IMG/VR virus record: IMGVR_UViG_3300005294_000001
Coordinates: 1-54,099 of that record
Direction: 5' to 3' (one strand)
Origin: a virus
Length of the DNA stretch: 54,099 nt
The notes under the pieces were generated by a model. That model saw nothing but the letters and a program-made list of their open reading frames with translations, was not told the DNA's origin and ran no database searches. Within the stretch, counting starts at the first letter, position 1, and every line of letters begins with the position of its first letter. Both the position numbers and the translations under genes were made by a program. Shown here in pieces: positions 1 to 54,099 of the stretch.

Positions 1-110
1 AATTTCTTCCAGATCCTTCTAATGCGATTACGTTTATTTTCATTCTATATTCGTGTTCCTAAACAAAATGTCAGCTTCCCACTTCTTGACCACTTCCCAA
101 GTTCCAGGTA
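1..110. repeat. Terminal direct repeat, left copy
   Basis: Bases 1-110 are identical to bases 53990-54099. The copy holds the end of the FkbM-type gene (stop at 40-42) and, from the other side, the start codon of the sulfotransferase-like gene (ATG complement at 41-43). Because the genes read continuously across the join, this is best read as overlap of a circular or circularly permuted molecule. A true short terminal repeat is the alternative. Confidence 0.95.
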
Positions 111-669
111 GGCGACGGTGTATTTCTTCTGCTCCTATCTGGCCTTCATACATCTCCTCGTTGTAATACTCGGTGAAGAAGTATTTTGTTCGGCTGAGTG
201 CCTTGGTTCCACCTTGAATCACTAGATCCTCCGCGCCCTGCACATCGCACCAAATGAATCCGATCTGTGGAATGCTGAACAGGTCAATGAAGTCATCAAG
301 CCTGATTACCCGAACGTTGATCTTGTCTTTGAACTCGCAATGAGGGAATGCGGTGATGTGCTTACGTGGTTCTTTTAGAGAACCAGACAGGGTGTGCTCG
401 CATTCGAAATGAGGGTTCCATCCTGTGCTGGTGTTGAACTCGCATATTGCGTTCTGTTCACCTACAGCGCATTCAATTAGCTGAATTTCACGACCATTTC
501 TAAAGGCAATAATGTTTCTTGGATCTGGCTCAAACGCGAAGTATTCAGAAGGTTGAAGTAAATCAAATATTTTCTGGGTATCCAATCCCCATGCCGCACC
601 TATCTCCATAACCATCGGACGTTCACTGAACTTCAGTGTCGGCAAAATGCTGAATATGTCAGAATCCAT
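40..669 (-). CDS. FkbM-family SAM-dependent methyltransferase
   Basis: A 209-residue protein if read from the ATG at 669, which overlaps the preceding gene by 11 bases; a longer reading to 873 would overlap it by over 200 bases and is unlikely. A Rossmann SAM-binding motif is visible near residues 20-31 (VMEIGAAWGLDT), followed by an acidic ribose-binding stretch (AFEPDP, 45-50). FkbM enzymes methylate sugar hydroxyls, often on surface glycans. The late WCDVQGAED segment is typical of the family. It lies third in a five-gene glycan-type cassette and is coupled by ATGA to the next gene downstream through the circular join. Cytosolic; the substrate is unknown. Confidence 0.8.
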   Translation of the reverse strand: MDSDIFSILPTLKFSERPMVMEIGAAWGLDTQKIFDLLQPSEYFAFEPDPRNIIAFRNGREIQLIECAVGEQNAICEFNTSTGWNPHFECEHTLSGSLKEPRKHITAFPHCEFKDKINVRVIRLDDFIDLFSIPQIGFIWCDVQGAEDLVIQGGTKALSRTKYFFTEYYNEEMYEGQIGAEEIHRRLPGTWEVVKKWEADILFRNTNIE

Positions 670-1345
670 GTTTTTCGAGAGTTTCCCACGCCTTTGAGTA
701 TTTACTTCCTGCCCAGATTCGACCATGAAATCCGAATGATGGCCGTTCGTTGAAGATGGTTTCAGTGGAGAACTGAGCCGCAACCCCCGAAGGAGCAAAT
801 CGTATCCCCATCTTTTCAAGTTCATGCCTTCTGTCTCGACAGATGTAGGTATCGGATGCTGCTTCTGATTCATTGGGCATAACCTTTAACCCACGCTTTG
901 TCTGCATCAATTTCTGAGACTCAATATTGAATCCGCCATTTCCCACTACTCCGTCATGCCACGGCGCACCGATGTAATCGTAGTGCAAGAACTCCGGTCG
1001 CCATTTCTTAACATCAATCGGAAACCCATCTTCATGCACCGACATGGCAAACGGTCCCGTGATGTATTTTGGAACTTCTCGATTCACGAACACGTTGAAC
1101 CTTTGGAAATCCAGGTGAGGTATCTTGATAATCTCGAACGGAAAATCGCATATTCGTTTCTTGCACGCATTGAAATAGACCACTCTACCGAACTCTATGA
1201 TGCTGTCGCAGTAGTTCAGCACTCGAACCGTGCGCCAGTTGAGATCTTCATCGTTTCCCCACGATATGGCCCACAAGGTTACGTTTTTTAGCTTCAGCCT
1301 ATTCAAGCCAGTTGGTCGGGATAGAGAAATGACCGTTTTTGACAT
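659..1345 (-). CDS. DUF5672 glycosyltransferase-like protein
   Basis: The protein carries the DUF5672 signature: an acidic HEDG in place of the usual WDG near residue 104, then YDYIGAPW (122-129), VGNGGF (134-139), a Cys/Arg segment (YICRDR) and FAPSG...QFSTE. DUF5672 proteins are probable glycosyltransferases found among sugar-biosynthesis genes. It is a paralogue of the N-terminal half of the neighbour at 1299-2732. The ATG at 1345 gives 228 residues but overlaps the upstream gene by 47 bases; a TTG next to the upstream stop is an alternative start. The role in this phage is not known. Confidence 0.75.
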   Translation of the reverse strand: MSKTVISLSRPTGLNRLKLKNVTLWAISWGNDEDLNWRTVRVLNYCDSIIEFGRVVYFNACKKRICDFPFEIIKIPHLDFQRFNVFVNREVPKYITGPFAMSVHEDGFPIDVKKWRPEFLHYDYIGAPWHDGVVGNGGFNIESQKLMQTKRGLKVMPNESEAASDTYICRDRRHELEKMGIRFAPSGVAAQFSTETIFNERPSFGFHGRIWAGSKYSKAWETLEKHGF

Positions 1346-2732
1346 TGATCTGATTCTTGCGCTTAAATCGGCAGTTTGGATTTCCCGGTGACCATTCCTC
1401 CACGATCACGTTCTTTCCAAGACCTAACGCGATAGCCAATGCACTACTCTGATTCCCGATGAACACTTTGGATCCGTTTATGACTCTCGCCAGCTCAAGG
1501 AAATTGGCCGTCTTGTGCCATGGAACCTTCACCGCGGGCTGCAACTTGCAGAACTCGACATACTCATGATCCAGACCCACAAACGCCATGCGGTGCCCAT
1601 TCTGAGCGATTGCCGATGCCCACGGGAACTTGTCATTATGAAAGCGTGCGGTGCGGTTAACGATTATTGGTTTGCCAGGAATCGTGACTGACGAATCACA
1701 TGTCAGCCAAGCCTGATCTTCTGGGTAGTCCACACCGCACGCTAAAAGTTGCAATCGGAACAAGGAAAAGAAGTTCTCCGGTCGATGCGTTCGGTAGAAG
1801 TCTCGGAACGCATTAAAATCAACATCCGTCGATGCAGGCATTGAACTTGTAAACCGACAATCCCAAACATATTCCTGATGACGGATTAACGGTGCCAACT
1901 TGTCGATCATCTCGTTTCCCATCCCACGGGTCATGTTTGGTACGCGAGGGTAAGGGTAACGGCAATCGGGACTTATGAACATTGTTCCACCACCCATTGC
2001 CTTCACCGCCGCTAGACCGTAGATTATGTCCCCTGCATCTCCACTATGATGAAAAACCAACGGTCTGTTCTTCAGTCCATTGAGGGGAGTCAGATAGGAA
2101 TGGAAGCCAAACTGCCCATTCCATCCTCTACCGTCACTCGTCCAGGTGTTCGCTTCGAAGTGATACGACGCAGCCTCGATGGAAAACTGCTTTGCCAGCA
2201 TTGCGGGTGCGAACTTTATCCCATCTCGTTCGAGTTCCGCCCTGTGTTTGCGGCAAATGAAATTATCTTCAGGGTGCGCGGCATCTGTAAAACGTGCGGC
2301 AGCTTTCAGGAGTTTCTTGCTCCGAAGTGAGAAGCCTCCGTTACCCACGATATTTCCATTCCAGGGTGCTCCAATATAATCAAACTCAAGGAACTGCGGT
2401 AACCACGACTTCGGGTTAAGAACGTACCCGTCCCACTGGACCAGTAAACAGTGTGAGCTATCGACATACTTGTGAAGCTCACGAATACAGAAATTGCTGT
2501 ATCCTTCCAACCCGTCGAACTTTTGAATCTTGTTCGCAAACTTGAGACTTTCATCGTGAGTCAGGAATTTAATCGCATCATAAGTCGCTACTTTCTCGCA
2601 TTCAATCAACGCCCGTTCCGTCAGGTGAGCCTTCGGACCCGTGTCAATCGCAATGAGCGTTACGGGGATGTGTGGGCGATCCTCGGGGAGAATCTGATCG
2701 TCTAACATCCAACATTTATCGTTTGGAGTCAT
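1299..2732 (-). CDS. DUF5672 - GT9-like fusion glycosyltransferase
   Basis: A 477-residue protein with two parts. Residues about 35-212 are DUF5672 (VQWDGYVLNP at 98-107, FDYIGAPW at 117-124, NGGFSLRS at 131-138, FSIE near 183). Residues about 225-470 resemble heptosyltransferase/GT9-type folds: HHSGDAGDIIYGL near 228-240 is a typical nucleotide-sugar-binding start, and ELARVINGSKVFIGNQSS is a typical second-domain motif. The start at 2732 overlaps the methyltransferase stop as ATGA; a longer reading to 2780 is less likely. It probably transfers sugars to a glycan or protein. Two enzyme-like domains in one chain suggest successive transfers, which is inference. Confidence 0.75.
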   Translation of the reverse strand: MTPNDKCWMLDDQILPEDRPHIPVTLIAIDTGPKAHLTERALIECEKVATYDAIKFLTHDESLKFANKIQKFDGLEGYSNFCIRELHKYVDSSHCLLVQWDGYVLNPKSWLPQFLEFDYIGAPWNGNIVGNGGFSLRSKKLLKAAARFTDAAHPEDNFICRKHRAELERDGIKFAPAMLAKQFSIEAASYHFEANTWTSDGRGWNGQFGFHSYLTPLNGLKNRPLVFHHSGDAGDIIYGLAAVKAMGGGTMFISPDCRYPYPRVPNMTRGMGNEMIDKLAPLIRHQEYVWDCRFTSSMPASTDVDFNAFRDFYRTHRPENFFSLFRLQLLACGVDYPEDQAWLTCDSSVTIPGKPIIVNRTARFHNDKFPWASAIAQNGHRMAFVGLDHEYVEFCKLQPAVKVPWHKTANFLELARVINGSKVFIGNQSSALAIALGLGKNVIVEEWSPGNPNCRFKRKNQINVKNGHFSIPTNWLE

Positions 2733-3403
2733 GCCAATTGAAGCACTTCTTGGCTTAGTCTCCGTGCGGCTATTTCGCAATAGCGTTCTTCGATTTCGAT
2801 CCCGATTGCTTTGCGCCCAAGGTCTTTCGCTGCCCTTAGCGTTGTTCCGCTGCCCATGAATGGATCAAGGATGGTGTTTCCCTTGTTGCTGCTTGCGTAG
2901 ATGAGTCGCTTAAACAACCACTCGGGTTTAGGTGTAGGATGCCCATTCTGTTCCGCTGTCGGTCCTATGAACACGGGGCTTTTGCAAAATTCATTAAATA
3001 CAGCCTTAGATAGCTTCCCGAAAACGCAGCATTCTACAGAACTAAGCCATAGGTGCTGTCCATTCATCGGGCTTGGATTGGTCTTGCTCCAAATACATAG
3101 CCGCGTTGAGAATCCATAAGTTTCAAGGTGCGACCTAAACACTGATACTTGCTCAGTGCTGCACCACACGTAAACTGAACCAAGTGCATTTTCTGAGATT
3201 AGGGTTATCATCTCTCCGTTGCCCATGGTTGGCGCGTCAGCATCGCCTTTATCCAAATTCCTAAGCCCGTTTGTATCACGGTTGACCTGTCCGTAGGTAA
3301 CATCCGTAAGCACAAGATCCACCTTTGGCAGCGTCGGTAGGATTTCGCGGCAATCGCCGTGGTAAATCACTATCCCGCGTCCATCGTCGTAATAAGGTTT
3401 CAT
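2729..3403 (-). CDS. DNA methyltransferase, beta-type (N6-A/N4-C), motif IV altered
   Basis: A 224-residue MT-A70/N4-N6-type enzyme in the beta order: catalytic motif IV near the N-terminus, then HPTPKP (155-160), then SAM-binding motif I ILDPFMGSGTT (178-188) and GIEIEERY (201-208). Motif IV, normally DPPY, reads TDVTYG at 33-38, so both prolines are replaced. VNRDTNGLRNLDKGDAD after it matches a known subgroup with variant motif IV. The protein is short and has little room for a target-recognition domain. It probably modifies phage DNA against host restriction. The next gene starts within its stop codon. Confidence 0.8.
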   Translation of the reverse strand: MKPYYDDGRGIVIYHGDCREILPTLPKVDLVLTDVTYGQVNRDTNGLRNLDKGDADAPTMGNGEMITLISENALGSVYVWCSTEQVSVFRSHLETYGFSTRLCIWSKTNPSPMNGQHLWLSSVECCVFGKLSKAVFNEFCKSPVFIGPTAEQNGHPTPKPEWLFKRLIYASSNKGNTILDPFMGSGTTLRAAKDLGRKAIGIEIEERYCEIAARRLSQEVLQLA

Positions 3404-3440
3404 TCAGAGTCGTCCAGCATCCAGCATTGTTGAGTGGGGA

Positions 3441-3668
3441 TCATTGCATCCAATGCTCTGCTAAACTTTTGAATTTTTCTTCAACCGCAAGTTTCATTTG
3501 TGGGTGATTCTCCATTTGAATCCATTGATCCATCTTGTCTCTGTGGCTTTGATCTAGCAATTCCTTCTCAATCAAATCCTGAATAAGAATCGCGTTGTTT
3601 ATCGTGCAATCTTTAGCCATTTCTGGAACTCGTGCCGCAATATCAGAAGCAAGCGATTGAATGCTCAT
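3441..3668 (-). CDS. Small hypothetical protein
   Basis: A 75-residue, mainly helical, soluble protein with no motif I recognise. The start overlaps the stop of the zinc-ribbon gene as ATGA (3665-3668), which supports it being a translated member of the leftward operon. About 37 bases separate it from the methyltransferase gene downstream. Confidence 0.65.
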   Translation of the reverse strand: MSIQSLASDIAARVPEMAKDCTINNAILIQDLIEKELLDQSHRDKMDQWIQMENHPQMKLAVEEKFKSLAEHWMQ

Positions 3669-3868
3669 TTCTTCTCTCCAATCTTCATCCCGCTACTCAT
3701 CACTTTGTTTTCGTGTTTTTGAACCTCCTCCAGAGATACGGCTAGAGCACAATAAGGACAGCATGGAACGTGTGGAGTTGCCCAATACTGCGTCGGCATT
3801 CCGCACTTAAAACAATGTTCTTTCATCCACCCGTCGAACTCTTTCGGTTCTTTATGTATTTCAACCAT
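3665..3868 (-). CDS. Small zinc-ribbon protein
   Basis: A 67-residue protein with a CFKC pair near residues 19-22 and a CCPYC group near 36-40, giving a four-Cys zinc-ribbon pattern. Such small ribbons in phage operons bind nucleic acids or proteins; the partner is unknown. It overlaps its upstream neighbour by 8 bases and its downstream neighbour by 4. Confidence 0.7.
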   Translation of the reverse strand: MVEIHKEPKEFDGWMKEHCFKCGMPTQYWATPHVPCCPYCALAVSLEEVQKHENKVMSSGMKIGEKK

Positions 3869-4541
3869 TCGATTTATCCCCCATCTTCATCCAACACCAC
3901 TCGGGCAGCTTCTCTTTCGTGTCCTTGCTCATCTTGCGTAGCGCGAATTCAATCGGTGTCCAGACCTTCAGCGGTAACGGACACGCACAGGCTTCGCAGA
4001 CGCCTAGGGAAGCATCGTATTTGGTGGACAGCTTCATCGAGTTCTTTGCTGCCAACTGGTTCTTGATCAACTCCGCTGCTGGTGCGGTGAATGCCTGCTT
4101 CCAATCACCAGAACCGTTCATCGGGCAACGCTTCTCTCCTGGTGCGCCAGCCGTGCAGATTAAGGCGCGTGACTCTGCAACTTCTTTGGGAACCACTCGG
4201 CCACTGTCTGACCATGCCAACAAATTCTGAGCACCAATCGCAATGTTCTTAACGGCCACAGCAACGCCCCCGACGCGGTTGAACAGTCCCCGCGAGGGCA
4301 TAATTTTTGGGCTATCTACGATCCCTAATCGGCGCATCGTGTACGCCTCCAATTCAGTTGCAACAGCGTCGAAGTCCGTTGACAGCTTGTGCTTCGCGGT
4401 GATCGCGGGGTTCTTTTGACGATGCTGTATGATCTTTTCAACAGTTGCATCGAATGTTAAGGCAAGCGGCATTGGATTGCTCCAACCCGTCTGAGGCTGG
4501 CGGAACTGCCAACCTCCGTTTGGGAATTCTGATCGGTTCAT
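3861..4541 (-). CDS. Hypothetical protein with Cys-pair C-terminal domain
   Basis: A 226-residue protein. The N-terminus has a WQFRQPQTGW segment and the C-terminal half holds two Cys groups (ICTAG...RCPMN and LGVCEACACPLPLKVW) that could bind a metal. No signal peptide or membrane segment. I do not recognise the function. It lies just downstream of the HNH/AP2 gene and terminase, so it may act in late morphogenesis, but that is position only. Confidence 0.7.
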   Translation of the reverse strand: MNRSEFPNGGWQFRQPQTGWSNPMPLALTFDATVEKIIQHRQKNPAITAKHKLSTDFDAVATELEAYTMRRLGIVDSPKIMPSRGLFNRVGGVAVAVKNIAIGAQNLLAWSDSGRVVPKEVAESRALICTAGAPGEKRCPMNGSGDWKQAFTAPAAELIKNQLAAKNSMKLSTKYDASLGVCEACACPLPLKVWTPIEFALRKMSKDTKEKLPEWCWMKMGDKSNG

Positions 4542-4547
4542 GAGTTG

Positions 4548-5030
4548 TTATTCTGGTATTTGGTTTAGATAGGCAAATTCTCCATGTAATTCTTTTGCGG
4601 CATTGTTGTATGCTATTGCGGCGTCGGTTGAATAATCAAAACAGCCAAGATGGGTTCTTTTATGATCTTTACTGATATATGCCACCCACCTTTTAATCTG
4701 CCTGTTGAAGTGAACTCCCTTATATCGATCAAACCTTCTGCTGGTTTTGTTCATTTGGTTCTGAGAGTTTGTGCACGGTCTTAGATTTGACCTCTGATTG
4801 TTTAGACCGTTCCTGTCAACATGATCCACCTCTCCGCTCGTAATTCCAAGAATAACTCGGTGCATGTAAAGCAGTATTCTTTTTCCGTCCACAGTCACCC
4901 TTCGGACGGCGTACGCTTCCGATAGTCCACGCTCAGGATGATCACAGCACCATTTCCATTGGGATAGCCAATCAAAATCGGAATCATCAACCAATGCAAC
5001 CTGACCTTTTGTTAGAAGCATTTCTTTCAT
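4548..5030 (-). CDS. HNH homing-type endonuclease with AP2 domain
   Basis: A 160-residue free-standing endonuclease. The N-terminal part has the common LTKGQVALVDDSDFDWL entry, then the HNH core (H57, EVDHVDRNGLNN at 67-78, RSNLR at 80-84), and residues about 103-156 form an AP2-type DNA-binding domain (YKGVHFNRQIKRWVAYI). Family members nick or cut at intron-less alleles and spread by homing. The start overlaps the terminase stop as ATGA, so it is inserted directly behind the terminase gene without breaking it. Related in layout to the gene at 10262-10768. Confidence 0.9.
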   Translation of the reverse strand: MKEMLLTKGQVALVDDSDFDWLSQWKWCCDHPERGLSEAYAVRRVTVDGKRILLYMHRVILGITSGEVDHVDRNGLNNQRSNLRPCTNSQNQMNKTSRRFDRYKGVHFNRQIKRWVAYISKDHKRTHLGCFDYSTDAAIAYNNAAKELHGEFAYLNQIPE

Positions 5031-6811
5031 GAGTATTTCAGGGTGTACTTGTCTCTGGATTTTCTGTCTTGCGCTATCATCTTGTCAAGCCAACTGTCGT
5101 TTTGAATAGCGTCTACATCTACCACCTTCATTCGCTCTATGATGAACCCCAATCGCCTCGCGCCTTCTAAACTTACGGAAGCGCAGTCAGCCCGATTTGG
5201 ACTGGAACCCATCCTCAGCTTACATTCTTGCTTAGTTTCCAATTCATACCTATTTCCGTTGGCCCAGTGCCATTCCCGCATTCCGAACTCATTAACGACA
5301 TCCTCTGGAATCTCTCGCACCTGATAGGATTCAACCGCCTGACGCACTTGGAACCATGTCTCGGTTATAAACTTCGAGTAGTGTTCCGAACATTTCTTCA
5401 ACCTCCTGGTCTTGGTGCGTTCATCGAATATGAACATGTCGTTGCAAACAGGTCGGTCGGTAGCGGCCCCACCAGCATTCACGGCATTAACCTCGTTTCC
5501 TACGATTCGCGCCATGCTGATAGCCAGTGATGCACGCATACCAGCTTCAAAGAACACATTTGCAGGTGGAATTCCAAGTTGCGGCAACAGGTTCTTAACG
5601 AAAATTGCAATCTGATCCTCTGCTGTGTCGTTACCACTGATCATGATTGGGATAGTGATCACTGGATTGAACTTAACTACCGTTTGACCTGTTACATCTT
5701 CTCCAAATTCAATGGGAATGCATTCGCATGGGTCACCGCCGTAGCCTGCGTCAATGCCTAGAACCTTAGTCGTTTCACTTCCACTCCAGATGCATTTTTC
5801 AAATGCGCCATACTTCAAAGCCATTGCGCGAGTGATGACGCGGTAGTTGTCTACTCCGACCTTCCTCACGCCCATTATCTGACTCCAGTATTCCGCCGAA
5901 TCTTTTCCGCTGCGCTTTAGAACACGATCCACGTCTGCTTGGTCTACTAGGTAAGAATAGGTCTTTGGCTTGTCTGGTTGAAAGTTTGGGGAATCGGTGC
6001 CAACGAGATTGATCGTGATACCTTCGTAGCGATTCTTCCAAGTGCAGGTCTTGGTGATTTCTCCAAGCGAGTCCCACCCGCTATCAGGTTCCGCTATCTT
6101 GTCCAAGGCTTTTCCGTTTCCACCGATTGGATTGCCAACGAAACAGCCCTTGAAATCGCCTTTGTCGAGGTTCGATAGCACATTAATATAATTAATATGC
6201 ATGAACTGCAATTCATCTCCTAATAATCTTCTGCGCTTCTGTTTTATACCGCAAAACTTCTCTAGACCTCCTGCCCATTGACCGTCGCTTCCAAGGCATG
6301 GGATGCAAAGGATTCCACGACGCATATCCCGCACTTCCGCATCTTCGCCTAAAGCATCGGTGAACAGACCGTGCTTTGCATCCACGACATTGCCAGCAAG
6401 CCAAGGCCATAGCTCTCGCGCTCGGTCGAAAAGATCCTTTAAATCCCCCCACACACGCAACTCAAGACCGCGAATGTCGGTGGAACTCATCAGAATCAAT
6501 GTCTCGTTCGGATAACACCAGTAGTCCGTAAGCGCATATTTGGACATCGTTCTGGTTTTGCTGCTGTCCCTGGACCCTTGTACTACTGTCATTCGGTTTT
6601 CCAATATTGTCTTGAGTATCAGGTCCGACCATAAATGGTGATCATCATCCGGCCACAGCAACGTCTGCATCTTGCGAAAGTGATAAAACAACCCTTCTCC
6701 ATACTCCTTCCCCGCAATCGTCCACTTACCACCCTTCTGAACGCATGTCATTTCTATCTGAAGATCATCTTGATCCCTCCATGACAATCCGTATCGCTTG
6801 GTGATGCTCAT
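5027..6811 (-). CDS. terL: Terminase large subunit
   Basis: A 594-residue packaging motor. The N-terminal ATPase shows a Walker A variant QGSRDSSKT (78-86) and Walker B RLLGDE (195-200); the C-terminal RNase-H-like nuclease begins with VLGIDAGYGGD (350-360), which supplies the first catalytic Asp. It cuts concatemeric DNA and pumps it through the portal. Length is normal for the family. It starts within the stop of a 57-codon gene (ATGA), and an HNH/AP2 gene is coupled behind it. No small terminase is recognisable immediately upstream. Confidence 0.92.
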   Translation of the reverse strand: MSITKRYGLSWRDQDDLQIEMTCVQKGGKWTIAGKEYGEGLFYHFRKMQTLLWPDDDHHLWSDLILKTILENRMTVVQGSRDSSKTRTMSKYALTDYWCYPNETLILMSSTDIRGLELRVWGDLKDLFDRARELWPWLAGNVVDAKHGLFTDALGEDAEVRDMRRGILCIPCLGSDGQWAGGLEKFCGIKQKRRRLLGDELQFMHINYINVLSNLDKGDFKGCFVGNPIGGNGKALDKIAEPDSGWDSLGEITKTCTWKNRYEGITINLVGTDSPNFQPDKPKTYSYLVDQADVDRVLKRSGKDSAEYWSQIMGVRKVGVDNYRVITRAMALKYGAFEKCIWSGSETTKVLGIDAGYGGDPCECIPIEFGEDVTGQTVVKFNPVITIPIMISGNDTAEDQIAIFVKNLLPQLGIPPANVFFEAGMRASLAISMARIVGNEVNAVNAGGAATDRPVCNDMFIFDERTKTRRLKKCSEHYSKFITETWFQVRQAVESYQVREIPEDVVNEFGMREWHWANGNRYELETKQECKLRMGSSPNRADCASVSLEGARRLGFIIERMKVVDVDAIQNDSWLDKMIAQDRKSRDKYTLKYS

Positions 6812-6981
6812 TCAGTCGGATAGTTGATTACAGGTTCATGGCCGCAGACCGTAGGAATAAATTCAAACTCTTTCTCCCCCAAATAGAACTCCCTGTTCGT
6901 GCTCGCTTCACGCTGCCATTCCTTCAACGGACCATACAGCCGTTCACTGAAATACTTCTCTAGCGTGTCGCTATCTTTCAT
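6808..6981 (-). CDS. 57-residue hypothetical protein upstream of terminase
   Basis: A 57-codon frame bounded by ATGA overlaps at both ends (with the gene ending at 6978 and with the terminase start at 6811), which is strong evidence that it is translated. Charged N-terminal half (MKDSDTLEKYFSERLYGPLK), then FIPTVCGHEP near the C-terminus. No recognised domain; too short to be a typical small terminase. Confidence 0.75.
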   Translation of the reverse strand: MKDSDTLEKYFSERLYGPLKEWQREASTNREFYLGEKEFEFIPTVCGHEPVINYPTE

Positions 6982-7223
6982 TGCTGCCGTAATTCTTCGC
7001 AGGCTTGTTTCGCTTCTTCAACGGCAATCACTCTCTGATCCTCAGTTGGCTCATCGGTTACGCACATGATTCCAAAGCGTTCCGTAACTCGGTAAAGGAA
7101 CTCATCTCTCAATTCATCTTCGGTCATAAAAACGCCTCTAGGCTTTAATGGGCGGAATACAACGTCAGTAGCAACGCCGTCGCAGAAATTAACTGCGCAC
7201 TTTCCCGAGGCGAGATTATTCAT
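6978..7223 (-). CDS. Small hypothetical protein
   Basis: An 81-residue soluble protein with Cys residues in the first third and an acidic helical C-terminal half ending in EEAKQACEELRQQ. Coupled by ATGA to genes on both sides (7220-7223, 6978-6981). Function not recognised. An internal ATG at residue 33 is possible but would leave a gap in the coupled series. Confidence 0.65.
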   Translation of the reverse strand: MNNLASGKCAVNFCDGVATDVVFRPLKPRGVFMTEDELRDEFLYRVTERFGIMCVTDEPTEDQRVIAVEEAKQACEELRQQ

Positions 7224-7417
7224 CCCTTCTCAGGTTCAAAGAACTCGATGAGGCTTCCGGTGATGGACTCTATGAGCGACTTCACGATTCGCTTCACGGA
7301 TGATAGGCGGGTATATCCTTCTCCTGACTCCGCAATGATTCTACCGCTACGCTTCATGTGCCACCTAAACCCATCTTTAGCCTTGTAGATGATTACCTGG
7401 ATCTTTGGTTTTCGCAT
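7220..7417 (-). CDS. DUF1508/YegP-like small protein
   Basis: A 65-residue protein with the pattern KDGFRWHMKRSGRIIAESGE and GYTR, close to the DUF1508 (YegP) repeat, in which a beta-hairpin carries RWxL and nGxIIAxSgegY. One repeat is present. The function of the family is unknown. It overlaps the upstream gene by 25 bases and the downstream gene by 4. Confidence 0.7.
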   Translation of the reverse strand: MRKPKIQVIIYKAKDGFRWHMKRSGRIIAESGEGYTRLSSVKRIVKSLIESITGSLIEFFEPEKG

Positions 7418-7584
7418 TGTTTTGTCTTTCGTTGTTTTACTGGTTCGACTTCTATAACTTTACCCCAGATGCCTTTGACTTCGACAACGTGCATTACGAA
7501 TCGTTCCGCCAAGTCGCGCTCACTGAAATAGGTCTGGTTCCTATACGAGCCAGGGAACACGGTGAGGAACCATCGGTGTGTCAT
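7393..7584 (-). CDS. Small hypothetical protein
   Basis: A 63-residue protein from the ATG at 7584, which overlaps the upstream stop as ATGA; a longer reading to 7614 is unlikely. Basic C-terminus (KQRKTKQCENQRSR). It contains an FSERDLAERFVMHV helix. No recognised family. Confidence 0.6.
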   Translation of the reverse strand: MTHRWFLTVFPGSYRNQTYFSERDLAERFVMHVVEVKGIWGKVIEVEPVKQRKTKQCENQRSR

Positions 7585-7811
7585 TTGGCCTCCGTTTCGG
7601 CAATTGCTTTGCATGCTCGATTGACGACATCCCTTGCGAGCTGGCTGAAATCATCGTGACAGAACGGGCGCAAGTGATCTTCCCATTCGTTTTGGAGATG
7701 CTTGGTGGTTTCAAGTAGGGACTCGCGCAACGCCTTCGATCCACGCTTCAGATTCTCATTCTCCGCAATAAGCCGGTTACAAGCGGATTCCAGTTCGATA
7801 AGTGTGCTCAC
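7581..7811 (-). CDS. Small coiled-coil protein, GTG start
   Basis: A 76-residue, largely helical protein, probably starting at the GTG at 7811, which overlaps the preceding stop as GTGA; an ATG at 7847 would overlap the upstream gene by 40 bases. LIELESACNRLIAENENLKR near the start is a heptad-like stretch. Function unknown. Confidence 0.6.
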   Translation of the reverse strand: MSTLIELESACNRLIAENENLKRGSKALRESLLETTKHLQNEWEDHLRPFCHDDFSQLARDVVNRACKAIAETEAK

Positions 7812-8311
7812 TTCCCCTCCTCGGTTGTGGTCCACTTGCCAATGCAACGTAAAAAAGCTTCGGCGCGTTGGGTGGCGGTAGCGTGGATTGTGTGCATTCC
7901 GGTTGCCATTGATGGACTGTAGCCATTCTTAATAACAACTCGCTCTAACATGCTGTGATAGTTGATTTGCTGCGCTCTGGTTAGAGCGTTTTCCGCCTCG
8001 TGCATGGCGTTCAGGTCGTGGTAGTAGTCTGGGATCATGCACGAGCATCCATCCACCATTCCGTATGGTGTTCCATCTTTCCACGCAACCTGTGCAACCT
8101 TGTTGATTTGCCACCCGCACGCCTCCGCTATCGCTATGTTGATTTGTTCTGGTGTCATGGTTTTCGGTGTTGCGGCGGGTGTGATTTTTAAATGCTCCGG
8201 TTCGCGGGCCTCTGGGTTGTCCGAGCAATAACGCATGTGGAGCGAGACGTTATCGTGCCATTCTTTGCAGTGGCGACACTGACCGCGACCACCCATTCTG
8301 TTTTCGTTCAT
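7808..8311 (-). CDS. Phage ABA-sandwich domain protein with N-terminal zinc finger
   Basis: A 167-residue protein. The N-terminus has CRHC...H...C, a likely zinc finger (residues 12-29). The rest matches the phage ABA sandwich domain: EQINIAIAEACGW, then IPDYYHDLNAMHEAENAL and a C-terminal ATATQRAEAFLRCIG helix. ABA-sandwich proteins are common in phages and have no assigned function. A second, unrelated-length member lies at 36122-36526 in the early operon. Confidence 0.8.
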   Translation of the reverse strand: MNENRMGGRGQCRHCKEWHDNVSLHMRYCSDNPEAREPEHLKITPAATPKTMTPEQINIAIAEACGWQINKVAQVAWKDGTPYGMVDGCSCMIPDYYHDLNAMHEAENALTRAQQINYHSMLERVVIKNGYSPSMATGMHTIHATATQRAEAFLRCIGKWTTTEEGK

Positions 8312-8326
8312 AGTTTATCCCGCCTC

Positions 8327-9466
8327 CTAGGTTGCGGTTGCGGCGAGGGCTTGTTCAATCTCTTTCGCCATCTGGTGAGCGCGTTCCATGTTGTAAGAAA
8401 TCGTTTCGTGTCCTTGGTGGTCGCAGTTGTGATCCTGTAACAAGTGCTGCGCTCCAAATGCTAGACTTCGTAGAATGTCACTGACGGGCCAAGGCTTACC
8501 AATGCCCAACGCCTCCCTCAGCACCTTCACCTTATCGGGCGACAACCATCCGGTGCCGCAGTCGGGGGAGATGGCTTCCCTAGCCACCGCAACAGCCTCG
8601 GCCATTCCGTCCCAATCGGGATTCTTTGACGTGCTCCAAGCATCTGAAACGCATTGCAGTGCCTCATCCTTAGCCGCGCACTTGGCCTCGGCCTGTTCCT
8701 TCTCAATGCGGAGCAGATTCATTTGATAGCCGTAAGTGTTCTGCTCGTTCACATCGGCTGCTCCGTTGGCGATGATGGAGAAGTATCTAGTCTTTTGCGG
8801 CTCGGGTATCTCCTCACGGATGAACTTCGACAACCGCTCGAAGCGTTGCGAATACCACTCGCGGCAGAAGTCCCGTGATGATTCGGCTTGCTCCAACTTG
8901 GCGCGAAGATCCCCAATAACATTCTCGAAAGCGGTGTCCTCTGGGCAGACCGCCGCCTCTCGGTTCTCCCATTCCAATACTCGCGCCTCCGCTTGCTCTG
9001 CGCGGGTTTTGGATCCTTCTGAGATTTTGATCGCCTCGATATGGATCGCCACTTCGCGGAGGTCGGTCTGTGTCGTGTCTAGCCCGCAACATCGGCGCAA
9101 TTCGATCATGGCGTATTCGCATCCGATCCGGTTGAGTGTTTCGGCGTCGAGCGCGGCCTTTACCTCCTCCAATTCCTTTCGCTCTACCAAATTTGACGGG
9201 ATCGCAATCTTGCCTGCGAGCATGTTTACCCAAACGGCGGTCTTGTCCGTTGCGAGGGCTTCGGTTTGGGCTGTTAGTTTGGCAAGTTCGGCCTCGGCAT
9301 GTTCTGCTCGGGCTGTTAGATCGGCAACCAAGGCGTTAATAACACTGCTGTCAGGAACACTCCGCATCTGTCCGTGTAGGGCGAACAGCTTGGCGCGGAG
9401 TTCGTCGCGTTCCTTATACAGATCAATCAGATCGTCTCCGTAGAGTTGCGGGTATTGTTCACTCAT
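8327..9466 (-). CDS. Long coiled-coil protein
   Basis: A 379-residue protein from the ATG at 9466, chosen because AAAGGA lies 8-9 bases before it; a longer frame to 9538 overlaps the next gene. Residues about 15-290 are nearly continuous heptads rich in Glu, Ala and Arg (YKERDELRAKLFALHGQMR, LTARAEHAEAELAKLTAQTE). The C-terminal part has a His/Cys group (DHNCDHQGHE). No catalytic motif. It may be a structural or regulatory spacer; the role is unknown. Confidence 0.75.
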   Translation of the reverse strand: MSEQYPQLYGDDLIDLYKERDELRAKLFALHGQMRSVPDSSVINALVADLTARAEHAEAELAKLTAQTEALATDKTAVWVNMLAGKIAIPSNLVERKELEEVKAALDAETLNRIGCEYAMIELRRCCGLDTTQTDLREVAIHIEAIKISEGSKTRAEQAEARVLEWENREAAVCPEDTAFENVIGDLRAKLEQAESSRDFCREWYSQRFERLSKFIREEIPEPQKTRYFSIIANGAADVNEQNTYGYQMNLLRIEKEQAEAKCAAKDEALQCVSDAWSTSKNPDWDGMAEAVAVAREAISPDCGTGWLSPDKVKVLREALGIGKPWPVSDILRSLAFGAQHLLQDHNCDHQGHETISYNMERAHQMAKEIEQALAATAT

Positions 9467-9479
9467 CGTCGTATTCCTT

Positions 9480-9617
9480 TCATTCCCTATCCTTCGGTTT
9501 ACGCAGCTCTGCGATTTCTTTTCGGATACGCGCTTCAATTCTCATTCTAACCGTGTCAGCGATTAGCCATACGGCGATGATGATGGCGGTGGAGCAGGCG
9601 ATAAGTTCAAGAGTCAT
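9480..9617 (-). CDS. 45-residue single-span membrane peptide
   Basis: From the ATG at 9617 the product is 45 residues with one hydrophobic span (about 3-20, LELIACSTAIIIAVWLIA) and a charged C-terminal tail (RIEARIRKEIAELRKPKDRE). The upstream gene ends 2 bases before. Small membrane proteins like this can act in lysis or superinfection control; nothing here decides it. Confidence 0.65.
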   Translation of the reverse strand: MTLELIACSTAIIIAVWLIADTVRMRIEARIRKEIAELRKPKDRE

Positions 9618-9618
9618 A

Positions 9619-9837
9619 TCATTTCTTGAAGGTTGATTCGCCGGAGTCGGAATCTGACTGCGTCCTAACCGCCAGCCCATCCCGAATCAGAAGATTCACG
9701 AACGCTGAAAGACTAACTCTAGCCTCGTATTCACCGCGCCTAGTTTTTACCAAACGCGCTAAATCCGGGTCCAACCTAATCTGTGTCGCACTGATAGATT
9801 TCTTGCTCACGGGGACATTTGTATCACAATGCCCCAC
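9619..9837 (-). CDS. Putative ribbon-helix-helix protein
   Basis: A 72-residue protein. ISATQIRLDPDLARLVKTRR then VSLSAFVNLLIRDGLA fits a short beta strand plus two helices, the ribbon-helix-helix plan used by small DNA-binding regulators. It sits among the first genes of the leftward unit, so it may regulate the nearby divergent promoter. The start could also be further in. Assignment is by pattern only. Confidence 0.55.
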   Translation of the reverse strand: MGHCDTNVPVSKKSISATQIRLDPDLARLVKTRRGEYEARVSLSAFVNLLIRDGLAVRTQSDSDSGESTFKK

Positions 9838-9869
9838 ATGGTAGCAAGATAAATCTTAAACTATTTCAG

Positions 9870-10103
9870 TTACCAGTGTATGAAGCCGTGACCACCCATG
9901 CTCAACACAAAATTACATAACACCAAGACGCACAGGAGCACGATAACGAGAATGGCGAATTTCCGCATGGGTTCTGGTATGTAGTTCTGAACCACCCACC
10001 AGAGAAACCCAAGCACGATAATGGCCACAACCAGGAGAATAAGACCTTGGCCAAGACCACCTGAACTCACGGTCACATCTGCCAGAAATGGGAGTAATGT
10101 CAT
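9870..10103 (-). CDS. Two-span small membrane protein (holin-like)
   Basis: A 77-residue protein with two hydrophobic spans (about 19-41 and 49-69) joined by a short proline-containing turn (YIPEPMRK). It is the first gene of the long leftward unit. The topology suits a holin or a small phage membrane protein, but a second candidate holin lies at 18976-19302. No recognised family. Confidence 0.65.
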   Translation of the reverse strand: MTLLPFLADVTVSSGGLGQGLILLVVAIIVLGFLWWVVQNYIPEPMRKFAILVIVLLCVLVLCNFVLSMGGHGFIHW

Positions 10104-10132
10104 AGTGAAGAACGATACACCTGATTTTTCTG

Positions 10133-10160
10133 TTGACTAGTGAGGGGATTGGAGGATGAT
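10133..10160 (+). promoter_or_regulatory. Rightward promoter candidate
   Basis: TTGACT (10133-10138), a 16-base spacer and GATGAT (10155-10160). The start of transcription would fall near 10167, directly before the structured element at 10170. The 12 bases TTTTCTGTTGAC are shared with the promoter at 34539. The -10 is weak. Confidence 0.45.
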
Positions 10161-10169
10161 TGGAACACG

Positions 10170-10245
10170 ATGGTCTTACACCCATTGAAGCCTCAACCAA
10201 TTTGCCTCGCATGGTGCTGTTCTACCGAACGGCGTGTAAGACCGT
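10170..10245 (+). ncRNA. Candidate four-way-junction (cloverleaf) RNA element
   Basis: Manual pairing gives a closing stem of 12 bp (10170-10181 with 10234-10245, one G-U), a 4-bp hairpin with a 4-base loop (10185-10196), a bulged 3+3-bp hairpin (10197-10214) and a 7-bp hairpin with loop TACC (10216-10233, one G-U). Almost no bases are left unpaired at the junction. It has no T-loop or D-loop consensus, so it is not a normal tRNA. It lies at the predicted 5' end of the transcript leading to the HNH/AP2 gene. It could be a leader, a small RNA or a cruciform DNA site. Confidence 0.45.
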
Positions 10246-10261
10246 GCGGGGCTTTTCTTAT

Positions 10262-10768
10262 ATGACTCCCGAACGCATAAAACAGATTAACGAATCGTTC
10301 TATAAACTTCACATGGCAATTCCACTGACCAAAGGAATGAAGGCTCTGATTGATGACGAGGATTATGAGCGCATAGCCAAATACAAATGGCATTTCTCAC
10401 ACAGGTATGCGGTTACGGCTGTGTATAATGGTAAAAACAAGAAGGATTGTATTTGCATGCACAACATGCTGATGAATACGCCGGATGGAATGGAGGTAGA
10501 CCACATTGACGGAGATGGACTTAATAACCGGAGATCAAACCTTAGAATATGCACACACGCTGAAAATCTCAGGAACCAGAAATTGAACGTAAACAATAAA
10601 TTTGGCGTAAGTGGAGTGTGTTTGCACAGTTGCAAAAGGTTTTTCCTAACTCGAATAGTCGTTAATCGTAAGGTGATACATCTCGGCACATTCAGAACTT
10701 TAGAGGAAGCAAAACGAGTCCGATTAGAAGCTGAAATTAAGTATTTCGGAGACTTCAGGAGAAAATAG
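10262..10768 (+). CDS. HNH homing-type endonuclease with AP2-like domain
   Basis: 168 residues from the ATG at 10262; an ATG at 10313 would still keep all motifs, and a TTG at 10160 is unlikely because it would run through the structured element. The protein has LTKGMKALIDDEDYERI, then the HNH core (MHNMLMN, MEVDHIDGDGLNNRRSNLR) and a C-terminal AP2-like DNA-binding part (GVSGVCLHSCKRFFLTRI...HLGTFRTLEEA). Same design as the gene at 4548-5030 but diverged. It stands between the divergent promoters and the capsid gene. Confidence 0.88.
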   Translation: MTPERIKQINESFYKLHMAIPLTKGMKALIDDEDYERIAKYKWHFSHRYAVTAVYNGKNKKDCICMHNMLMNTPDGMEVDHIDGDGLNNRRSNLRICTHAENLRNQKLNVNNKFGVSGVCLHSCKRFFLTRIVVNRKVIHLGTFRTLEEAKRVRLEAEIKYFGDFRRK

Positions 10769-10771
10769 CTG

Positions 10772-10800
10772 TTGACGTATTTAGATTGTCGGGTTAAAAC
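10772..10800 (+). promoter_or_regulatory. Promoter candidate for capsid operon
   Basis: TTGACG (10772-10777), 17-base spacer, TAAAAC (10795-10800). It lies just behind the HNH stop and 226 bases before the capsid start codon, leaving a long leader. It shares CTGTTGAC with the promoters at 10133 and 34539. Confidence 0.5.
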
Positions 10801-10873
10801 CGATTTGGATGTAGACGGTGTTGGAGTCATTCACCAACCGAATAGAGGCACGTTAGCCCTCATTGGCCTTAAT

Positions 10874-10932
10874 AGTCACATGGCCCAAGTGACAGGCGGC
10901 TAGAGAAAGGTCGGGTGACCTGGAGTCCCGCC
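10874..10932 (+). promoter_or_regulatory. Structured part of the capsid leader
   Basis: In the 257-base gap before the capsid gene two adjoining helices can form: GTCAC (10875-10879) with GTGAC (10889-10893), and GGCGG (10895-10899) with CCGCC (10928-10932) enclosing the hairpin AGGTC-GGGT-GACCT (10908-10921). I could not match it to a known riboswitch. It may affect stability or translation of the capsid message. The rest of the gap shows nothing else clear. Confidence 0.35.
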
Positions 10933-11025
10933 AACTTCGAAACACCTCCCCAAAAGTGCGTACGCTCTGCGTGTGCAGAAGCGCATCACAATTGGAAACT
11001 ATAAGTAGTTGTTTTGTAAGTTTTT

Positions 11026-12576
11026 ATGGCTATTCCATGTCAAGCATTTACCGACTTCCTTTCGCGCAAGAGCGAACACCTCGACGAAAACATCATCAAA
11101 TCCTTACACCCCACGGATACCTGGATTGGTCACGTATCCACGGGCCGCTTCGCCGCCGAAGATGGTGTCGAGCACACCTTCGATAGGTTTGAAAATGTAT
11201 TTCCTGACCTGTCAACCTGTTGGGAGGACGTTACGGCGACGTCCTGCGTGGGTAAACCCTGCGATCCGACCGAACAGAAGATCGGTTTGGGGTTCACTCG
11301 TGACTCCTACAAGCTTCAGCGCAAGTCGTATGCGACTGATTTGTTCTGTTTCGACCAGATTTTGAGCGCGGATCGGGCGAAGAAACAGTTTGCCCATGTG
11401 ATTCGCACGTTGCGACGGGCATCCAGCCTGATTGTCAGCGACCGTATGCGCCGGGAAGCGGCTCGCATTGCCAAGTATAAATGGGCAGCGGCCAGCGGGT
11501 TGACGGCAAATTCCTGGTATTGGAATACGGATTGCACGGTTCTGAACGTGGCAGTTAAGCCGACTTCGAAGATGACGGCACGGCACCTGCAACGGCGCGT
11601 GGAGCCTCAGATCCTTGAGGGTGCCTTGGGAGAGGACATTAACCGTGGAACACAGCCGATGCTGGAATATGTCAGCAGCATGGAAGAAGTCTGGAACATG
11701 GTTGAGGGTAACCCTGAGTTGTCCGACCATTGGCGTTTCCAGCAATGGGAAGATGCGTCGAAGTTCCACAAATACGGTTGGATGGGTAAAGTGGGCAATT
11801 TCGGTCTGCGTGCGGATACGATGCCGCTTAGGTTCTGCGACTTGAACACCCAGAATGCCGATGGCACATGGCAGTTACAGTTAATCCTTCCGTACACCAA
11901 CGTGGCGGCTACAGAAGGCATTAAGGAACAGGTCAATAGCCAGTTCTTGAATGCTCCGATTCAGATGAACTTCATCTGGCACCGATTGGCGATGACCTCG
12001 CTGGTTCGGGATACCACAAGCATTAACCCTGAAATGCCGTTTGCGGCCAGAGATTTCGCGGGCAAATGGCAGTTTGCGATGAATAACCTTACCTGCGGCT
12101 TGGATACCAACGGCAACCCGATTGCGGTTGATAATTCGCGTGGGAATAAGGGTAAATTCCTGGCCGACTTCTCGTTCGCTACGCAGGCTCAATATCCTGA
12201 GTTCGCGGAAGCGTTCCTGGCATTGCGTGAGCCTGCTTGCATCGTGGATATTCCACGTTGCGCGACGGATCCTGTGTGTTACGTGCAGGATTACAGTTCG
12301 GCTAACGCGGTATGCGCTACTGAGGACGAAACCATTACGGTTACGCCTGAGATTTCACCGGCTACCTCGACTTACGAGATTCCGATGAACTCGATTCAAT
12401 GCAATGGCATGATAGTCGTGCATGATGCAATCACTGGCGCGGCAACTCTGGCAGCTTTGGTTGCTCAGTTGAACTCCAAGGCGGCGGCACTAGGCACTTG
12501 GGCGGTTGCGGGTGGGGATATTACCCTGACCGGCACTGCTTGCAGCTCTATCGCCATTCCGTTCACCGTGGATTAG
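11026..12576 (+). CDS. Probable major capsid protein
   Basis: A 516-residue protein. No direct family motif that I can name, but the length, the position as the first gene of the rightward structural unit, the lack of signal or membrane segments and the following head-type small genes point to the capsid protein. Residues 1-425 would be the HK97-like core. The last 90 residues (from about 427) form a separate Cys-containing beta-rich module ending in TGTACSSIAIPFTVD, reminiscent of add-on decoration domains. No clear ribosome-binding site: the 15 bases before ATG are T-rich. Alternative: another abundant virion protein. Confidence 0.7.
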   Translation: MAIPCQAFTDFLSRKSEHLDENIIKSLHPTDTWIGHVSTGRFAAEDGVEHTFDRFENVFPDLSTCWEDVTATSCVGKPCDPTEQKIGLGFTRDSYKLQRKSYATDLFCFDQILSADRAKKQFAHVIRTLRRASSLIVSDRMRREAARIAKYKWAAASGLTANSWYWNTDCTVLNVAVKPTSKMTARHLQRRVEPQILEGALGEDINRGTQPMLEYVSSMEEVWNMVEGNPELSDHWRFQQWEDASKFHKYGWMGKVGNFGLRADTMPLRFCDLNTQNADGTWQLQLILPYTNVAATEGIKEQVNSQFLNAPIQMNFIWHRLAMTSLVRDTTSINPEMPFAARDFAGKWQFAMNNLTCGLDTNGNPIAVDNSRGNKGKFLADFSFATQAQYPEFAEAFLALREPACIVDIPRCATDPVCYVQDYSSANAVCATEDETITVTPEISPATSTYEIPMNSIQCNGMIVVHDAITGAATLAALVAQLNSKAAALGTWAVAGGDITLTGTACSSIAIPFTVD

Positions 12577-12596
12577 TTCGGTTGGTCGTGGATAAC

Positions 12597-12637
12597 TCGG
12601 GTCGGTCGGTTTCTGTGGTGGTTTCCGACCGGCCCGA
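12597..12637 (+). terminator. Long hairpin between capsid gene and next gene
   Basis: A 13-bp stem (12597-12609 with 12625-12637, one G-U pair) with a 15-base loop, starting about 20 bases behind the capsid stop. There is no T-run after it, so it is more likely a message-stabilising or partially terminating hairpin that sets capsid excess over downstream genes than a full terminator. Confidence 0.5.
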
Positions 12638-12654
12638 ACTTAACCTGAAACATT

Positions 12655-12948
12655 ATGCCAAACGAAACTACTAATGAAGGAATGGAGGACATTGACTCCA
12701 TGTATCCGTCTGAAGGTCGGTCACCTCCTGAAACCATTGACGAAGAAGAAGCTGAAATGGCTTCCAAAACGGCTCTGGTGCCAAAAGCCATGCTTCCTGA
12801 CTGCAAAGTTGGGGAAAAGGTCACAGGCAAGGTGATTGCCGACCACGGCGACGAACTGGAAGTGGAACTTGAACCCACGTCCTACAAGAAAGAACCAACC
12901 GAAATGAGTTCCGACGAGGAGTTGGACTCCATGAGCAAGGAATATTGA
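12655..12948 (+). CDS. Small acidic head-associated protein (putative)
   Basis: A 97-residue, strongly acidic protein (EEEAEMAS, ELEVELEP, SSDEELDSMSKEY). The middle has the pattern ALVPKAMLPDCKVGEKVTGKV and a HGDELEVE turn, often seen in small proteins coded next to phage capsid genes. It may be a head accessory protein. The function is inferred from place only. Confidence 0.65.
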   Translation: MPNETTNEGMEDIDSMYPSEGRSPPETIDEEEAEMASKTALVPKAMLPDCKVGEKVTGKVIADHGDELEVELEPTSYKKEPTEMSSDEELDSMSKEY

Positions 12949-12949
12949 T

Positions 12950-13273
12950 ATGCCAGAATTACTCGCAAACGACCATTCCTGCGTGACGTGCTTTCAGGGG
13001 CAGGAACTTGATTCCCTGATTATCGTGCTTCTCGCTACGAAGGCCGGTCTTACGCTGCCAGATGACCTGGACACGCTCGTAGACGATACGGCTTGTCTGC
13101 GTTGCTCCAGCGAAACGCAGCTTAAGCAGAGGCTTGCCGACTTCCTGTGGGAACAGAATTCGCCAGATTCCACGGCAGATGAACTCATGGCGCAAGGCAA
13201 GTGTTTGCAATGCGTGGATCCGCAGACCATCAAGGTTCTGACGCATCATCTGTTGGTTCTTGGATTGACGTAA
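12950..13273 (+). CDS. Cys-pair/YLL-family small protein, two modules
   Basis: A 107-residue protein with three CxxC-like pairs (CVTC, CLRC, CLQC), each followed by a helix ending in a leucine-rich turn. It is a diverged relative of the two genes at 13904 and 14141, from which it is separated by an HNH gene on the other strand. Possibly a zinc-bound or disulphide-free structural protein of the head-tail joint. Function unknown. Confidence 0.65.
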   Translation: MPELLANDHSCVTCFQGQELDSLIIVLLATKAGLTLPDDLDTLVDDTACLRCSSETQLKQRLADFLWEQNSPDSTADELMAQGKCLQCVDPQTIKVLTHHLLVLGLT

Positions 13274-13292
13274 ACAACAGGCGGCAGAGTGA

Positions 13293-13817
13293 CTAAACCG
13301 CTTTTTCTGATTGAATATGACGCCATGATTTATGGTGAACAATTCTAGAAATTGCACTTTGACCGATTCCAAATATAGTAGCCAGTTGTGTTTGGCTCTC
13401 ATTCGGGTGCCTTCGTCTTATATCAATAACCTGATCGACTGTTATTTTATGGGTTCTAACCGCTTCACCGCGAGTGGTTCTACCCTTAATAAACTTGTCG
13501 AATTGATTATCGGTCTGACTTCCAATCCAAAGATGATTTGGGTTCACGCACAAAGGATTATCGCATGTGTGGCACACACATTTGGATTTGGGTATTTCGC
13601 CAAAGTTTATAATCCAAGCCGCTCTATGGGCGTATATTTTCTTTCTCAGAGCTTTATGGCTACAGGTTTTAGAAATAACCCCATATCCATTTTCATTTAT
13701 GCAGGCCAACCAATTCCAGCATCCATCGGTTTTTTCAAACTTGGAGTTGAATCGTTGCACGAAGTCGTGAGAAAGACCTTGCGAATTCAGGAAGTCTACA
13801 GAAGTATGTGTTTGCAT
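13293..13817 (-). CDS. HNH homing endonuclease with C-terminal HTH, inserted antisense
   Basis: A 174-residue endonuclease of HNH_3 type: HRAAW (64-68), the CVCHTCDNPLCVNPNHLW core (80-97) with zinc-binding Cys and the catalytic His, then a C-terminal helix-turn-helix (123-168, KITVDQVIDIRRRH and GIGQSAISRIV) for site recognition. It lies antisense inside the rightward structural unit, between two members of the Cys-pair family, as expected for a mobile homing gene. It has its own frame intact. Confidence 0.9.
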   Translation of the reverse strand: MQTHTSVDFLNSQGLSHDFVQRFNSKFEKTDGCWNWLACINENGYGVISKTCSHKALRKKIYAHRAAWIINFGEIPKSKCVCHTCDNPLCVNPNHLWIGSQTDNQFDKFIKGRTTRGEAVRTHKITVDQVIDIRRRHPNESQTQLATIFGIGQSAISRIVHHKSWRHIQSEKAV

Positions 13818-13903
13818 TGTAATCTTTGGTTACGGTGCCACGCTTCAGGATGCTCAAACATCGCTGAGGCACTTTATTGTACACTTAACAAAGGAGGCGT
13901 CAA

Positions 13904-14137
13904 GTGCCAGTGAGTTGTGAACCAGATGAACTGGTAGAGATTTCGACGTGCTATACCTGCATCCCGCCCGATATGGTCGATGCGGTAAAGATTTACCTCT
14001 TGGCAGTCACGGCGGGGCTTCAGGACATGACCCCTGAAGAATTGGTAGTGGCTGCTGCGTGCTATAATTGCGTTCCGAAAGACATGCAAAAATCGGTGCA
14101 GAATTATCTTCTGTGTCAGATAGCCAACGCTGCATAG
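13904..14137 (+). CDS. Cys-pair/YLL-family small protein, two modules
   Basis: A 77-residue protein starting at GTG 13904 behind a perfect AAGGAGG (spacing about 7), one of the strongest ribosome-binding sites in the window. It holds two copies of the motif CYxCxPxDM...YLL (CYTCIPPDM...IYLL and CYNCVPKDM...NYLL). Shares the MPVSC start with the next gene. Abundant product expected; probably structural. Function unknown. Confidence 0.75.
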   Translation: MPVSCEPDELVEISTCYTCIPPDMVDAVKIYLLAVTAGLQDMTPEELVVAAACYNCVPKDMQKSVQNYLLCQIANAA

Positions 14138-14140
14138 CCT

Positions 14141-14359
14141 ATGCCCGTTTCATGCGATGCCCAAGACTTGGTGAATGGCGCAGCGTGTTTCTACTGCAAG
14201 AGTCCGAATCTGGATAACGTAGAAATATACCTGCTATGCGTAGTGGCTAATGGTGGTGTTGTTCCGCCTCCACCTGGAGGTGTCATTCTGGGCAATCCAG
14301 ATGAAGATTGGGGTTTTGGAGATCCCGGTGGTGACTTTGTGTTCGGTGTTCCTGACTAA
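14141..14359 (+). CDS. Cys-pair/YLL-family small protein with Pro/Gly tail
   Basis: A 72-residue protein: MPVSC start, one Cys-pair module (CFYCKSPNLDNVEIYLL), then a PPPPGG linker and an acidic aromatic tail (GNPDEDWGFGDPGGD). The tail is unlike its paralogues and could be a binding peptide. It follows the previous gene by 3 bases and precedes the fibre gene by 3. Confidence 0.7.
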   Translation: MPVSCDAQDLVNGAACFYCKSPNLDNVEIYLLCVVANGGVVPPPPGGVILGNPDEDWGFGDPGGDFVFGVPD

Positions 14360-14362
14360 TTT

Positions 14363-15802
14363 ATGAAAAAGTTCCTTACGTTTTTGATGTGCATAGTGGC
14401 GGTGACAGGAATCGGAGCAACCATCCAATGGTATTCTCAGCAGCCGGTAACCACCACGTTCAAGAACAGCGACGTTATTGTATTGGAGACTACCGGACCT
14501 CAAGGTTACAAGTCTTTCACACTACTGAGCCTGAAGGGTGAGTTTGGAACGAATGGAGTATCCTATCAATACATTACAAATCTTACAGTTCTCAACGAGT
14601 TCCACGGAAAGACTTCGTTCAACTCCAATCTCTACGTCACAAATTTATTTCTTATCACTGCGACCAGCAATTACTACCTGTTCGACACTAATATCTACAA
14701 CAACAACACTTACGTATCTAACTACTTTGTAACGAACGTAATCAACAACGCAGCCGTTTCGAACGCATTCTTCACCAATTTCTACCTGACAAATCTGTAC
14801 CTGACAAATCTGACTGTCACCAACTACTACCAGGGAAGCACATTCCTGAGTGAGTACTTCAATACCAACATCTATATTAACGAGTTCGTCAGCAACTACT
14901 ACGTCACGAACTTGTTTACGAATGTTCAGCAGATTACGACCAATCTGATCACGCAAAACACGATTACAAACATTACGCTGTTGACGGTATCGAACGCCTA
15001 TTTCACCAATCTGTTCATCAGCCAGAACTTCACCAATTTCTATCTCTACAACACCAACATTTACAACGCGGATACATTCGTAAGCAATTACTTCACTACG
15101 AACGTGTTTCAGAACACGTACATGTCCAATTTCTTCCTTACCAACCTGATCTTTTACGATACCAACTACTACGTTACGTACGTTTCGACCACAAACTTCC
15201 TGTCGTACATAACTAACAATTTTGTCTCGAATTTCTTCAATACGAACATCTTCGTGAACAACTCGTATGTTTCGAACTACTTCACGACGAATTACAACCC
15301 GCTGATCCAGTATATCAGCAACTACACGTTCAATGTTGCTTGGCCGCTTACCAACGCGACACTCTACGGGACAACCACGTTCTCACCCGTAAGCGGAACG
15401 GCAGCGGGTAGGGTTAGCCTTTTAAGCTCAGGTGTAGAGACTATTTCTCTAGCAGCCTCAAATGGCGCGATAGCCGCAAATGCGGCTTGGTTCAAAACCA
15501 ATCTATGGTCTGGGCCTACTAATAACCTTCCCATGAACGCGCAGGACCAGTATTACACCACGTCCACGGACATAAATATAACCAACTTAAATAACCTTCC
15601 TCCTGCTGGATACGGTGCTAATGTGTTGCTATCCGTAAGCAATTCATCGGCGGCAAACATTGTGTGGAGATTTCCGTCCACTATAAAAATTCCAGAAAAC
15701 ACAAATGCCGTGGTTGTGTCCAATGGAACATACGGAGAACTTTCACTTAAGTACAGTCCGGTGGGGCCGCATACCCAAGCTGTTTACCGCCAGTTTCCAT
15801 GA
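14363..15802 (+). CDS. Exported fibre-like protein with Asn-Thr/aromatic repeats
   Basis: A 479-residue protein with a clear signal peptide (MKKFLTFLMCIVAVTGIGA). Residues about 75-320 are a low-complexity repeat in which units such as xSNYFxTN, NLYLTN and FNTNIY recur every 5-8 residues, with Asn, Thr, Tyr and Phe dominant; this is what a thin beta-solenoid or fibre would look like. The last 150 residues are ordinary and may be a trimer head (QDQYYTTSTD, NIVWRFPSTIKIP). A signal peptide is unusual for a tail fibre. It opens a row of exported genes; the next gene overlaps by 4 bases. Confidence 0.75.
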   Translation: MKKFLTFLMCIVAVTGIGATIQWYSQQPVTTTFKNSDVIVLETTGPQGYKSFTLLSLKGEFGTNGVSYQYITNLTVLNEFHGKTSFNSNLYVTNLFLITATSNYYLFDTNIYNNNTYVSNYFVTNVINNAAVSNAFFTNFYLTNLYLTNLTVTNYYQGSTFLSEYFNTNIYINEFVSNYYVTNLFTNVQQITTNLITQNTITNITLLTVSNAYFTNLFISQNFTNFYLYNTNIYNADTFVSNYFTTNVFQNTYMSNFFLTNLIFYDTNYYVTYVSTTNFLSYITNNFVSNFFNTNIFVNNSYVSNYFTTNYNPLIQYISNYTFNVAWPLTNATLYGTTTFSPVSGTAAGRVSLLSSGVETISLAASNGAIAANAAWFKTNLWSGPTNNLPMNAQDQYYTTSTDINITNLNNLPPAGYGANVLLSVSNSSAANIVWRFPSTIKIPENTNAVVVSNGTYGELSLKYSPVGPHTQAVYRQFP

Positions 15803-17235
15803 AAACTCTCATTCTCATTGCGTGCTTAATCGCCGCATCGGTTAATGCCGCAGACCAAATCGTGATTTCAGGAGTCGGAAACTGGACCGGCACAATCACG
15901 CTAACTCTTAGCCTTGGAACGGTCACAAACCCAGTAAACGCTACCAATATCTGGGTGAACACCTATGGCGGAACTCAGGCTGATGAGGGGCTATCGGTTA
16001 AAACAGACGCCTCAAGCAATGTGTTCTTTGGAGGATACTTCTCTGCTACAGCCAACTTCGGTCAAGGCAACGTGACGGCTTCTGGGGGTGAGGATATTGT
16101 AATCGCCAAGTATAACTTTGGCGGAACCAATCAGTGGGTTAAGACGTTCGGGAGCACAAGTAGCGATAGGTGTGATGCGATTGCGCTGGATAGCTCGGGC
16201 AATGTTTACGCAGTCGGTTATTTCAATGGCACGATAAACATGGGCGGAACCAATCTTGTGTCTACCGGTGGGCGTGACGTGTTCATTGCCAAATACAACA
16301 ATGCCGGAACGCATCAATGGTCACGCAAGTTCGGATCTGTTGGGGATGAAATAGCCTATGCAGTAACGGTTGATAGCTCTGGAGATGTATACATGTCTGG
16401 ATTCTTCCAAGGCACATCCAACTTCGGAACTACGAACATGAGTAGTGCGAACAACGGGTTGGATACGTTTGTTGCGAAGTACACGGGGACTACCGGAGCG
16501 GGGGTATGGTCAAAGCGGTTTAGCCCAAACAACAGCGATGACATCAGTTATGGAATAGCAGCCTGCCCTGACGGTGGGCTGATGGTGTGCGGAGTGTTCC
16601 AGGGAACATGTAATTTCGGAGGAACAAACCATCCACCAACGGGCGGTTACAACATGTATATCGTAAAGTTGAGCGGGTCCACGGGTGGATGGATATGGGA
16701 CTTTGCTTTTGGTGGCACTACAGACGATTTCGCGTATACGGTAGCGGTTGATTCCAGTAATAATGTTCTATTCGGCGGCTTCTTTAACGGAACGGTTAAT
16801 TTCGGTGGAGGAAACATTACCACAGCGGGAAGTGCTGACGGAGTAGCCGTTAAACTGAATTCATCCGGTGCTTATCAGTGGGCAAGGCAATTGGGAGGTA
16901 TAACTTCTGACACTGTAATGGGAACGGCATTTGACTCCAGTGGAAACGCTTTTGTTTCTGGAGCGTTCTCAAGTTCTGTGAATTTCGGAAGCGGTCCATC
17001 TTTAGTGAGTGCGGGTCAAAACGATGGATTCCTTGCAAAGTATAGTTCCGCAAACGTGCTTCAATGGGTTGACAGATTTGGAGGCACAGGATCAGAAGTT
17101 GCGAATTCTGTATCGGTGGACACTACGGGTTACGTGCTCTCAACAGGCTCATTTAGCACTTCTTTCAACTTCATGACAATTCCAGTCACTTCCGCTGGAC
17201 TTGGGGACATCTATCTTTGGCGTCATATTCCATGA
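15799..17235 (+). CDS. Exported seven-bladed SBBP-type beta-propeller
   Basis: A 478-residue protein with signal peptide (MKTLILIACLIAASVNAA). I count seven repeats of the form GGTxxDxAxxVAVDSSGNVYxxGxF followed by NFG and AKYxxxGxxQWxxxFG, the SBBP propeller motif of secreted bacterial proteins; blade starts fall near GGTQADEG, GSTSSDRC, GSVGDEIA, NNSDDISY, GGTTDDFA, GGITSDTV and GGTGSEVA. The fourth blade is the most diverged and carries Cys. Likely an adhesin or ligand-binding module outside the cell or on the virion. Coupled on both sides by 4-base overlaps. Confidence 0.85.
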   Translation: MKTLILIACLIAASVNAADQIVISGVGNWTGTITLTLSLGTVTNPVNATNIWVNTYGGTQADEGLSVKTDASSNVFFGGYFSATANFGQGNVTASGGEDIVIAKYNFGGTNQWVKTFGSTSSDRCDAIALDSSGNVYAVGYFNGTINMGGTNLVSTGGRDVFIAKYNNAGTHQWSRKFGSVGDEIAYAVTVDSSGDVYMSGFFQGTSNFGTTNMSSANNGLDTFVAKYTGTTGAGVWSKRFSPNNSDDISYGIAACPDGGLMVCGVFQGTCNFGGTNHPPTGGYNMYIVKLSGSTGGWIWDFAFGGTTDDFAYTVAVDSSNNVLFGGFFNGTVNFGGGNITTAGSADGVAVKLNSSGAYQWARQLGGITSDTVMGTAFDSSGNAFVSGAFSSSVNFGSGPSLVSAGQNDGFLAKYSSANVLQWVDRFGGTGSEVANSVSVDTTGYVLSTGSFSTSFNFMTIPVTSAGLGDIYLWRHIP

Positions 17236-18059
17236 AACGACTACTCGCACTAGCCGCAGTCCTGCTTCCAGTATACTTGTTCGCTCAGGGATTCGGATCG
17301 TTCTCGCATGATCAACCGTATCTTTCGGCGGGTGCTTCCTCTGGTGTAGTAGCCCTTCCAATGTTGCCGGATATACGATTTAGATGGGTGGCTAGTGATG
17401 TTTCAGTTGATGGTCCGGTGACAAACTGGTTTGATAGAATCGCCAGTGTTCCACTATCCCAGACAGTAATAGCCCATAGGCCAACCAAATCATTAGGTGG
17501 AGTTTACTTCGCAAATGCAAGCGCAACAGATATTAGGGCAGTTACAAACACATCTGCCATGACGTTTAATTCAATATCGCAAGCCATATTGATTGTAACC
17601 AGTAACGCTCTCCCGGTTTTTACTGGAGCCAACAACTATGGAAATTTTTGGGTAGAGAATAGTAATGGATATGGATTTCGGCTAAAGGACAACAACGCAG
17701 GGAGCATAACTTGGGAATTTGATAATAATGGTGGAGCCGCTGCCGAAGCTACACTTGTAAACTTTGGTGCCTCTATGCCTCAGGGTGTTCAGGCTTTTTT
17801 GTATATGGGTTACACCCAAACAAATTGGGCAGCATTTACTAATAACTCTCTATCTATTTCCAATACTACTCCTGCACTTGGAGGTACTGCTCCGATTCTT
17901 GGTGTACTTGGACGAGGGGCATTATGGTCAAATAGTAGTTCGTTCAGGGGATACGTCATGGAGGTGGTTGTGTGGACTAATGCCATGAATTTTACTCCAC
18001 AAATTATTAGCCAAGCATTCGATTATGTGACCAATACCTATGGGCATTTTAATCCATGA
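17232..18059 (+). CDS. Exported LamG/lectin-like protein
   Basis: 275 residues from the ATG at 17232, which overlaps the propeller stop as ATGA. A signal peptide (MKRLLALAAVLLPVYLFAQ) is followed by a concanavalin/LamG-like beta-sandwich: WFDRIASV, RPTKSLGGVYF, then a central IYMGY-type strand set and a late GYVMEVVVW strand typical of the fold's last sheet. LamG-like folds bind sugars or proteins. Probably part of the same exported adhesion set. Confidence 0.7.
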   Translation: MKRLLALAAVLLPVYLFAQGFGSFSHDQPYLSAGASSGVVALPMLPDIRFRWVASDVSVDGPVTNWFDRIASVPLSQTVIAHRPTKSLGGVYFANASATDIRAVTNTSAMTFNSISQAILIVTSNALPVFTGANNYGNFWVENSNGYGFRLKDNNAGSITWEFDNNGGAAAEATLVNFGASMPQGVQAFLYMGYTQTNWAAFTNNSLSISNTTPALGGTAPILGVLGRGALWSNSSSFRGYVMEVVVWTNAMNFTPQIISQAFDYVTNTYGHFNP

Positions 18060-18244
18060 AGATGTGCGTTAAATGGTTTATCGCTTTCATCCTTGTGACC
18101 ATCATGTGGAAACTTGCCTACCGAAGCGGAGAGATTAACGGGGAACATGGAATTGGCTATTGGGAAGGCTGGCAAGATGCTATGCTGCAAACTGATTACG
18201 GAAAGAAACCCTATGACTGCAACAAACGACCGCTAGAAGATTAA
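18056..18244 (+). CDS. Small membrane-anchored protein
   Basis: A 62-residue protein with one N-terminal hydrophobic span (about 5-21, VKWFIAFILVTIMWKLA) and a soluble tail (EGWQDAMLQTDYGKKPYDC). ATGA overlap with the lectin-like gene. Function unknown. Confidence 0.65.
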   Translation: MKMCVKWFIAFILVTIMWKLAYRSGEINGEHGIGYWEGWQDAMLQTDYGKKPYDCNKRPLED

Positions 18245-18246
18245 CT

Positions 18247-18633
18247 ATGAAAACCCTAAAACAAGTCCTACTGTTCACCATCGCAATTCTGGCTTTTTTT
18301 TTACCAGATACGATCTCTCAAGCGCAAGCCGCTGGACCAGCGACTAATGTCGTGACTCTGTTCTGGACAGCGGCACCCCCAACATCACCCGCTGTTCCAT
18401 TCTTTTACGAGGTTCATCAGTCAACGAATCTAGCTCTTAATGTGTGGACTGTAATCGCCAACGTTCCTTCAAACACGCTTCAATTCAGCTTGAGCGTTGA
18501 TAAAGACATGAAGTCGTTTAAGGTTCGAACGGTTAATTCCACCAATTCAATATGGGTTGGCGATTTTTCGAATGTCGCCAGTACAGCTTGGCCCGGTACC
18601 GGCGGCAATCTAGCAATACGTTTAGGGCCATAA
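18247..18633 (+). CDS. Exported fibronectin-III-like small protein
   Basis: A 128-residue protein with a long signal peptide (to about residue 28, SQAQAA) followed by a single beta-sandwich like FnIII: VVTLFWTAAP, FFYEVHQSTN, WTVIANVPSN and FKVRTVNS strands. Verrucomicrobial secreted proteins often carry this VHxSTNL pattern. Last of the exported set. Confidence 0.65.
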   Translation: MKTLKQVLLFTIAILAFFLPDTISQAQAAGPATNVVTLFWTAAPPTSPAVPFFYEVHQSTNLALNVWTVIANVPSNTLQFSLSVDKDMKSFKVRTVNSTNSIWVGDFSNVASTAWPGTGGNLAIRLGP

Positions 18634-18669
18634 TATTTCCACCAATACCAGGAAGGTAAAGGCTTTCAG

Positions 18670-18972
18670 ATGTCAGAAGAAACAACCCCAAAACTAATGA
18701 ACAGCCTTAAGGTAGAAGAAACATCCATAGAAAATGGCAAGAAACTAGACCGTATAATGATGTTCCTAGAGGGTGCGGGAGATGACGCACCGGGACTATT
18801 GCATAACGTCGCCAAGCACAGTCATGCGCTTTACGGCAACAATGGTCAGGATGGTCTAATCAGCCGCGTGGCTATCATGTGGAGAATCCATGTCTGGGTT
18901 CTTTGCAGCGTAAGCGCAGGATTCGGATTCATGCTAAAAACCGTCATCGAATCCTTAATGAAACATCCCTAA
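18670..18972 (+). CDS. Membrane protein with C-terminal span (lysis-region candidate)
   Basis: A 100-residue protein: charged N-terminal half (MSEETTPKLMNSLKVEETS), a DDAPGLLHNVAKHSHALYG turn and one C-terminal hydrophobic span (about 73-95). This plan is common for small proteins beside phage holins (antiholin or anchor type). AAGG lies in the leader but at poor distance. Function by position only. Confidence 0.6.
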   Translation: MSEETTPKLMNSLKVEETSIENGKKLDRIMMFLEGAGDDAPGLLHNVAKHSHALYGNNGQDGLISRVAIMWRIHVWVLCSVSAGFGFMLKTVIESLMKHP

Positions 18973-18975
18973 ACT

Positions 18976-19302
18976 ATGAAAAGCTGGAGAACAACAATCA
19001 GTGCTGCGGTCACTGTAACTGGAACTGCCTTGGTTGGAGTTGGTGGACTAACTCAGTTGAACCAACTCAACCCCAATTCCAAAGGAATGTCTGATGATCA
19101 GATGGCAGTGATGTGGTACATCATGGCTGCTGGATTTGTTTTGTCAGCAATTGGAAAGGGTTTGGGACTTCTATTTGCTGCTGACGCAACAGTATTGAAG
19201 AATGTTGTCCAACAGGCTAACGACATTGCCACACAAACCAACGTGAATACAGTTCAGATTGCCGACACTAAAGCAGTTGTTGAAAATCAGCTAAAAGTCT
19301 GA
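18976..19302 (+). CDS. Two-span membrane protein, holin candidate
   Basis: A 108-residue protein with two hydrophobic spans (about 8-26 and 47-68) and a polar helical C-terminal tail (NVVQQANDIATQTNVNTVQIA). Size and topology fit a class II holin, which would permeabilise the inner membrane. It follows the preceding membrane protein by 3 bases. No endolysin is recognisable nearby, which keeps the call tentative. Confidence 0.55.
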   Translation: MKSWRTTISAAVTVTGTALVGVGGLTQLNQLNPNSKGMSDDQMAVMWYIMAAGFVLSAIGKGLGLLFAADATVLKNVVQQANDIATQTNVNTVQIADTKAVVENQLKV

Positions 19303-19314
19303 CTCAATAGCCAC

Positions 19315-19947
19315 ATGAAACCGCTACGCAGCCCAAAAGACGAAGGTGACAAACACGTACACCCTCACCCTAATCGTCAGGCTACGCTTCGTGACTTGCT
19401 TGAATTGGAAGTCAGGCTAAAAGATGCCATATCCAAGATTGGAGACATGAATCCGCTTGCCACAAAGAAGGATTTGCTGGCAATGGAGCACAGGCTGAAG
19501 GATGAATTGGTTGATGACAAAGAATTATTGGCTACTGAGGTACGTCTTAGTAGGCTGATCAAGCAGCCCCGATTTGATTGGACCATCGGGATTGTTCAAT
19601 CAAAGGTCCAAAGAAAGATAGAACGCATGGAAATCCAACTGACAAATGAGCAGCAAGTAACAGTAACACTGACCCCGAAAACAAGTGCTGGAAAACCAGC
19701 TACATTGGACGGTGTTCCCACATGGGAAGTAATCACCGGCGAGTCTACGGTTACGGCATCGGCAGATGGTCTGTCTGCCCTGATCGTTAGCTCCGACAAT
19801 CCTGGTGATACCCAGATCCTAGTCAAAGCTGACGCCGATCTCGGCGCTGGTGTTGTTGAAATCTCTGAGGTTCTTGATGTGCATGTTGCCGGAGCACAGG
19901 CCGCGAACCTTGGCGTTTCTGTTGGAACCCCAGAACTCAAGCCGTAA
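19315..19947 (+). CDS. Coiled-coil plus Ig-like domain protein
   Basis: A 210-residue protein. Residues 1-108 are charged and helical with heptads (LLELEVRLKDAISKI, LLAMEHRLKDELV). From residue 109 (MEIQLTNEQQVTVTLTPK) an Ig-like domain follows, with the pattern GKPATLDGVPTWEV, ADGLSALIVSSDNPG and VLVKADADLG that is common in phage proteins. An internal ATG at 19627 could start the Ig part alone. A terminator-like hairpin follows the stop. Confidence 0.65.
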   Translation: MKPLRSPKDEGDKHVHPHPNRQATLRDLLELEVRLKDAISKIGDMNPLATKKDLLAMEHRLKDELVDDKELLATEVRLSRLIKQPRFDWTIGIVQSKVQRKIERMEIQLTNEQQVTVTLTPKTSAGKPATLDGVPTWEVITGESTVTASADGLSALIVSSDNPGDTQILVKADADLGAGVVEISEVLDVHVAGAQAANLGVSVGTPELKP

Positions 19948-19955
19948 CCCCGTAG

Positions 19956-19973
19956 CCCCTGCGGTATCAGGGG
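19956..19973 (+). terminator. Hairpin after the Ig-like gene
   Basis: CCCCTG (19956-19961) and CAGGGG (19968-19973) with a 6-base loop, 8 bases behind the stop, followed by a mixed rather than pure T stretch. A weak rho-independent terminator or processing site is the best reading. Confidence 0.5.
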
Positions 19974-19989
19974 CATTCACTTTCTAATT

Positions 19990-20376
19990 ATGAAGCTACT
20001 AAATCGGTCACTAATAACCCTGTCCATACTCATGCTGTTGGCAGGATGCGCCACGGTTTATACGGGTGTGGTTACCATCACTTCCGTGGTGGACACAGGC
20101 ATGAAGGCATGGGCTGAGGTTTCCGCCAAAGGAATGAGTTCAGCGGCAGTCGATGCCAAGGTAATCGAAGTCCACAACAAGTATCGAGAGGCGTGTGCGG
20201 TAGCCAAGATCGCCCTGGAATCATACAAGGCAAACGGGGATCAAGCGGCATACCTTCAGGCATTCGCGGTAGTTAAGGCTACGGCGGCTGATTTGATTCA
20301 GTTGATTGCGCCACTCATTAATCCAAGCAAAGCAGCCAAACTCCAAACAGATCTATCCAAAGCGACTAAAATATGA
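19990..20376 (+). CDS. Small lipoprotein (possible outer spanin)
   Basis: A 128-residue protein with a lipoprotein signal peptide: LLAGC lipobox ending at Cys 20. The mature part is alanine-rich and helical (VIEVHNKYREACAVAKIALE, AAKLQTDLSKATKI). A lipid-anchored helical protein beside holin-like genes fits an outer spanin, which links to the outer membrane in Gram-negative lysis; no inner partner is identified except perhaps the next gene, which lacks a membrane segment. Tentative. Confidence 0.6.
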   Translation: MKLLNRSLITLSILMLLAGCATVYTGVVTITSVVDTGMKAWAEVSAKGMSSAAVDAKVIEVHNKYREACAVAKIALESYKANGDQAAYLQAFAVVKATAADLIQLIAPLINPSKAAKLQTDLSKATKI

Positions 20377-20603
20377 GCGATGAACAAGGTCCAAGGTCTA
20401 CAAAGCTAGAGCTAATCTCTCAGCTTGCAGGATTGCTTCTAAAATACGGTCCAGATGTCGCCTTGGCATTCGCTAAGATGTTCAAGGGTGGAGCGACCAT
20501 TGATGACGCGATTGCTGCTTTGGAACTAGCCAAGACTAAGACGGCAGAGCAATATCTGGCGGAAGCCAAGGCAGCATTGGCAGTTCAGGCAGTGAATCCT
20601 TAA
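20373..20603 (+). CDS. Small helical protein
   Basis: A 76-residue, alanine/leucine-rich helical protein (LISQLAGLLLKYGPDVALAF). Starts within the lipoprotein stop (ATGA) and ends directly before the hub gene. Not recognised. Confidence 0.65.
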   Translation: MSDEQGPRSTKLELISQLAGLLLKYGPDVALAFAKMFKGGATIDDAIAALELAKTKTAEQYLAEAKAALAVQAVNP

Positions 20604-22448
20604 ATGCCCGCAAATGATAATGTCAGGTGGGCAGACGGCACATTGGATTTCTCTCTTGGGGTTGATTCAAACCGTCCTCCCACTCTTGTCTCTGCCAACA
20701 ATCCAGGTGGATTGCCGCGTAATGCCTTGGGATGGGCTGATAATGCGGCGGTGCGTGGCGGTGGCGTGATTCAGCGGTATGCGTGGCAACCGATAACGAC
20801 TGTCCACGACTCCACGGGACTTTATCAAGGTGGCATCATGTACGAGCAGGCTAATGGCTTGCCATACCTTGTCGTTGCGATTTCGGGTCGGTTCTATCGC
20901 ATTCGACTCGACACAGATAACTCCATAGATGACATAACGGGTCCGGTCGTATTTCCTCCAACGGAACCACTTTACCACTTCGTTCAAGGCGAGGAATTCA
21001 TGGTGGTTCAGGCGGGTGATAATACGACTCTCCCATTGTTCTTTGATGGAACAACTACGCGGCAAAGCGTTGGGTTGGGAGTCGCTGCGCCTTTAAGAGA
21101 ACTCCCCGCTGCTGGTCCGATGGTCTACTATCAAGGAAGAATATGGTATGCGTATTACCGAAGTTACACTGCGGGGGATATTGTGGGTGGACCAAGCGGT
21201 ACAGCTCCTTACTTCCTACGCGATTCGGTCTTGAAAGTGACAGAGAACCCGCTGGCTATAGGCGGGGACGGTTTTGCGGTTCCGACGCAGGCAGGAAACA
21301 TCAGGGCATTGCAATACGCGGCAAACCTCGATACCGCGCTCGGTGAAGGCACGCTTTACGTGTTCACCAGAAAGCAGGTTTATGCTCTGGACGTGCCTAT
21401 TAGCCGAGAGGCATGGTCTAAGGCGGCTGATGGCCCTGGCAACTACGGAACGCCTAACCAGAGGGTTGTACAGCGCAATAACGGTGGTTGTAGTGATAGA
21501 TCGGTAGTGGCAGTCAATGGCGACCTATTCTATCAGGCGTTGACCCCTTCCATAAACTCCCTATTCACCGCTTTACGCTACTTCAATCAATGGGGTAACA
21601 AGCCGATTTCTGCCAACATCGACCGCGCTCTCCGATTCAATAACCGTGGACTCATGGTGTACTCGAGTGGGATTGAGTACGATAACTACCTGCTACAAGC
21701 GATTTTGCCGGAACAAGTGCCTCAAGGGGTGGTTCACAAGGCGATTGCCCCTCTGGATTTCGACCCGATTTCGACTCTTGGCCAAGATAGTCCTCCAGCA
21801 TGGTCTGGACTCTGGGAAGGCTTGGACATTCTCCAGATGTTCAACGGCGACTTTGGTGGGCGTGAACGCGCCTTTGCCATGACGGTTAGCCGCGTGGATC
21901 AATCCATTCAGCTCTGGGAGTTGACCAACGACACTCGATTCGAGAACGGCGACGAACGGGTATCGTGGCTGATAGAGACTCCAGCTTGGACTTGGCAACG
22001 GGAATTCGACCTTAAATGGCTGGATGGAGGAGAGATTTGGCTGGATCGCATCTATGGAACCGTTGACGGCATAGTTGAATACCGTGTAGACGGAAACCCA
22101 TGCTGGCAATTCTGGCACGCCTTCCGTGACTGCAAGGCCAGAAACTCTTGCGAGGATGCGGTGGATCCCGTGTGCTATCCACAACAGGAATATGCCGAAG
22201 GCGACAAGTTTCCCGTCACCCTCCCTAAACCGCCAACTCCTCCTTGCTACGAGAACAACCATAGGCCAATGACCCTTGGACACCAATTCCAAGTGCGGAT
22301 TAAGATCAAGGGATGGTGTCGAATTCGCGGTATCATCGTCTACGCTTTGCCATACGTAAAGCAGCCTTTCGAGAACCTTGAGACTCCACCGGGACCTTTT
22401 ACGGAAATCCAGCAATCAGTCATATCAGCTAACAGCCCTGCATTCTAA
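20604..22448 (+). CDS. Tail hub / DNA-stabilisation protein, gp10-like
   Basis: A 614-residue protein whose N-terminus (DGTLDFSLGVDSNRPPTLV, then NALGWADNAAVRGGGV) matches the tail-tube/stabilisation proteins of short-tailed phages (P22 gp10 and tubular B-like), which form a propeller-like hub that closes the portal channel and carries fibres. Repeated beta strands with GGxxYE and YVFTRKQVYALD fit that fold. The C-terminal part has several Cys. The fibre gene overlaps its stop by one base (TAATG). Confidence 0.7.
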   Translation: MPANDNVRWADGTLDFSLGVDSNRPPTLVSANNPGGLPRNALGWADNAAVRGGGVIQRYAWQPITTVHDSTGLYQGGIMYEQANGLPYLVVAISGRFYRIRLDTDNSIDDITGPVVFPPTEPLYHFVQGEEFMVVQAGDNTTLPLFFDGTTTRQSVGLGVAAPLRELPAAGPMVYYQGRIWYAYYRSYTAGDIVGGPSGTAPYFLRDSVLKVTENPLAIGGDGFAVPTQAGNIRALQYAANLDTALGEGTLYVFTRKQVYALDVPISREAWSKAADGPGNYGTPNQRVVQRNNGGCSDRSVVAVNGDLFYQALTPSINSLFTALRYFNQWGNKPISANIDRALRFNNRGLMVYSSGIEYDNYLLQAILPEQVPQGVVHKAIAPLDFDPISTLGQDSPPAWSGLWEGLDILQMFNGDFGGRERAFAMTVSRVDQSIQLWELTNDTRFENGDERVSWLIETPAWTWQREFDLKWLDGGEIWLDRIYGTVDGIVEYRVDGNPCWQFWHAFRDCKARNSCEDAVDPVCYPQQEYAEGDKFPVTLPKPPTPPCYENNHRPMTLGHQFQVRIKIKGWCRIRGIIVYALPYVKQPFENLETPPGPFTEIQQSVISANSPAF

Positions 22449-23140
22449 TGCTCATCGACGGCGACAGATTAAAAGTGGTCAATGCTCCGATAGCGCGAAC
22501 CAAGTTGGGCAGCGCAACGGGGCAAGATGTCACTTTCCTGCAAATCGCTTTGGCGGCTGAAGTGGCGGCTAGAACAGCGGCAGATGCGGCATTATCAGCG
22601 TCTATAGCGGCTGAAACAGCGGCACGGGCAGCAGCCGATGCAGCTTTGGCGGCGGATATAGCAACGGAGGCAGCGGCCAGAATCGCAGCCGATAACGCAT
22701 TGGATTCTGATATTTCAGATGAAACAGCAGCCAGAATAGCAGCAGTCTCAGCAGAGGAAGCAGCCAGAATAGCCGCAGACGGTGTATTGACTTCCGATTT
22801 AGCGCAAGAAGTCTTGGACAGGATAGCCGCAGATACCGTACTAACAAACGATCTAGCTACGGAAACCTCAGAACGTATAGCGGCTGATAACGCTATAATA
22901 GCCGGAATAGTCCGTGGAACAGTGGCAATCGGAAACGCTGCAACATCTGGTAGCGTAACTGGTCTTGCGCTTGCATACACTCCCGCATCAGTATCCGCGA
23001 CAGTCATATCACCTGTTGGCGGGTTGACCTTGTTTGCATCACTAGAAGGCGATCCGACAACAGACGGATTTGATTTCCTGGTGGGACCGGTGGCTACCGA
23101 CAGTGCGGATTACAAACTGGCTTATATTTTGAAACAGTGA
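22448..23140 (+). CDS. Tail fibre with alanine-rich trimeric coiled coil
   Basis: A 230-residue protein. Residues about 35-150 are repeats close to AETAARIAADxALxxDI, a right-handed trimeric coiled-coil type seen in phage fibres and adhesins. The N-terminal 30 residues would attach to the hub; the C-terminal 80 residues (LAYTPASVSATVISP, DFLVGPVATDSADYKL) form a small beta head. The next gene starts within its stop as GTGA. Confidence 0.8.
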   Translation: MLIDGDRLKVVNAPIARTKLGSATGQDVTFLQIALAAEVAARTAADAALSASIAAETAARAAADAALAADIATEAAARIAADNALDSDISDETAARIAAVSAEEAARIAADGVLTSDLAQEVLDRIAADTVLTNDLATETSERIAADNAIIAGIVRGTVAIGNAATSGSVTGLALAYTPASVSATVISPVGGLTLFASLEGDPTTDGFDFLVGPVATDSADYKLAYILKQ

Positions 23141-25140
23141 TTCAAACGTGTCCAAATCGTATCGACTGCGAATCAGCCCTTCTCACGAATTACTCGTCAG
23201 AAGGAGCAGAGCCGTTTCCGCCGTATTACTCGGTGGTATTTCCGAATCCAGAGAATCCGATTGATCGTCAGTGGCAGATGGCGGGTTGCGTGTATGTTTG
23301 CGTTTCCTACGTATCGCAGCAGGAAGCGGATTTGTGCGCCTTGAGGCAATCTGTCTTGTGCACCAATCCACCGGGAGAGGAAGTATGGTATTCCGCTGAA
23401 GCTACCTGTTGTTCCCCGTGTCCTGGTGGTGAAGGTGAATATTGTTACACTGTTCCAGCTGGAATGTTCATCGCCAAGACGTTTGCTGAAGCAGAGGCGC
23501 AAGCGCAAGCGTATGCGTGTCAGCAGGCGATAAACACTCAGGTCTGTTTCAATAACCCGAATTGCCCTGATTGCATTCCTGTTCCGCCTCCACCGAATCC
23601 ACCAAATCAACCTCCGAATCCTCCGGTAACACCGAATTCCACCCTAGGAAATCTTCCTAGATGTGCCTGCCTTGGTGTTCACTACTCCGGAAGCATTGAA
23701 GCCAACGGTTCGGTTGGAGTTGAGTCATGGGCAGTAGTTGGGAATATTCCTCCAGGATTAACCTTCGTTGGAGTTGGAACCGGAGCAATAATCGTTGGCA
23801 CTCCGACAGTAAGCGGAACATACTCATTTCAGGTAATTGCCTATCAGATAGGCGGTAGTTATTCCACTAGGATTTTCACCATTCAGGTCTTGGAAGTCAC
23901 TACTACAGCTTTACCCAATTTTGTCATAGGAACCCCATACAGCTATCAACTAGCTGCCTTTGGAGGTTCCGGCAATTATACTTGGAGTGTCGCCACTGGA
24001 ACATTGCCTGACGGATTAGACCTGTCTCAGACTGGTCTTATCTCAGGTACACCCACAGCATTTGCTACAGGCGGCACTCTGACTTTCGAAGTTCGAGATA
24101 TAACGTGTGAGAATGCGGAAAGAATCACGCTTACCCCAAGAGTCGCACTGGACGCAGTAAGCACAACTACAGTTAAGACTGAAAGAGGGTTTCGCGAGTA
24201 CACTACCGTTCTGGATACTGGAACACTGTATAAGCGAGTGGACTACGCCGGAAGCATGGAGCAAATTGCTTTCCCGAATTTCAATTCAGATCCAGCCGTA
24301 GATGCGACTCAATGCGGTGGAATGCAGCTCATTTACAGCGGATACGACCAAATTGATAACAGCGGAAACATCCTGTTCAGGCATCGCAAGGACATGATGG
24401 TGATGTGCGCGGCGAGTCAGCCTAGTCTTTTTGAGGCTGATGCCGATACGAGTCTTATTACGCCAATTTACAGCCCTCCGGCATTGTATGGCTATTGCTG
24501 GCCTGATGATCCAGACAGTTGTTCCACATGCGACACCGACGAAATCAATTGGAGCTTGCTTCGTGACGATGCCACATTTGGGGCCATTGATTATCCGAAC
24601 AACATGGTTTGGAATGAATCAAATGTAAGCAAGACTGACACACTATTAACCTATGCCGGAAATGCCAATCTTACAGGTGGTGTAATTCTGAATCCTACGA
24701 CACAAGGATTCCCGATAAACACAGGAAATAACACCTACGCTCAAGCTTTCCCATTCGTAAGGCTTTCATCTAGCGGTGGATTCTCCGCTACTCTAAGCGA
24801 ACCCTACACCGATGCCGATGCCGAGGCGACAAAGGTTGTCTATACCGGCACATCGAAAACGGCTGAGAACCATCCGAATTATCAGATAACAGGTGCCAAC
24901 AATTTCATAACCAGACGAAGCAGGACTACCGATGTTGCTTTCACAATCACTTGCACCCGATTGATCGTTGGTAGGGATTACCAAGTGACCTACGAACTAT
25001 TCACTTCCGCAGGAGTAGAAACAGAGGTTGAGATTGATTTCACAGCCGACGATACCACCCATGTTATAAACGGGATTGTTCCACCTCCAGATTTGAACGC
25101 TAACATAACTGTCAGAAACGCGAGAATCCGATACGCCTGA
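23137..25140 (+). CDS. Large receptor-type protein with He_PIG Ig domains
   Basis: 667 residues from a GTG overlapping the fibre stop (GTGA). The N-terminal 150 residues are Cys-rich (CVYVCVSYVSQQEADLC, CCSPCPGGEGEYC), then a PPPPNPPNQPPNPP linker, then two He_PIG-type Ig domains near 180-250 and 255-330 (LPDGLDLSQTGLISGTPT is characteristic). The C-terminal half is beta-rich with a late ADxTHVINGIVPPP. He_PIG domains are adhesive. Together with the hub and fibre it probably forms the host-binding device. Confidence 0.7.
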   Translation: MIQTCPNRIDCESALLTNYSSEGAEPFPPYYSVVFPNPENPIDRQWQMAGCVYVCVSYVSQQEADLCALRQSVLCTNPPGEEVWYSAEATCCSPCPGGEGEYCYTVPAGMFIAKTFAEAEAQAQAYACQQAINTQVCFNNPNCPDCIPVPPPPNPPNQPPNPPVTPNSTLGNLPRCACLGVHYSGSIEANGSVGVESWAVVGNIPPGLTFVGVGTGAIIVGTPTVSGTYSFQVIAYQIGGSYSTRIFTIQVLEVTTTALPNFVIGTPYSYQLAAFGGSGNYTWSVATGTLPDGLDLSQTGLISGTPTAFATGGTLTFEVRDITCENAERITLTPRVALDAVSTTTVKTERGFREYTTVLDTGTLYKRVDYAGSMEQIAFPNFNSDPAVDATQCGGMQLIYSGYDQIDNSGNILFRHRKDMMVMCAASQPSLFEADADTSLITPIYSPPALYGYCWPDDPDSCSTCDTDEINWSLLRDDATFGAIDYPNNMVWNESNVSKTDTLLTYAGNANLTGGVILNPTTQGFPINTGNNTYAQAFPFVRLSSSGGFSATLSEPYTDADAEATKVVYTGTSKTAENHPNYQITGANNFITRRSRTTDVAFTITCTRLIVGRDYQVTYELFTSAGVETEVEIDFTADDTTHVINGIVPPPDLNANITVRNARIRYA

Positions 25141-25141
25141 T

Positions 25142-25849
25142 ATGGGGTGCTTTAAAGAATTATCTATAGCAGAAGATGCCGCAGCACTACCGTATGCCTA
25201 TTACAAGTGCGATGAACCTGCGGGTTCTTTGGTTGCTGTTGACTCAATAGCCGGTTTCGATCTTGTGACCGTAAACCCGATTGTTAAGTGGCCAACGGCA
25301 AAGATTGGAACTGCATTTTTTGATCCGTTATTGAATTTGCAGGATTCAATAGCAAGCACGCATTGGGATTTTGCGGCTACCGGATTCACAGTCAGACTTT
25401 GGTTTGAACTGAACACTGTTCCTGTCTCAAATGCCTTTTTCATTCTAAACGTAAATTCTTCTCCATCTAATATCACTCAATGGGATCTTACGTTGCAATC
25501 CAGCTTGGTTCCGTCATTCCGGCAATTTCCACGATTCAGAATTGTCCTAAATGGTATATCGTCATTCGTTGATGGTCCTGATTTGACCGACACAACTGCC
25601 TTTCACCGTTTGATGTGCGGTTGGGAGAAGGGTGTTGGGGTTTGGATCAAGTTCGATAACGACGCCACTATTTCGGTTGCTAACACAGACCCTTCTCTAA
25701 ATGGTGGAAATTTGACTAAGTTTTTTCTTGGTCCGACAAACGAACCGCAGGCAATGGGTATTGACGAGGTTGGAATTTGGAACCGGACTCTTACGGCTGC
25801 GGAGATTCTTGCAGATTGGAATGGCGGTGCAGGTGTAACATATCCTTAA
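25142..25849 (+). CDS. LamG-like lectin-fold protein
   Basis: A 235-residue protein of the LamG/concanavalin type: AYYKCDEPAGSLVAVDSIAG at the start, GTAFFD, FTVRLWFELN and the C-terminal GIDEVGIWNRTLTAAEILAD, which is the diagnostic last strand and helix of LamG-like domains. No signal peptide, unlike the lectin-like protein at 17232. Likely a virion component for glycan binding. Confidence 0.8.
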   Translation: MGCFKELSIAEDAAALPYAYYKCDEPAGSLVAVDSIAGFDLVTVNPIVKWPTAKIGTAFFDPLLNLQDSIASTHWDFAATGFTVRLWFELNTVPVSNAFFILNVNSSPSNITQWDLTLQSSLVPSFRQFPRFRIVLNGISSFVDGPDLTDTTAFHRLMCGWEKGVGVWIKFDNDATISVANTDPSLNGGNLTKFFLGPTNEPQAMGIDEVGIWNRTLTAAEILADWNGGAGVTYP

Positions 25850-25860
25850 ATACTGAATTT

Positions 25861-26892
25861 ATGGAACGCTCTAGACTTTACGATTTGAGGGTAAGCGGAT
25901 TCCCGCTCGCTATGGGAATGTGCGATACTGACATACCACGCATTGCAGCAGCGGCTAACGAGGCACAGCAACGCTTACTCACCGACCCATTGGCTCCTGA
26001 CGAAGGCTGGTACGGTGGCTACGCTCAATACGCTTTCACCGTTGCCTCACCTTTCGACTACATCACGGCACCCCGAGAGGTTGCGCGAATCATCTCCATG
26101 ACAGCCTGCAAGAAGCCCATGAAGATACGGAACCAGTTCTTCGAGTTCCTTGATTTCGGTATCGGAAATCAGCCTTCAGGTTGCGGAAACAGTCAGAGAT
26201 GCGGGCAGCAGTTTCAGACTTATGAGCGCGACAACGTACCGACTATCAATACCTTTGTGGCAGGTAATACTATTCGCGCGTACCCGCTCGATTCCCGTGA
26301 CGTGGGAAAGCGAAGTCTCATTCAAGGTACAGATTCAAACGACAAAACCATCTACGGAACCAGTGTCCTTACCGGCAAGCCGATCCTTGGAGAGACAATC
26401 AGCTTGGATATACCGTTCGTAGACACGTCGAATGATTTCAACAGCGTGCTCTCCATCCAGAAGGAACCGACCGTTGGCGATGTGGTTTACTATCAGGTAG
26501 ACCAAGTGACAGGTGCGGAAACCCCGTTGCACACGATGCAAGCGACGGAACAGACGGGTCAATATCGCCGTTACTTCCTTAACGGACTCAAGAATACATG
26601 CTGCCAATCTCCGACTCAGCAGGTTCTAGCCTTGTGCAAGCTCGACTTCGTTCCTGTTCAAAGCGACCAAGATTACCTTCTCATTCAGAGCATTCCTGCG
26701 CTTATCGAGGAAGGGATGGCGGTGCGCTATTCCCGAATGGACACTCCCGGTAGTCAGCAAATGGCGCAGTCAAAGCACGCCAATGCGCTCCGATTGCTAT
26801 TTGGTCAGCTTGATCATTTCCTTGGCAAATTCCAAACGGCGATTACTGTCCCGATATTCGGGTCAGATAGACTTAGATTCCAAGCGCAATAG
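25861..26892 (+). CDS. Probable head-tail connector / tail tubular protein
   Basis: 343 residues from the ATG at 25861; an upstream reading from 25777 would overlap the LamG gene in another frame and is rejected. IPRIAAAANEAQQRLLTDPL, EGWYGGYAQYAFTVA and ITAPREVARIISM near the N-terminus occur in phage connector proteins that sit under the portal; the C-terminal HANALRLLFGQLDHFLGKFQT is a long helix. Position between fibre genes and ejection proteins agrees. Moderate confidence in the exact role. Confidence 0.6.
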   Translation: MERSRLYDLRVSGFPLAMGMCDTDIPRIAAAANEAQQRLLTDPLAPDEGWYGGYAQYAFTVASPFDYITAPREVARIISMTACKKPMKIRNQFFEFLDFGIGNQPSGCGNSQRCGQQFQTYERDNVPTINTFVAGNTIRAYPLDSRDVGKRSLIQGTDSNDKTIYGTSVLTGKPILGETISLDIPFVDTSNDFNSVLSIQKEPTVGDVVYYQVDQVTGAETPLHTMQATEQTGQYRRYFLNGLKNTCCQSPTQQVLALCKLDFVPVQSDQDYLLIQSIPALIEEGMAVRYSRMDTPGSQQMAQSKHANALRLLFGQLDHFLGKFQTAITVPIFGSDRLRFQAQ

Positions 26893-26895
26893 AGT

Positions 26896-27480
26896 ATGCC
26901 TAAACCAATTCAACCTCCTGCACCCGCTTACGGTTCGCCTGAATGGAAGGCTGAACGCGCTAGAATGGTTGGCACTCCCGAATGGAAGGCGGCGCATAAT
27001 TACCAGCAAGAGACATCGGGCCATAGTGGTCAATCTGGCGGATTTATTCCAGCAAGCCAATTCGGTGTATTTACTCCTGCCGGTCAGACTCTCACCACAG
27101 CACAGAAGCAATTGCAGAATCCTCTATACAATCCACTTTACGATCCCGGTTCGGCTGAATATAAGTCAAATCTTGAGCAAATGAATCAGCCAAGACCGCG
27201 TGTTCAGAATCCATTGGTTCAGCCTCCGAATGCGCCTGTTGCTACTCCGCAGATCCCGCAATTGCAACAACAGCCACAGACAGCCGTTGCTCCACAACAG
27301 CAATCATCCCCGAAGATTACTTTGCCGCAGCAATTCCAGCAGAACTACAACAACGCACCCGGAATCACCCCGCCAGCCAATCAGGGCATCAAGATGCCTG
27401 ACATCAGCAAGCAGGGTTTTGGTGGGGGTAATAACTGGAATGACTTTCTCACCGTAGCTTACAACCGAAATTCGAGGTAA
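26896..27480 (+). CDS. Gln/Pro-rich virion protein (putative ejection protein)
   Basis: A 194-residue, disordered protein rich in Pro, Gln and Asn, with a duplicated GSPEWKAERARM / GTPEWKAAHNYQ element near the N-terminus and a glycine-rich C-terminus (GFGGGNNWNDFL). It is the first of four consecutive genes leading to the giant protein; low-complexity proteins here are typically ejected with the DNA. Function inferred. Confidence 0.6.
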   Translation: MPKPIQPPAPAYGSPEWKAERARMVGTPEWKAAHNYQQETSGHSGQSGGFIPASQFGVFTPAGQTLTTAQKQLQNPLYNPLYDPGSAEYKSNLEQMNQPRPRVQNPLVQPPNAPVATPQIPQLQQQPQTAVAPQQQSSPKITLPQQFQQNYNNAPGITPPANQGIKMPDISKQGFGGGNNWNDFLTVAYNRNSR

Positions 27481-27482
27481 CT

Positions 27483-28748
27483 ATGCCGCCGATTATTCAA
27501 ATTCCGACTCAGCAAGAATTGCTCAATATAAGGAATAGCCCGACGAATCTGTTGGCTATGTATCAAGCGGCACAGCAGCCTAGGTTGCCAATGGGCATAC
27601 CAACGACTCCCGGCGTAGCGGCTACAACCCCAGGCGCGGCGGTTAGCTCATTACCTGGATATACGTCTGCCACGCCAACGGCACTCCCGAGACAAATCAC
27701 ACCGACACTAGTTCCGCAACCTACACCGATTGATTTACCGTCTGTCCCTCAGAACGATCCTCAGTGGATTTCAGCCATGACGGAGATGGTGAATCAGTTG
27801 AACATGCAGGCTCAGGGTGCGGCTAATGCGGCAAGGATACCGGGAGCAATGGGGCTGGAATCTCAAAGCTCTGGGAACATAAGCAATGCGTTATCCGGTC
27901 AGTTGCCAGCCGATGTAATCAATCAGATCGGTCAGCGTTCAGCGGAACGTGGTGTGATGACCGGAAACCCCTACGGAGCCAGCACAAGCGCGGATTATCT
28001 CAAAGCGATTGGCCTTAACAGTCTTCAGCTAATGGGGACAGGTCAGGATTGGCTTTCTGCTGCATTGGCTCGTAATCCCGCTGCCCCTATCTTCGATCCT
28101 TCAAAGCTAATCATGACTCCCGCGCAACAAGGTGAATTTGCTTTGAACAGGGCTAACCTTGCGCTGAACCAGCAACGAGCCGGAACTGACATTTGGAACA
28201 TGAACGCCAATCGGGAGTTCGAAGCCGCATCGCAGAATGCACGAAACCAGATGGAAGTGGAAAACTCCAATGCCCAACGCAAATTGCAGTCAGATTTGGC
28301 GAATGCGAGCAACCAACTGGAGCGCGACAGGCTTGTGTGGCAATTCGAACAGAACAGGCTTCAGCGGGAACAGGCGTTGCAACTTGCTCTACTGGATCGC
28401 CAAAGGCGGCTAGGAGGTGGCGGTGGTGGCGGTAATTACGGTGGTGGAGGTGGTGGTGGTTTTCGTCCAGCAACGAATTGGGGCGGTGGCGGTGCACCAA
28501 CATCTACAGCCAGCCCTACCCCATTAACAACTCCTTGGCATTTGCCCTACAGTCTGGATCAATCAGTTCCAAATTATCCAGACACCGTGCAACCTGGAAT
28601 GGATTACGGCGGCGGATTTGACCAACCGGGGCAGAATTACAATCCAGACATGGGATTCCTTGGCGGTGGATCATTGGGTGGTGGAATCAACACCGAAGGC
28701 ATGTCCCAAGACGAACTCGATTGGCTTTACAACGTAGGAGGAGGCTAG
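27483..28748 (+). CDS. Putative internal virion protein with glycine-rich segment
   Basis: A 421-residue protein. Residues about 100-180 hold small hydrophobic helices, about 215-310 a long coiled coil (NRANLALNQQRAGTDIW, LERDRLVWQFEQNRLQRE), then a polyglycine/aromatic stretch (RRLGGGGGGGNYGGGGGGG) and a Pro/Gly-rich tail. Such a plan fits ejection proteins of short-tailed phages. No enzyme motif. Confidence 0.6.
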   Translation: MPPIIQIPTQQELLNIRNSPTNLLAMYQAAQQPRLPMGIPTTPGVAATTPGAAVSSLPGYTSATPTALPRQITPTLVPQPTPIDLPSVPQNDPQWISAMTEMVNQLNMQAQGAANAARIPGAMGLESQSSGNISNALSGQLPADVINQIGQRSAERGVMTGNPYGASTSADYLKAIGLNSLQLMGTGQDWLSAALARNPAAPIFDPSKLIMTPAQQGEFALNRANLALNQQRAGTDIWNMNANREFEAASQNARNQMEVENSNAQRKLQSDLANASNQLERDRLVWQFEQNRLQREQALQLALLDRQRRLGGGGGGGNYGGGGGGGFRPATNWGGGGAPTSTASPTPLTTPWHLPYSLDQSVPNYPDTVQPGMDYGGGFDQPGQNYNPDMGFLGGGSLGGGINTEGMSQDELDWLYNVGGG

Positions 28749-28752
28749 AACT

Positions 28753-29622
28753 ATGGCTATCGGCTACACAGGATCTAACGGTAACGAGACTGCGTTTGAA
28801 TACACGCCAGTTGACCCGCAAGACGACATGATGCGGCAGTTGGCGCAACAGTCTCAACAAGCCTTTTACCCTCCCCCGCCGCAGCCTCGTGGACCTACAC
28901 CGTATTGGGAGAATCCTGAAACCTATTACCCGCAACAGCAGCAGATCGACCCGATAGCGCAAGCCAAGGCTGCAACGATGGCCGCACAGAAGTTCATCGC
29001 GTTTCGAGGCTACCAGAGCGACCTCAAAGAAGGCATGGCGGCGGCTGATGCTTTTGCCAAGTGGGGACCTATGCTTGTGGCGGATACTTCTCTTGCTCCG
29101 GCAATGAAGGCGATGCAGCCACAGCCTAATTACACGTATGACCAAGCTCACAATGCTTGGACTTCACCGGGACAAAAGCCAGTATTGGGTAAACCTATAG
29201 TTGAGGCTCCACGATGGATTCCAGCCAATCCAGAAACGGGTGAACCTGCCCATTACGAAAGCGGTGGCAAAGCGCAATTCCCTCCAACCCCAAAGGCTCC
29301 ATCGGCACCGAAGCTAGATCAGATAACTATGGCTGATTACAATGACGCTCGAAAGGAGTTCACTACTGCGCTTAAGGAATACAACAAGGAAGACAATTCA
29401 GAAGAAATTAAGCTGGATGCCAGAAAGCGCATGGATGCAGCGAAAATCAGGATGAACAACATTTCCAACAGGGGACAGCAATCGGCATTATCGTCACCCG
29501 CTGCACCTGCACCGAAACAGCCAAGCGCACCGACAGCACCTGTAGTTATTCGCTTGACCAAAGATGGCAAGAAGGCAGAGTTCGACGCAGCGACCAAGAA
29601 GTTCTTGCGATATGCCGAATGA
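28753..29622 (+). CDS. Putative internal virion protein, Pro/Gln-rich
   Basis: A 289-residue protein, disordered N-terminus (YPPPPQPRGP, YYPQQQQ), a helical middle (FRGYQSDLKEGMAAADAFAKW) and a helical/Pro-rich end (MADYNDARKEFTTALKEYNK). A C-terminal VVIRLTKDGKKAEFDAATKK strand-turn could be a binding module. The giant protein begins 11 bases inside its 3' end. Confidence 0.6.
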   Translation: MAIGYTGSNGNETAFEYTPVDPQDDMMRQLAQQSQQAFYPPPPQPRGPTPYWENPETYYPQQQQIDPIAQAKAATMAAQKFIAFRGYQSDLKEGMAAADAFAKWGPMLVADTSLAPAMKAMQPQPNYTYDQAHNAWTSPGQKPVLGKPIVEAPRWIPANPETGEPAHYESGGKAQFPPTPKAPSAPKLDQITMADYNDARKEFTTALKEYNKEDNSEEIKLDARKRMDAAKIRMNNISNRGQQSALSSPAAPAPKQPSAPTAPVVIRLTKDGKKAEFDAATKKFLRYAE

Positions 29623-32600
29623 TCCGACATGGGAGGACACGCTTGAAGTTCCAACGTGGGAAGATACTAGGCCAACGGAACAGGACTTCCGCCGTGACGA
29701 ACTAGCCAAGCAGACGTTTGAAGCGCGGATTGAGGGGGAACAGGCTAAGGCGTTGTCTGGATTGGCAGACATTGGAACTGAAGCATCAAAGGCTATCGTT
29801 CGTGCGTTTTCTCACGTTGACCCAACTGGATTTTCTCAAGGTTTGATGCAGCAATACGGCGTAGAACCTACGCATGTAATCCCGCCTGAATTTGTTAAGT
29901 CGGACGTAGAAGCAGTCTCGCAATTTGCCCGTGAAGGTCTTGGCAACCTTGGGATACCCACTGAAGCCATACTTCCAGAGCAATACCGTAAACCCGTGGA
30001 GGAGTTCGCAGCCGAGAACATAGCGGCACTGCCCGAGATGGCACCGTTGATGGCGGCTGGCGTTGCCGATCCCCGTGGCGTAGGCAGGCTATTCCAAGCC
30101 CAGATGCTTCAAGGCGTGCCAGAGTCAGCGCGGCAAGCTGTAGTGGCTGAAACGCCAGAGGAACGCATTAAGGCAGGATTAGGCGCAGCAATGGGCGTTG
30201 CTTTCCCTGCTTTAATAGAGGGTCACTTGCGCCAACCGTCTGTTCCAATACCCGACTTCGTAGGCAGACAACTCGAAATGCAGCGTGGCGCACTCCCACC
30301 CCGAGGCGAAACCGCCGCACCCATCGAGCGAGTCACCCCAGAACAAGCTGCACTCGCAGCCGAACGGATGAGCGCACCGTTTGAGGGTGAACTTCCAAAG
30401 TTTGAGGAAACCACGCCGATAGCTGTTGAGGCTCCGGTAAAGAGTCGCGCCCAATTACTAGCCGAAGAAGTTGAAGCCGCACGCGAGGCAGCAGATGCAG
30501 CATTCAAAGCAAAGCAATCGGGAGTTCAGGTTAAGCCGACAACCACGCTTCCAAAGCTAGTCGAGACTCTTGGGCGCGATGAAGTCGCAGGATTGGTAGA
30601 CCAATGGGAACAAGGCGCAGAGCTTCATCCTGATGGTAAATCCATTACCGTATACGCAGATCCACGCAATCAAACCGGCAAGATGCGCGGAAAGACGAAA
30701 GACTTTCTAAGCTGGTACGAAGAACAGAAGGCAAAACCCACCCCCACAGCCCTACCGGAAGGCGAGCAGGTTGCTCCTCCGACGACTGCCACGGAGATTA
30801 AAGCGACGGAAGGTGTTAGCGCACCTCCCGAGCAGCCAGCATTAGAGACTGTTGCGCCGAAAGGGGAAGTGAAAGGTGTCGCGCCGGAGGCTAAACCGCC
30901 TGGAGTTCTAACGTCGAAGATTTGGAAGCCTGAAATCCTGACGGCTTTAGAAGAAGCAAAGAAAGAACAATCTCAAATTGATCGCTCATACGCCCCTGAA
31001 TCCGAATTTCTTAAAGGGCGTAAAATGGTACTTCAAACTTGGCTTCAAAACAGATTGTCCATGGGAACACAGGCGGCGATTAAAGAAGTGGATAACCTTG
31101 TAAAATCAAAGCCAACCCTGATTCAAGATTTGATGGATGGCAAAACAGTCTCAGGATCTAAAGTAACCAACGCCTACATACCCAATAGCACCATGCTTAA
31201 ATTAGGGTACGAAAAAGAGGGTAGGTATTGGAAACGTCCAGAAGCCAAACCCGAACCGCAACCAATTGGTCAAGGACCCGGCGCAAGAACCGGAGTCACT
31301 GTTGAGGCACCGGAGAGTTATTCTGGGACAGCACTGAAGAATGCCGTGGCTGACATTGAGCGTGCCGGATGGGGATTACGTGAGGCACCGGAACACTTAC
31401 GCAAATCCATTCCAGAAGCGTGGATACGCGCAGGTAGAACGCTTGAGCGCGATGTTAATGCAGGTCAAAAGCTAGTGGATGAACTAGTAGCCGATCCGCA
31501 AGGCAGAGGGTTAAGCGTTGATGAATCCGCTTTGCTCCTACGCCACAAGCTAACTCTGGCTAACGAGATGAACGCGGCGGCTGAAGGCATTCACACCGCC
31601 AAGACCCCATTGGATAAGGCGAAAGCTGAAGCCTATTACGATTGGGCGCATGAGAAAATGCTTATCATGTTGGATGCCATTAAGAATCGTGGCACAGCAT
31701 GGGGGCAGGAAGGTCGTTGGCGGCAAGTCATGGCGCGAGAAGATTTCTCGTTGGCTACGCTGATTACGCATCGGGAGAAGGTGCTCGGTAAAAAACTGGA
31801 ACCAGGGAGTCCCGAATACAACGAGGTTAAGGCGCACGCTGACAAGCTTCAGGCACTCAACACCGCACTGGAAGAACGAGTAGCCAAGGTGCAGGCTGAC
31901 TTCGAAGCATCAGAAGTGCGTAGGGCAATGGCTGAAGCAGAGGCTACCAAGAACATGGAATTGCCGTATCACCCGCGCATTATCGAGCTGGCTGAAGGTT
32001 ACGCTAAGAAATGGGATGCGAAGGGTGCAAAGGCTTTGGAGAACCTCAAGGCAATGTTCGGCGAAGGTCAGGCATTTTCAGGTGCTCCCGTATCTCCCGC
32101 GATGCTTGATCAGGCTATCATCTATGGCACTTCGAAGATGGTACGCGGTGCGGTGGATCTAGCCAAGTGGACTGATACGATGGTGAAGGATTTGGGTGAA
32201 GGATTTCGCAAGCACGCCGCACAAGTGTTCAACGCTTCCAAGGCAGCTTTCGAGAAAGACGTAAACGCGGATCTAGGAAGGAAAGGGCAAGCGACGGTTC
32301 AGCGTGTCAAAAGTGCTCTCAAAGCCGAAGTTGGCACTGAAGGCATTCTTAAGAAGATCGCCCGTAAAGCGGAAGGCACACCCGAAGGCAAGCTGCCGAA
32401 CATAAACTATTACTTGCGTCAACTTGGGCGACGATACGCGGCTGAAGGAATCAAAGAGGAAGGTCCGTTCATTGACCGGATGACTGCCGATGTTAATACG
32501 GTTCTGCCTGACCTGACGCGCAATGACGTAAGGGCTATTTTCGGTGGATACGCTGAAGATGTAAGGGCGTTATCTAAAGAGCCAGTGGAATTCATCTTGC

Positions 32601-34366
32601 GCGATATGCGGGGGCAATCCCAGGAACTTCACAAGCTGGATTTGCTCAAGCAGAAGATCATGCCGCCGAAGTTGCAGGAGCGTGCTACGCCGTCCGATAT
32701 ACAGCGGCAACTACGCAAGCAGGTTGAGGCCGAGAAGCGCACGGGTGGATTTGCACCGCCAGATCCAGAAGCACAACTGCGATCCGCAATGCAATCGGCT
32801 GAGACACGGTTGACCAATCAGATAACCGACTTGCAGCGTGAGATTGATGCTGGCCAGAGAACGGTTACCCAAAAGAAGGCACCATTGCAGAGTGAAAAGC
32901 TGGATGCTTTGCGAAAGCAACGTGATGCCCTAAAAGAGACTCATGATAGAGTATTCAAGAAACCGGATCTAACTGATTCCGAACGCCTTGATATTTGGAA
33001 AGAGCATGTAAAGGAACAGATCGCAGAGTTGCAAGACAGGCGGAAGCGCGGCGATTTCCAAGTAAGGAAAAAGCTTGATACTCTGAAATACGACAACGAG
33101 GCTATTGAATTGCAGTTCCAAAAGGACGTTGAAATGAACGCTCTTAAAGAAATGCGCCATGACGATGAGATGTCCAAGAGAACAACGCCGCAAGTTGTTA
33201 AAGATTCCGCCACAATGACAGCGAGATTCATGCACATGGCTTTAGCTGGTGGTGAGTTCTCAGCCGTATTCAAGCAGGGTGCAACCGGCACATTCGGTAG
33301 ACCGATAATGACGGCAAGGAACTTCGTCAAGTCGCTCAAACCGTTCTGGAGTGAGGAAGCTCATTTCAGGGTAAAGCACGACATTCTTACCCGTGATAAT
33401 GCGCCCGACTATAGGGGGAGATTGGAGTTCACAGACATAAATGGGCGACTCAGTAACATGGAAGAAGTTTACATGTTTAAGATGGCCAAGTGGATGAAGG
33501 GTATTCCAGGACTAAGCCACTACGTCAAATACATGGACATGTTCCAACGGTCTTTCACTTCATTTCTTAATCTCATGCGTGCCGATACGTTCGATGCGAT
33601 GAAGCGGGAATACGGTAGCGCACCAGAAACGATGGATGCCATTGCGAACTATATCAACGTGGCTACCGGCAGAGGGTCAAAGTCTACAGCAAGATTTGGA
33701 GGTGGAATGGCTAATGCTGTGTTCTTTGCGCCCCGATGGTCAATAAGCCGGTTTCAATATTTGCTAGGCCAACCGATTATCGCAGCAGGTAAGGGCAATC
33801 GTCAGATGATAGTGAACCAGTATGCGAGAACTCTAGTTGGCTTAGGTTCCGTTTACGCTTTTGGATTGGCCGCTGGCGGAACAGTGGAATGGAAAGACCC
33901 TCGTTCTAGTTTATGGGGAAAGATTCAACTTGGCGGAAGGGTGATTGATCCGCTATTCGGTCTTGCGCCTGTGATGCGTATTATGGCGCAGCTCATTACC
34001 GGAACAAGAAAGAACTCCAAAGGCCAGATTCGACCAGTGCGAGAGAGTTTTAGATTGCCAGTACAAGGCTCACAGAAACCCGGTCCGTTTGATCCGTCAG
34101 GCGCAGAATTAATCGGTAGATTCGCATGGAGCAAACTCGCTCCCGCACCTGAAACATTCGTTGCTGCTACAAGCGGAGAGAATGTCATAGGTGAGAAATT
34201 TCAGATAGGCAAGAGACTCGCCGCATCCGTCACCCCGATTACCTATAAGGACATCATTGTAGCCTTGAAAGAACAAGGATTAGAACCCGCGACCGCGATT
34301 GACCTAATGGCGATTTGGGGACTTGGCTCTTACATTCCAGACAAACCCAAACAACCCAACTGGTAA
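29612..34366 (+). CDS. Giant virion-associated protein (1584 residues)
   Basis: Starts at the ATG at 29612, overlapping the preceding gene by 11 bases; the longer reading to 29564 is unlikely. Residues about 1-420 are acidic and Pro-rich (a repeated PTWEDT near the start), about 600-1130 are long helical/coiled-coil stretches (RDALKETHDRVFKKPDLT), and the last 450 residues (from about SATMTARFMHMALAGGEFS) resemble the C-terminal domains of large polyvalent phage proteins injected with the genome. I see no transglycosylase or protease motif. Likely the main ejection protein that spans the envelope or acts in the host after entry. Confidence 0.7.
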   Translation: MPNDPTWEDTLEVPTWEDTRPTEQDFRRDELAKQTFEARIEGEQAKALSGLADIGTEASKAIVRAFSHVDPTGFSQGLMQQYGVEPTHVIPPEFVKSDVEAVSQFAREGLGNLGIPTEAILPEQYRKPVEEFAAENIAALPEMAPLMAAGVADPRGVGRLFQAQMLQGVPESARQAVVAETPEERIKAGLGAAMGVAFPALIEGHLRQPSVPIPDFVGRQLEMQRGALPPRGETAAPIERVTPEQAALAAERMSAPFEGELPKFEETTPIAVEAPVKSRAQLLAEEVEAAREAADAAFKAKQSGVQVKPTTTLPKLVETLGRDEVAGLVDQWEQGAELHPDGKSITVYADPRNQTGKMRGKTKDFLSWYEEQKAKPTPTALPEGEQVAPPTTATEIKATEGVSAPPEQPALETVAPKGEVKGVAPEAKPPGVLTSKIWKPEILTALEEAKKEQSQIDRSYAPESEFLKGRKMVLQTWLQNRLSMGTQAAIKEVDNLVKSKPTLIQDLMDGKTVSGSKVTNAYIPNSTMLKLGYEKEGRYWKRPEAKPEPQPIGQGPGARTGVTVEAPESYSGTALKNAVADIERAGWGLREAPEHLRKSIPEAWIRAGRTLERDVNAGQKLVDELVADPQGRGLSVDESALLLRHKLTLANEMNAAAEGIHTAKTPLDKAKAEAYYDWAHEKMLIMLDAIKNRGTAWGQEGRWRQVMAREDFSLATLITHREKVLGKKLEPGSPEYNEVKAHADKLQALNTALEERVAKVQADFEASEVRRAMAEAEATKNMELPYHPRIIELAEGYAKKWDAKGAKALENLKAMFGEGQAFSGAPVSPAMLDQAIIYGTSKMVRGAVDLAKWTDTMVKDLGEGFRKHAAQVFNASKAAFEKDVNADLGRKGQATVQRVKSALKAEVGTEGILKKIARKAEGTPEGKLPNINYYLRQLGRRYAAEGIKEEGPFIDRMTADVNTVLPDLTRNDVRAIFGGYAEDVRALSKEPVEFILRDMRGQSQELHKLDLLKQKIMPPKLQERATPSDIQRQLRKQVEAEKRTGGFAPPDPEAQLRSAMQSAETRLTNQITDLQREIDAGQRTVTQKKAPLQSEKLDALRKQRDALKETHDRVFKKPDLTDSERLDIWKEHVKEQIAELQDRRKRGDFQVRKKLDTLKYDNEAIELQFQKDVEMNALKEMRHDDEMSKRTTPQVVKDSATMTARFMHMALAGGEFSAVFKQGATGTFGRPIMTARNFVKSLKPFWSEEAHFRVKHDILTRDNAPDYRGRLEFTDINGRLSNMEEVYMFKMAKWMKGIPGLSHYVKYMDMFQRSFTSFLNLMRADTFDAMKREYGSAPETMDAIANYINVATGRGSKSTARFGGGMANAVFFAPRWSISRFQYLLGQPIIAAGKGNRQMIVNQYARTLVGLGSVYAFGLAAGGTVEWKDPRSSLWGKIQLGGRVIDPLFGLAPVMRIMAQLITGTRKNSKGQIRPVRESFRLPVQGSQKPGPFDPSGAELIGRFAWSKLAPAPETFVAATSGENVIGEKFQIGKRLAASVTPITYKDIIVALKEQGLEPATAIDLMAIWGLGSYIPDKPKQPNW

Positions 34367-34367
34367 T

Positions 34368-34517
34368 ATGCCGTTACTCAAGGGCAAGTCGAAGCGTGTC
34401 ATAAGTGAAAATATCCGCCGTGAAATGCACGCGGGAAAGAAACAGTCTCAGGCAATCGCAATCGCCATGTCCAAGGCAGGCAGGACCAAAGACCCGAGGA
34501 AGCGGAAGTTTTATTAA
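34368..34517 (+). CDS. Small basic conserved phage protein
   Basis: A 49-residue basic protein starting 1 base after the giant gene's stop. It has the pattern MPLLKGKSKRVISENIRREM, then GKKQSQAIAIAMSKAGR, known from many phages as a short basic protein of unknown function, often near structural genes. Last gene of the late rightward unit. Confidence 0.8.
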   Translation: MPLLKGKSKRVISENIRREMHAGKKQSQAIAIAMSKAGRTKDPRKRKFY

Positions 34518-34538
34518 GCATATTTCTGCTATTTTCTG

Positions 34539-34567
34539 TTGACAGCCTATTTGGTGTGTGGTTTACT
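34539..34567 (+). promoter_or_regulatory. Early promoter, probably leaderless
   Basis: TTGACA (34539-34544), a 17-base spacer and TTTACT (34562-34567). Transcription should start about 34574, which is the A of the next ATG. TTTTCTGTTGAC before and over the -35 also occurs at 10126-10137. Confidence 0.65.
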
Positions 34568-34573
34568 GCCCAC

Positions 34574-34747
34574 ATGCCAAAGAAAAGTTCATCGAAATTT
34601 AAGACGGTAAATATTCGCACAGAGATTCACAAAAACATCAAAGACTATTGCACTAAGAAGGGTTACAAGGTGCAGTACTTCATTGAGCATTCCGCAAGCA
34701 AGATTATCGCGTTGGAGAACATTGGAGCGGTAAGCCTTCGGGATTAA
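34574..34747 (+). CDS. Small RHH-like DNA-binding protein (putative)
   Basis: A 57-residue basic protein (MPKKSSSKFKTVNIRTEIHK, then IKDYCTKKGYKVQYFIEHSA). The strand VNIRTEIH plus two short helices fits a ribbon-helix-helix or antitoxin-type regulator. The predicted transcript starts at its first base, so it is probably translated without a leader. First gene of the early operon; it could regulate its own promoter or the hairpin behind it. Confidence 0.6.
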   Translation: MPKKSSSKFKTVNIRTEIHKNIKDYCTKKGYKVQYFIEHSASKIIALENIGAVSLRD

Positions 34748-34755
34748 CAACTTTT

Positions 34756-34823
34756 ATGGCGAGTCGCTTCAAACCCTCATCCACTGAGGTCAAATTCCCT
34801 CTGCTGACATAACGACTCGCCAT
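34756..34823 (+). promoter_or_regulatory. Hairpin enclosing an 18-codon frame (attenuator candidate)
   Basis: An 11-bp perfect inverted repeat: ATGGCGAGTCG (34756-34766) and CGACTCGCCAT (34813-34823). The ATG in the left arm opens a frame of 18 codons whose TAA (34810-34812) ends exactly before the right arm. A smaller hairpin CCTC-GAGG lies inside, and TTTT follows the right arm. It stands between the small regulator gene and the ATPase gene, so it may attenuate the early operon. Confidence 0.5.
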
Positions 34824-34842
34824 TTTAAACTTAAACCACCAA

Positions 34843-35904
34843 ATGAGTTTTACAATACATCAGGCGACACGTGAAAGCGTTAAAGCATTAGTGGGTTTCT
34901 ACGCGAAATCCGGCGCAGGTAAGACACATTCCGCGTTACTCATGATGCGCGGATTGGTTGGGCCTAAAGGGAAAATTGGAGTTGTGGACACCGAGAACCG
35001 TAGGAGTAGCATTTTCGCTGACGTGATTCCTGGTGGGTTCTCAATCGTTGATCTGGACCCTCCATTTACGGCTGAACGCTATTGGGAGGCGTTGGATGTT
35101 ATAGAGAAAAACTGCGACGGTATTGTTGTGGATTCATTCTCGCACGTTTGGGCAGGAGAGGGCGGCTTGCTTGACCAGCACGAAGCCGAACTAGAACGTA
35201 TGGCTGGCAGTGATTGGAAGAAGCGTGAAGCCTGCAAGATGACTGCTTGGATTCGGCCAAAGCAGGCGCACAAGCGTCTAGTTGAGCGCATCCTACGATT
35301 GCCCAAGCCGCTTATAGTGTGCATGAGAGGTGAGGAAAAAACGCACATCGAAAAGGCGAACGGTAAAACTGAAGTTTGGACTGACAAGTATTGTTCCCCA
35401 ATCGGTGACCCGCGGTTCATCTTCGAACTCTTGATCCACGCCGAGTGCATCGCAAAGGAAAACGATCAAGGCCACATGGTAGGGGGCTACTTGAGACTCA
35501 CAAAGGTTAGCCGAACGGAAATCATACCACTACTCCCTGGACCTGATGAGCAGGTAGGGATTAAGCATGGTGAGGCTTTGGCGCAATGGTGCGCCGGAAC
35601 GCCTGCGAAGTCTGTAACTCCAAAGGTTACATCATCAATGTTGCAATTTGATGAAGGGGTAAACAACCCGCCAGAAGTTGTGAAAGAGCAATTGAAGAAA
35701 ATGTATGCCTCCGGAGAAATTGCCACTCTTAAACGCAAGCTTTGGGATCTGACAGCAAACAACCACTTCGGGTCAAAGGCCAAGCTTAACCAATTTCTTC
35801 ACGATGAACTTTTCATTCAAGACGATGAAGGATTGGAAACGCTAACCGAACAGCGACTAATTCAAGTCATCGAAGCAATCAACCACAAATTGGAGTCGAA
35901 ATGA
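34843..35904 (+). CDS. Sak4-like RecA-fold ATPase (recombination)
   Basis: A 353-residue P-loop ATPase: Walker A AKSGAGKT (21-28), a VVDTEN segment (47-52) and Walker B CDGIVVDSFS (91-100), then a KKREACKMTAWIRPK helix. This is the AAA_24 / Sak4-type phage protein that promotes single-strand annealing or strand exchange with a RecE-like exonuclease. The C-terminal 100 residues are a charged helical extension. Starts behind AACCACCAA, a context shared with other genes here. The exonuclease lies three genes downstream. Confidence 0.85.
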   Translation: MSFTIHQATRESVKALVGFYAKSGAGKTHSALLMMRGLVGPKGKIGVVDTENRRSSIFADVIPGGFSIVDLDPPFTAERYWEALDVIEKNCDGIVVDSFSHVWAGEGGLLDQHEAELERMAGSDWKKREACKMTAWIRPKQAHKRLVERILRLPKPLIVCMRGEEKTHIEKANGKTEVWTDKYCSPIGDPRFIFELLIHAECIAKENDQGHMVGGYLRLTKVSRTEIIPLLPGPDEQVGIKHGEALAQWCAGTPAKSVTPKVTSSMLQFDEGVNNPPEVVKEQLKKMYASGEIATLKRKLWDLTANNHFGSKAKLNQFLHDELFIQDDEGLETLTEQRLIQVIEAINHKLESK

Positions 35905-36125
35905 TTCGTATCGCTATCGTGACATGTGATTACGGAGCCGCCGCAAATATTGGTGGACCTGTCGTGAACACACTAAAGACATTCGATCTGGAAGCTCCAG
36001 AAGTTGAGAAGTTCTTGCTTGAATACGAGATGGCCAAGTCAACGGATAAAAAAGAATCTAAACTTTGGTGGAATCGATCTGTTGCTGGAGTAGAAATAAT
36101 CAACCACAAACTAACCACCAAATGA
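35901..36125 (+). CDS. Small hypothetical protein, conserved-looking
   Basis: A 74-residue protein with DYGAAANIGGPVVNTLKTFD and APEVEKFLLEYE, a pattern I associate with small phage proteins of unknown function. ATGA overlap with the ATPase gene and with the next gene. Confidence 0.65.
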   Translation: MIRIAIVTCDYGAAANIGGPVVNTLKTFDLEAPEVEKFLLEYEMAKSTDKKESKLWWNRSVAGVEIINHKLTTK

Positions 36126-36526
36126 ACGATAAAGAATTAAGAGAGTTAAACGCTTGGATTGCTGAACATGTGATGGGATGGACAAAATGGACATTCAGTA
36201 ATGGCTTCACGAAGCACAACTATCTAAATGCATACCCAAAAGAGAGGGCTAACAAATTTCGCACTCCGGGTTGGATTGATGGTATTCCAACCATAGATAA
36301 TTGGCATAAATACACCACCGATCCATCAGCCGCCATGGACGTGCTCAAGAAGTGCGCGGAGAAACAGGGAGATGATATCGTAATTACTTTCCAAGATGGA
36401 ACTTGGACCGTGGCTTGGGTGGATTGGAATGCAGAAGAAAGAGCAGATCGGGTAAAGGCACCAACTCTTGAATTAGCGATATGCCTCTATGCCAAGAATG
36501 AATTCAGTAAACCGATCACCAAATGA
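36122..36526 (+). CDS. Phage ABA-sandwich domain protein
   Basis: 134 residues from the ATG at 36122 (ATGA overlap); a longer reading to 36065 is rejected. LRELNAWIAEHVMGW at the start, TTDPSAAMDVLKKCAE in the middle and LELAICLYAKNEF at the end match the phage ABA sandwich domain. Function unknown for the family. A second member is at 7808-8311. Confidence 0.8.
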   Translation: MNDKELRELNAWIAEHVMGWTKWTFSNGFTKHNYLNAYPKERANKFRTPGWIDGIPTIDNWHKYTTDPSAAMDVLKKCAEKQGDDIVITFQDGTWTVAWVDWNAEERADRVKAPTLELAICLYAKNEFSKPITK

Positions 36527-37521
36527 ACACGCTAATCGGAGAGCTAAAGAACGTGCTGACGGGTGGAACCGTCATCGGTCCAATTGGACATCCATCGCAA
36601 TATCGCGACCAAGATTCAAAGCGTGGAGATCCTGACCGCGTAATGGGTCGTGGCGACCTTATGGAATTCTCCCGCTGTCCCGAGCGGTGGGTGAAAGGCT
36701 ACGAGTCCGAAGAAACCAAGGCAACGGAATGGGGGGATTTGGTTGATGTCTTGTTTCTGACGCCTGACCAGTTCAAGAGCCGGTATGCCGTACAGCCAGC
36801 GACTTATCTAACTGACGGAATGGAATGCCCTATATGCAAATCCATAACCACCTCTATAAGCTGCAAAAAGTGTAAGACTCAGCGCGTGCCAATTCGTATC
36901 GAAAAGGATTGGAACTCGAATGCCGATGAATGCTCCAATTGGGAATCCGGTCAGGTCGGCAAGACCATCGTGAAGCACAAGCTCTTTGGACCTGCCTGTG
37001 ACGCTGTGAGGGTGCTTAATGAGTATCCTGGGCTGAAAGAGCTAAAGGAAGGCTCTGAATGCCAAGTAATGGCTACAGCGAGCTACCAGGATGAAGAAAC
37101 GGGGATTGTGGTGCCTCTCAAGATCCTGATTGACCTGTTGCCTGACAAGACTAGCCCGTGGGGGAAGTGGATCATTGACTTAAAGACCACTGACTCTGCG
37201 GCAATGCGACCTTGGCGTTCCAAGGTTTTCAAGTTTAACTACGATGCCCAAGCAGCCTTCTACCTTGACGTATGGGAAGCCGCTACAGGCGAGGACCGGC
37301 AGGACTTCAAGCACATCGTCCAAGAGTCCTACAGCCCCTATCAGACTCAATTACGCCTCGTTTCCGCCGAGTTCCTAGAGATCGGGCGCATGAAATATCA
37401 GAAGGCGTTGGAATTCTACTGCGCGTGCCTATCGTCTGGTGTTTGGCCTGGATACGACTGCGAATGCCGAACAATCGACGGTTGGCAGCTAACCGAACCT
37501 GAACCTTGGATGGTGCAATGA
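36523..37521 (+). CDS. RecE-like PD-(D/E)XK exonuclease with zinc-ribbon insert
   Basis: A 332-residue nuclease. LMEFSRCPERWVKG and WGDLVDVLFL begin the RecE/DUF3799-type fold; catalytic D204 (LKILIDLLPD) and D219-x-K221 (WIIDLKTT) give the D-(D/E)XK site, and YDAQAAFYLDVW is the motif of this group. Between about 102 and 117 a CPIC...CKKC zinc ribbon is inserted. It degrades one strand to feed the Sak4-like annealer. 4-base overlaps on both sides. Confidence 0.85.
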   Translation: MNTLIGELKNVLTGGTVIGPIGHPSQYRDQDSKRGDPDRVMGRGDLMEFSRCPERWVKGYESEETKATEWGDLVDVLFLTPDQFKSRYAVQPATYLTDGMECPICKSITTSISCKKCKTQRVPIRIEKDWNSNADECSNWESGQVGKTIVKHKLFGPACDAVRVLNEYPGLKELKEGSECQVMATASYQDEETGIVVPLKILIDLLPDKTSPWGKWIIDLKTTDSAAMRPWRSKVFKFNYDAQAAFYLDVWEAATGEDRQDFKHIVQESYSPYQTQLRLVSAEFLEIGRMKYQKALEFYCACLSSGVWPGYDCECRTIDGWQLTEPEPWMVQ

Positions 37522-37718
37522 ATAAACGATGGTTAATCTGGAGCCTTGAGCACGATGCTTGGTGGAATCCAAACTCGATGGGTTACACACAGGAACGATC
37601 AAAGGCTGGACGATACGATTTAAACGAGGCTTTAGTGATTGTTCACAACGCAAACTTTCGATGTGGAAATAAGCCAAATGAAGCCTTAGTTCCCCTTGAC
37701 CCCGTGACCGATTTGTGA
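37518..37718 (+). CDS. Small conserved phage protein
   Basis: 66 residues from the ATG at 37518 (ATGA). MNKRWLIWSLEHDAWWNPNS, MGYTQERSKAGRYDLNEA and IVHNAN match a widespread short phage protein of unknown function found beside replication or recombination genes. Confidence 0.8.
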   Translation: MNKRWLIWSLEHDAWWNPNSMGYTQERSKAGRYDLNEALVIVHNANFRCGNKPNEALVPLDPVTDL

Positions 37719-37734
37719 GGTAATTGGCTTGCCG

Positions 37735-37755
37735 TGTAAACAGTAATTGTTTACA
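37735..37755. promoter_or_regulatory. 21-base palindrome before the replication gene
   Basis: TGTAAACA (37735-37742) and TGTTTACA (37748-37755) flank a 5-base centre; only one half-site position fails to match. It ends 14 bases before the ATG of the initiator gene. It may be an operator or a binding site of the initiator, since the same GTAAAC core occurs three times inside the gene. Confidence 0.6.
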
Positions 37756-37768
37756 ATATTCAGAAGTT

Positions 37769-38617
37769 ATGAGCAACGGATACTGCAAACTTTTCACCGA
37801 TATTGTCACCTCAACTATTTGGCAAAGGCCGAATGCGTGTCGGGTTCTCTGGGTAACCATGCTTGCCCTTAAGGACGAAACCAACATCTGTAGAGCCACT
37901 GTGCCAGCACTTGCGAAAATATGTGATATTACGATAGATGAGTGTGAATCATACCTACAGGAATTCCAGTCACCGGACGAACATTCACGGTCCCAGGAAT
38001 ACAAAGGAAGGCGCATAGAACGGGTTGACGGTGGCTGGCATATTCTGAATGGCCAGAAGTATCGTGACATGCTGCGAGGTCAAGAAAGACGCGACTATAT
38101 ACGCGGAAAAGTGGCCGAACATCGAAAACGTGTAAACAAAAGTAAACACGGTAATCAATGTAAACCGATAGCAGAAGCAGAAGCAGAAGTACAAGCAATA
38201 CCAGAGAAGCTTCGGTGTAATGAGGAGTTTCTTAGGAAGTGGGAAACATGGCAGTCTGTCCGAACTGCAAAGAAATCATGCAAAGATTTTCCGCAATTGT
38301 TTCAAGAACAGCTTGATTGGTTAGGTGGATTCGCCGTTCCTGTAGCTATCGAGATTCTTGCTCAGTCCATACGAAACGATTGGCAGGGACTATTCCCGCC
38401 CAAGACAAACGGAAACCACCAGACTGATAACGGCAAACTTGCCCCAATCGACAAGGCGATACTCCAGAAGGAAAAGGATTTGATAATTGCTAGGCTAAAC
38501 ACTTTACGCAGTCAATACGATGGACATCAAACTTGGTCAGAGAAAGATCGGCTTGAAGCGGTAAAATTGAAAACAAAACTCTCAGAAATAAACAGTCAAC
38601 TCGGTTGCCTTTTATGA
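37769..38617 (+). CDS. Lambda-O-like replication initiator
   Basis: 282 residues from the ATG at 37769. The N-terminal 100 residues match the winged-helix domain of phage replication proteins: KLFTDIVTSTIWQRPNACRV, LWVTMLALKDETN, then PDEHSRSQEYKGRRIERVDG and WHILNGQKYRDM. A linker (116-145) rich in Lys and AEAEAE follows, then a helical C-terminal part that should recruit the host helicase or loader. With no DNA polymerase or helicase in the genome, this protein must start replication by hijacking the host replisome. The linker DNA holds origin-like repeats. Confidence 0.85.
   Translation: MSNGYCKLFTDIVTSTIWQRPNACRVLWVTMLALKDETNICRATVPALAKICDITIDECESYLQEFQSPDEHSRSQEYKGRRIERVDGGWHILNGQKYRDMLRGQERRDYIRGKVAEHRKRVNKSKHGNQCKPIAEAEAEVQAIPEKLRCNEEFLRKWETWQSVRTAKKSCKDFPQLFQEQLDWLGGFAVPVAIEILAQSIRNDWQGLFPPKTNGNHQTDNGKLAPIDKAILQKEKDLIIARLNTLRSQYDGHQTWSEKDRLEAVKLKTKLSEINSQLGCLL
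38131..38166 (+). other. Candidate replication origin (GTAAAC iterons)
   Basis: Three direct repeats of GTAAAC at 38132, 38142 and 38160, followed by a purine-rich AGCAGA triplet series (about 38170-38187), all inside the linker-coding part of the initiator gene. In lambda the O-binding iterons and A+T-rich unwinding site also lie in the middle of O. The palindrome at 37735 carries the same core. Confidence 0.5.
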
Positions 38618-38856
38618 AAACTTCTGAAGAATGGGTTCGTGAGTTTTACGATTTTGATCATACCCGTGAATCCACGATCAAAAAACTTAGAGATTTCGTA
38701 TCTGAAATCCAATCCGATGCCTTCCACGCTGGACAGTTGATGGGTCTGGATGATGCAAGATCTATCGTGGAGCAGTGGAGTCCATCGGAAACATCTCCAT
38801 GTGGCAGATCGGTTAAGGAAATATCAATCATGCGAGAATCTTTGGAAAAGAAATGA
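38614..38856 (+). CDS. Small hypothetical protein
   Basis: 80 residues from the ATG at 38614 (ATGA overlap with the initiator stop). EWVREFYDFDHTRESTIKKL is amphipathic; AFHAGQLMGLDDARSIVEQW follows. Not recognised. Confidence 0.65.
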   Translation: MKTSEEWVREFYDFDHTRESTIKKLRDFVSEIQSDAFHAGQLMGLDDARSIVEQWSPSETSPCGRSVKEISIMRESLEKK

Positions 38857-39077
38857 AAACCCTCTCCTGCACCTGCCGAGTGTGTGGAAATTCAATCAGC
38901 CTTCAAATCGATGAGTCGGAATTCTTTACAGATGAGAAGCTGGTCGAAATGGCAACGTGTGATCGCTGCTACGACTCCCACGACCAGCAGGAACGCGACC
39001 GGATAGCGAAATATCACAAGGCTATAGAACGCGAGTGCCAGGAACCGAAGCAATACAAGAAACCTTACGCTGATTGA
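38853..39077 (+). CDS. Small zinc-finger protein
   Basis: A 74-residue protein with two Cys pairs: CRVC (8-11) and CDRC (36-39) spaced by a beta-rich stretch, then a charged helix (QQERDRIAKYHKAIERECQE). A four-Cys zinc ribbon is likely. ATGA overlap upstream; 1 base before the next start. Confidence 0.7.
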   Translation: MKTLSCTCRVCGNSISLQIDESEFFTDEKLVEMATCDRCYDSHDQQERDRIAKYHKAIERECQEPKQYKKPYAD

Positions 39078-39078
39078 T

Positions 39079-39642
39079 ATGAAGGTCCTTGTAGCTTGTG
39101 AATGTTCAGGGATAGTGCGTGATGCTTTCCGGGCATTGGGGCATGATGCGTGGTCTTGCGATTTCATGCCGTGCGAACGCGATCCCGAATGGCACCTTGA
39201 AGGTGATGCGCTATATGCAATCAGCGATAACAATGGATTCTATTTCAGGAAATTGAAAGGCCACATTGAATGGGACATGCTTATTGCCCATCCTCCTTGT
39301 GACTTCCTTTCCGGCAGCGGTAATCGTTGGCTTTACGAGGAATGCTCCAGAGGTACACCGGAGCAACGGATAGCAGACCCAAGACCGCATCCATACGTCA
39401 CTAAACGGGTTGGCCAATACTCACAGATAGTTCAACCTTGGTGGTTTGGGGATAAAGCTACAAAAGGAACCTGCCTATGGCTAAAAGGACTTCCTCCACT
39501 CATGGCTACCATCATTGAGAATGGTGCCGACAGGAAACCGCTTTGCCATAGAGAAGGACCTGGGCCTAAAAGGAAAACCAATCGCAGCCGAACGTATCCG
39601 GGCATGGCCGCTGCCATGGCTAAACAATGGGGAAGCTATTGA
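39079..39642 (+). CDS. Cytosine-C5-methyltransferase-like protein, internally shortened
   Basis: A 187-residue protein. MKVLVACECSGIVRDAFRAL is the SAM-binding start and MLIAHPPCDFLSGSG (68-82) carries the PPC catalytic motif of a phage C5-methyltransferase-like family; SQIVQPWWFGDKATKGTCLW and LPPL are its C-terminal hallmarks. In full-length relatives, as I recall them, a helix and an ENP motif lie between the GxRWL segment and SQIVQP. Here GNRWLYEECSRGTPEQRIAD joins almost directly to PHPYVTKRVG, so about 30-40 residues seem missing. It may be inactive, or work as a fragment. Confidence 0.75.
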   Translation: MKVLVACECSGIVRDAFRALGHDAWSCDFMPCERDPEWHLEGDALYAISDNNGFYFRKLKGHIEWDMLIAHPPCDFLSGSGNRWLYEECSRGTPEQRIADPRPHPYVTKRVGQYSQIVQPWWFGDKATKGTCLWLKGLPPLMATIIENGADRKPLCHREGPGPKRKTNRSRTYPGMAAAMAKQWGSY

Positions 39643-39643
39643 T

Positions 39644-40015
39644 ATGGTATCATGGACCACAGCCGATCAGAACGCCTACGAAGCACGTTTACGGGCAAGT
39701 AAAGAACGCCTTGAAGTGCTGGAGGGGTGCGAAAAGGAGTCGGAACTCCACCAGCAGATTGTGGAACTATGCCGCGCAAGAGGCTACTTGGCCTTTCACG
39801 GGTCTATGGCTCACCAGACATTCAGGACTGAGGGGGAGCCGGATTTCCAGATATGCCTTCCCAATGGTCGATTCCTAATGGTTGAATGCAAGACTAGAAC
39901 CGGCAAACTTTCACCCGCCCAACAAGCAATCCACGCATGGGCCGCACGGCTTAACCACAAAATCCACACGGTCAGATCGTACGAAGAATTCCTTAATCTC
40001 ATAAACCACCAATGA
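39644..40015 (+). CDS. VRR-NUC domain nuclease
   Basis: 123 residues from the ATG at 39644. The VRR-NUC fold is plain: ESELHQQIVELCRARG (32-47), GEPDF (64-68, catalytic Asp), FLMVECKTRTG (77-87, catalytic E81-x-K83), LSPAQQAIHAWAARL with the conserved Gln, and a C-terminal TVRSYEEFLNLI. Such phage enzymes cut branched DNA, like Holliday junctions, before packaging. ATGA overlap with the next gene. Confidence 0.88.
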   Translation: MVSWTTADQNAYEARLRASKERLEVLEGCEKESELHQQIVELCRARGYLAFHGSMAHQTFRTEGEPDFQICLPNGRFLMVECKTRTGKLSPAQQAIHAWAARLNHKIHTVRSYEEFLNLINHQ

Positions 40016-40290
40016 CCACCCAAGAATGCCAAGCTTTAGTCCAATCAGCTATCCGTAGGGGGCTAGCAAAACTCAAAGAGCCAGTGATAGCACCAGCCAA
40101 GACCTCAAAGTATCACAACGACCTCCAGCGTAGGCGCAGGCAGGAGAATATAGCCAATGGTTTAACCACGGACGGCAAGCCAAGGCAGCGTAACTACCAG
40201 CATTTAACCGGTTGGACTGCCAGTCAGAAATTAGAACGTGAACGCAGCCAGAAACTTGCGTGGAGAATCCGCCAATACTACAGCCTATGA
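40012..40290 (+). CDS. Small basic protein
   Basis: A 92-residue, strongly basic protein (HNDLQRRRRQENIANGLTTD, GKPRQRNYQHLTGW). Basic charge and place after the nuclease suggest nucleic-acid binding. ATGA overlaps on both sides. Not recognised. Confidence 0.6.
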   Translation: MTTQECQALVQSAIRRGLAKLKEPVIAPAKTSKYHNDLQRRRRQENIANGLTTDGKPRQRNYQHLTGWTASQKLERERSQKLAWRIRQYYSL

Positions 40291-40550
40291 GTTTAACTGA
40301 CGACCAAGTAAACCACATCATCAACGACCAGGAGGAAACCATTGCCAGCCTGAAGGATAAGCTGTTGGCGATGGAGGATGAAAGGGATTTGGCGGTCGGT
40401 AAGGGTCTGGAACTGGTTCAGTCCATGCGCAGAATCGAATGCGTTGCCACCGCAGAACAGGCCAAGGAAATAGCTAGAAAGGCCATAGACGCTTTTCAAG
40501 GCAGTCGGAGGGTATCAGAGTGCCACCAGAGCAATAAAAATGCGTCCTGA
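40287..40550 (+). CDS. Small coiled-coil protein
   Basis: 87 residues from the ATG at 40287 (ATGA). EETIASLKDKLLAMEDERDL is a heptad coiled coil; EQAKEIARKAIDAFQG follows. Last gene of the early rightward operon. Not recognised. Confidence 0.65.
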   Translation: MSLTDDQVNHIINDQEETIASLKDKLLAMEDERDLAVGKGLELVQSMRRIECVATAEQAKEIARKAIDAFQGSRRVSECHQSNKNAS

Positions 40551-40586
40551 GTCATTCTGGAGCGTTTTCCACTTAGCCTGTACGCC

Positions 40587-40613
40587 AAAATCCCCGCCAG
40601 TTGCCTAGCGGGG
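40587..40613 (-). terminator. Terminator between converging operons
   Basis: CCCCGC (40592-40597) and GCGGGG (40608-40613), 10-base loop. Read leftward the stem is followed by ATTTT, so it mainly stops the leftward run of small genes; it may slow the early operon from the other side. Confidence 0.6.
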
Positions 40614-40634
40614 GTGTCGGGGAAGTTTACAGAT

Positions 40635-40856
40635 TTAACCTCGGTTTGGTCGAAGTTCCAATTCCTTCTTGAACTCATGCGCCAAGTGCCAAGTCTCAAG
40701 AATCAGATCCTTAGCTGATTTACCGCCGATGGAATAGCCAACCAATTCCGGCAGTTGGGCAATCGTCCATAAGTCAGGAATAACGATCTTGGATAGTTCG
40801 ATGGTCTTTTCGGCCTTTCCGCCTGCGTGCAATGTGATGATGTTCTTATTTTTCAT
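40635..40856 (-). CDS. Small hypothetical protein
   Basis: A 73-residue protein (MKNKNIITLHAGGKAEKTIE, LPELVGYSIGGKSAKDLILE). Read out of CCACCAAAAGA before the ATG. Last gene of the leftward small-gene run. Not recognised. Confidence 0.6.
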   Translation of the reverse strand: MKNKNIITLHAGGKAEKTIELSKIVIPDLWTIAQLPELVGYSIGGKSAKDLILETWHLAHEFKKELELRPNRG

Positions 40857-40879
40857 TCTTTTGGTGGTTTACTGCGGGG

Positions 40880-41113
40880 TTAGTCTGGTTTAGAGGAGTC
40901 CCAAGCCACAGAAGCTTTCCAAGCTTCTGCCCTATCAAATTCTTCAGCTTCCTTACCCATAAAATAATCTAGTTCTTCTTCTAAATCCTTGAGTATTTGC
41001 AACGTATATTTCTGTGAAAGCTCAAGAACTAGGGCATTCATTGGAATGGTTTTTGAAGAAGTGAAAACCCTGTCCTCTATTTCATCACGAATTATAAACG
41101 TGATCATTTTCAT
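40880..41113 (-). CDS. Small acidic hypothetical protein
   Basis: A 77-residue acidic protein: FIIRDEIEDRVFTSSKTI, then LQILKDLEEELDYFMGKE. No membrane segment or metal site. Not recognised. Confidence 0.6.
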   Translation of the reverse strand: MKMITFIIRDEIEDRVFTSSKTIPMNALVLELSQKYTLQILKDLEEELDYFMGKEAEEFDRAEAWKASVAWDSSKPD

Positions 41114-41116
41114 AAA

Positions 41117-41275
41117 TTATGTGTATGTCCACCGCTTTTTATTTTGAATGTCCTCGACTATTACAGACGCCGATTTAAATGTTAATCCGGTAGTGCTGCG
41201 AATGTATTTAACGGTGGCAATCCTTCCGAATTCGTTCAAGAACAATCGGATTTTTTGATAGAATTTCTTATCCAT
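41117..41275 (-). CDS. 52-residue basic protein
   Basis: A 52-codon frame with a good GGAG site about 7 bases before the ATG. IATVKYIRSTTGLTFKSASV resembles the IRxxTGLGLKEAKxLV helix-turn of ribosomal L7/L12-type C-terminal folds, which appears in some small phage proteins; the likeness is weak. It falls below usual size cut-offs. Confidence 0.6.
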   Translation of the reverse strand: MDKKFYQKIRLFLNEFGRIATVKYIRSTTGLTFKSASVIVEDIQNKKRWTYT

Positions 41276-41278
41276 AAT

Positions 41279-41545
41279 TCACTCCCTCAAATCTTCAGGG
41301 TTCAAAACTTCAGGTTCATTCAACGGGCTATCCTTACGACAGCCTGCCACTTCCTTTACGGCGTGGATGCCGCATTGACGGGCCTCTGTCACGGTAGCCG
41401 GTTTAGCCGTTATCACCCAGGCCGACACGAATTCGAGTAGGAGATCCGGGTCTGCGGTCAATTCAGGCTTCGACTTGAGCCATGACAGGGCAGCGAATAG
41501 GGCAACCGACAAGGGAGTACCGCCGTTTACTTGTTTGGTGATCAC
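41279..41545 (-). CDS. Small hypothetical protein, GTG start
   Basis: An 88-residue protein from a GTG that overlaps the preceding stop (GTGA). Hydrophobic first half (LSVALFAALSWLKS) but no clear membrane span; Cys at CGIHAVKEVAGC. Not recognised. Confidence 0.6.
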   Translation of the reverse strand: MITKQVNGGTPLSVALFAALSWLKSKPELTADPDLLLEFVSAWVITAKPATVTEARQCGIHAVKEVAGCRKDSPLNEPEVLNPEDLRE

Positions 41546-41697
41546 TTTGATCCTTCCGCTTTGCCGAATTTAATTTTGTCTATTTCCAAGGCACAAGCAA
41601 ACGCCAGCTTAAAATCCCCGTCATGCTTTGCCAGATCCCTGCGCCATCGGAGATCTTTAAGGCTTAATCCTTTTGGAAGTTCAATTTTTCTTTTCAT
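41542..41697 (-). CDS. 51-residue basic protein
   Basis: A 51-codon frame (MKRKIELPKGLSLKDLRWRR...) joined by a 4-base overlap to its neighbours on both sides, which supports translation. Basic and helical. Not recognised. Confidence 0.65.
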   Translation of the reverse strand: MKRKIELPKGLSLKDLRWRRDLAKHDGDFKLAFACALEIDKIKFGKAEGSK

Positions 41698-41891
41698 GAT
41701 TGTTGCCTTTCAAGTTCGGAGTGGGCCAAAGGGCACCCTAGCTTTGGGCAAACCATGATCTGGCGTTTAAGCTGAACTATTTGGTTTCGGAGAGTCATTG
41801 TTATTCTAATTTCACGATCTAGGGATTGCTTGTATGCGTCCCGCTGTTGCTTCAGCTGATCGATCCATTCTTGGTTTTGGTTTTCGTTCAT
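41694..41891 (-). CDS. Small coiled-coil protein
   Basis: 65 residues from the ATG at 41891 (ATGA). WIDQLKQQRDAYKQSLDREI is heptad-like; the C-terminus has CPKLGCPLAHSE, a possible metal site. A longer reading to 41936 is unlikely. Confidence 0.65.
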   Translation of the reverse strand: MNENQNQEWIDQLKQQRDAYKQSLDREIRITMTLRNQIVQLKRQIMVCPKLGCPLAHSELERQQS

Positions 41892-41968
41892 ATCAAACAG
41901 TAAATCAGAATTAAGATTGCAAACAGGAGCACGCAACCGCCGACCTCGTAGAAGCGGTCAAGGTTCAT
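41888..41968 (-). CDS. 26-residue membrane peptide
   Basis: A 26-codon frame bounded by ATGA on both sides (with the gene ending at 41965 and the one starting at 41891). A short polar start (MNLDRFYEVGG) is followed by a single hydrophobic span of about 15 residues (CVLLFAILILIYCLI). Double coupling makes chance unlikely. It may be a membrane-acting regulator, like small toxins or lysis modulators, but there is no direct proof. Confidence 0.6.
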   Translation of the reverse strand: MNLDRFYEVGGCVLLFAILILIYCLI

Positions 41969-42267
41969 TTTCCCTCCGCACGGTTGATTGCCGCAATGGC
42001 TTTATTGTTGGCGCATGTCATATCATCTGGATCGCATCCGTTTTTACACGGAGAGCATTCCAAAAGTTCTTTTAGAGCTTCCAATAGTTCCGGTGCGGCA
42101 GTTGCAAGTATCGCATTTGCCTTGTGTTCTTTAGACTCTGGGTGAATTGAACAACCGCTAGAGCATTCTTCCACAGTGGGCGCAGCAAAAAGCATTGCGC
42201 GTCCAGAGAATATAAAACCGTTCAATTCCTTCCACGGTCCCGGTGTATGTTTAGCCTGTTCTCTCAT
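41965..42267 (-). CDS. Conserved phage protein, KHTPGPW family
   Basis: A 100-residue protein with the typical phage pattern KHTPGPWK near the start and ANAILATAAPELLEALKELL in the second half; Cys residues in CSSGC and CSPCKNGCDPDDMTC could bind metal. The family is very common in phages and its function is unknown. Confidence 0.85.
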   Translation of the reverse strand: MREQAKHTPGPWKELNGFIFSGRAMLFAAPTVEECSSGCSIHPESKEHKANAILATAAPELLEALKELLECSPCKNGCDPDDMTCANNKAIAAINRAEGK

Positions 42268-42291
42268 CGGTTAGCCTTTGGGGTGAATTGT

Positions 42292-42876
42292 TTACCAAGT
42301 GAAGCCAAGTTTTTCCACATCGGCGCGAAATGCGGCTTGCAGGTCATCCGACCTAGACTCAAGCCAGTCCTTCAGCTTTTCAACCTTAACGTCATTCAGT
42401 CCATACCTTGACCAGATGCACGATTCTAAGGCGAAGTCTTTATCAGTGGGCAATGCGCCATAACAAATTGTGCTTTTTAAGTGTTCCAAGTTAGGTGGAC
42501 TGTTTGGCTCCCCATTGCACCACCGGCGATCGCAATGGCCTGCCCAATAGGTGGCGTTTGCAGCGTAGCGCATCGGCTCATCACTGCTCGATAAGTGCCA
42601 TTTGATGAACGGTGCCAACTCAGGAAACGCCTTGGCAATCTGGTTATGCACGCAACCGCACGAATTAAGGTAATAATTTCGCCCGTTCTGCGTTATCGTC
42701 GGCCCCCGTTGATATTCCTTTCCGTAAATCTCGCCAGTGATTGAAAAGGAATTGTGGCCATTGCCACATTCGTCATCAAATCGGATCTCTGCAATAATGA
42801 ACTCGTCACCTATCGCCACAGGTCCGAACTGTTTCTTTTGGTTTTTGGTCAATATGCTTTCTGTAGTGGTTGTCAT
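42292..42876 (-). CDS. Hypothetical protein with HWHL-like motif
   Basis: 194 residues from the ATG at 42876, which has GGAG about 9 bases before it. CGCVHNQIAKAFPELAPFIKWHL, MRYAANATYWAGH and a C-terminal LQAAFRADVEKLGFTW match a family of phage proteins that I recognise by pattern but cannot name a function for. His and Cys groups suggest metal binding. Confidence 0.7.
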   Translation of the reverse strand: MTTTTESILTKNQKKQFGPVAIGDEFIIAEIRFDDECGNGHNSFSITGEIYGKEYQRGPTITQNGRNYYLNSCGCVHNQIAKAFPELAPFIKWHLSSSDEPMRYAANATYWAGHCDRRWCNGEPNSPPNLEHLKSTICYGALPTDKDFALESCIWSRYGLNDVKVEKLKDWLESRSDDLQAAFRADVEKLGFTW

Positions 42877-42905
42877 TGTATTTTCTCCGTTGATTGTTTG
42901 CCGGT

Positions 42906-43193
42906 CTAATGTTTCCTCATGTGTTCGATCATTCCATCTGCGCACCGTTTGACCGCCAGATTAGCCATTGCCACTTTTAACGCCTGGACGCTGTTGGGGT
43001 AGCATTGCTCCTGTTCCAACCAGCCAAGCAAATTCTTTGCAGGCTCAGTGTCGTGGCGATAGTCCGTAAGCAAATCCGCCATTTCGACAGCTTCGTTGTA
43101 TTCCCGCATTGCAGGGGTCATTTCGATTTTAGTGGGTTTCATATCTAATTTAAATTTGGTGGTATAGAATCCATCCATAGCGTCTAGATTCAT
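42906..43193 (-). CDS. Small hypothetical protein
   Basis: 95 residues from the ATG at 43193, chosen because GAGGAG stands 4-5 bases before it; a longer reading to 43301 lacks this. Helical (MREYNEAVEMADLLTDYRHD, SVQALKVAMANLAVKRCADG). Not recognised. Confidence 0.65.
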   Translation of the reverse strand: MNLDAMDGFYTTKFKLDMKPTKIEMTPAMREYNEAVEMADLLTDYRHDTEPAKNLLGWLEQEQCYPNSVQALKVAMANLAVKRCADGMIEHMRKH

Positions 43194-43200
43194 AAACTCC

Positions 43201-43431
43201 TCAAGGATAGACGAAATTAGTAAACGGATGATCACGCACAATATCGTTGAAGGTTTGACGTGCCACCCATGCGGCATTCGTCCCAACTGGAGAATTTGCA
43301 TTGTGCGGAATGTGACGAGCGGTTAATTGCCACAAGCAATCTTCACCTATTCCCACAGTTCCACGATCTAGCTTAGAGATGGCTTGCCTTATAGCTTTCG
43401 CCATGTCCTTTTTGAATAATTCAGCATTCAT
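43201..43431 (-). CDS. Small hypothetical protein
   Basis: A 76-residue protein (FKKDMAKAIRQAISKLDRGT, WVARQTFNDIVRDHPFTN). Start context GAAAGAATATG is shared with the gene at 43505-43738. Not recognised. The following 73-base gap holds a small CCGGT-ACCGG hairpin. Confidence 0.6.
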   Translation of the reverse strand: MNAELFKKDMAKAIRQAISKLDRGTVGIGEDCLWQLTARHIPHNANSPVGTNAAWVARQTFNDIVRDHPFTNFVYP

Positions 43432-43504
43432 ATTCTTTCAATAGTTTCCCCGGTTAATCACCGGCCATTGCTCCAGGTTGCTGCCTGAAGCAAGGGCGGA
43501 GGAT

Positions 43505-43738
43505 TTAGACGACTGATTTCCAGATATTCCAGCCGTTACGGTGCAAGAAATCATCTTGGCATTGTTCCCATGTATAACCAGATGGCGGACTGTTGCGTAA
43601 TACCGTGGCGCAATAGTAGTAATTACCAGATTGGAATAATCTTATTTGCCCCGGTCTGCCTTGATACCATTCAATGTCAGAGGCCGAGCAGGCGAAATGG
43701 AATGCCAGCGCAGTGCGTTGATTGTATTTCGTTTTCAT
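43505..43738 (-). CDS. Small hypothetical protein
   Basis: A 77-residue aromatic-rich protein (WYQGRPGQIRLFQSGNYYYC, WEQCQDDFLHRNGWNIWKSV). Start context GAAAGAATATG. Not recognised. Confidence 0.6.
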   Translation of the reverse strand: MKTKYNQRTALAFHFACSASDIEWYQGRPGQIRLFQSGNYYYCATVLRNSPPSGYTWEQCQDDFLHRNGWNIWKSVV

Positions 43739-43770
43739 ATTCTTTCTTTTAGTGGGTTTAGTGGAGGTTA

Positions 43771-43998
43771 TTATTTATCCCATTGTGTTAGCCCCATCTT
43801 GCTTCGCTCTTCCATCCTGTTTCGGGCATAGCTCAAATTCTCTTTGGAGTTTTTAAGGTAGACAATGGCTTTCACTACGGTTTCGCCCTTGATGCCGGAT
43901 GCAGTTCCGAAGCAGTAAGGGTGCTCTCGTACTACTCTGTTTTTTACTCTTTCAATCTTTACTTCTAGGTCTCCTATTTGTTGCTCAATTGTTTTCAT
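43771..43998 (-). CDS. Small coiled-coil-like protein
   Basis: A 75-residue basic helical protein (MKTIEQQIGDLEVKIERVKN, NSKENLSYARNRMEERSKMG). AAAAGG lies 6-8 bases before the ATG. Not recognised. Confidence 0.6.
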   Translation of the reverse strand: MKTIEQQIGDLEVKIERVKNRVVREHPYCFGTASGIKGETVVKAIVYLKNSKENLSYARNRMEERSKMGLTQWDK

Positions 43999-44016
43999 GT
44001 TTAGCCTTTTGGGGGA

Positions 44017-44325
44017 TTAGTTAATTGGGGTCGGTGTGTAGCTCGGAAGTTGTTCAATAAAGCCTTCTTGCTTCTTAAGGTTAAGCCATAGATCGACTCT
44101 GGTATTGCAATCGCCAAGTGAGCCAACATAACGAACTGGTATCGTTTCGTTAAAGGCGTGGAAATAGATCTCGAAAAGATTCTGGCCTATTACATACATC
44201 GATACTCGGCAGTAATTGCCAAGTGAATCCCATAGCTTGCGCTCAGATAAAAGAGGAGAATTTAAGTTCATACTCCCACCAATAGCACACACAATGCCAA
44301 CATTTTTTGATTTTGAGTCGCTCAT
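44017..44325 (-). CDS. Hypothetical protein
   Basis: 102 residues from the ATG at 44325. Beta-rich centre (YCRVSMYVIGQNLFEIYFHA, PVRYVGSLGDCNTRVDLWLN). Not recognised; a slightly longer start is possible. Confidence 0.6.
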   Translation of the reverse strand: MSDSKSKNVGIVCAIGGSMNLNSPLLSERKLWDSLGNYCRVSMYVIGQNLFEIYFHAFNETIPVRYVGSLGDCNTRVDLWLNLKKQEGFIEQLPSYTPTPIN

Positions 44326-44329
44326 ATTA

Positions 44330-44542
44330 TTAAGGTTTAAATGGTTCACTATTGATCACTGTCCGATATGTCATCCTGTCGCGTTTGGTTGCTTTACGAA
44401 GTGTTATCCAGCCAATTCCAACCCATTCAACCAAGCTTCCGTTTTCTATTACCCTACTAATATGCTTCTCACGTCCTGCTACCATGCGAACGGTATGCAA
44501 TTCAGATGCTGCAATTGGCTTAGGTGCAATGCGTTTTTTCAT
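44330..44542 (-). CDS. Small basic hypothetical protein
   Basis: A 70-residue basic protein with beta pattern (LVEWVGIGWITLRKATKRDR). Not recognised. Confidence 0.6.
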   Translation of the reverse strand: MKKRIAPKPIAASELHTVRMVAGREKHISRVIENGSLVEWVGIGWITLRKATKRDRMTYRTVINSEPFKP

Positions 44543-44546
44543 GTGA

Positions 44547-44753
44547 TTATGAATTGGAAAGCTTACGCGAACGAACTACCAAACTAGATGCGCGTCCAAC
44601 GGCAGAGTCCAAATAGGATTCAAGCTTGGCAATGTGAATTCCCATTTCAGTATCCTTAACTTCTGCATCGGTCCAATTGATTACCTTGATGGTATCGTTC
44701 AAGGCTAAAATCTGTTTCAGTAGGTCTTGCAGTGTTTCGGTGGAGGTTTTCAT
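44547..44753 (-). CDS. Small hypothetical protein, first of leftward small-gene run
   Basis: A 68-residue helical protein (MKTSTETLQDLLKQILALND, GIHIAKLESYLDSAVGRASS). First gene after the divergent control region at 44754-45047. Not recognised. Confidence 0.6.
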   Translation of the reverse strand: MKTSTETLQDLLKQILALNDTIKVINWTDAEVKDTEMGIHIAKLESYLDSAVGRASSLVVRSRKLSNS

Positions 44754-45047
44754 ATCGTTTTTTAAGCCTAAGCGAAAGCATTGCGCGTGCCATGAATTAT
44801 CAACGCAAGTCGTTGACTATCTATTGCCTACAAACAGGACACGAAGCTAAAGTGTAAGCAGAATCGACAAGTAAAGTGTCCATCAAACCACCAAGACACT
44901 CGATTTCCTAAGCAATTGCGCGATTCACTGTCCAACTACGCGACATGTCGAATAAGCGACAGTTGACGGAATAGCTAACACGTTGATGCACTCGCAATCT
45001 ACAGAAGTCTTGCGTTGAACGGCCAGCTAAGCGAGAGTTGCAACGCT
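44754..45047. promoter_or_regulatory. Repeat-rich divergent control region
   Basis: 294 bases without a gene between oppositely directed units. It holds two direct copies of ATTGCGCG (44780, 44915), a perfect palindrome CGACATGTCG (44941-44950), a 9-bp inverted pair CAACGCAAG (44801) / CTTGCGTTG (45009) and GGACAC/GTGTCC pairs. A GATAAT box read leftward near 44796 could be a -10 for the small-gene run. The repeats suggest several binding sites for one regulator. Confidence 0.5.
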
Positions 45048-45431
45048 ATGCCAAGACCCTCTTTCACCGTTGAACAAGCTAAGGCAGCGGGTAAACGGTC
45101 CGCTGAACTCAGAGCGCAACGCAAACTAAACCCACCAATAGCGCAACCCGTTGCCATGCCAGAAGCGTTATCAGACGCAGGACAAACGCTCAGCGCATAC
45201 GCTTACGAACTCGCACGTGCGCAGTCTGAACTGCTCGCGGAACTCCGCAGTTGCGACAGTGCCAAGGACAAGGCTGCGCTCAGTCAGGCGATCAAGAACC
45301 TCCGCGAAGCTTGGCACATGGAAACCGGTGCGCCAAAGCCCGGCACCATCAAGCCTGAGAGCAGACGCACGCGACAATCGCCAGCTCGCCCTCCCGAACC
45401 TGAGCCGATAGACCCGTCAATACCACAATAG
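45048..45431 (+). CDS. Hypothetical protein, possible small terminase
   Basis: 127 residues from the ATG at 45048. MPRPSFTVEQAKAAGKRSAE gives a basic helical start; a middle coiled helix (LARAQSELLAELRSCDSAKD, LREAWHMETGAPKPG) and a Pro-rich tail follow. The middle resembles short phage proteins that act as small terminase subunits, which would otherwise be missing. Evidence is weak and the gene stands alone. Confidence 0.45.
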   Translation: MPRPSFTVEQAKAAGKRSAELRAQRKLNPPIAQPVAMPEALSDAGQTLSAYAYELARAQSELLAELRSCDSAKDKAALSQAIKNLREAWHMETGAPKPGTIKPESRRTRQSPARPPEPEPIDPSIPQ

Positions 45432-46085
45432 GTTGTGGTCCTGGGTATCGACTAGGTTTGACGCTTGCCCGTTATCGCATCGCATTGCAATCCAGGTAGT
45501 TGCGCAATGGGCTACTAAAGACAACCGATATTGTGCGAAATTTTGGGCGCGAGGCTAAGGAATCTCTTTTTTCCTGGTGGCGACCGTGGGGGCGGGTGGC
45601 ACCGGCAGGGGCGCTGCGACAGGGCGGGTGGTGCGTATATATGCATCTTTAATACACGTCGGTTATGGTAAAATTCAGGTAACCGGTTAGGTGTCTGGTT
45701 GGTTGATAGGGAGACCGGTCATCGGGTCGGAGGGCTTCACGTTTTTGGTAAACGCCGCCACAGGGAGTGGGTACCCCATGGTTTTAACGTTTCGATGACA
45801 CAGTTAGTTAGGCTCTAGTATTGAACGGTGAGCAGTTGGCGGGTGGACCTGCTGATTTCCCGCAATCAAGTTGGCGCGGCGAAGGTGCTTGGCGTATGGC
45901 TTGGTCTACTACCATCCCGCAGGTGCTTTCGCAGTCTGACAGGTCGGCGGCATTACTTTTCTCCCAGGGTGGTTAACCCTGCTTACACGGCTTGGGTGAG
46001 TCTGCATCGCATTTACAAAACAGGCGGCAGACGCCTTCCGGTTTGCCTAAGCGGTTTAGGGCTTCGGCATGAGCATGCACTTGTG
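45432..46085. other. 654-base region without a convincing gene
   Basis: No frame of good coding quality. G-rich on the plus strand with a repeated GGGCGGGTGG (45590 and 45622), palindromes TAACCGGTTA, GACCGGTC and GGGTACCC, and a TTTTTT run near 45570. It could hold a packaging site, an origin or a non-coding RNA. Confidence 0.6.
45666..45674 (+). promoter_or_regulatory. Extended -10 element
   Basis: TGG followed directly by TAAAAT forms an extended -10. No good -35 is visible. Transcription to the right would run into about 400 bases without a gene, so it could make a non-coding RNA. Confidence 0.3.
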
Positions 46086-46418
46086 TCAATGAACGCTTCG
46101 AGGCACTTCTGGCTTCGAAGATAAAAACGGTGGTGATTGTCGCCACTGGAAAGGCAGGTTACGGTCGTTGAGTTCTCGTTCTATTTGGCTATAGGGGATG
46201 TCGAATAGCCATTTGGAAACGGAGCGTGTGACTCCGATGAGTTCCCAGCGGTGGTTGCGCTGCCAGTAGGTGGCTTGGCCCTTGAAGTGGTGGTTTTTGT
46301 CAGAAGACACGGGCCGGAAGATGATGAGAGTTCGGGATTGGTCGGGGAGTTGGAATGGTGGTAACGGGGTGGTTTTGGGTTGCTTCACCTTGCCAAAGAC
46401 TTGTTCTAGGGTCTTCAT
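46086..46418 (-). CDS. Hypothetical protein behind the beta-helix gene
   Basis: A 110-residue protein (MKTLEQVFGKVKQPKTTPLP, ATYWQRNHRWELIGVTRSVS). Codons end mostly in C, like the beta-helix gene, which supports it being real and of the same origin. No domain recognised. It lies beyond the terminator at 46520-46553, so it needs readthrough or its own promoter. Confidence 0.6.
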   Translation of the reverse strand: MKTLEQVFGKVKQPKTTPLPPFQLPDQSRTLIIFRPVSSDKNHHFKGQATYWQRNHRWELIGVTRSVSKWLFDIPYSQIERELNDRNLPFQWRQSPPFLSSKPEVPRSVH

Positions 46419-46519
46419 GGAAGGGTGGAAATTGGCGTCCCCGCTTTATCCAAGTTTCGGGCGGAAGCGTTGTCCGACGCTTCACTGATTTTGGACATCG
46501 CCCTATTGGTGGGGGACAT

Positions 46520-46553
46520 AAAAAAATTCCCCCGGTGTGCTGGCACCGAGGGA
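46520..46553 (-). terminator. Terminator behind the beta-helix gene
   Basis: Read leftward: a 9-bp stem (46529-46537 with 44-52 of the same stretch, one G-U) with loop CCAGCA, followed by AA and seven T. A textbook rho-independent terminator about 120 bases behind the beta-helix stop. Confidence 0.85.
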
Positions 46554-46671
46554 GAAGTAGTCTTGGACAGACCTGAGTTTCCGACAGCTATTGCCGCCGA
46601 AATTCTTTGAAACCCAGTCGTCCATACGCCAGCACGCATATCCTGCTTATCGCATGGGTTTGGCTATCTGG

Positions 46672-48531
46672 TCAAGGGAAAGTTTTAACAATCGGCGGAT
46701 TTGAATGCCAGTTGTAGGGCAGATTCCACGTCATGCGGAGGGTTAAACCGTATGTGGCAGGGGTGTCTTGATAGGCTCCAATGTCCCAATAATCGCCACG
46801 GGGTTTGCCGTTTAAATCAGTGGTGAACAGGTGGTTAAGGTTGGTTCCGGCGACACTGGCTGGGGAACCGGTCTTGAGATGCCAGTTGTGGGTGAATGGT
46901 GAGGTATAGACGTTTGTCGGGTCTTGTACGGACTCACCGGGGCCGAAGTGCCAGCCGTAGATGGGTTCCTGGAACCACGCGAGAGCGGTATAGATGTTGT
47001 AGGATTGATTGGTCTTGCCTCCACCGGAGATGAGGTTGTTCTGGATGACGTAGTTGGAGGGGTTGGTGCCGGAGAACATGAAGATGGTGCCGTTGGGATT
47101 GTTGGCGAGGGTGTTGTTGTACCAACGGATTGGACCCCAAGTGCCGCCCCATTCGGAGATGCGATAATCTTTGCCGTTGGCGTCGATGATGTTGTTTCGG
47201 AAAGTGAGGTTGGCGGATTGCTCGTAGGTAAGGAGGGAGGTGCAATTGGAGACTGTGTTGGCGGAAATGATGACGTTGGTGGAATTGCCGTAGACAGAGA
47301 TGCCGTTGCCGTGAATACCGATTACTTCTTTGACGGTGTTGCCGTGGAGGAGGCCATTGGTGGCCGCGTTGAAGTAGATTCCGGTGCCATTGATGCGGTA
47401 GATGAGGTTATTGGTGATTTGTGCGCCTCGGGAACCGTTTACCAGCATCCCACGAGAGATGAGGGAGTCATGGATGGAGTTGTGGGAGACTATGGCGTTG
47501 GAGCCGCGCTCGATGTCGATGATTGGACCGGAATTGAAGGATTTGAAGAAATACAAGTTGTTGGAGGTGACGGTGACGTTGTGGGTTATCCAATCGGAAT
47601 TTCCGATAGCGGCGAATTGACCGGAATAGCCGTTTTCGTTGGGAGGTTGATAATAGCCGCGTGCTTCGAAGCCGGTGATTTTAACGTCATGCGCGAACCC
47701 TTGAAAGGCGCAGCCGCGTCGGGCAATGGCTATTTGGTTGGTGTTTGGGTTACCATTTCCGATTGGCCACAGGTAGATACGGTTTTGCGAGGTGCGAACG
47801 GCCCATTCTCCTTGGGTATCGATGAATTGCGGGTGGTTTATCAGGGCATAATAGCCGTTTCGGTCGGTGTAGGTGGGTGTGGAATTGGCAAATCGGATGG
47901 TATTTGAGGCTTGGACGTAATTGGTGATGGGACATACCACCGTGGAGTTGCCAGTTACCCAGACGGCAGTGAAACATTCATTGTAATAGCCGTTGGTTTG
48001 GGTGAGGTAGGTTTTGTCGCGTATCCAGGTAGTTGAAATGTTGGTAGGCTGGACAGGTCGCCACTCCGAAAGCACTTCCCAGAAGATTTTGTCGGTGGGA
48101 TCGGGTTCTTGGCTCCATTGGCAGAGATTGGTGCCGTTCCATAGCATGGTCGGAAGGCAGTTGGATATACCGGTGGGGATGGTGTTGCGCCATATTTTTG
48201 ACCAGTTGGTGGATCCGCCGCAATCGATAGCGTTGGTGCAGCGAATCCAAGGGTTGGTGATTAGGGTGGATCCGTCGAGTATGGCTTTTCCGCTGCCCCA
48301 AACAGATGTCCCGAAGTAAGAAACTCCAGAGCAAGCTGTGATATTTCCCCAATACACCACACCACCCTTGAAGGTGACGGTATCACCGGGAACAAGGTTG
48401 TCTCGGCAAGTCTTTCTCGGAGCGTTTGTGGAAGTTCCAGAATTTGTGTCGGATCCGGTTGCATAGTCTATGAAGTAGTTGGATGCATTCGAAGTCAGGC
48501 AGGAAAGCAATAGCAGAACAATCAGTTTCAT
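46672..48531 (-). CDS. Exported right-handed beta-helix protein (tailspike/lyase-like)
   Basis: 619 residues from the ATG at 48531. A signal peptide (MKLIVLLLLSCLTSNAS) precedes a parallel beta-helix: the opening NYFIDYATGSDTNSGTST and KTCRDNLVPGDTVTFKGG are typical, and rungs such as VSHNSIHDS, ITNNLIYRINGTGIYF, LLHGNTVKEV and VIISANTVSN repeat every 20-25 residues. It ends with a parallel-helix cap segment (LNGKPRGDYWDIGAYQ). Such proteins bind or cleave polysaccharides. A signal peptide on a phage protein in the portal operon is odd. It starts right behind a terminator, so expression may depend on readthrough. Confidence 0.85.
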   Translation of the reverse strand: MKLIVLLLLSCLTSNASNYFIDYATGSDTNSGTSTNAPRKTCRDNLVPGDTVTFKGGVVYWGNITACSGVSYFGTSVWGSGKAILDGSTLITNPWIRCTNAIDCGGSTNWSKIWRNTIPTGISNCLPTMLWNGTNLCQWSQEPDPTDKIFWEVLSEWRPVQPTNISTTWIRDKTYLTQTNGYYNECFTAVWVTGNSTVVCPITNYVQASNTIRFANSTPTYTDRNGYYALINHPQFIDTQGEWAVRTSQNRIYLWPIGNGNPNTNQIAIARRGCAFQGFAHDVKITGFEARGYYQPPNENGYSGQFAAIGNSDWITHNVTVTSNNLYFFKSFNSGPIIDIERGSNAIVSHNSIHDSLISRGMLVNGSRGAQITNNLIYRINGTGIYFNAATNGLLHGNTVKEVIGIHGNGISVYGNSTNVIISANTVSNCTSLLTYEQSANLTFRNNIIDANGKDYRISEWGGTWGPIRWYNNTLANNPNGTIFMFSGTNPSNYVIQNNLISGGGKTNQSYNIYTALAWFQEPIYGWHFGPGESVQDPTNVYTSPFTHNWHLKTGSPASVAGTNLNHLFTTDLNGKPRGDYWDIGAYQDTPATYGLTLRMTWNLPYNWHSNPPIVKTFP

Positions 48532-48546
48532 ACGGGTTCGGATACT

Positions 48547-48575
48547 AAAAACCCCCATAGAACAGCTATGAGGGT
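48547..48575 (-). terminator. Terminator before the beta-helix start codon
   Basis: Read leftward: a 9-bp stem with one G-U (48552-48560 with 48566-48574), loop CTGTT, followed by five T. The T-run ends 15 bases before the ATG of the beta-helix gene. It ends the portal-scaffold-GroES unit and may work as an attenuator for the next gene. Confidence 0.8.
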
Positions 48576-48611
48576 TCACTGATGAATTACGTGCAGGTCC
48601 AATCCCGGAAT

Positions 48612-48893
48612 CTACACGTAAACTCCTAAGACTTGCGTGCCTTTAATCAGCTTCAAGCAGCGTTCACCTTCGTTTACTACGGTTCCAGTGTGTTGTGGGA
48701 CGATTACTCGGTCGCCAAGTGTGAATTCGAACGGGTGTTTATGGTCCCTTGACCCCATTCGGCGCACGATGGCTTCCACGGGGTAGGCTTGTGCATCTTC
48801 TGGCAGGTGGATGCCGTTTACCTTCTTGGTAAGTTGCAGTTCTACTAGCACGTCCCCGCGCTTTGGCTGAATGTTGGTGATTTTGTAGTTCAT
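48612..48893 (-). CDS. GroES-like co-chaperonin
   Basis: A 93-residue Cpn10: KRGDVLVEL at the start, the mobile-loop position with GIHLP (27-31), then VEAIVRRMG, LGDRVIVP (about 58-65), and the C-terminal LIKGTQVLGVYV. All parts of a 10-kDa chaperonin subunit are present; length is normal. Phage T4 gp31 is the known case where a phage GroES replacement enlarges the GroEL chamber for capsid folding. Here it is coupled (ATGA) to the scaffold-like gene, which points to capsid assembly. Confidence 0.85.
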   Translation of the reverse strand: MNYKITNIQPKRGDVLVELQLTKKVNGIHLPEDAQAYPVEAIVRRMGSRDHKHPFEFTLGDRVIVPQHTGTVVNEGERCLKLIKGTQVLGVYV

Positions 48894-50158
48894 TTCCGGT
48901 CCAATCCATCAATTTCCGCGAAGGCATCGGCTTCCCAATTTCCGTTTTTGACTACTTCCGCACCTTTAGCTGTCTTGCCTGCGGCAGGTTCGGATGATTC
49001 GTAGGCTTCCAAGGATTTCTTTAGTTCGGCATTCTCTGCGTGAGCCTTTTTCAAGTGCAACGCGAGTCGGTCGTGGTTGGCGGCTTTGTTACGGATGACA
49101 GCCATGCGGGATATTCGCTGATCCTCGGGGATTGACGAGTCTCCCCTAAATACTTGGTCCACATAATCCATTCCTTTATCGAAAATCGCGTTTCCTTCCT
49201 GATCGGTATCTTCGTGTCCGAACCACTTGGGATACTTGGTTTTGAGCTGTTCATTGGTCTGGTTGAGTATTTGGCTTACTTTTGCGTTGTGTTGTTCCTG
49301 CGACAGCTTCATTTGCTTCTCTCGCTCGCTGCCGGTGGTCTTGGCGTCGGCTATGGCTTTTTCCTGGGCTTCGGCTAAGTCCCTAATTCGCTCCACATGG
49401 CGTATGACTCGTGCGGCAGAGCGGCCAAACATGCTTTCAGCCCTTTCGTCCAGCGTCGATAACGGCGAATTTGCGAGCGCGAGTATGTCTTGCGGGGTTG
49501 CAGCCCTAGTGCTTCCATCTTCTTGCTGAACTTGCAACTGCTCGATTTCCCGCACGGCTTTGGTCCACGCTTCGTTGTAGGGCTTTTGGTATTTCTCGGT
49601 GAACTCGGGGTGTTTGACGTAGTTGGTGAATTTGAGTTCTTCTTTGAAGTCGTTGTTTTCTTTTTCGAGGGCTTGCAGCCTTTCGAGCAGCGGCTTGTTG
49701 TCAGCGGGTGGTTTGGTTTCATATTCTTTAACTTTGGTGGATAGTTCGGCTACGCGAGATTCGTATTCCTTGATCTTCTGCTTGGCACCGTCATAGGCGG
49801 CGCGCAGATCGGCGGCTTTAACTGGCTTTCCCGATGTCTCGGGAGCAGGGGAGGCAGATCCAGCATCCGTCTGAGACTCGGTAGAAGAATCCTTGGTATC
49901 CTTTTTGGCATCGGGTGCATGTTCCGCTGGTGTACGCTCCTGCCGATTCTGCGACGTTTTCTTCACCGCTTCCGACGGCTTCATGCCTTGGTCGATTGCG
50001 TCCAGTTCGGCAAAGGTGTCCCCGAACGCTCCGTCGCTTTCCGAGGAGGGAGACTCGGTGCGCGAGGGTGCCGGAACGTTCGGGGACTTGGGGGTGGGCG
50101 TCTGGGGAGAAGATGGTGCGCTTGGCGCGGCTGTAGGAGCTGATGCGAGTGCTGGCAT
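48890..50158 (-). CDS. Scaffold-like protein
   Basis: A 422-residue, highly charged protein with a Pro/Ser/Ala-rich N-terminal 110 residues and long coiled coils after it (ESRVAELSTKVKEYE, LERLQALEKENNDFKEELK, LHLKKAHAENAELKKSLE). Position behind the portal gene and coupling to a GroES-like gene fit an internal scaffolding protein for head assembly. The short C-terminal element DAFAEIDGLDRK echoes DTFAELDAIDQG near the N-terminus. No protease motif. Confidence 0.7.
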   Translation of the reverse strand: MPALASAPTAAPSAPSSPQTPTPKSPNVPAPSRTESPSSESDGAFGDTFAELDAIDQGMKPSEAVKKTSQNRQERTPAEHAPDAKKDTKDSSTESQTDAGSASPAPETSGKPVKAADLRAAYDGAKQKIKEYESRVAELSTKVKEYETKPPADNKPLLERLQALEKENNDFKEELKFTNYVKHPEFTEKYQKPYNEAWTKAVREIEQLQVQQEDGSTRAATPQDILALANSPLSTLDERAESMFGRSAARVIRHVERIRDLAEAQEKAIADAKTTGSEREKQMKLSQEQHNAKVSQILNQTNEQLKTKYPKWFGHEDTDQEGNAIFDKGMDYVDQVFRGDSSIPEDQRISRMAVIRNKAANHDRLALHLKKAHAENAELKKSLEAYESSEPAAGKTAKGAEVVKNGNWEADAFAEIDGLDRK

Positions 50159-50172
50159 AGTGGTTTTTAGGT

Positions 50173-50436
50173 TTAGACTCCGGCTTGGTAGTTAAGTTTT
50201 TCGAACTTCTTTTCGATGGTTTCCGTTTGCTTTTCATGGATGGTTTTGAGGATGCGAACGAACTTCTGTGCTCCCATCATTTGGTAGTGGCTAGCGGCAT
50301 CTTCTGGCATCGAGCCTAGCAATTGCAATAGCGAGGAGTCGATTGCCTCGTCGAATACCGGCATCGCCAAGGCTTGCGCCCATTGGCTTGTTCGGATCTG
50401 GGATTGTTGGAACTTCTCTTTGGGTGATAGGATCAT
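50173..50436 (-). CDS. Small helical protein between portal and scaffold genes
   Basis: An 87-residue helical protein (AQALAMPVFDEAIDSSLLQL, FVRILKTIHEKQTETIEKKF). ATGA overlap with the portal stop (50433-50436). Perhaps a head accessory protein. Not recognised. Confidence 0.65.
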   Translation of the reverse strand: MILSPKEKFQQSQIRTSQWAQALAMPVFDEAIDSSLLQLLGSMPEDAASHYQMMGAQKFVRILKTIHEKQTETIEKKFEKLNYQAGV

Positions 50437-52817
50437 TCGGTGGTTTCAGTTGGTGGTTCATTGGCTTGTTCGGCGGCGGTTACGGCCATGTCCTGCGCTG
50501 TTCGCATGGCTTGGTCCCTGAGTTCTTGTGCAGTAAATGCACCTTCGTGCTGTAGTTCCTGTGAAGTCTTTACGTTGGCGCGGCGTATGTCAGCATTGAG
50601 TTGTTTGTCCTTGCGCTGTTGTTCAAGTTCAAAAGATGCCTGCTTCTGCGCGGTCTTTTGTGCGTGGCTAGTCGTGGAGTTATGCGCCTTGGCCTGCGCC
50701 TGAATTATCATGCTCTGAACCTTTCCAGCAGTCAGTGCGGCTTCTCCGTTGCCGTTCTCGCCGTTGCCTTGCTGCGCCATTGCCTGCTGCTGTTCTTGGA
50801 CCTGTTGCGCCATGCCTTTAACGAGGTTCATCATTTGGCCAAGGATGTCAGCGTATTGCTTCAGGCGCGGTTGATCCTCATCTCCACCTCCAATTGCTTG
50901 CATGAATTTCTGGATATGCTGCCCAAGATTCCCTAGACCAACGACATCCTTCATCATCGGCATACCCGTCTGCTGCAACATATGGATAGTTGCACCCATA
51001 TCCTGCAACCAGACCTGAACGTAATCCTCAAACACCATCTGCGGCATGGGTTCGAACTGCAATCCGCGCAAGATTCGTTCGGTAGCAAGCTGCGCGTCAT
51101 GCTGCGACTTGCTGATCGGTTTCCCTGAATCGGTTGGTGCCAAATCTTCGGCTAAAGCGGGGTCGTCGGTGAATACTTCAACTGCAATGTGATCGACCCG
51201 TCGCTGTGCGTCAGGAGAGAGGAACTGACGCATTTGTAGGAGCTGGTTTGCCTGTGCAATCTCAAGAGTTTTATTTCCGCCACCGATAGTTCTTTCGGGT
51301 TCGATGTCCCAACGCTCGGAGTCGAGGTAGTCGGCGGGGACACCGGCAGAGAGACATGCTTTACGGAAGGCTTGGGTGTCTTTGTACGGTGAGTTTTTGA
51401 TGCAGAATCTTCGTGCGATTTCACGGTATTGGCTTGTTTGATAGATGTAAGCAAGATTGATCATCCCGCTAACCATCGTGTTGACTTGGTTGACTCTGGC
51501 CATCGTTTCCGTGGCAGTCATTTCCTTGCCACCCGATGCGCCACTTTCAAAATCCTGGACGTAGGATGCAGCATTCTCCGATAGAATCTGACGCATCATA
51601 CCTAGACCCATGTTTACTAGGTTTGGATCCGGTTTGAACCGTTCGTTGGACGGCACAAACGACACGCCTTGTGGAATAACACCCATGTGAGAGAAAACAG
51701 CCTTCTTTACGCGGTCGAAATCTTGCTGCCCTGCCGTGCGAAAGAACCAAAGCATCTGTTCAAACGTAGATTCTGTGAACTTGCATTGGAGTCGATTCAG
51801 CAAGTCCACCACACCCCACATCATCCAGCCAAGCGAACGGACGCTATGGTATTTTGGAGGTCCAACGGGTGAGCAATCTCCAAATTGACAGTGCAATATC
51901 TCAGAAAGCTTGCTGGAATATTGGCGTTTACCTGAAGTGTATAGAAAATTCTCCTGATTCTCCATCGAAGGAGATCCGCCTGTGCTGCGATAAGTTGAAA
52001 CCTCATCTTTTCCAAGATCCCAATCCAAAAATATTCGTCTATACCATCCCTTTCCGTCATCTGCCTCACGAAAGTAGCAATCCCAAACATCAATCGTAGG
52101 AACTGCGTCACTTCCCCAAAATCCTCCATCTTGCTTAATAAGTTCTTCTATTTTCTCTGGCATGTATTGGTAAGCTGACATATTCGTGTTTTTACGAACT
52201 TGTTCAGCTATGTATTTCAACTGACTTTTTACCAACTTCATGTTCCAACCGGGATCAACCTTGGGGCCGTGGGTCATCGAGTAGAGTTTGCTTGGGGTCC
52301 ACTCACGAAACACTGCGTAATATTCCAAATTGGAAAAGTCCAAATCCGTTTCCGATGGAATCAACAACGATGCAATTGGAATGGCGCATGGAATAGGATC
52401 CCGTCTGTCCTGCCATACCGTAGGTCCAATACCATGAAGCATTACCTGTGATCCGCTTGATCGGATCTGTTCCATCATTGGCTGTGAACGCTTAAGCCTG
52501 CGATTGATGTTACTGGTGATAATATGACTCCACTCCTGACGTTTATGAGCCGGTCCATCGTCCAAGGAAACCGTGAAGTAATTCCCTGGTTTCAGCAACG
52601 CACTGTGCCATTGTCTGCGTGCATCAGTGAGTAGCCGTGTTCCTTGAAGGAAGTTGCGATTAACTTCGACCGAATTTTCTTCCGCTTTACTGTTATCAAA
52701 GGGAGGTTCGCCATTATACGTCCGGTTTAGGACTGCCCTATTTTCCCCACGCGGCATGTCTGCAAGGCGCATATTCCATACGCATTCCGCTAACCTTCCG
52801 GCTGAATCGAATTTCAT
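50433..52817 (-). CDS. Portal protein
   Basis: A 794-residue portal of short-tailed type. The N-terminal ECVWNMRLADMPRGENRAVL and NSVEVNRNFLQGTRLLTDAR open the wing; GSQVMLHGIGPTVWQD, FREWTPSKLY and WDCYFREADDGKGWYRRIF follow; a long alpha-helical C-terminal barrel (RAN, QELQHEGAFTAQELRDQAMR) ends it. It is the ring at one vertex through which terminase packs DNA. Gap of 55 bases to the gene before it holds a small CTTGA-TCAAG inverted pair. Confidence 0.85.
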   Translation of the reverse strand: MKFDSAGRLAECVWNMRLADMPRGENRAVLNRTYNGEPPFDNSKAEENSVEVNRNFLQGTRLLTDARRQWHSALLKPGNYFTVSLDDGPAHKRQEWSHIITSNINRRLKRSQPMMEQIRSSGSQVMLHGIGPTVWQDRRDPIPCAIPIASLLIPSETDLDFSNLEYYAVFREWTPSKLYSMTHGPKVDPGWNMKLVKSQLKYIAEQVRKNTNMSAYQYMPEKIEELIKQDGGFWGSDAVPTIDVWDCYFREADDGKGWYRRIFLDWDLGKDEVSTYRSTGGSPSMENQENFLYTSGKRQYSSKLSEILHCQFGDCSPVGPPKYHSVRSLGWMMWGVVDLLNRLQCKFTESTFEQMLWFFRTAGQQDFDRVKKAVFSHMGVIPQGVSFVPSNERFKPDPNLVNMGLGMMRQILSENAASYVQDFESGASGGKEMTATETMARVNQVNTMVSGMINLAYIYQTSQYREIARRFCIKNSPYKDTQAFRKACLSAGVPADYLDSERWDIEPERTIGGGNKTLEIAQANQLLQMRQFLSPDAQRRVDHIAVEVFTDDPALAEDLAPTDSGKPISKSQHDAQLATERILRGLQFEPMPQMVFEDYVQVWLQDMGATIHMLQQTGMPMMKDVVGLGNLGQHIQKFMQAIGGGDEDQPRLKQYADILGQMMNLVKGMAQQVQEQQQAMAQQGNGENGNGEAALTAGKVQSMIIQAQAKAHNSTTSHAQKTAQKQASFELEQQRKDKQLNADIRRANVKTSQELQHEGAFTAQELRDQAMRTAQDMAVTAAEQANEPPTETTE

Positions 52818-52872
52818 AGAATTAGGAAGCTACTGATTGGTTATACGCTTGAAAGTCAAGTGTGTCACTAGT

Positions 52873-53586
52873 TTAATTGCCATTCGCCATACTTTCCAGA
52901 TGCCGCTTTGTGGCTTTATCGGAACTGGCATAAAGTTCCGTATGCCTGTCCCAGACTAGGCAGTTCCGTTGGTTTCCATCCCTGAACCCGTGCCTTGGGA
53001 ATCTCCATCCCTCTATGTCATAGGTGACCTTCTCAGTTACGAGATAGGTTGGAAATCCGGCGTTGTGCGCCCAGAGTGAGAAATTCTCTGGCCCAAATTC
53101 GAACGCACCGGCATCTAGGCGCGTCAGGCATTGGTGCGGGTATTGGCGCATCACTTCAGGGCTGAACGCGATGCAGGGGGTGCGTAGATGCGGATTCTGC
53201 TCGTAGGAGCCGCTTACACCATAGACGCCTTTCCCGCATGATTCCGCGCATCTCACGATTGGTTCCAGCCATCCATTTCTCCAGAAATAGGTATGGGTAT
53301 TCAGTCCAACCACCAGATCACAAGGCTGTTTCCCACCGATATGCTGGTAAGTACCACAATCGAATCCTCCCCCCATGTCTGTTTCGTATCGGGATGCAAT
53401 CCCGTCGAATAAGCCATCATGGGTTTCACTTCCACAATTAACGACACAAAGTTCATGCGGGATAGTGGGTTTGAACTGTTGGTAGGTTTCCAAGAATCGT
53501 TTGGAAGATTGATCGTAATCCTTTGGCACCACGTATTTCGGGTCACTCTTGCGAATCACTCGGATGTATAGCAGGACAACTTTCAT
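52873..53586 (-). CDS. Glycosyltransferase-like protein
   Basis: 237 residues from the ATG at 53586 (ATGA with the preceding stop). MKVVLLYIRVIRKSDPKYVV, CDLVVGLNTHTYFWRNGWLE and LDAGAFEFGPENFSLWAHNA look like a nucleotide-sugar-using fold (GT-A-like), though no DXD motif stands out clearly. Fifth and last gene of the glycan-type cassette, directly before the portal gene. The call is by pattern and context. Confidence 0.55.
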   Translation of the reverse strand: MKVVLLYIRVIRKSDPKYVVPKDYDQSSKRFLETYQQFKPTIPHELCVVNCGSETHDGLFDGIASRYETDMGGGFDCGTYQHIGGKQPCDLVVGLNTHTYFWRNGWLEPIVRCAESCGKGVYGVSGSYEQNPHLRTPCIAFSPEVMRQYPHQCLTRLDAGAFEFGPENFSLWAHNAGFPTYLVTEKVTYDIEGWRFPRHGFRDGNQRNCLVWDRHTELYASSDKATKRHLESMANGN

Positions 53587-54032
53587 GTAAGCATGAAATT
53601 CTTTCGGTTTGCATCCCGCCAATCTGAATCCACCAGAACCGGCTTAACACCTAAACTTTTGAAAAACGAATCCAGATAGAAATTTGTGTATAATAATGCG
53701 GCTTCATAGTCAAAGAAGTGAACTGGAACTCCTGTTTTTCTGCACTCCTTGATCACCTTTCCAATCTCATTCCTGCTTATATCAGGACTAAACTCGAATT
53801 CTCCATATCCGGTATTAAATCCCCTTCGGTAAACAGAAGCTTCTTGGCAAGATTTATCGCGTACCACCACAACTAAAGCGTCTGCGCCAGAGGGTGGAGT
53901 CGGATAACGACGCTCTGGAAAACTAAAGCAAGGAAATGACTCGCCCCATATTTCCAATTCTGGATGTTTCAACAATAGAGATTGAACCCAATTTCTTCCA
54001 GATCCTTCTAATGCGATTACGTTTATTTTCAT
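53583..54032 (-). CDS. Sulfotransferase-like protein
   Basis: A 149-residue protein with IALEGSGRNWVQSLLLKHPE at the start, a P-loop-like PAPS-binding motif (GSGRN), and VVVVRDKSCQEASVYRRGF in the middle, like the RDP..S motif of sulfotransferases. Short for the family, so it may be a reduced form. The ATG lies in the terminal repeat and is equal to positions 41-43; its start overlaps the FkbM-type stop as ATGA across the circular join. Confidence 0.6.
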   Translation of the reverse strand: MKINVIALEGSGRNWVQSLLLKHPELEIWGESFPCFSFPERRYPTPPSGADALVVVVRDKSCQEASVYRRGFNTGYGEFEFSPDISRNEIGKVIKECRKTGVPVHFFDYEAALLYTNFYLDSFFKSLGVKPVLVDSDWRDANRKNFMLT

Positions 54033-54099
54033 TCTATATTCGTGTTCCTAAACAAAATGTCAGCTTCCCACTTCTTGACCACTTCCCAAGTTCCAGGTA
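53990..54099. repeat. Terminal direct repeat, right copy
   Basis: Identical to bases 1-110. It contains the start of the sulfotransferase-like gene (ATG complement at 54030-54032) and the beginning of the FkbM-type gene's 3' end (from 54029). Confidence 0.95.

Follow-up and report, generated by a model that had tools for sequence, protein, structure and literature searches.

The stretch of DNA analysed here (the window; 54,099 bases, one virus record, IMGVR_UViG_3300005294_000001) carries five adjacent open reading frames between the gene for the major capsid protein and that for a conserved hub-like protein (Table 1). In agreement with the original prediction, the proteins starting at 14363, 15799, 17232 and 18247 are predicted to begin with a signal peptide (SP), and the one at 18056 has a membrane helix. 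The beta-helix protein encoded at 46672-48579, which had been added to this group, is also SP-bearing, with cleavage predicted at MKLIVLLLLSCLTSNA^SNY when translation starts at an internal ATG near 48531. Apart from these, the only SP call in the window is the lipoprotein at 19990.

Table 1. Genes of the cassette and its surroundings in the window
Feature	Position	Strand	Remarks
Major capsid protein	11026..12576	+	HK97-type fold nearest phage N4 (model); upstream border of the cassette
Three small Cys-rich proteins	12950-13273, 13904-14137, 14141-14359	+	Clade-wide module family
Asn/Thr-repeat fibre-like protein, 479 aa	14363..15802	+	Predicted SP, residues 1-19
SBBP beta-propeller repeat protein, 478 aa	15799..17235	+	Predicted SP, residues 1-17; Pfam SBBP E 9.4e-16
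Lectin-like protein (LamG/ConA-like, weak), 275 aa	17232..18059	+	Predicted SP, residues 1-18; Pfam E 0.0036
62-aa protein	18056..18244	+	One predicted N-terminal membrane helix without cleavage site; 56% identical in L002
128-aa protein, FnIII-like by appearance only	18247..18633	+	SP by scorer
Lipoprotein (LLAG^CAT), spanin-like at sub-threshold level	19990..20376	+	By scorer; adjoins putative lysis block
Conserved virion (hub-like) protein, 614 aa	20604..22448	+	Downstream border of the cassette
SP-less fibre/adhesin-like genes	22448..25849	+	22448, coil repeats; 23137, Ig (He_PIG); 25142, LamG-like (by eye)
Right-handed beta-helix protein	46672..48579	-	Pfam Beta_helix E 5.5e-20; SP by scorer

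SPs were called with a home-made, rule-based scorer (charge of the n-region, a 9-residue hydrophobic core and the -3/-1 rule) and not with SignalP; lambda, T7, M13 and N4 served as controls. The scorer was positive on lom, Rz and bor of lambda and on pIV of M13, placed M13 pIII and pVIII near its threshold, and found no SP in lambda J, T7 gp12 or T7 gp17. By this scorer, the window SPs have the basic n-region, hydrophobic core and -3/-1 site of substrates of Sec and signal peptidase I, and cleavage is predicted at MKKFLTFLMCIVAVTGIGA^TIQ in the Asn/Thr fibre, at MKTLILIACLIAASVNA^ADQ in the propeller and at MKRLLALAAVLLPVYLFA^QGF in the lectin-like protein, where the conserved mature N-terminus QGFGSFSHDQPY follows. 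The tail fibre and lectin-like genes of the cultured Verrucomicrobia phage P8625 gave no SP, which argues against SPs being general to Verrucomicrobia phages.

Four-base ATGA overlaps join 14363 to 15799, 15799 to 17232 and 17232 to 18056, and thereby fix the SP-bearing start codons of 15799 and 17232. Thus, the start codon of the lectin-like gene is ATG 17232, and not TTG 17217 as had been assumed, and the proposed coupling by overlaps holds at three of the four junctions, with a 2-base gap between 18244 and 18247. The domain names given to these genes fared unevenly. The SBBP repeats of the propeller reach 57.9 bits in Pfam against a cut-off of 20.5, in four stretches; the LamG match of the lectin-like protein is weak; and 18247 matches no Pfam family at E<=1, so that fn3 has no support in the window, although fn3 is matched by proteins occupying the slot of 18247 in relatives. 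For the 14363 fibre, no match was found among phage-fibre families, nor for its N- and C-terminal parts among phages and PHROGs; its C-terminal domain appears to resemble phage fibre tips, and an AlphaFold2 model of the protein (pLDDT 26) was set aside.

The Cys-rich proteins share a module (AxCFxC...YLLC..A) that is perhaps a virion anchor. In much of the clade it is encoded immediately downstream of the capsid gene, either as a protein of its own or as part of a fusion with a fibre or LamG body. An ORF resembling HNH-type homing endonucleases by eye is found on the opposite strand within the structural gene block (13293-13817, minus). The hub role of 20604 is suggested by its position and conservation. 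Ahead of the minus-strand beta-helix gene, positions 43000-46600 contain short ORFs only and changes of GC skew; small genes or an origin could lie there. Similar-looking SP-bearing beta-helix proteins occur in the downstream cassette of the relatives L068, L088, L097 and L118.

An AlphaFold2 model of the capsid protein (44 relatives as input; pLDDT 75.6) had the N4 capsid as its top Foldseek match (9e99, E 1.2e-11, prob 1.00). By this modelled HK97 fold, nearest to that of N4, the window virus is an N4-like tailed phage (Caudoviricetes), and probably a short-tailed one. The same model argues against a membrane-bearing, lipid-coated or extruded virion, in which SPs would be nothing unusual. 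The capsid, terminase and portal candidates had no match among PHROG families, nor had the capsid among annotated phages; the terminase and portal candidates, at 5027 and 50433, are conserved and syntenic, and had no credible sequence match in PDB. The capsid proteins of the window and the clade contain many conserved cysteines (e.g. C74, C79, C108, C405), which is unusual for a capsid assembled in the cytosol. A capsid profile found 123 relatives in IMG/VR, many on 50-59 kb contigs, and the related phages come from soil and freshwater; 80 of the 123 were retrieved, and 75 related loci entered the SP counts. A terminase profile matched none of ~85,000 bacterial and archaeal genomes. The capsid profile matched two short metagenome-bin contigs (a Pedosphaera sp. 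and an Actinomycetota bin) and one of 293 Pedosphaera-order genomes; with so few matches, a Verrucomicrobiota host is a lead only.

Judged from the predicted SPs of these loci, an SP-bearing adhesin slot is a trait of the whole clade. Among plus-strand genes lying up to 10 kb downstream of the capsid gene, SPs were called in 104 of 678, compared with 8 of 781 upstream; for minus-strand genes downstream the count was 9/259 (75 loci). When genes of at least 100 aa were counted after deduplication, in loci with both borders, SPs were present in 25/137 genes between capsid and hub vs 3/286 elsewhere (odds ratio 21, p 1.5e-10, kinship among the phages being ignored). Kinship inflates such p-values but not the pattern, because there is little relationship among the SP-bearing bodies. 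The enrichment stays at every score cut-off tried, from 3.8 to 5.0, and the concentration in the capsid-hub slot is about 10- to 20-fold over the 75 loci. At least one SP was found in 57 of these loci; L067 and L111 are SP-bearing as well, and were missed only through long false 5' extensions. Most of the 96 distinct SP proteins resemble fibres, lectins, FnIII proteins, propellers or beta-helix proteins; some others are lipoproteins from the lysis block next to the slot.

In the orthologues of L100, L107, L109 and L118, the SP drifts and takes indels, whereas identity over the 40 residues that follow is 63-93%, a pattern expected of cleaved SPs. The +1 residue is most often Gln, in 16 of 78 clade SPs; Pedosphaera-order loci have an equal share (6/29), for which reason a Q-rule host restricted to Bacteroidetes was dropped. 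The idea that the genes act as a set is not borne out by the nearest relative, L002 (capsid 90%, portal candidate 82% and hub 80% identical). Its SP-bearing fibre is 57-60% identical to that at 14363, but its propeller is relocated and only 32% identical, its lectin body is replaced, and no counterpart of 18247 or of the beta-helix protein is detectable by sequence. In the lectin gene, the first 32 residues, comprising the SP and about 14 mature residues with QGFGSFSHDQPY, are shared between the window and L002, and the remainder is unrelated. A conserved start with an exchanged body is what receptor-binding proteins usually show. Giant fibres of three relatives (L107:5890-10800, L109:12887-16384 and L118:12624) have about 65 residues ahead of a signal-like hydrophobic segment, and the mature motif QPAPPVLRSPLTTN, which follows this segment, is also seen after ordinary SPs.

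The original prediction took an SP as a sign that a protein is not of virion type. This proved too simple, since some SP proteins of the clade carry virion fibre modules and the set lies within a block of virion genes. In the L077 protein at 12250, the N-domain of T4 gp9/10-type connectors comes immediately after the SP: position 2 of the phrog_677 profile aligns at residue 20 (E 6.9e-11), and position 1 of Pfam T4_gp9_10_N at residue 21 (E 5.2e-5, slightly under the cut-off). A phage tail-fibre domain forms the C-terminal end in L124 (phrog_9017, E 3.4e-4), and SP proteins of the slot have collagen repeats in L070 and YadA-head repeats in L060. SP-less adaptor-type fibres also occupy the slot (L111, L114), and in some relatives the Cys-rich module is fused to LamG or fibre bodies with no SP.

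Enzyme domains occur as well. An SP-bearing subtilase lies in the L002 cassette (17587-20097; Peptidase_S8, E 5.4e-49), followed by Ig-like and other repeats, and an FGE-sulfatase domain (E 1.2e-43) was found among the clade SP proteins; for these, secretion fits better than virion docking. The sulfatase match possibly corresponds to L077:13785-16235, an SP protein of 816 aa with a match to phrog_18508 ('kinase', E 4.3e-39) in its C-terminal part.

Export signals on phage fibre or adhesin genes are unexpected, because known phages build their tail fibres within the cell, and fibre assembly in tailed phages is regarded as purely cytosolic. From their sequences, the cassette proteins are very likely exported from the cytosol. 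Secretion directed by the phage, which the original prediction had offered beside capture from a host, is well supported by the conservation of predicted SPs across the clade, and capture is plausible for the propeller, relatives of which (mostly 26-42% identity) occur in 51/97 Pedosphaera-order genomes. We tentatively favour the reading that the slot between capsid and hub is a variable cassette of fibre- or adhesin-like preproteins that would be exported through Sec and dock on virions. The proteins would be synthesised late in infection as preproteins, exported by the host Sec system, cut by signal peptidase I and folded outside the cytosol. The short mature N-terminus, being conserved where the body is swapped, may act as a docking peptide that can be combined with different binding domains. 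Once lysis opens the inner membrane, the exported proteins would dock on virions, which would receive their receptor-binding parts in a last step and from outside. Docking at lysis is the end use that we put first, though only provisionally. The wider proposal, of a large clade of environmental N4-like phages with Sec-routed receptor-binding fibres and with virions completed outside the cytosol at lysis via the docking peptide, is more tentative still. We know of no tailed phage that loads fibres from the periplasm, and the SP-less genes 22448, 23137 and 25142 could be the receptor-binding parts of the virion, which would speak against docking.

Only slightly less probable than docking is a reading in which export takes place but the proteins do not bind to virions. 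On the host surface or in the periplasm, they would then serve as adhesins, decoys or enzymes built from phage-fibre and host-secretome modules. Receptor masking with superinfection exclusion, clumping and surface remodelling are roles proposed for such proteins. The clean SPs, the secreted-enzyme domains in some clade members, the frequency of propeller relatives in Pedosphaera-order genomes and the separate SP-less fibre-like genes behind the hub are all consistent with it, as are SP-bearing genes of Porphyromonas gingivalis phages (PMC10367356). Such a role is harder to reconcile with a cassette inside the virion gene block, with the virion-attachment module right behind the SP in L077 and the fibre C-domains, and with LamG bodies that carry an SP-less Cys-rich N-module in other clade phages. 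It is unlikely that the hydrophobic N-termini are uncleaved anchors retained in the virion or the inner membrane. The short basic n-regions, -3/-1 sites and +1 Gln preference, along with the abrupt change at the predicted cleavage site, where drift gives way to conservation, argue against anchors, despite the plain membrane protein at 18056 and the fibres at L107:5890, L109:12887 and L118:12624 with their ~65 residues ahead of the hydrophobic segment. Least probable of all is that host secretome genes were recently captured with SPs that are now vestigial, the proteins folding in the cytosol as ordinary virion parts, because, although proteins secreted by bacteria typically contain domains such as SBBP, LamG, fn3 and beta-helix, SP character is kept clade-wide (capsid identity down to ~36%) and on many unrelated kinds of fibre, including phage-type ones.

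The cassette proteins resemble phage tail fibres and receptor-binding proteins (T4 gp9/gp10-type, branched podophage) in their position among virion genes, their repeat-rich bodies and their short conserved N-terminus with an exchanged binding domain, T4_gp9_10_N itself being present in L077. Unlike the fibres of lambda (J and stf), T7 (gp17) and P8625, which have no SP, they have a predicted cleavable Sec SP; cytosolic synthesis without an SP, a mark of tail fibres, is thus not what the cassette proteins of the window or the clade display. Filamentous M13 has virion proteins with cleaved SPs (pIII and pVIII), but its ssDNA virion is extruded and has no HK97 capsid, in contrast to the HK97-type capsid modelled here. 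Lambda lom and bor, spanins and SP/SAR endolysins undergo Sec export during infection, as we propose for the cassette, but these are small envelope proteins or lytic enzymes, whereas here large fibre-like adhesin families lie beside the capsid gene. Phage-encoded Sec-exported proteins such as lom, bor, spanins and SP endolysins have been reviewed (PMC6116005). The P. gingivalis phages (Nixviridae) have SP-bearing genes of unknown function, proposed to modify the outer membrane, and their host-adapted SPs frequently have Gln at +1, as in our clade; they are other phages, of another host phylum, and neither a fibre cassette nor virion modules are reported in the part of the source considered (PMC10367356). 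C-type lectin proteins that are targets of DGRs occur as adhesins in both phage and cell-surface forms, the phage versions being reported as SP-less and the surface versions as SP-bearing, and the survey regarded the lack of an SP as pointing to a phage origin of an adhesin, and an SP as pointing to a cellular gene (PMC6199706). Our literature search, which covered open-access papers, found no mention of tail fibres with SPs, or of any phage clade whose fibre cassettes carry them. What appears to be new here is such a clade, with SP-bearing fibre/adhesin cassettes; phage-exported proteins as such were already known.

In summary, a clade whose adhesin slot regularly contains predicted SPs breaks the rule that an SP indicates a cellular gene, and would mislead virus/host annotation. 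The cassette also offers interchangeable binding domains in a form amenable to study, with a conserved stretch at the N-terminus that may serve for docking. The clade points either to virion completion outside the cytosol or to a new way for a phage to coat the surface of its host.
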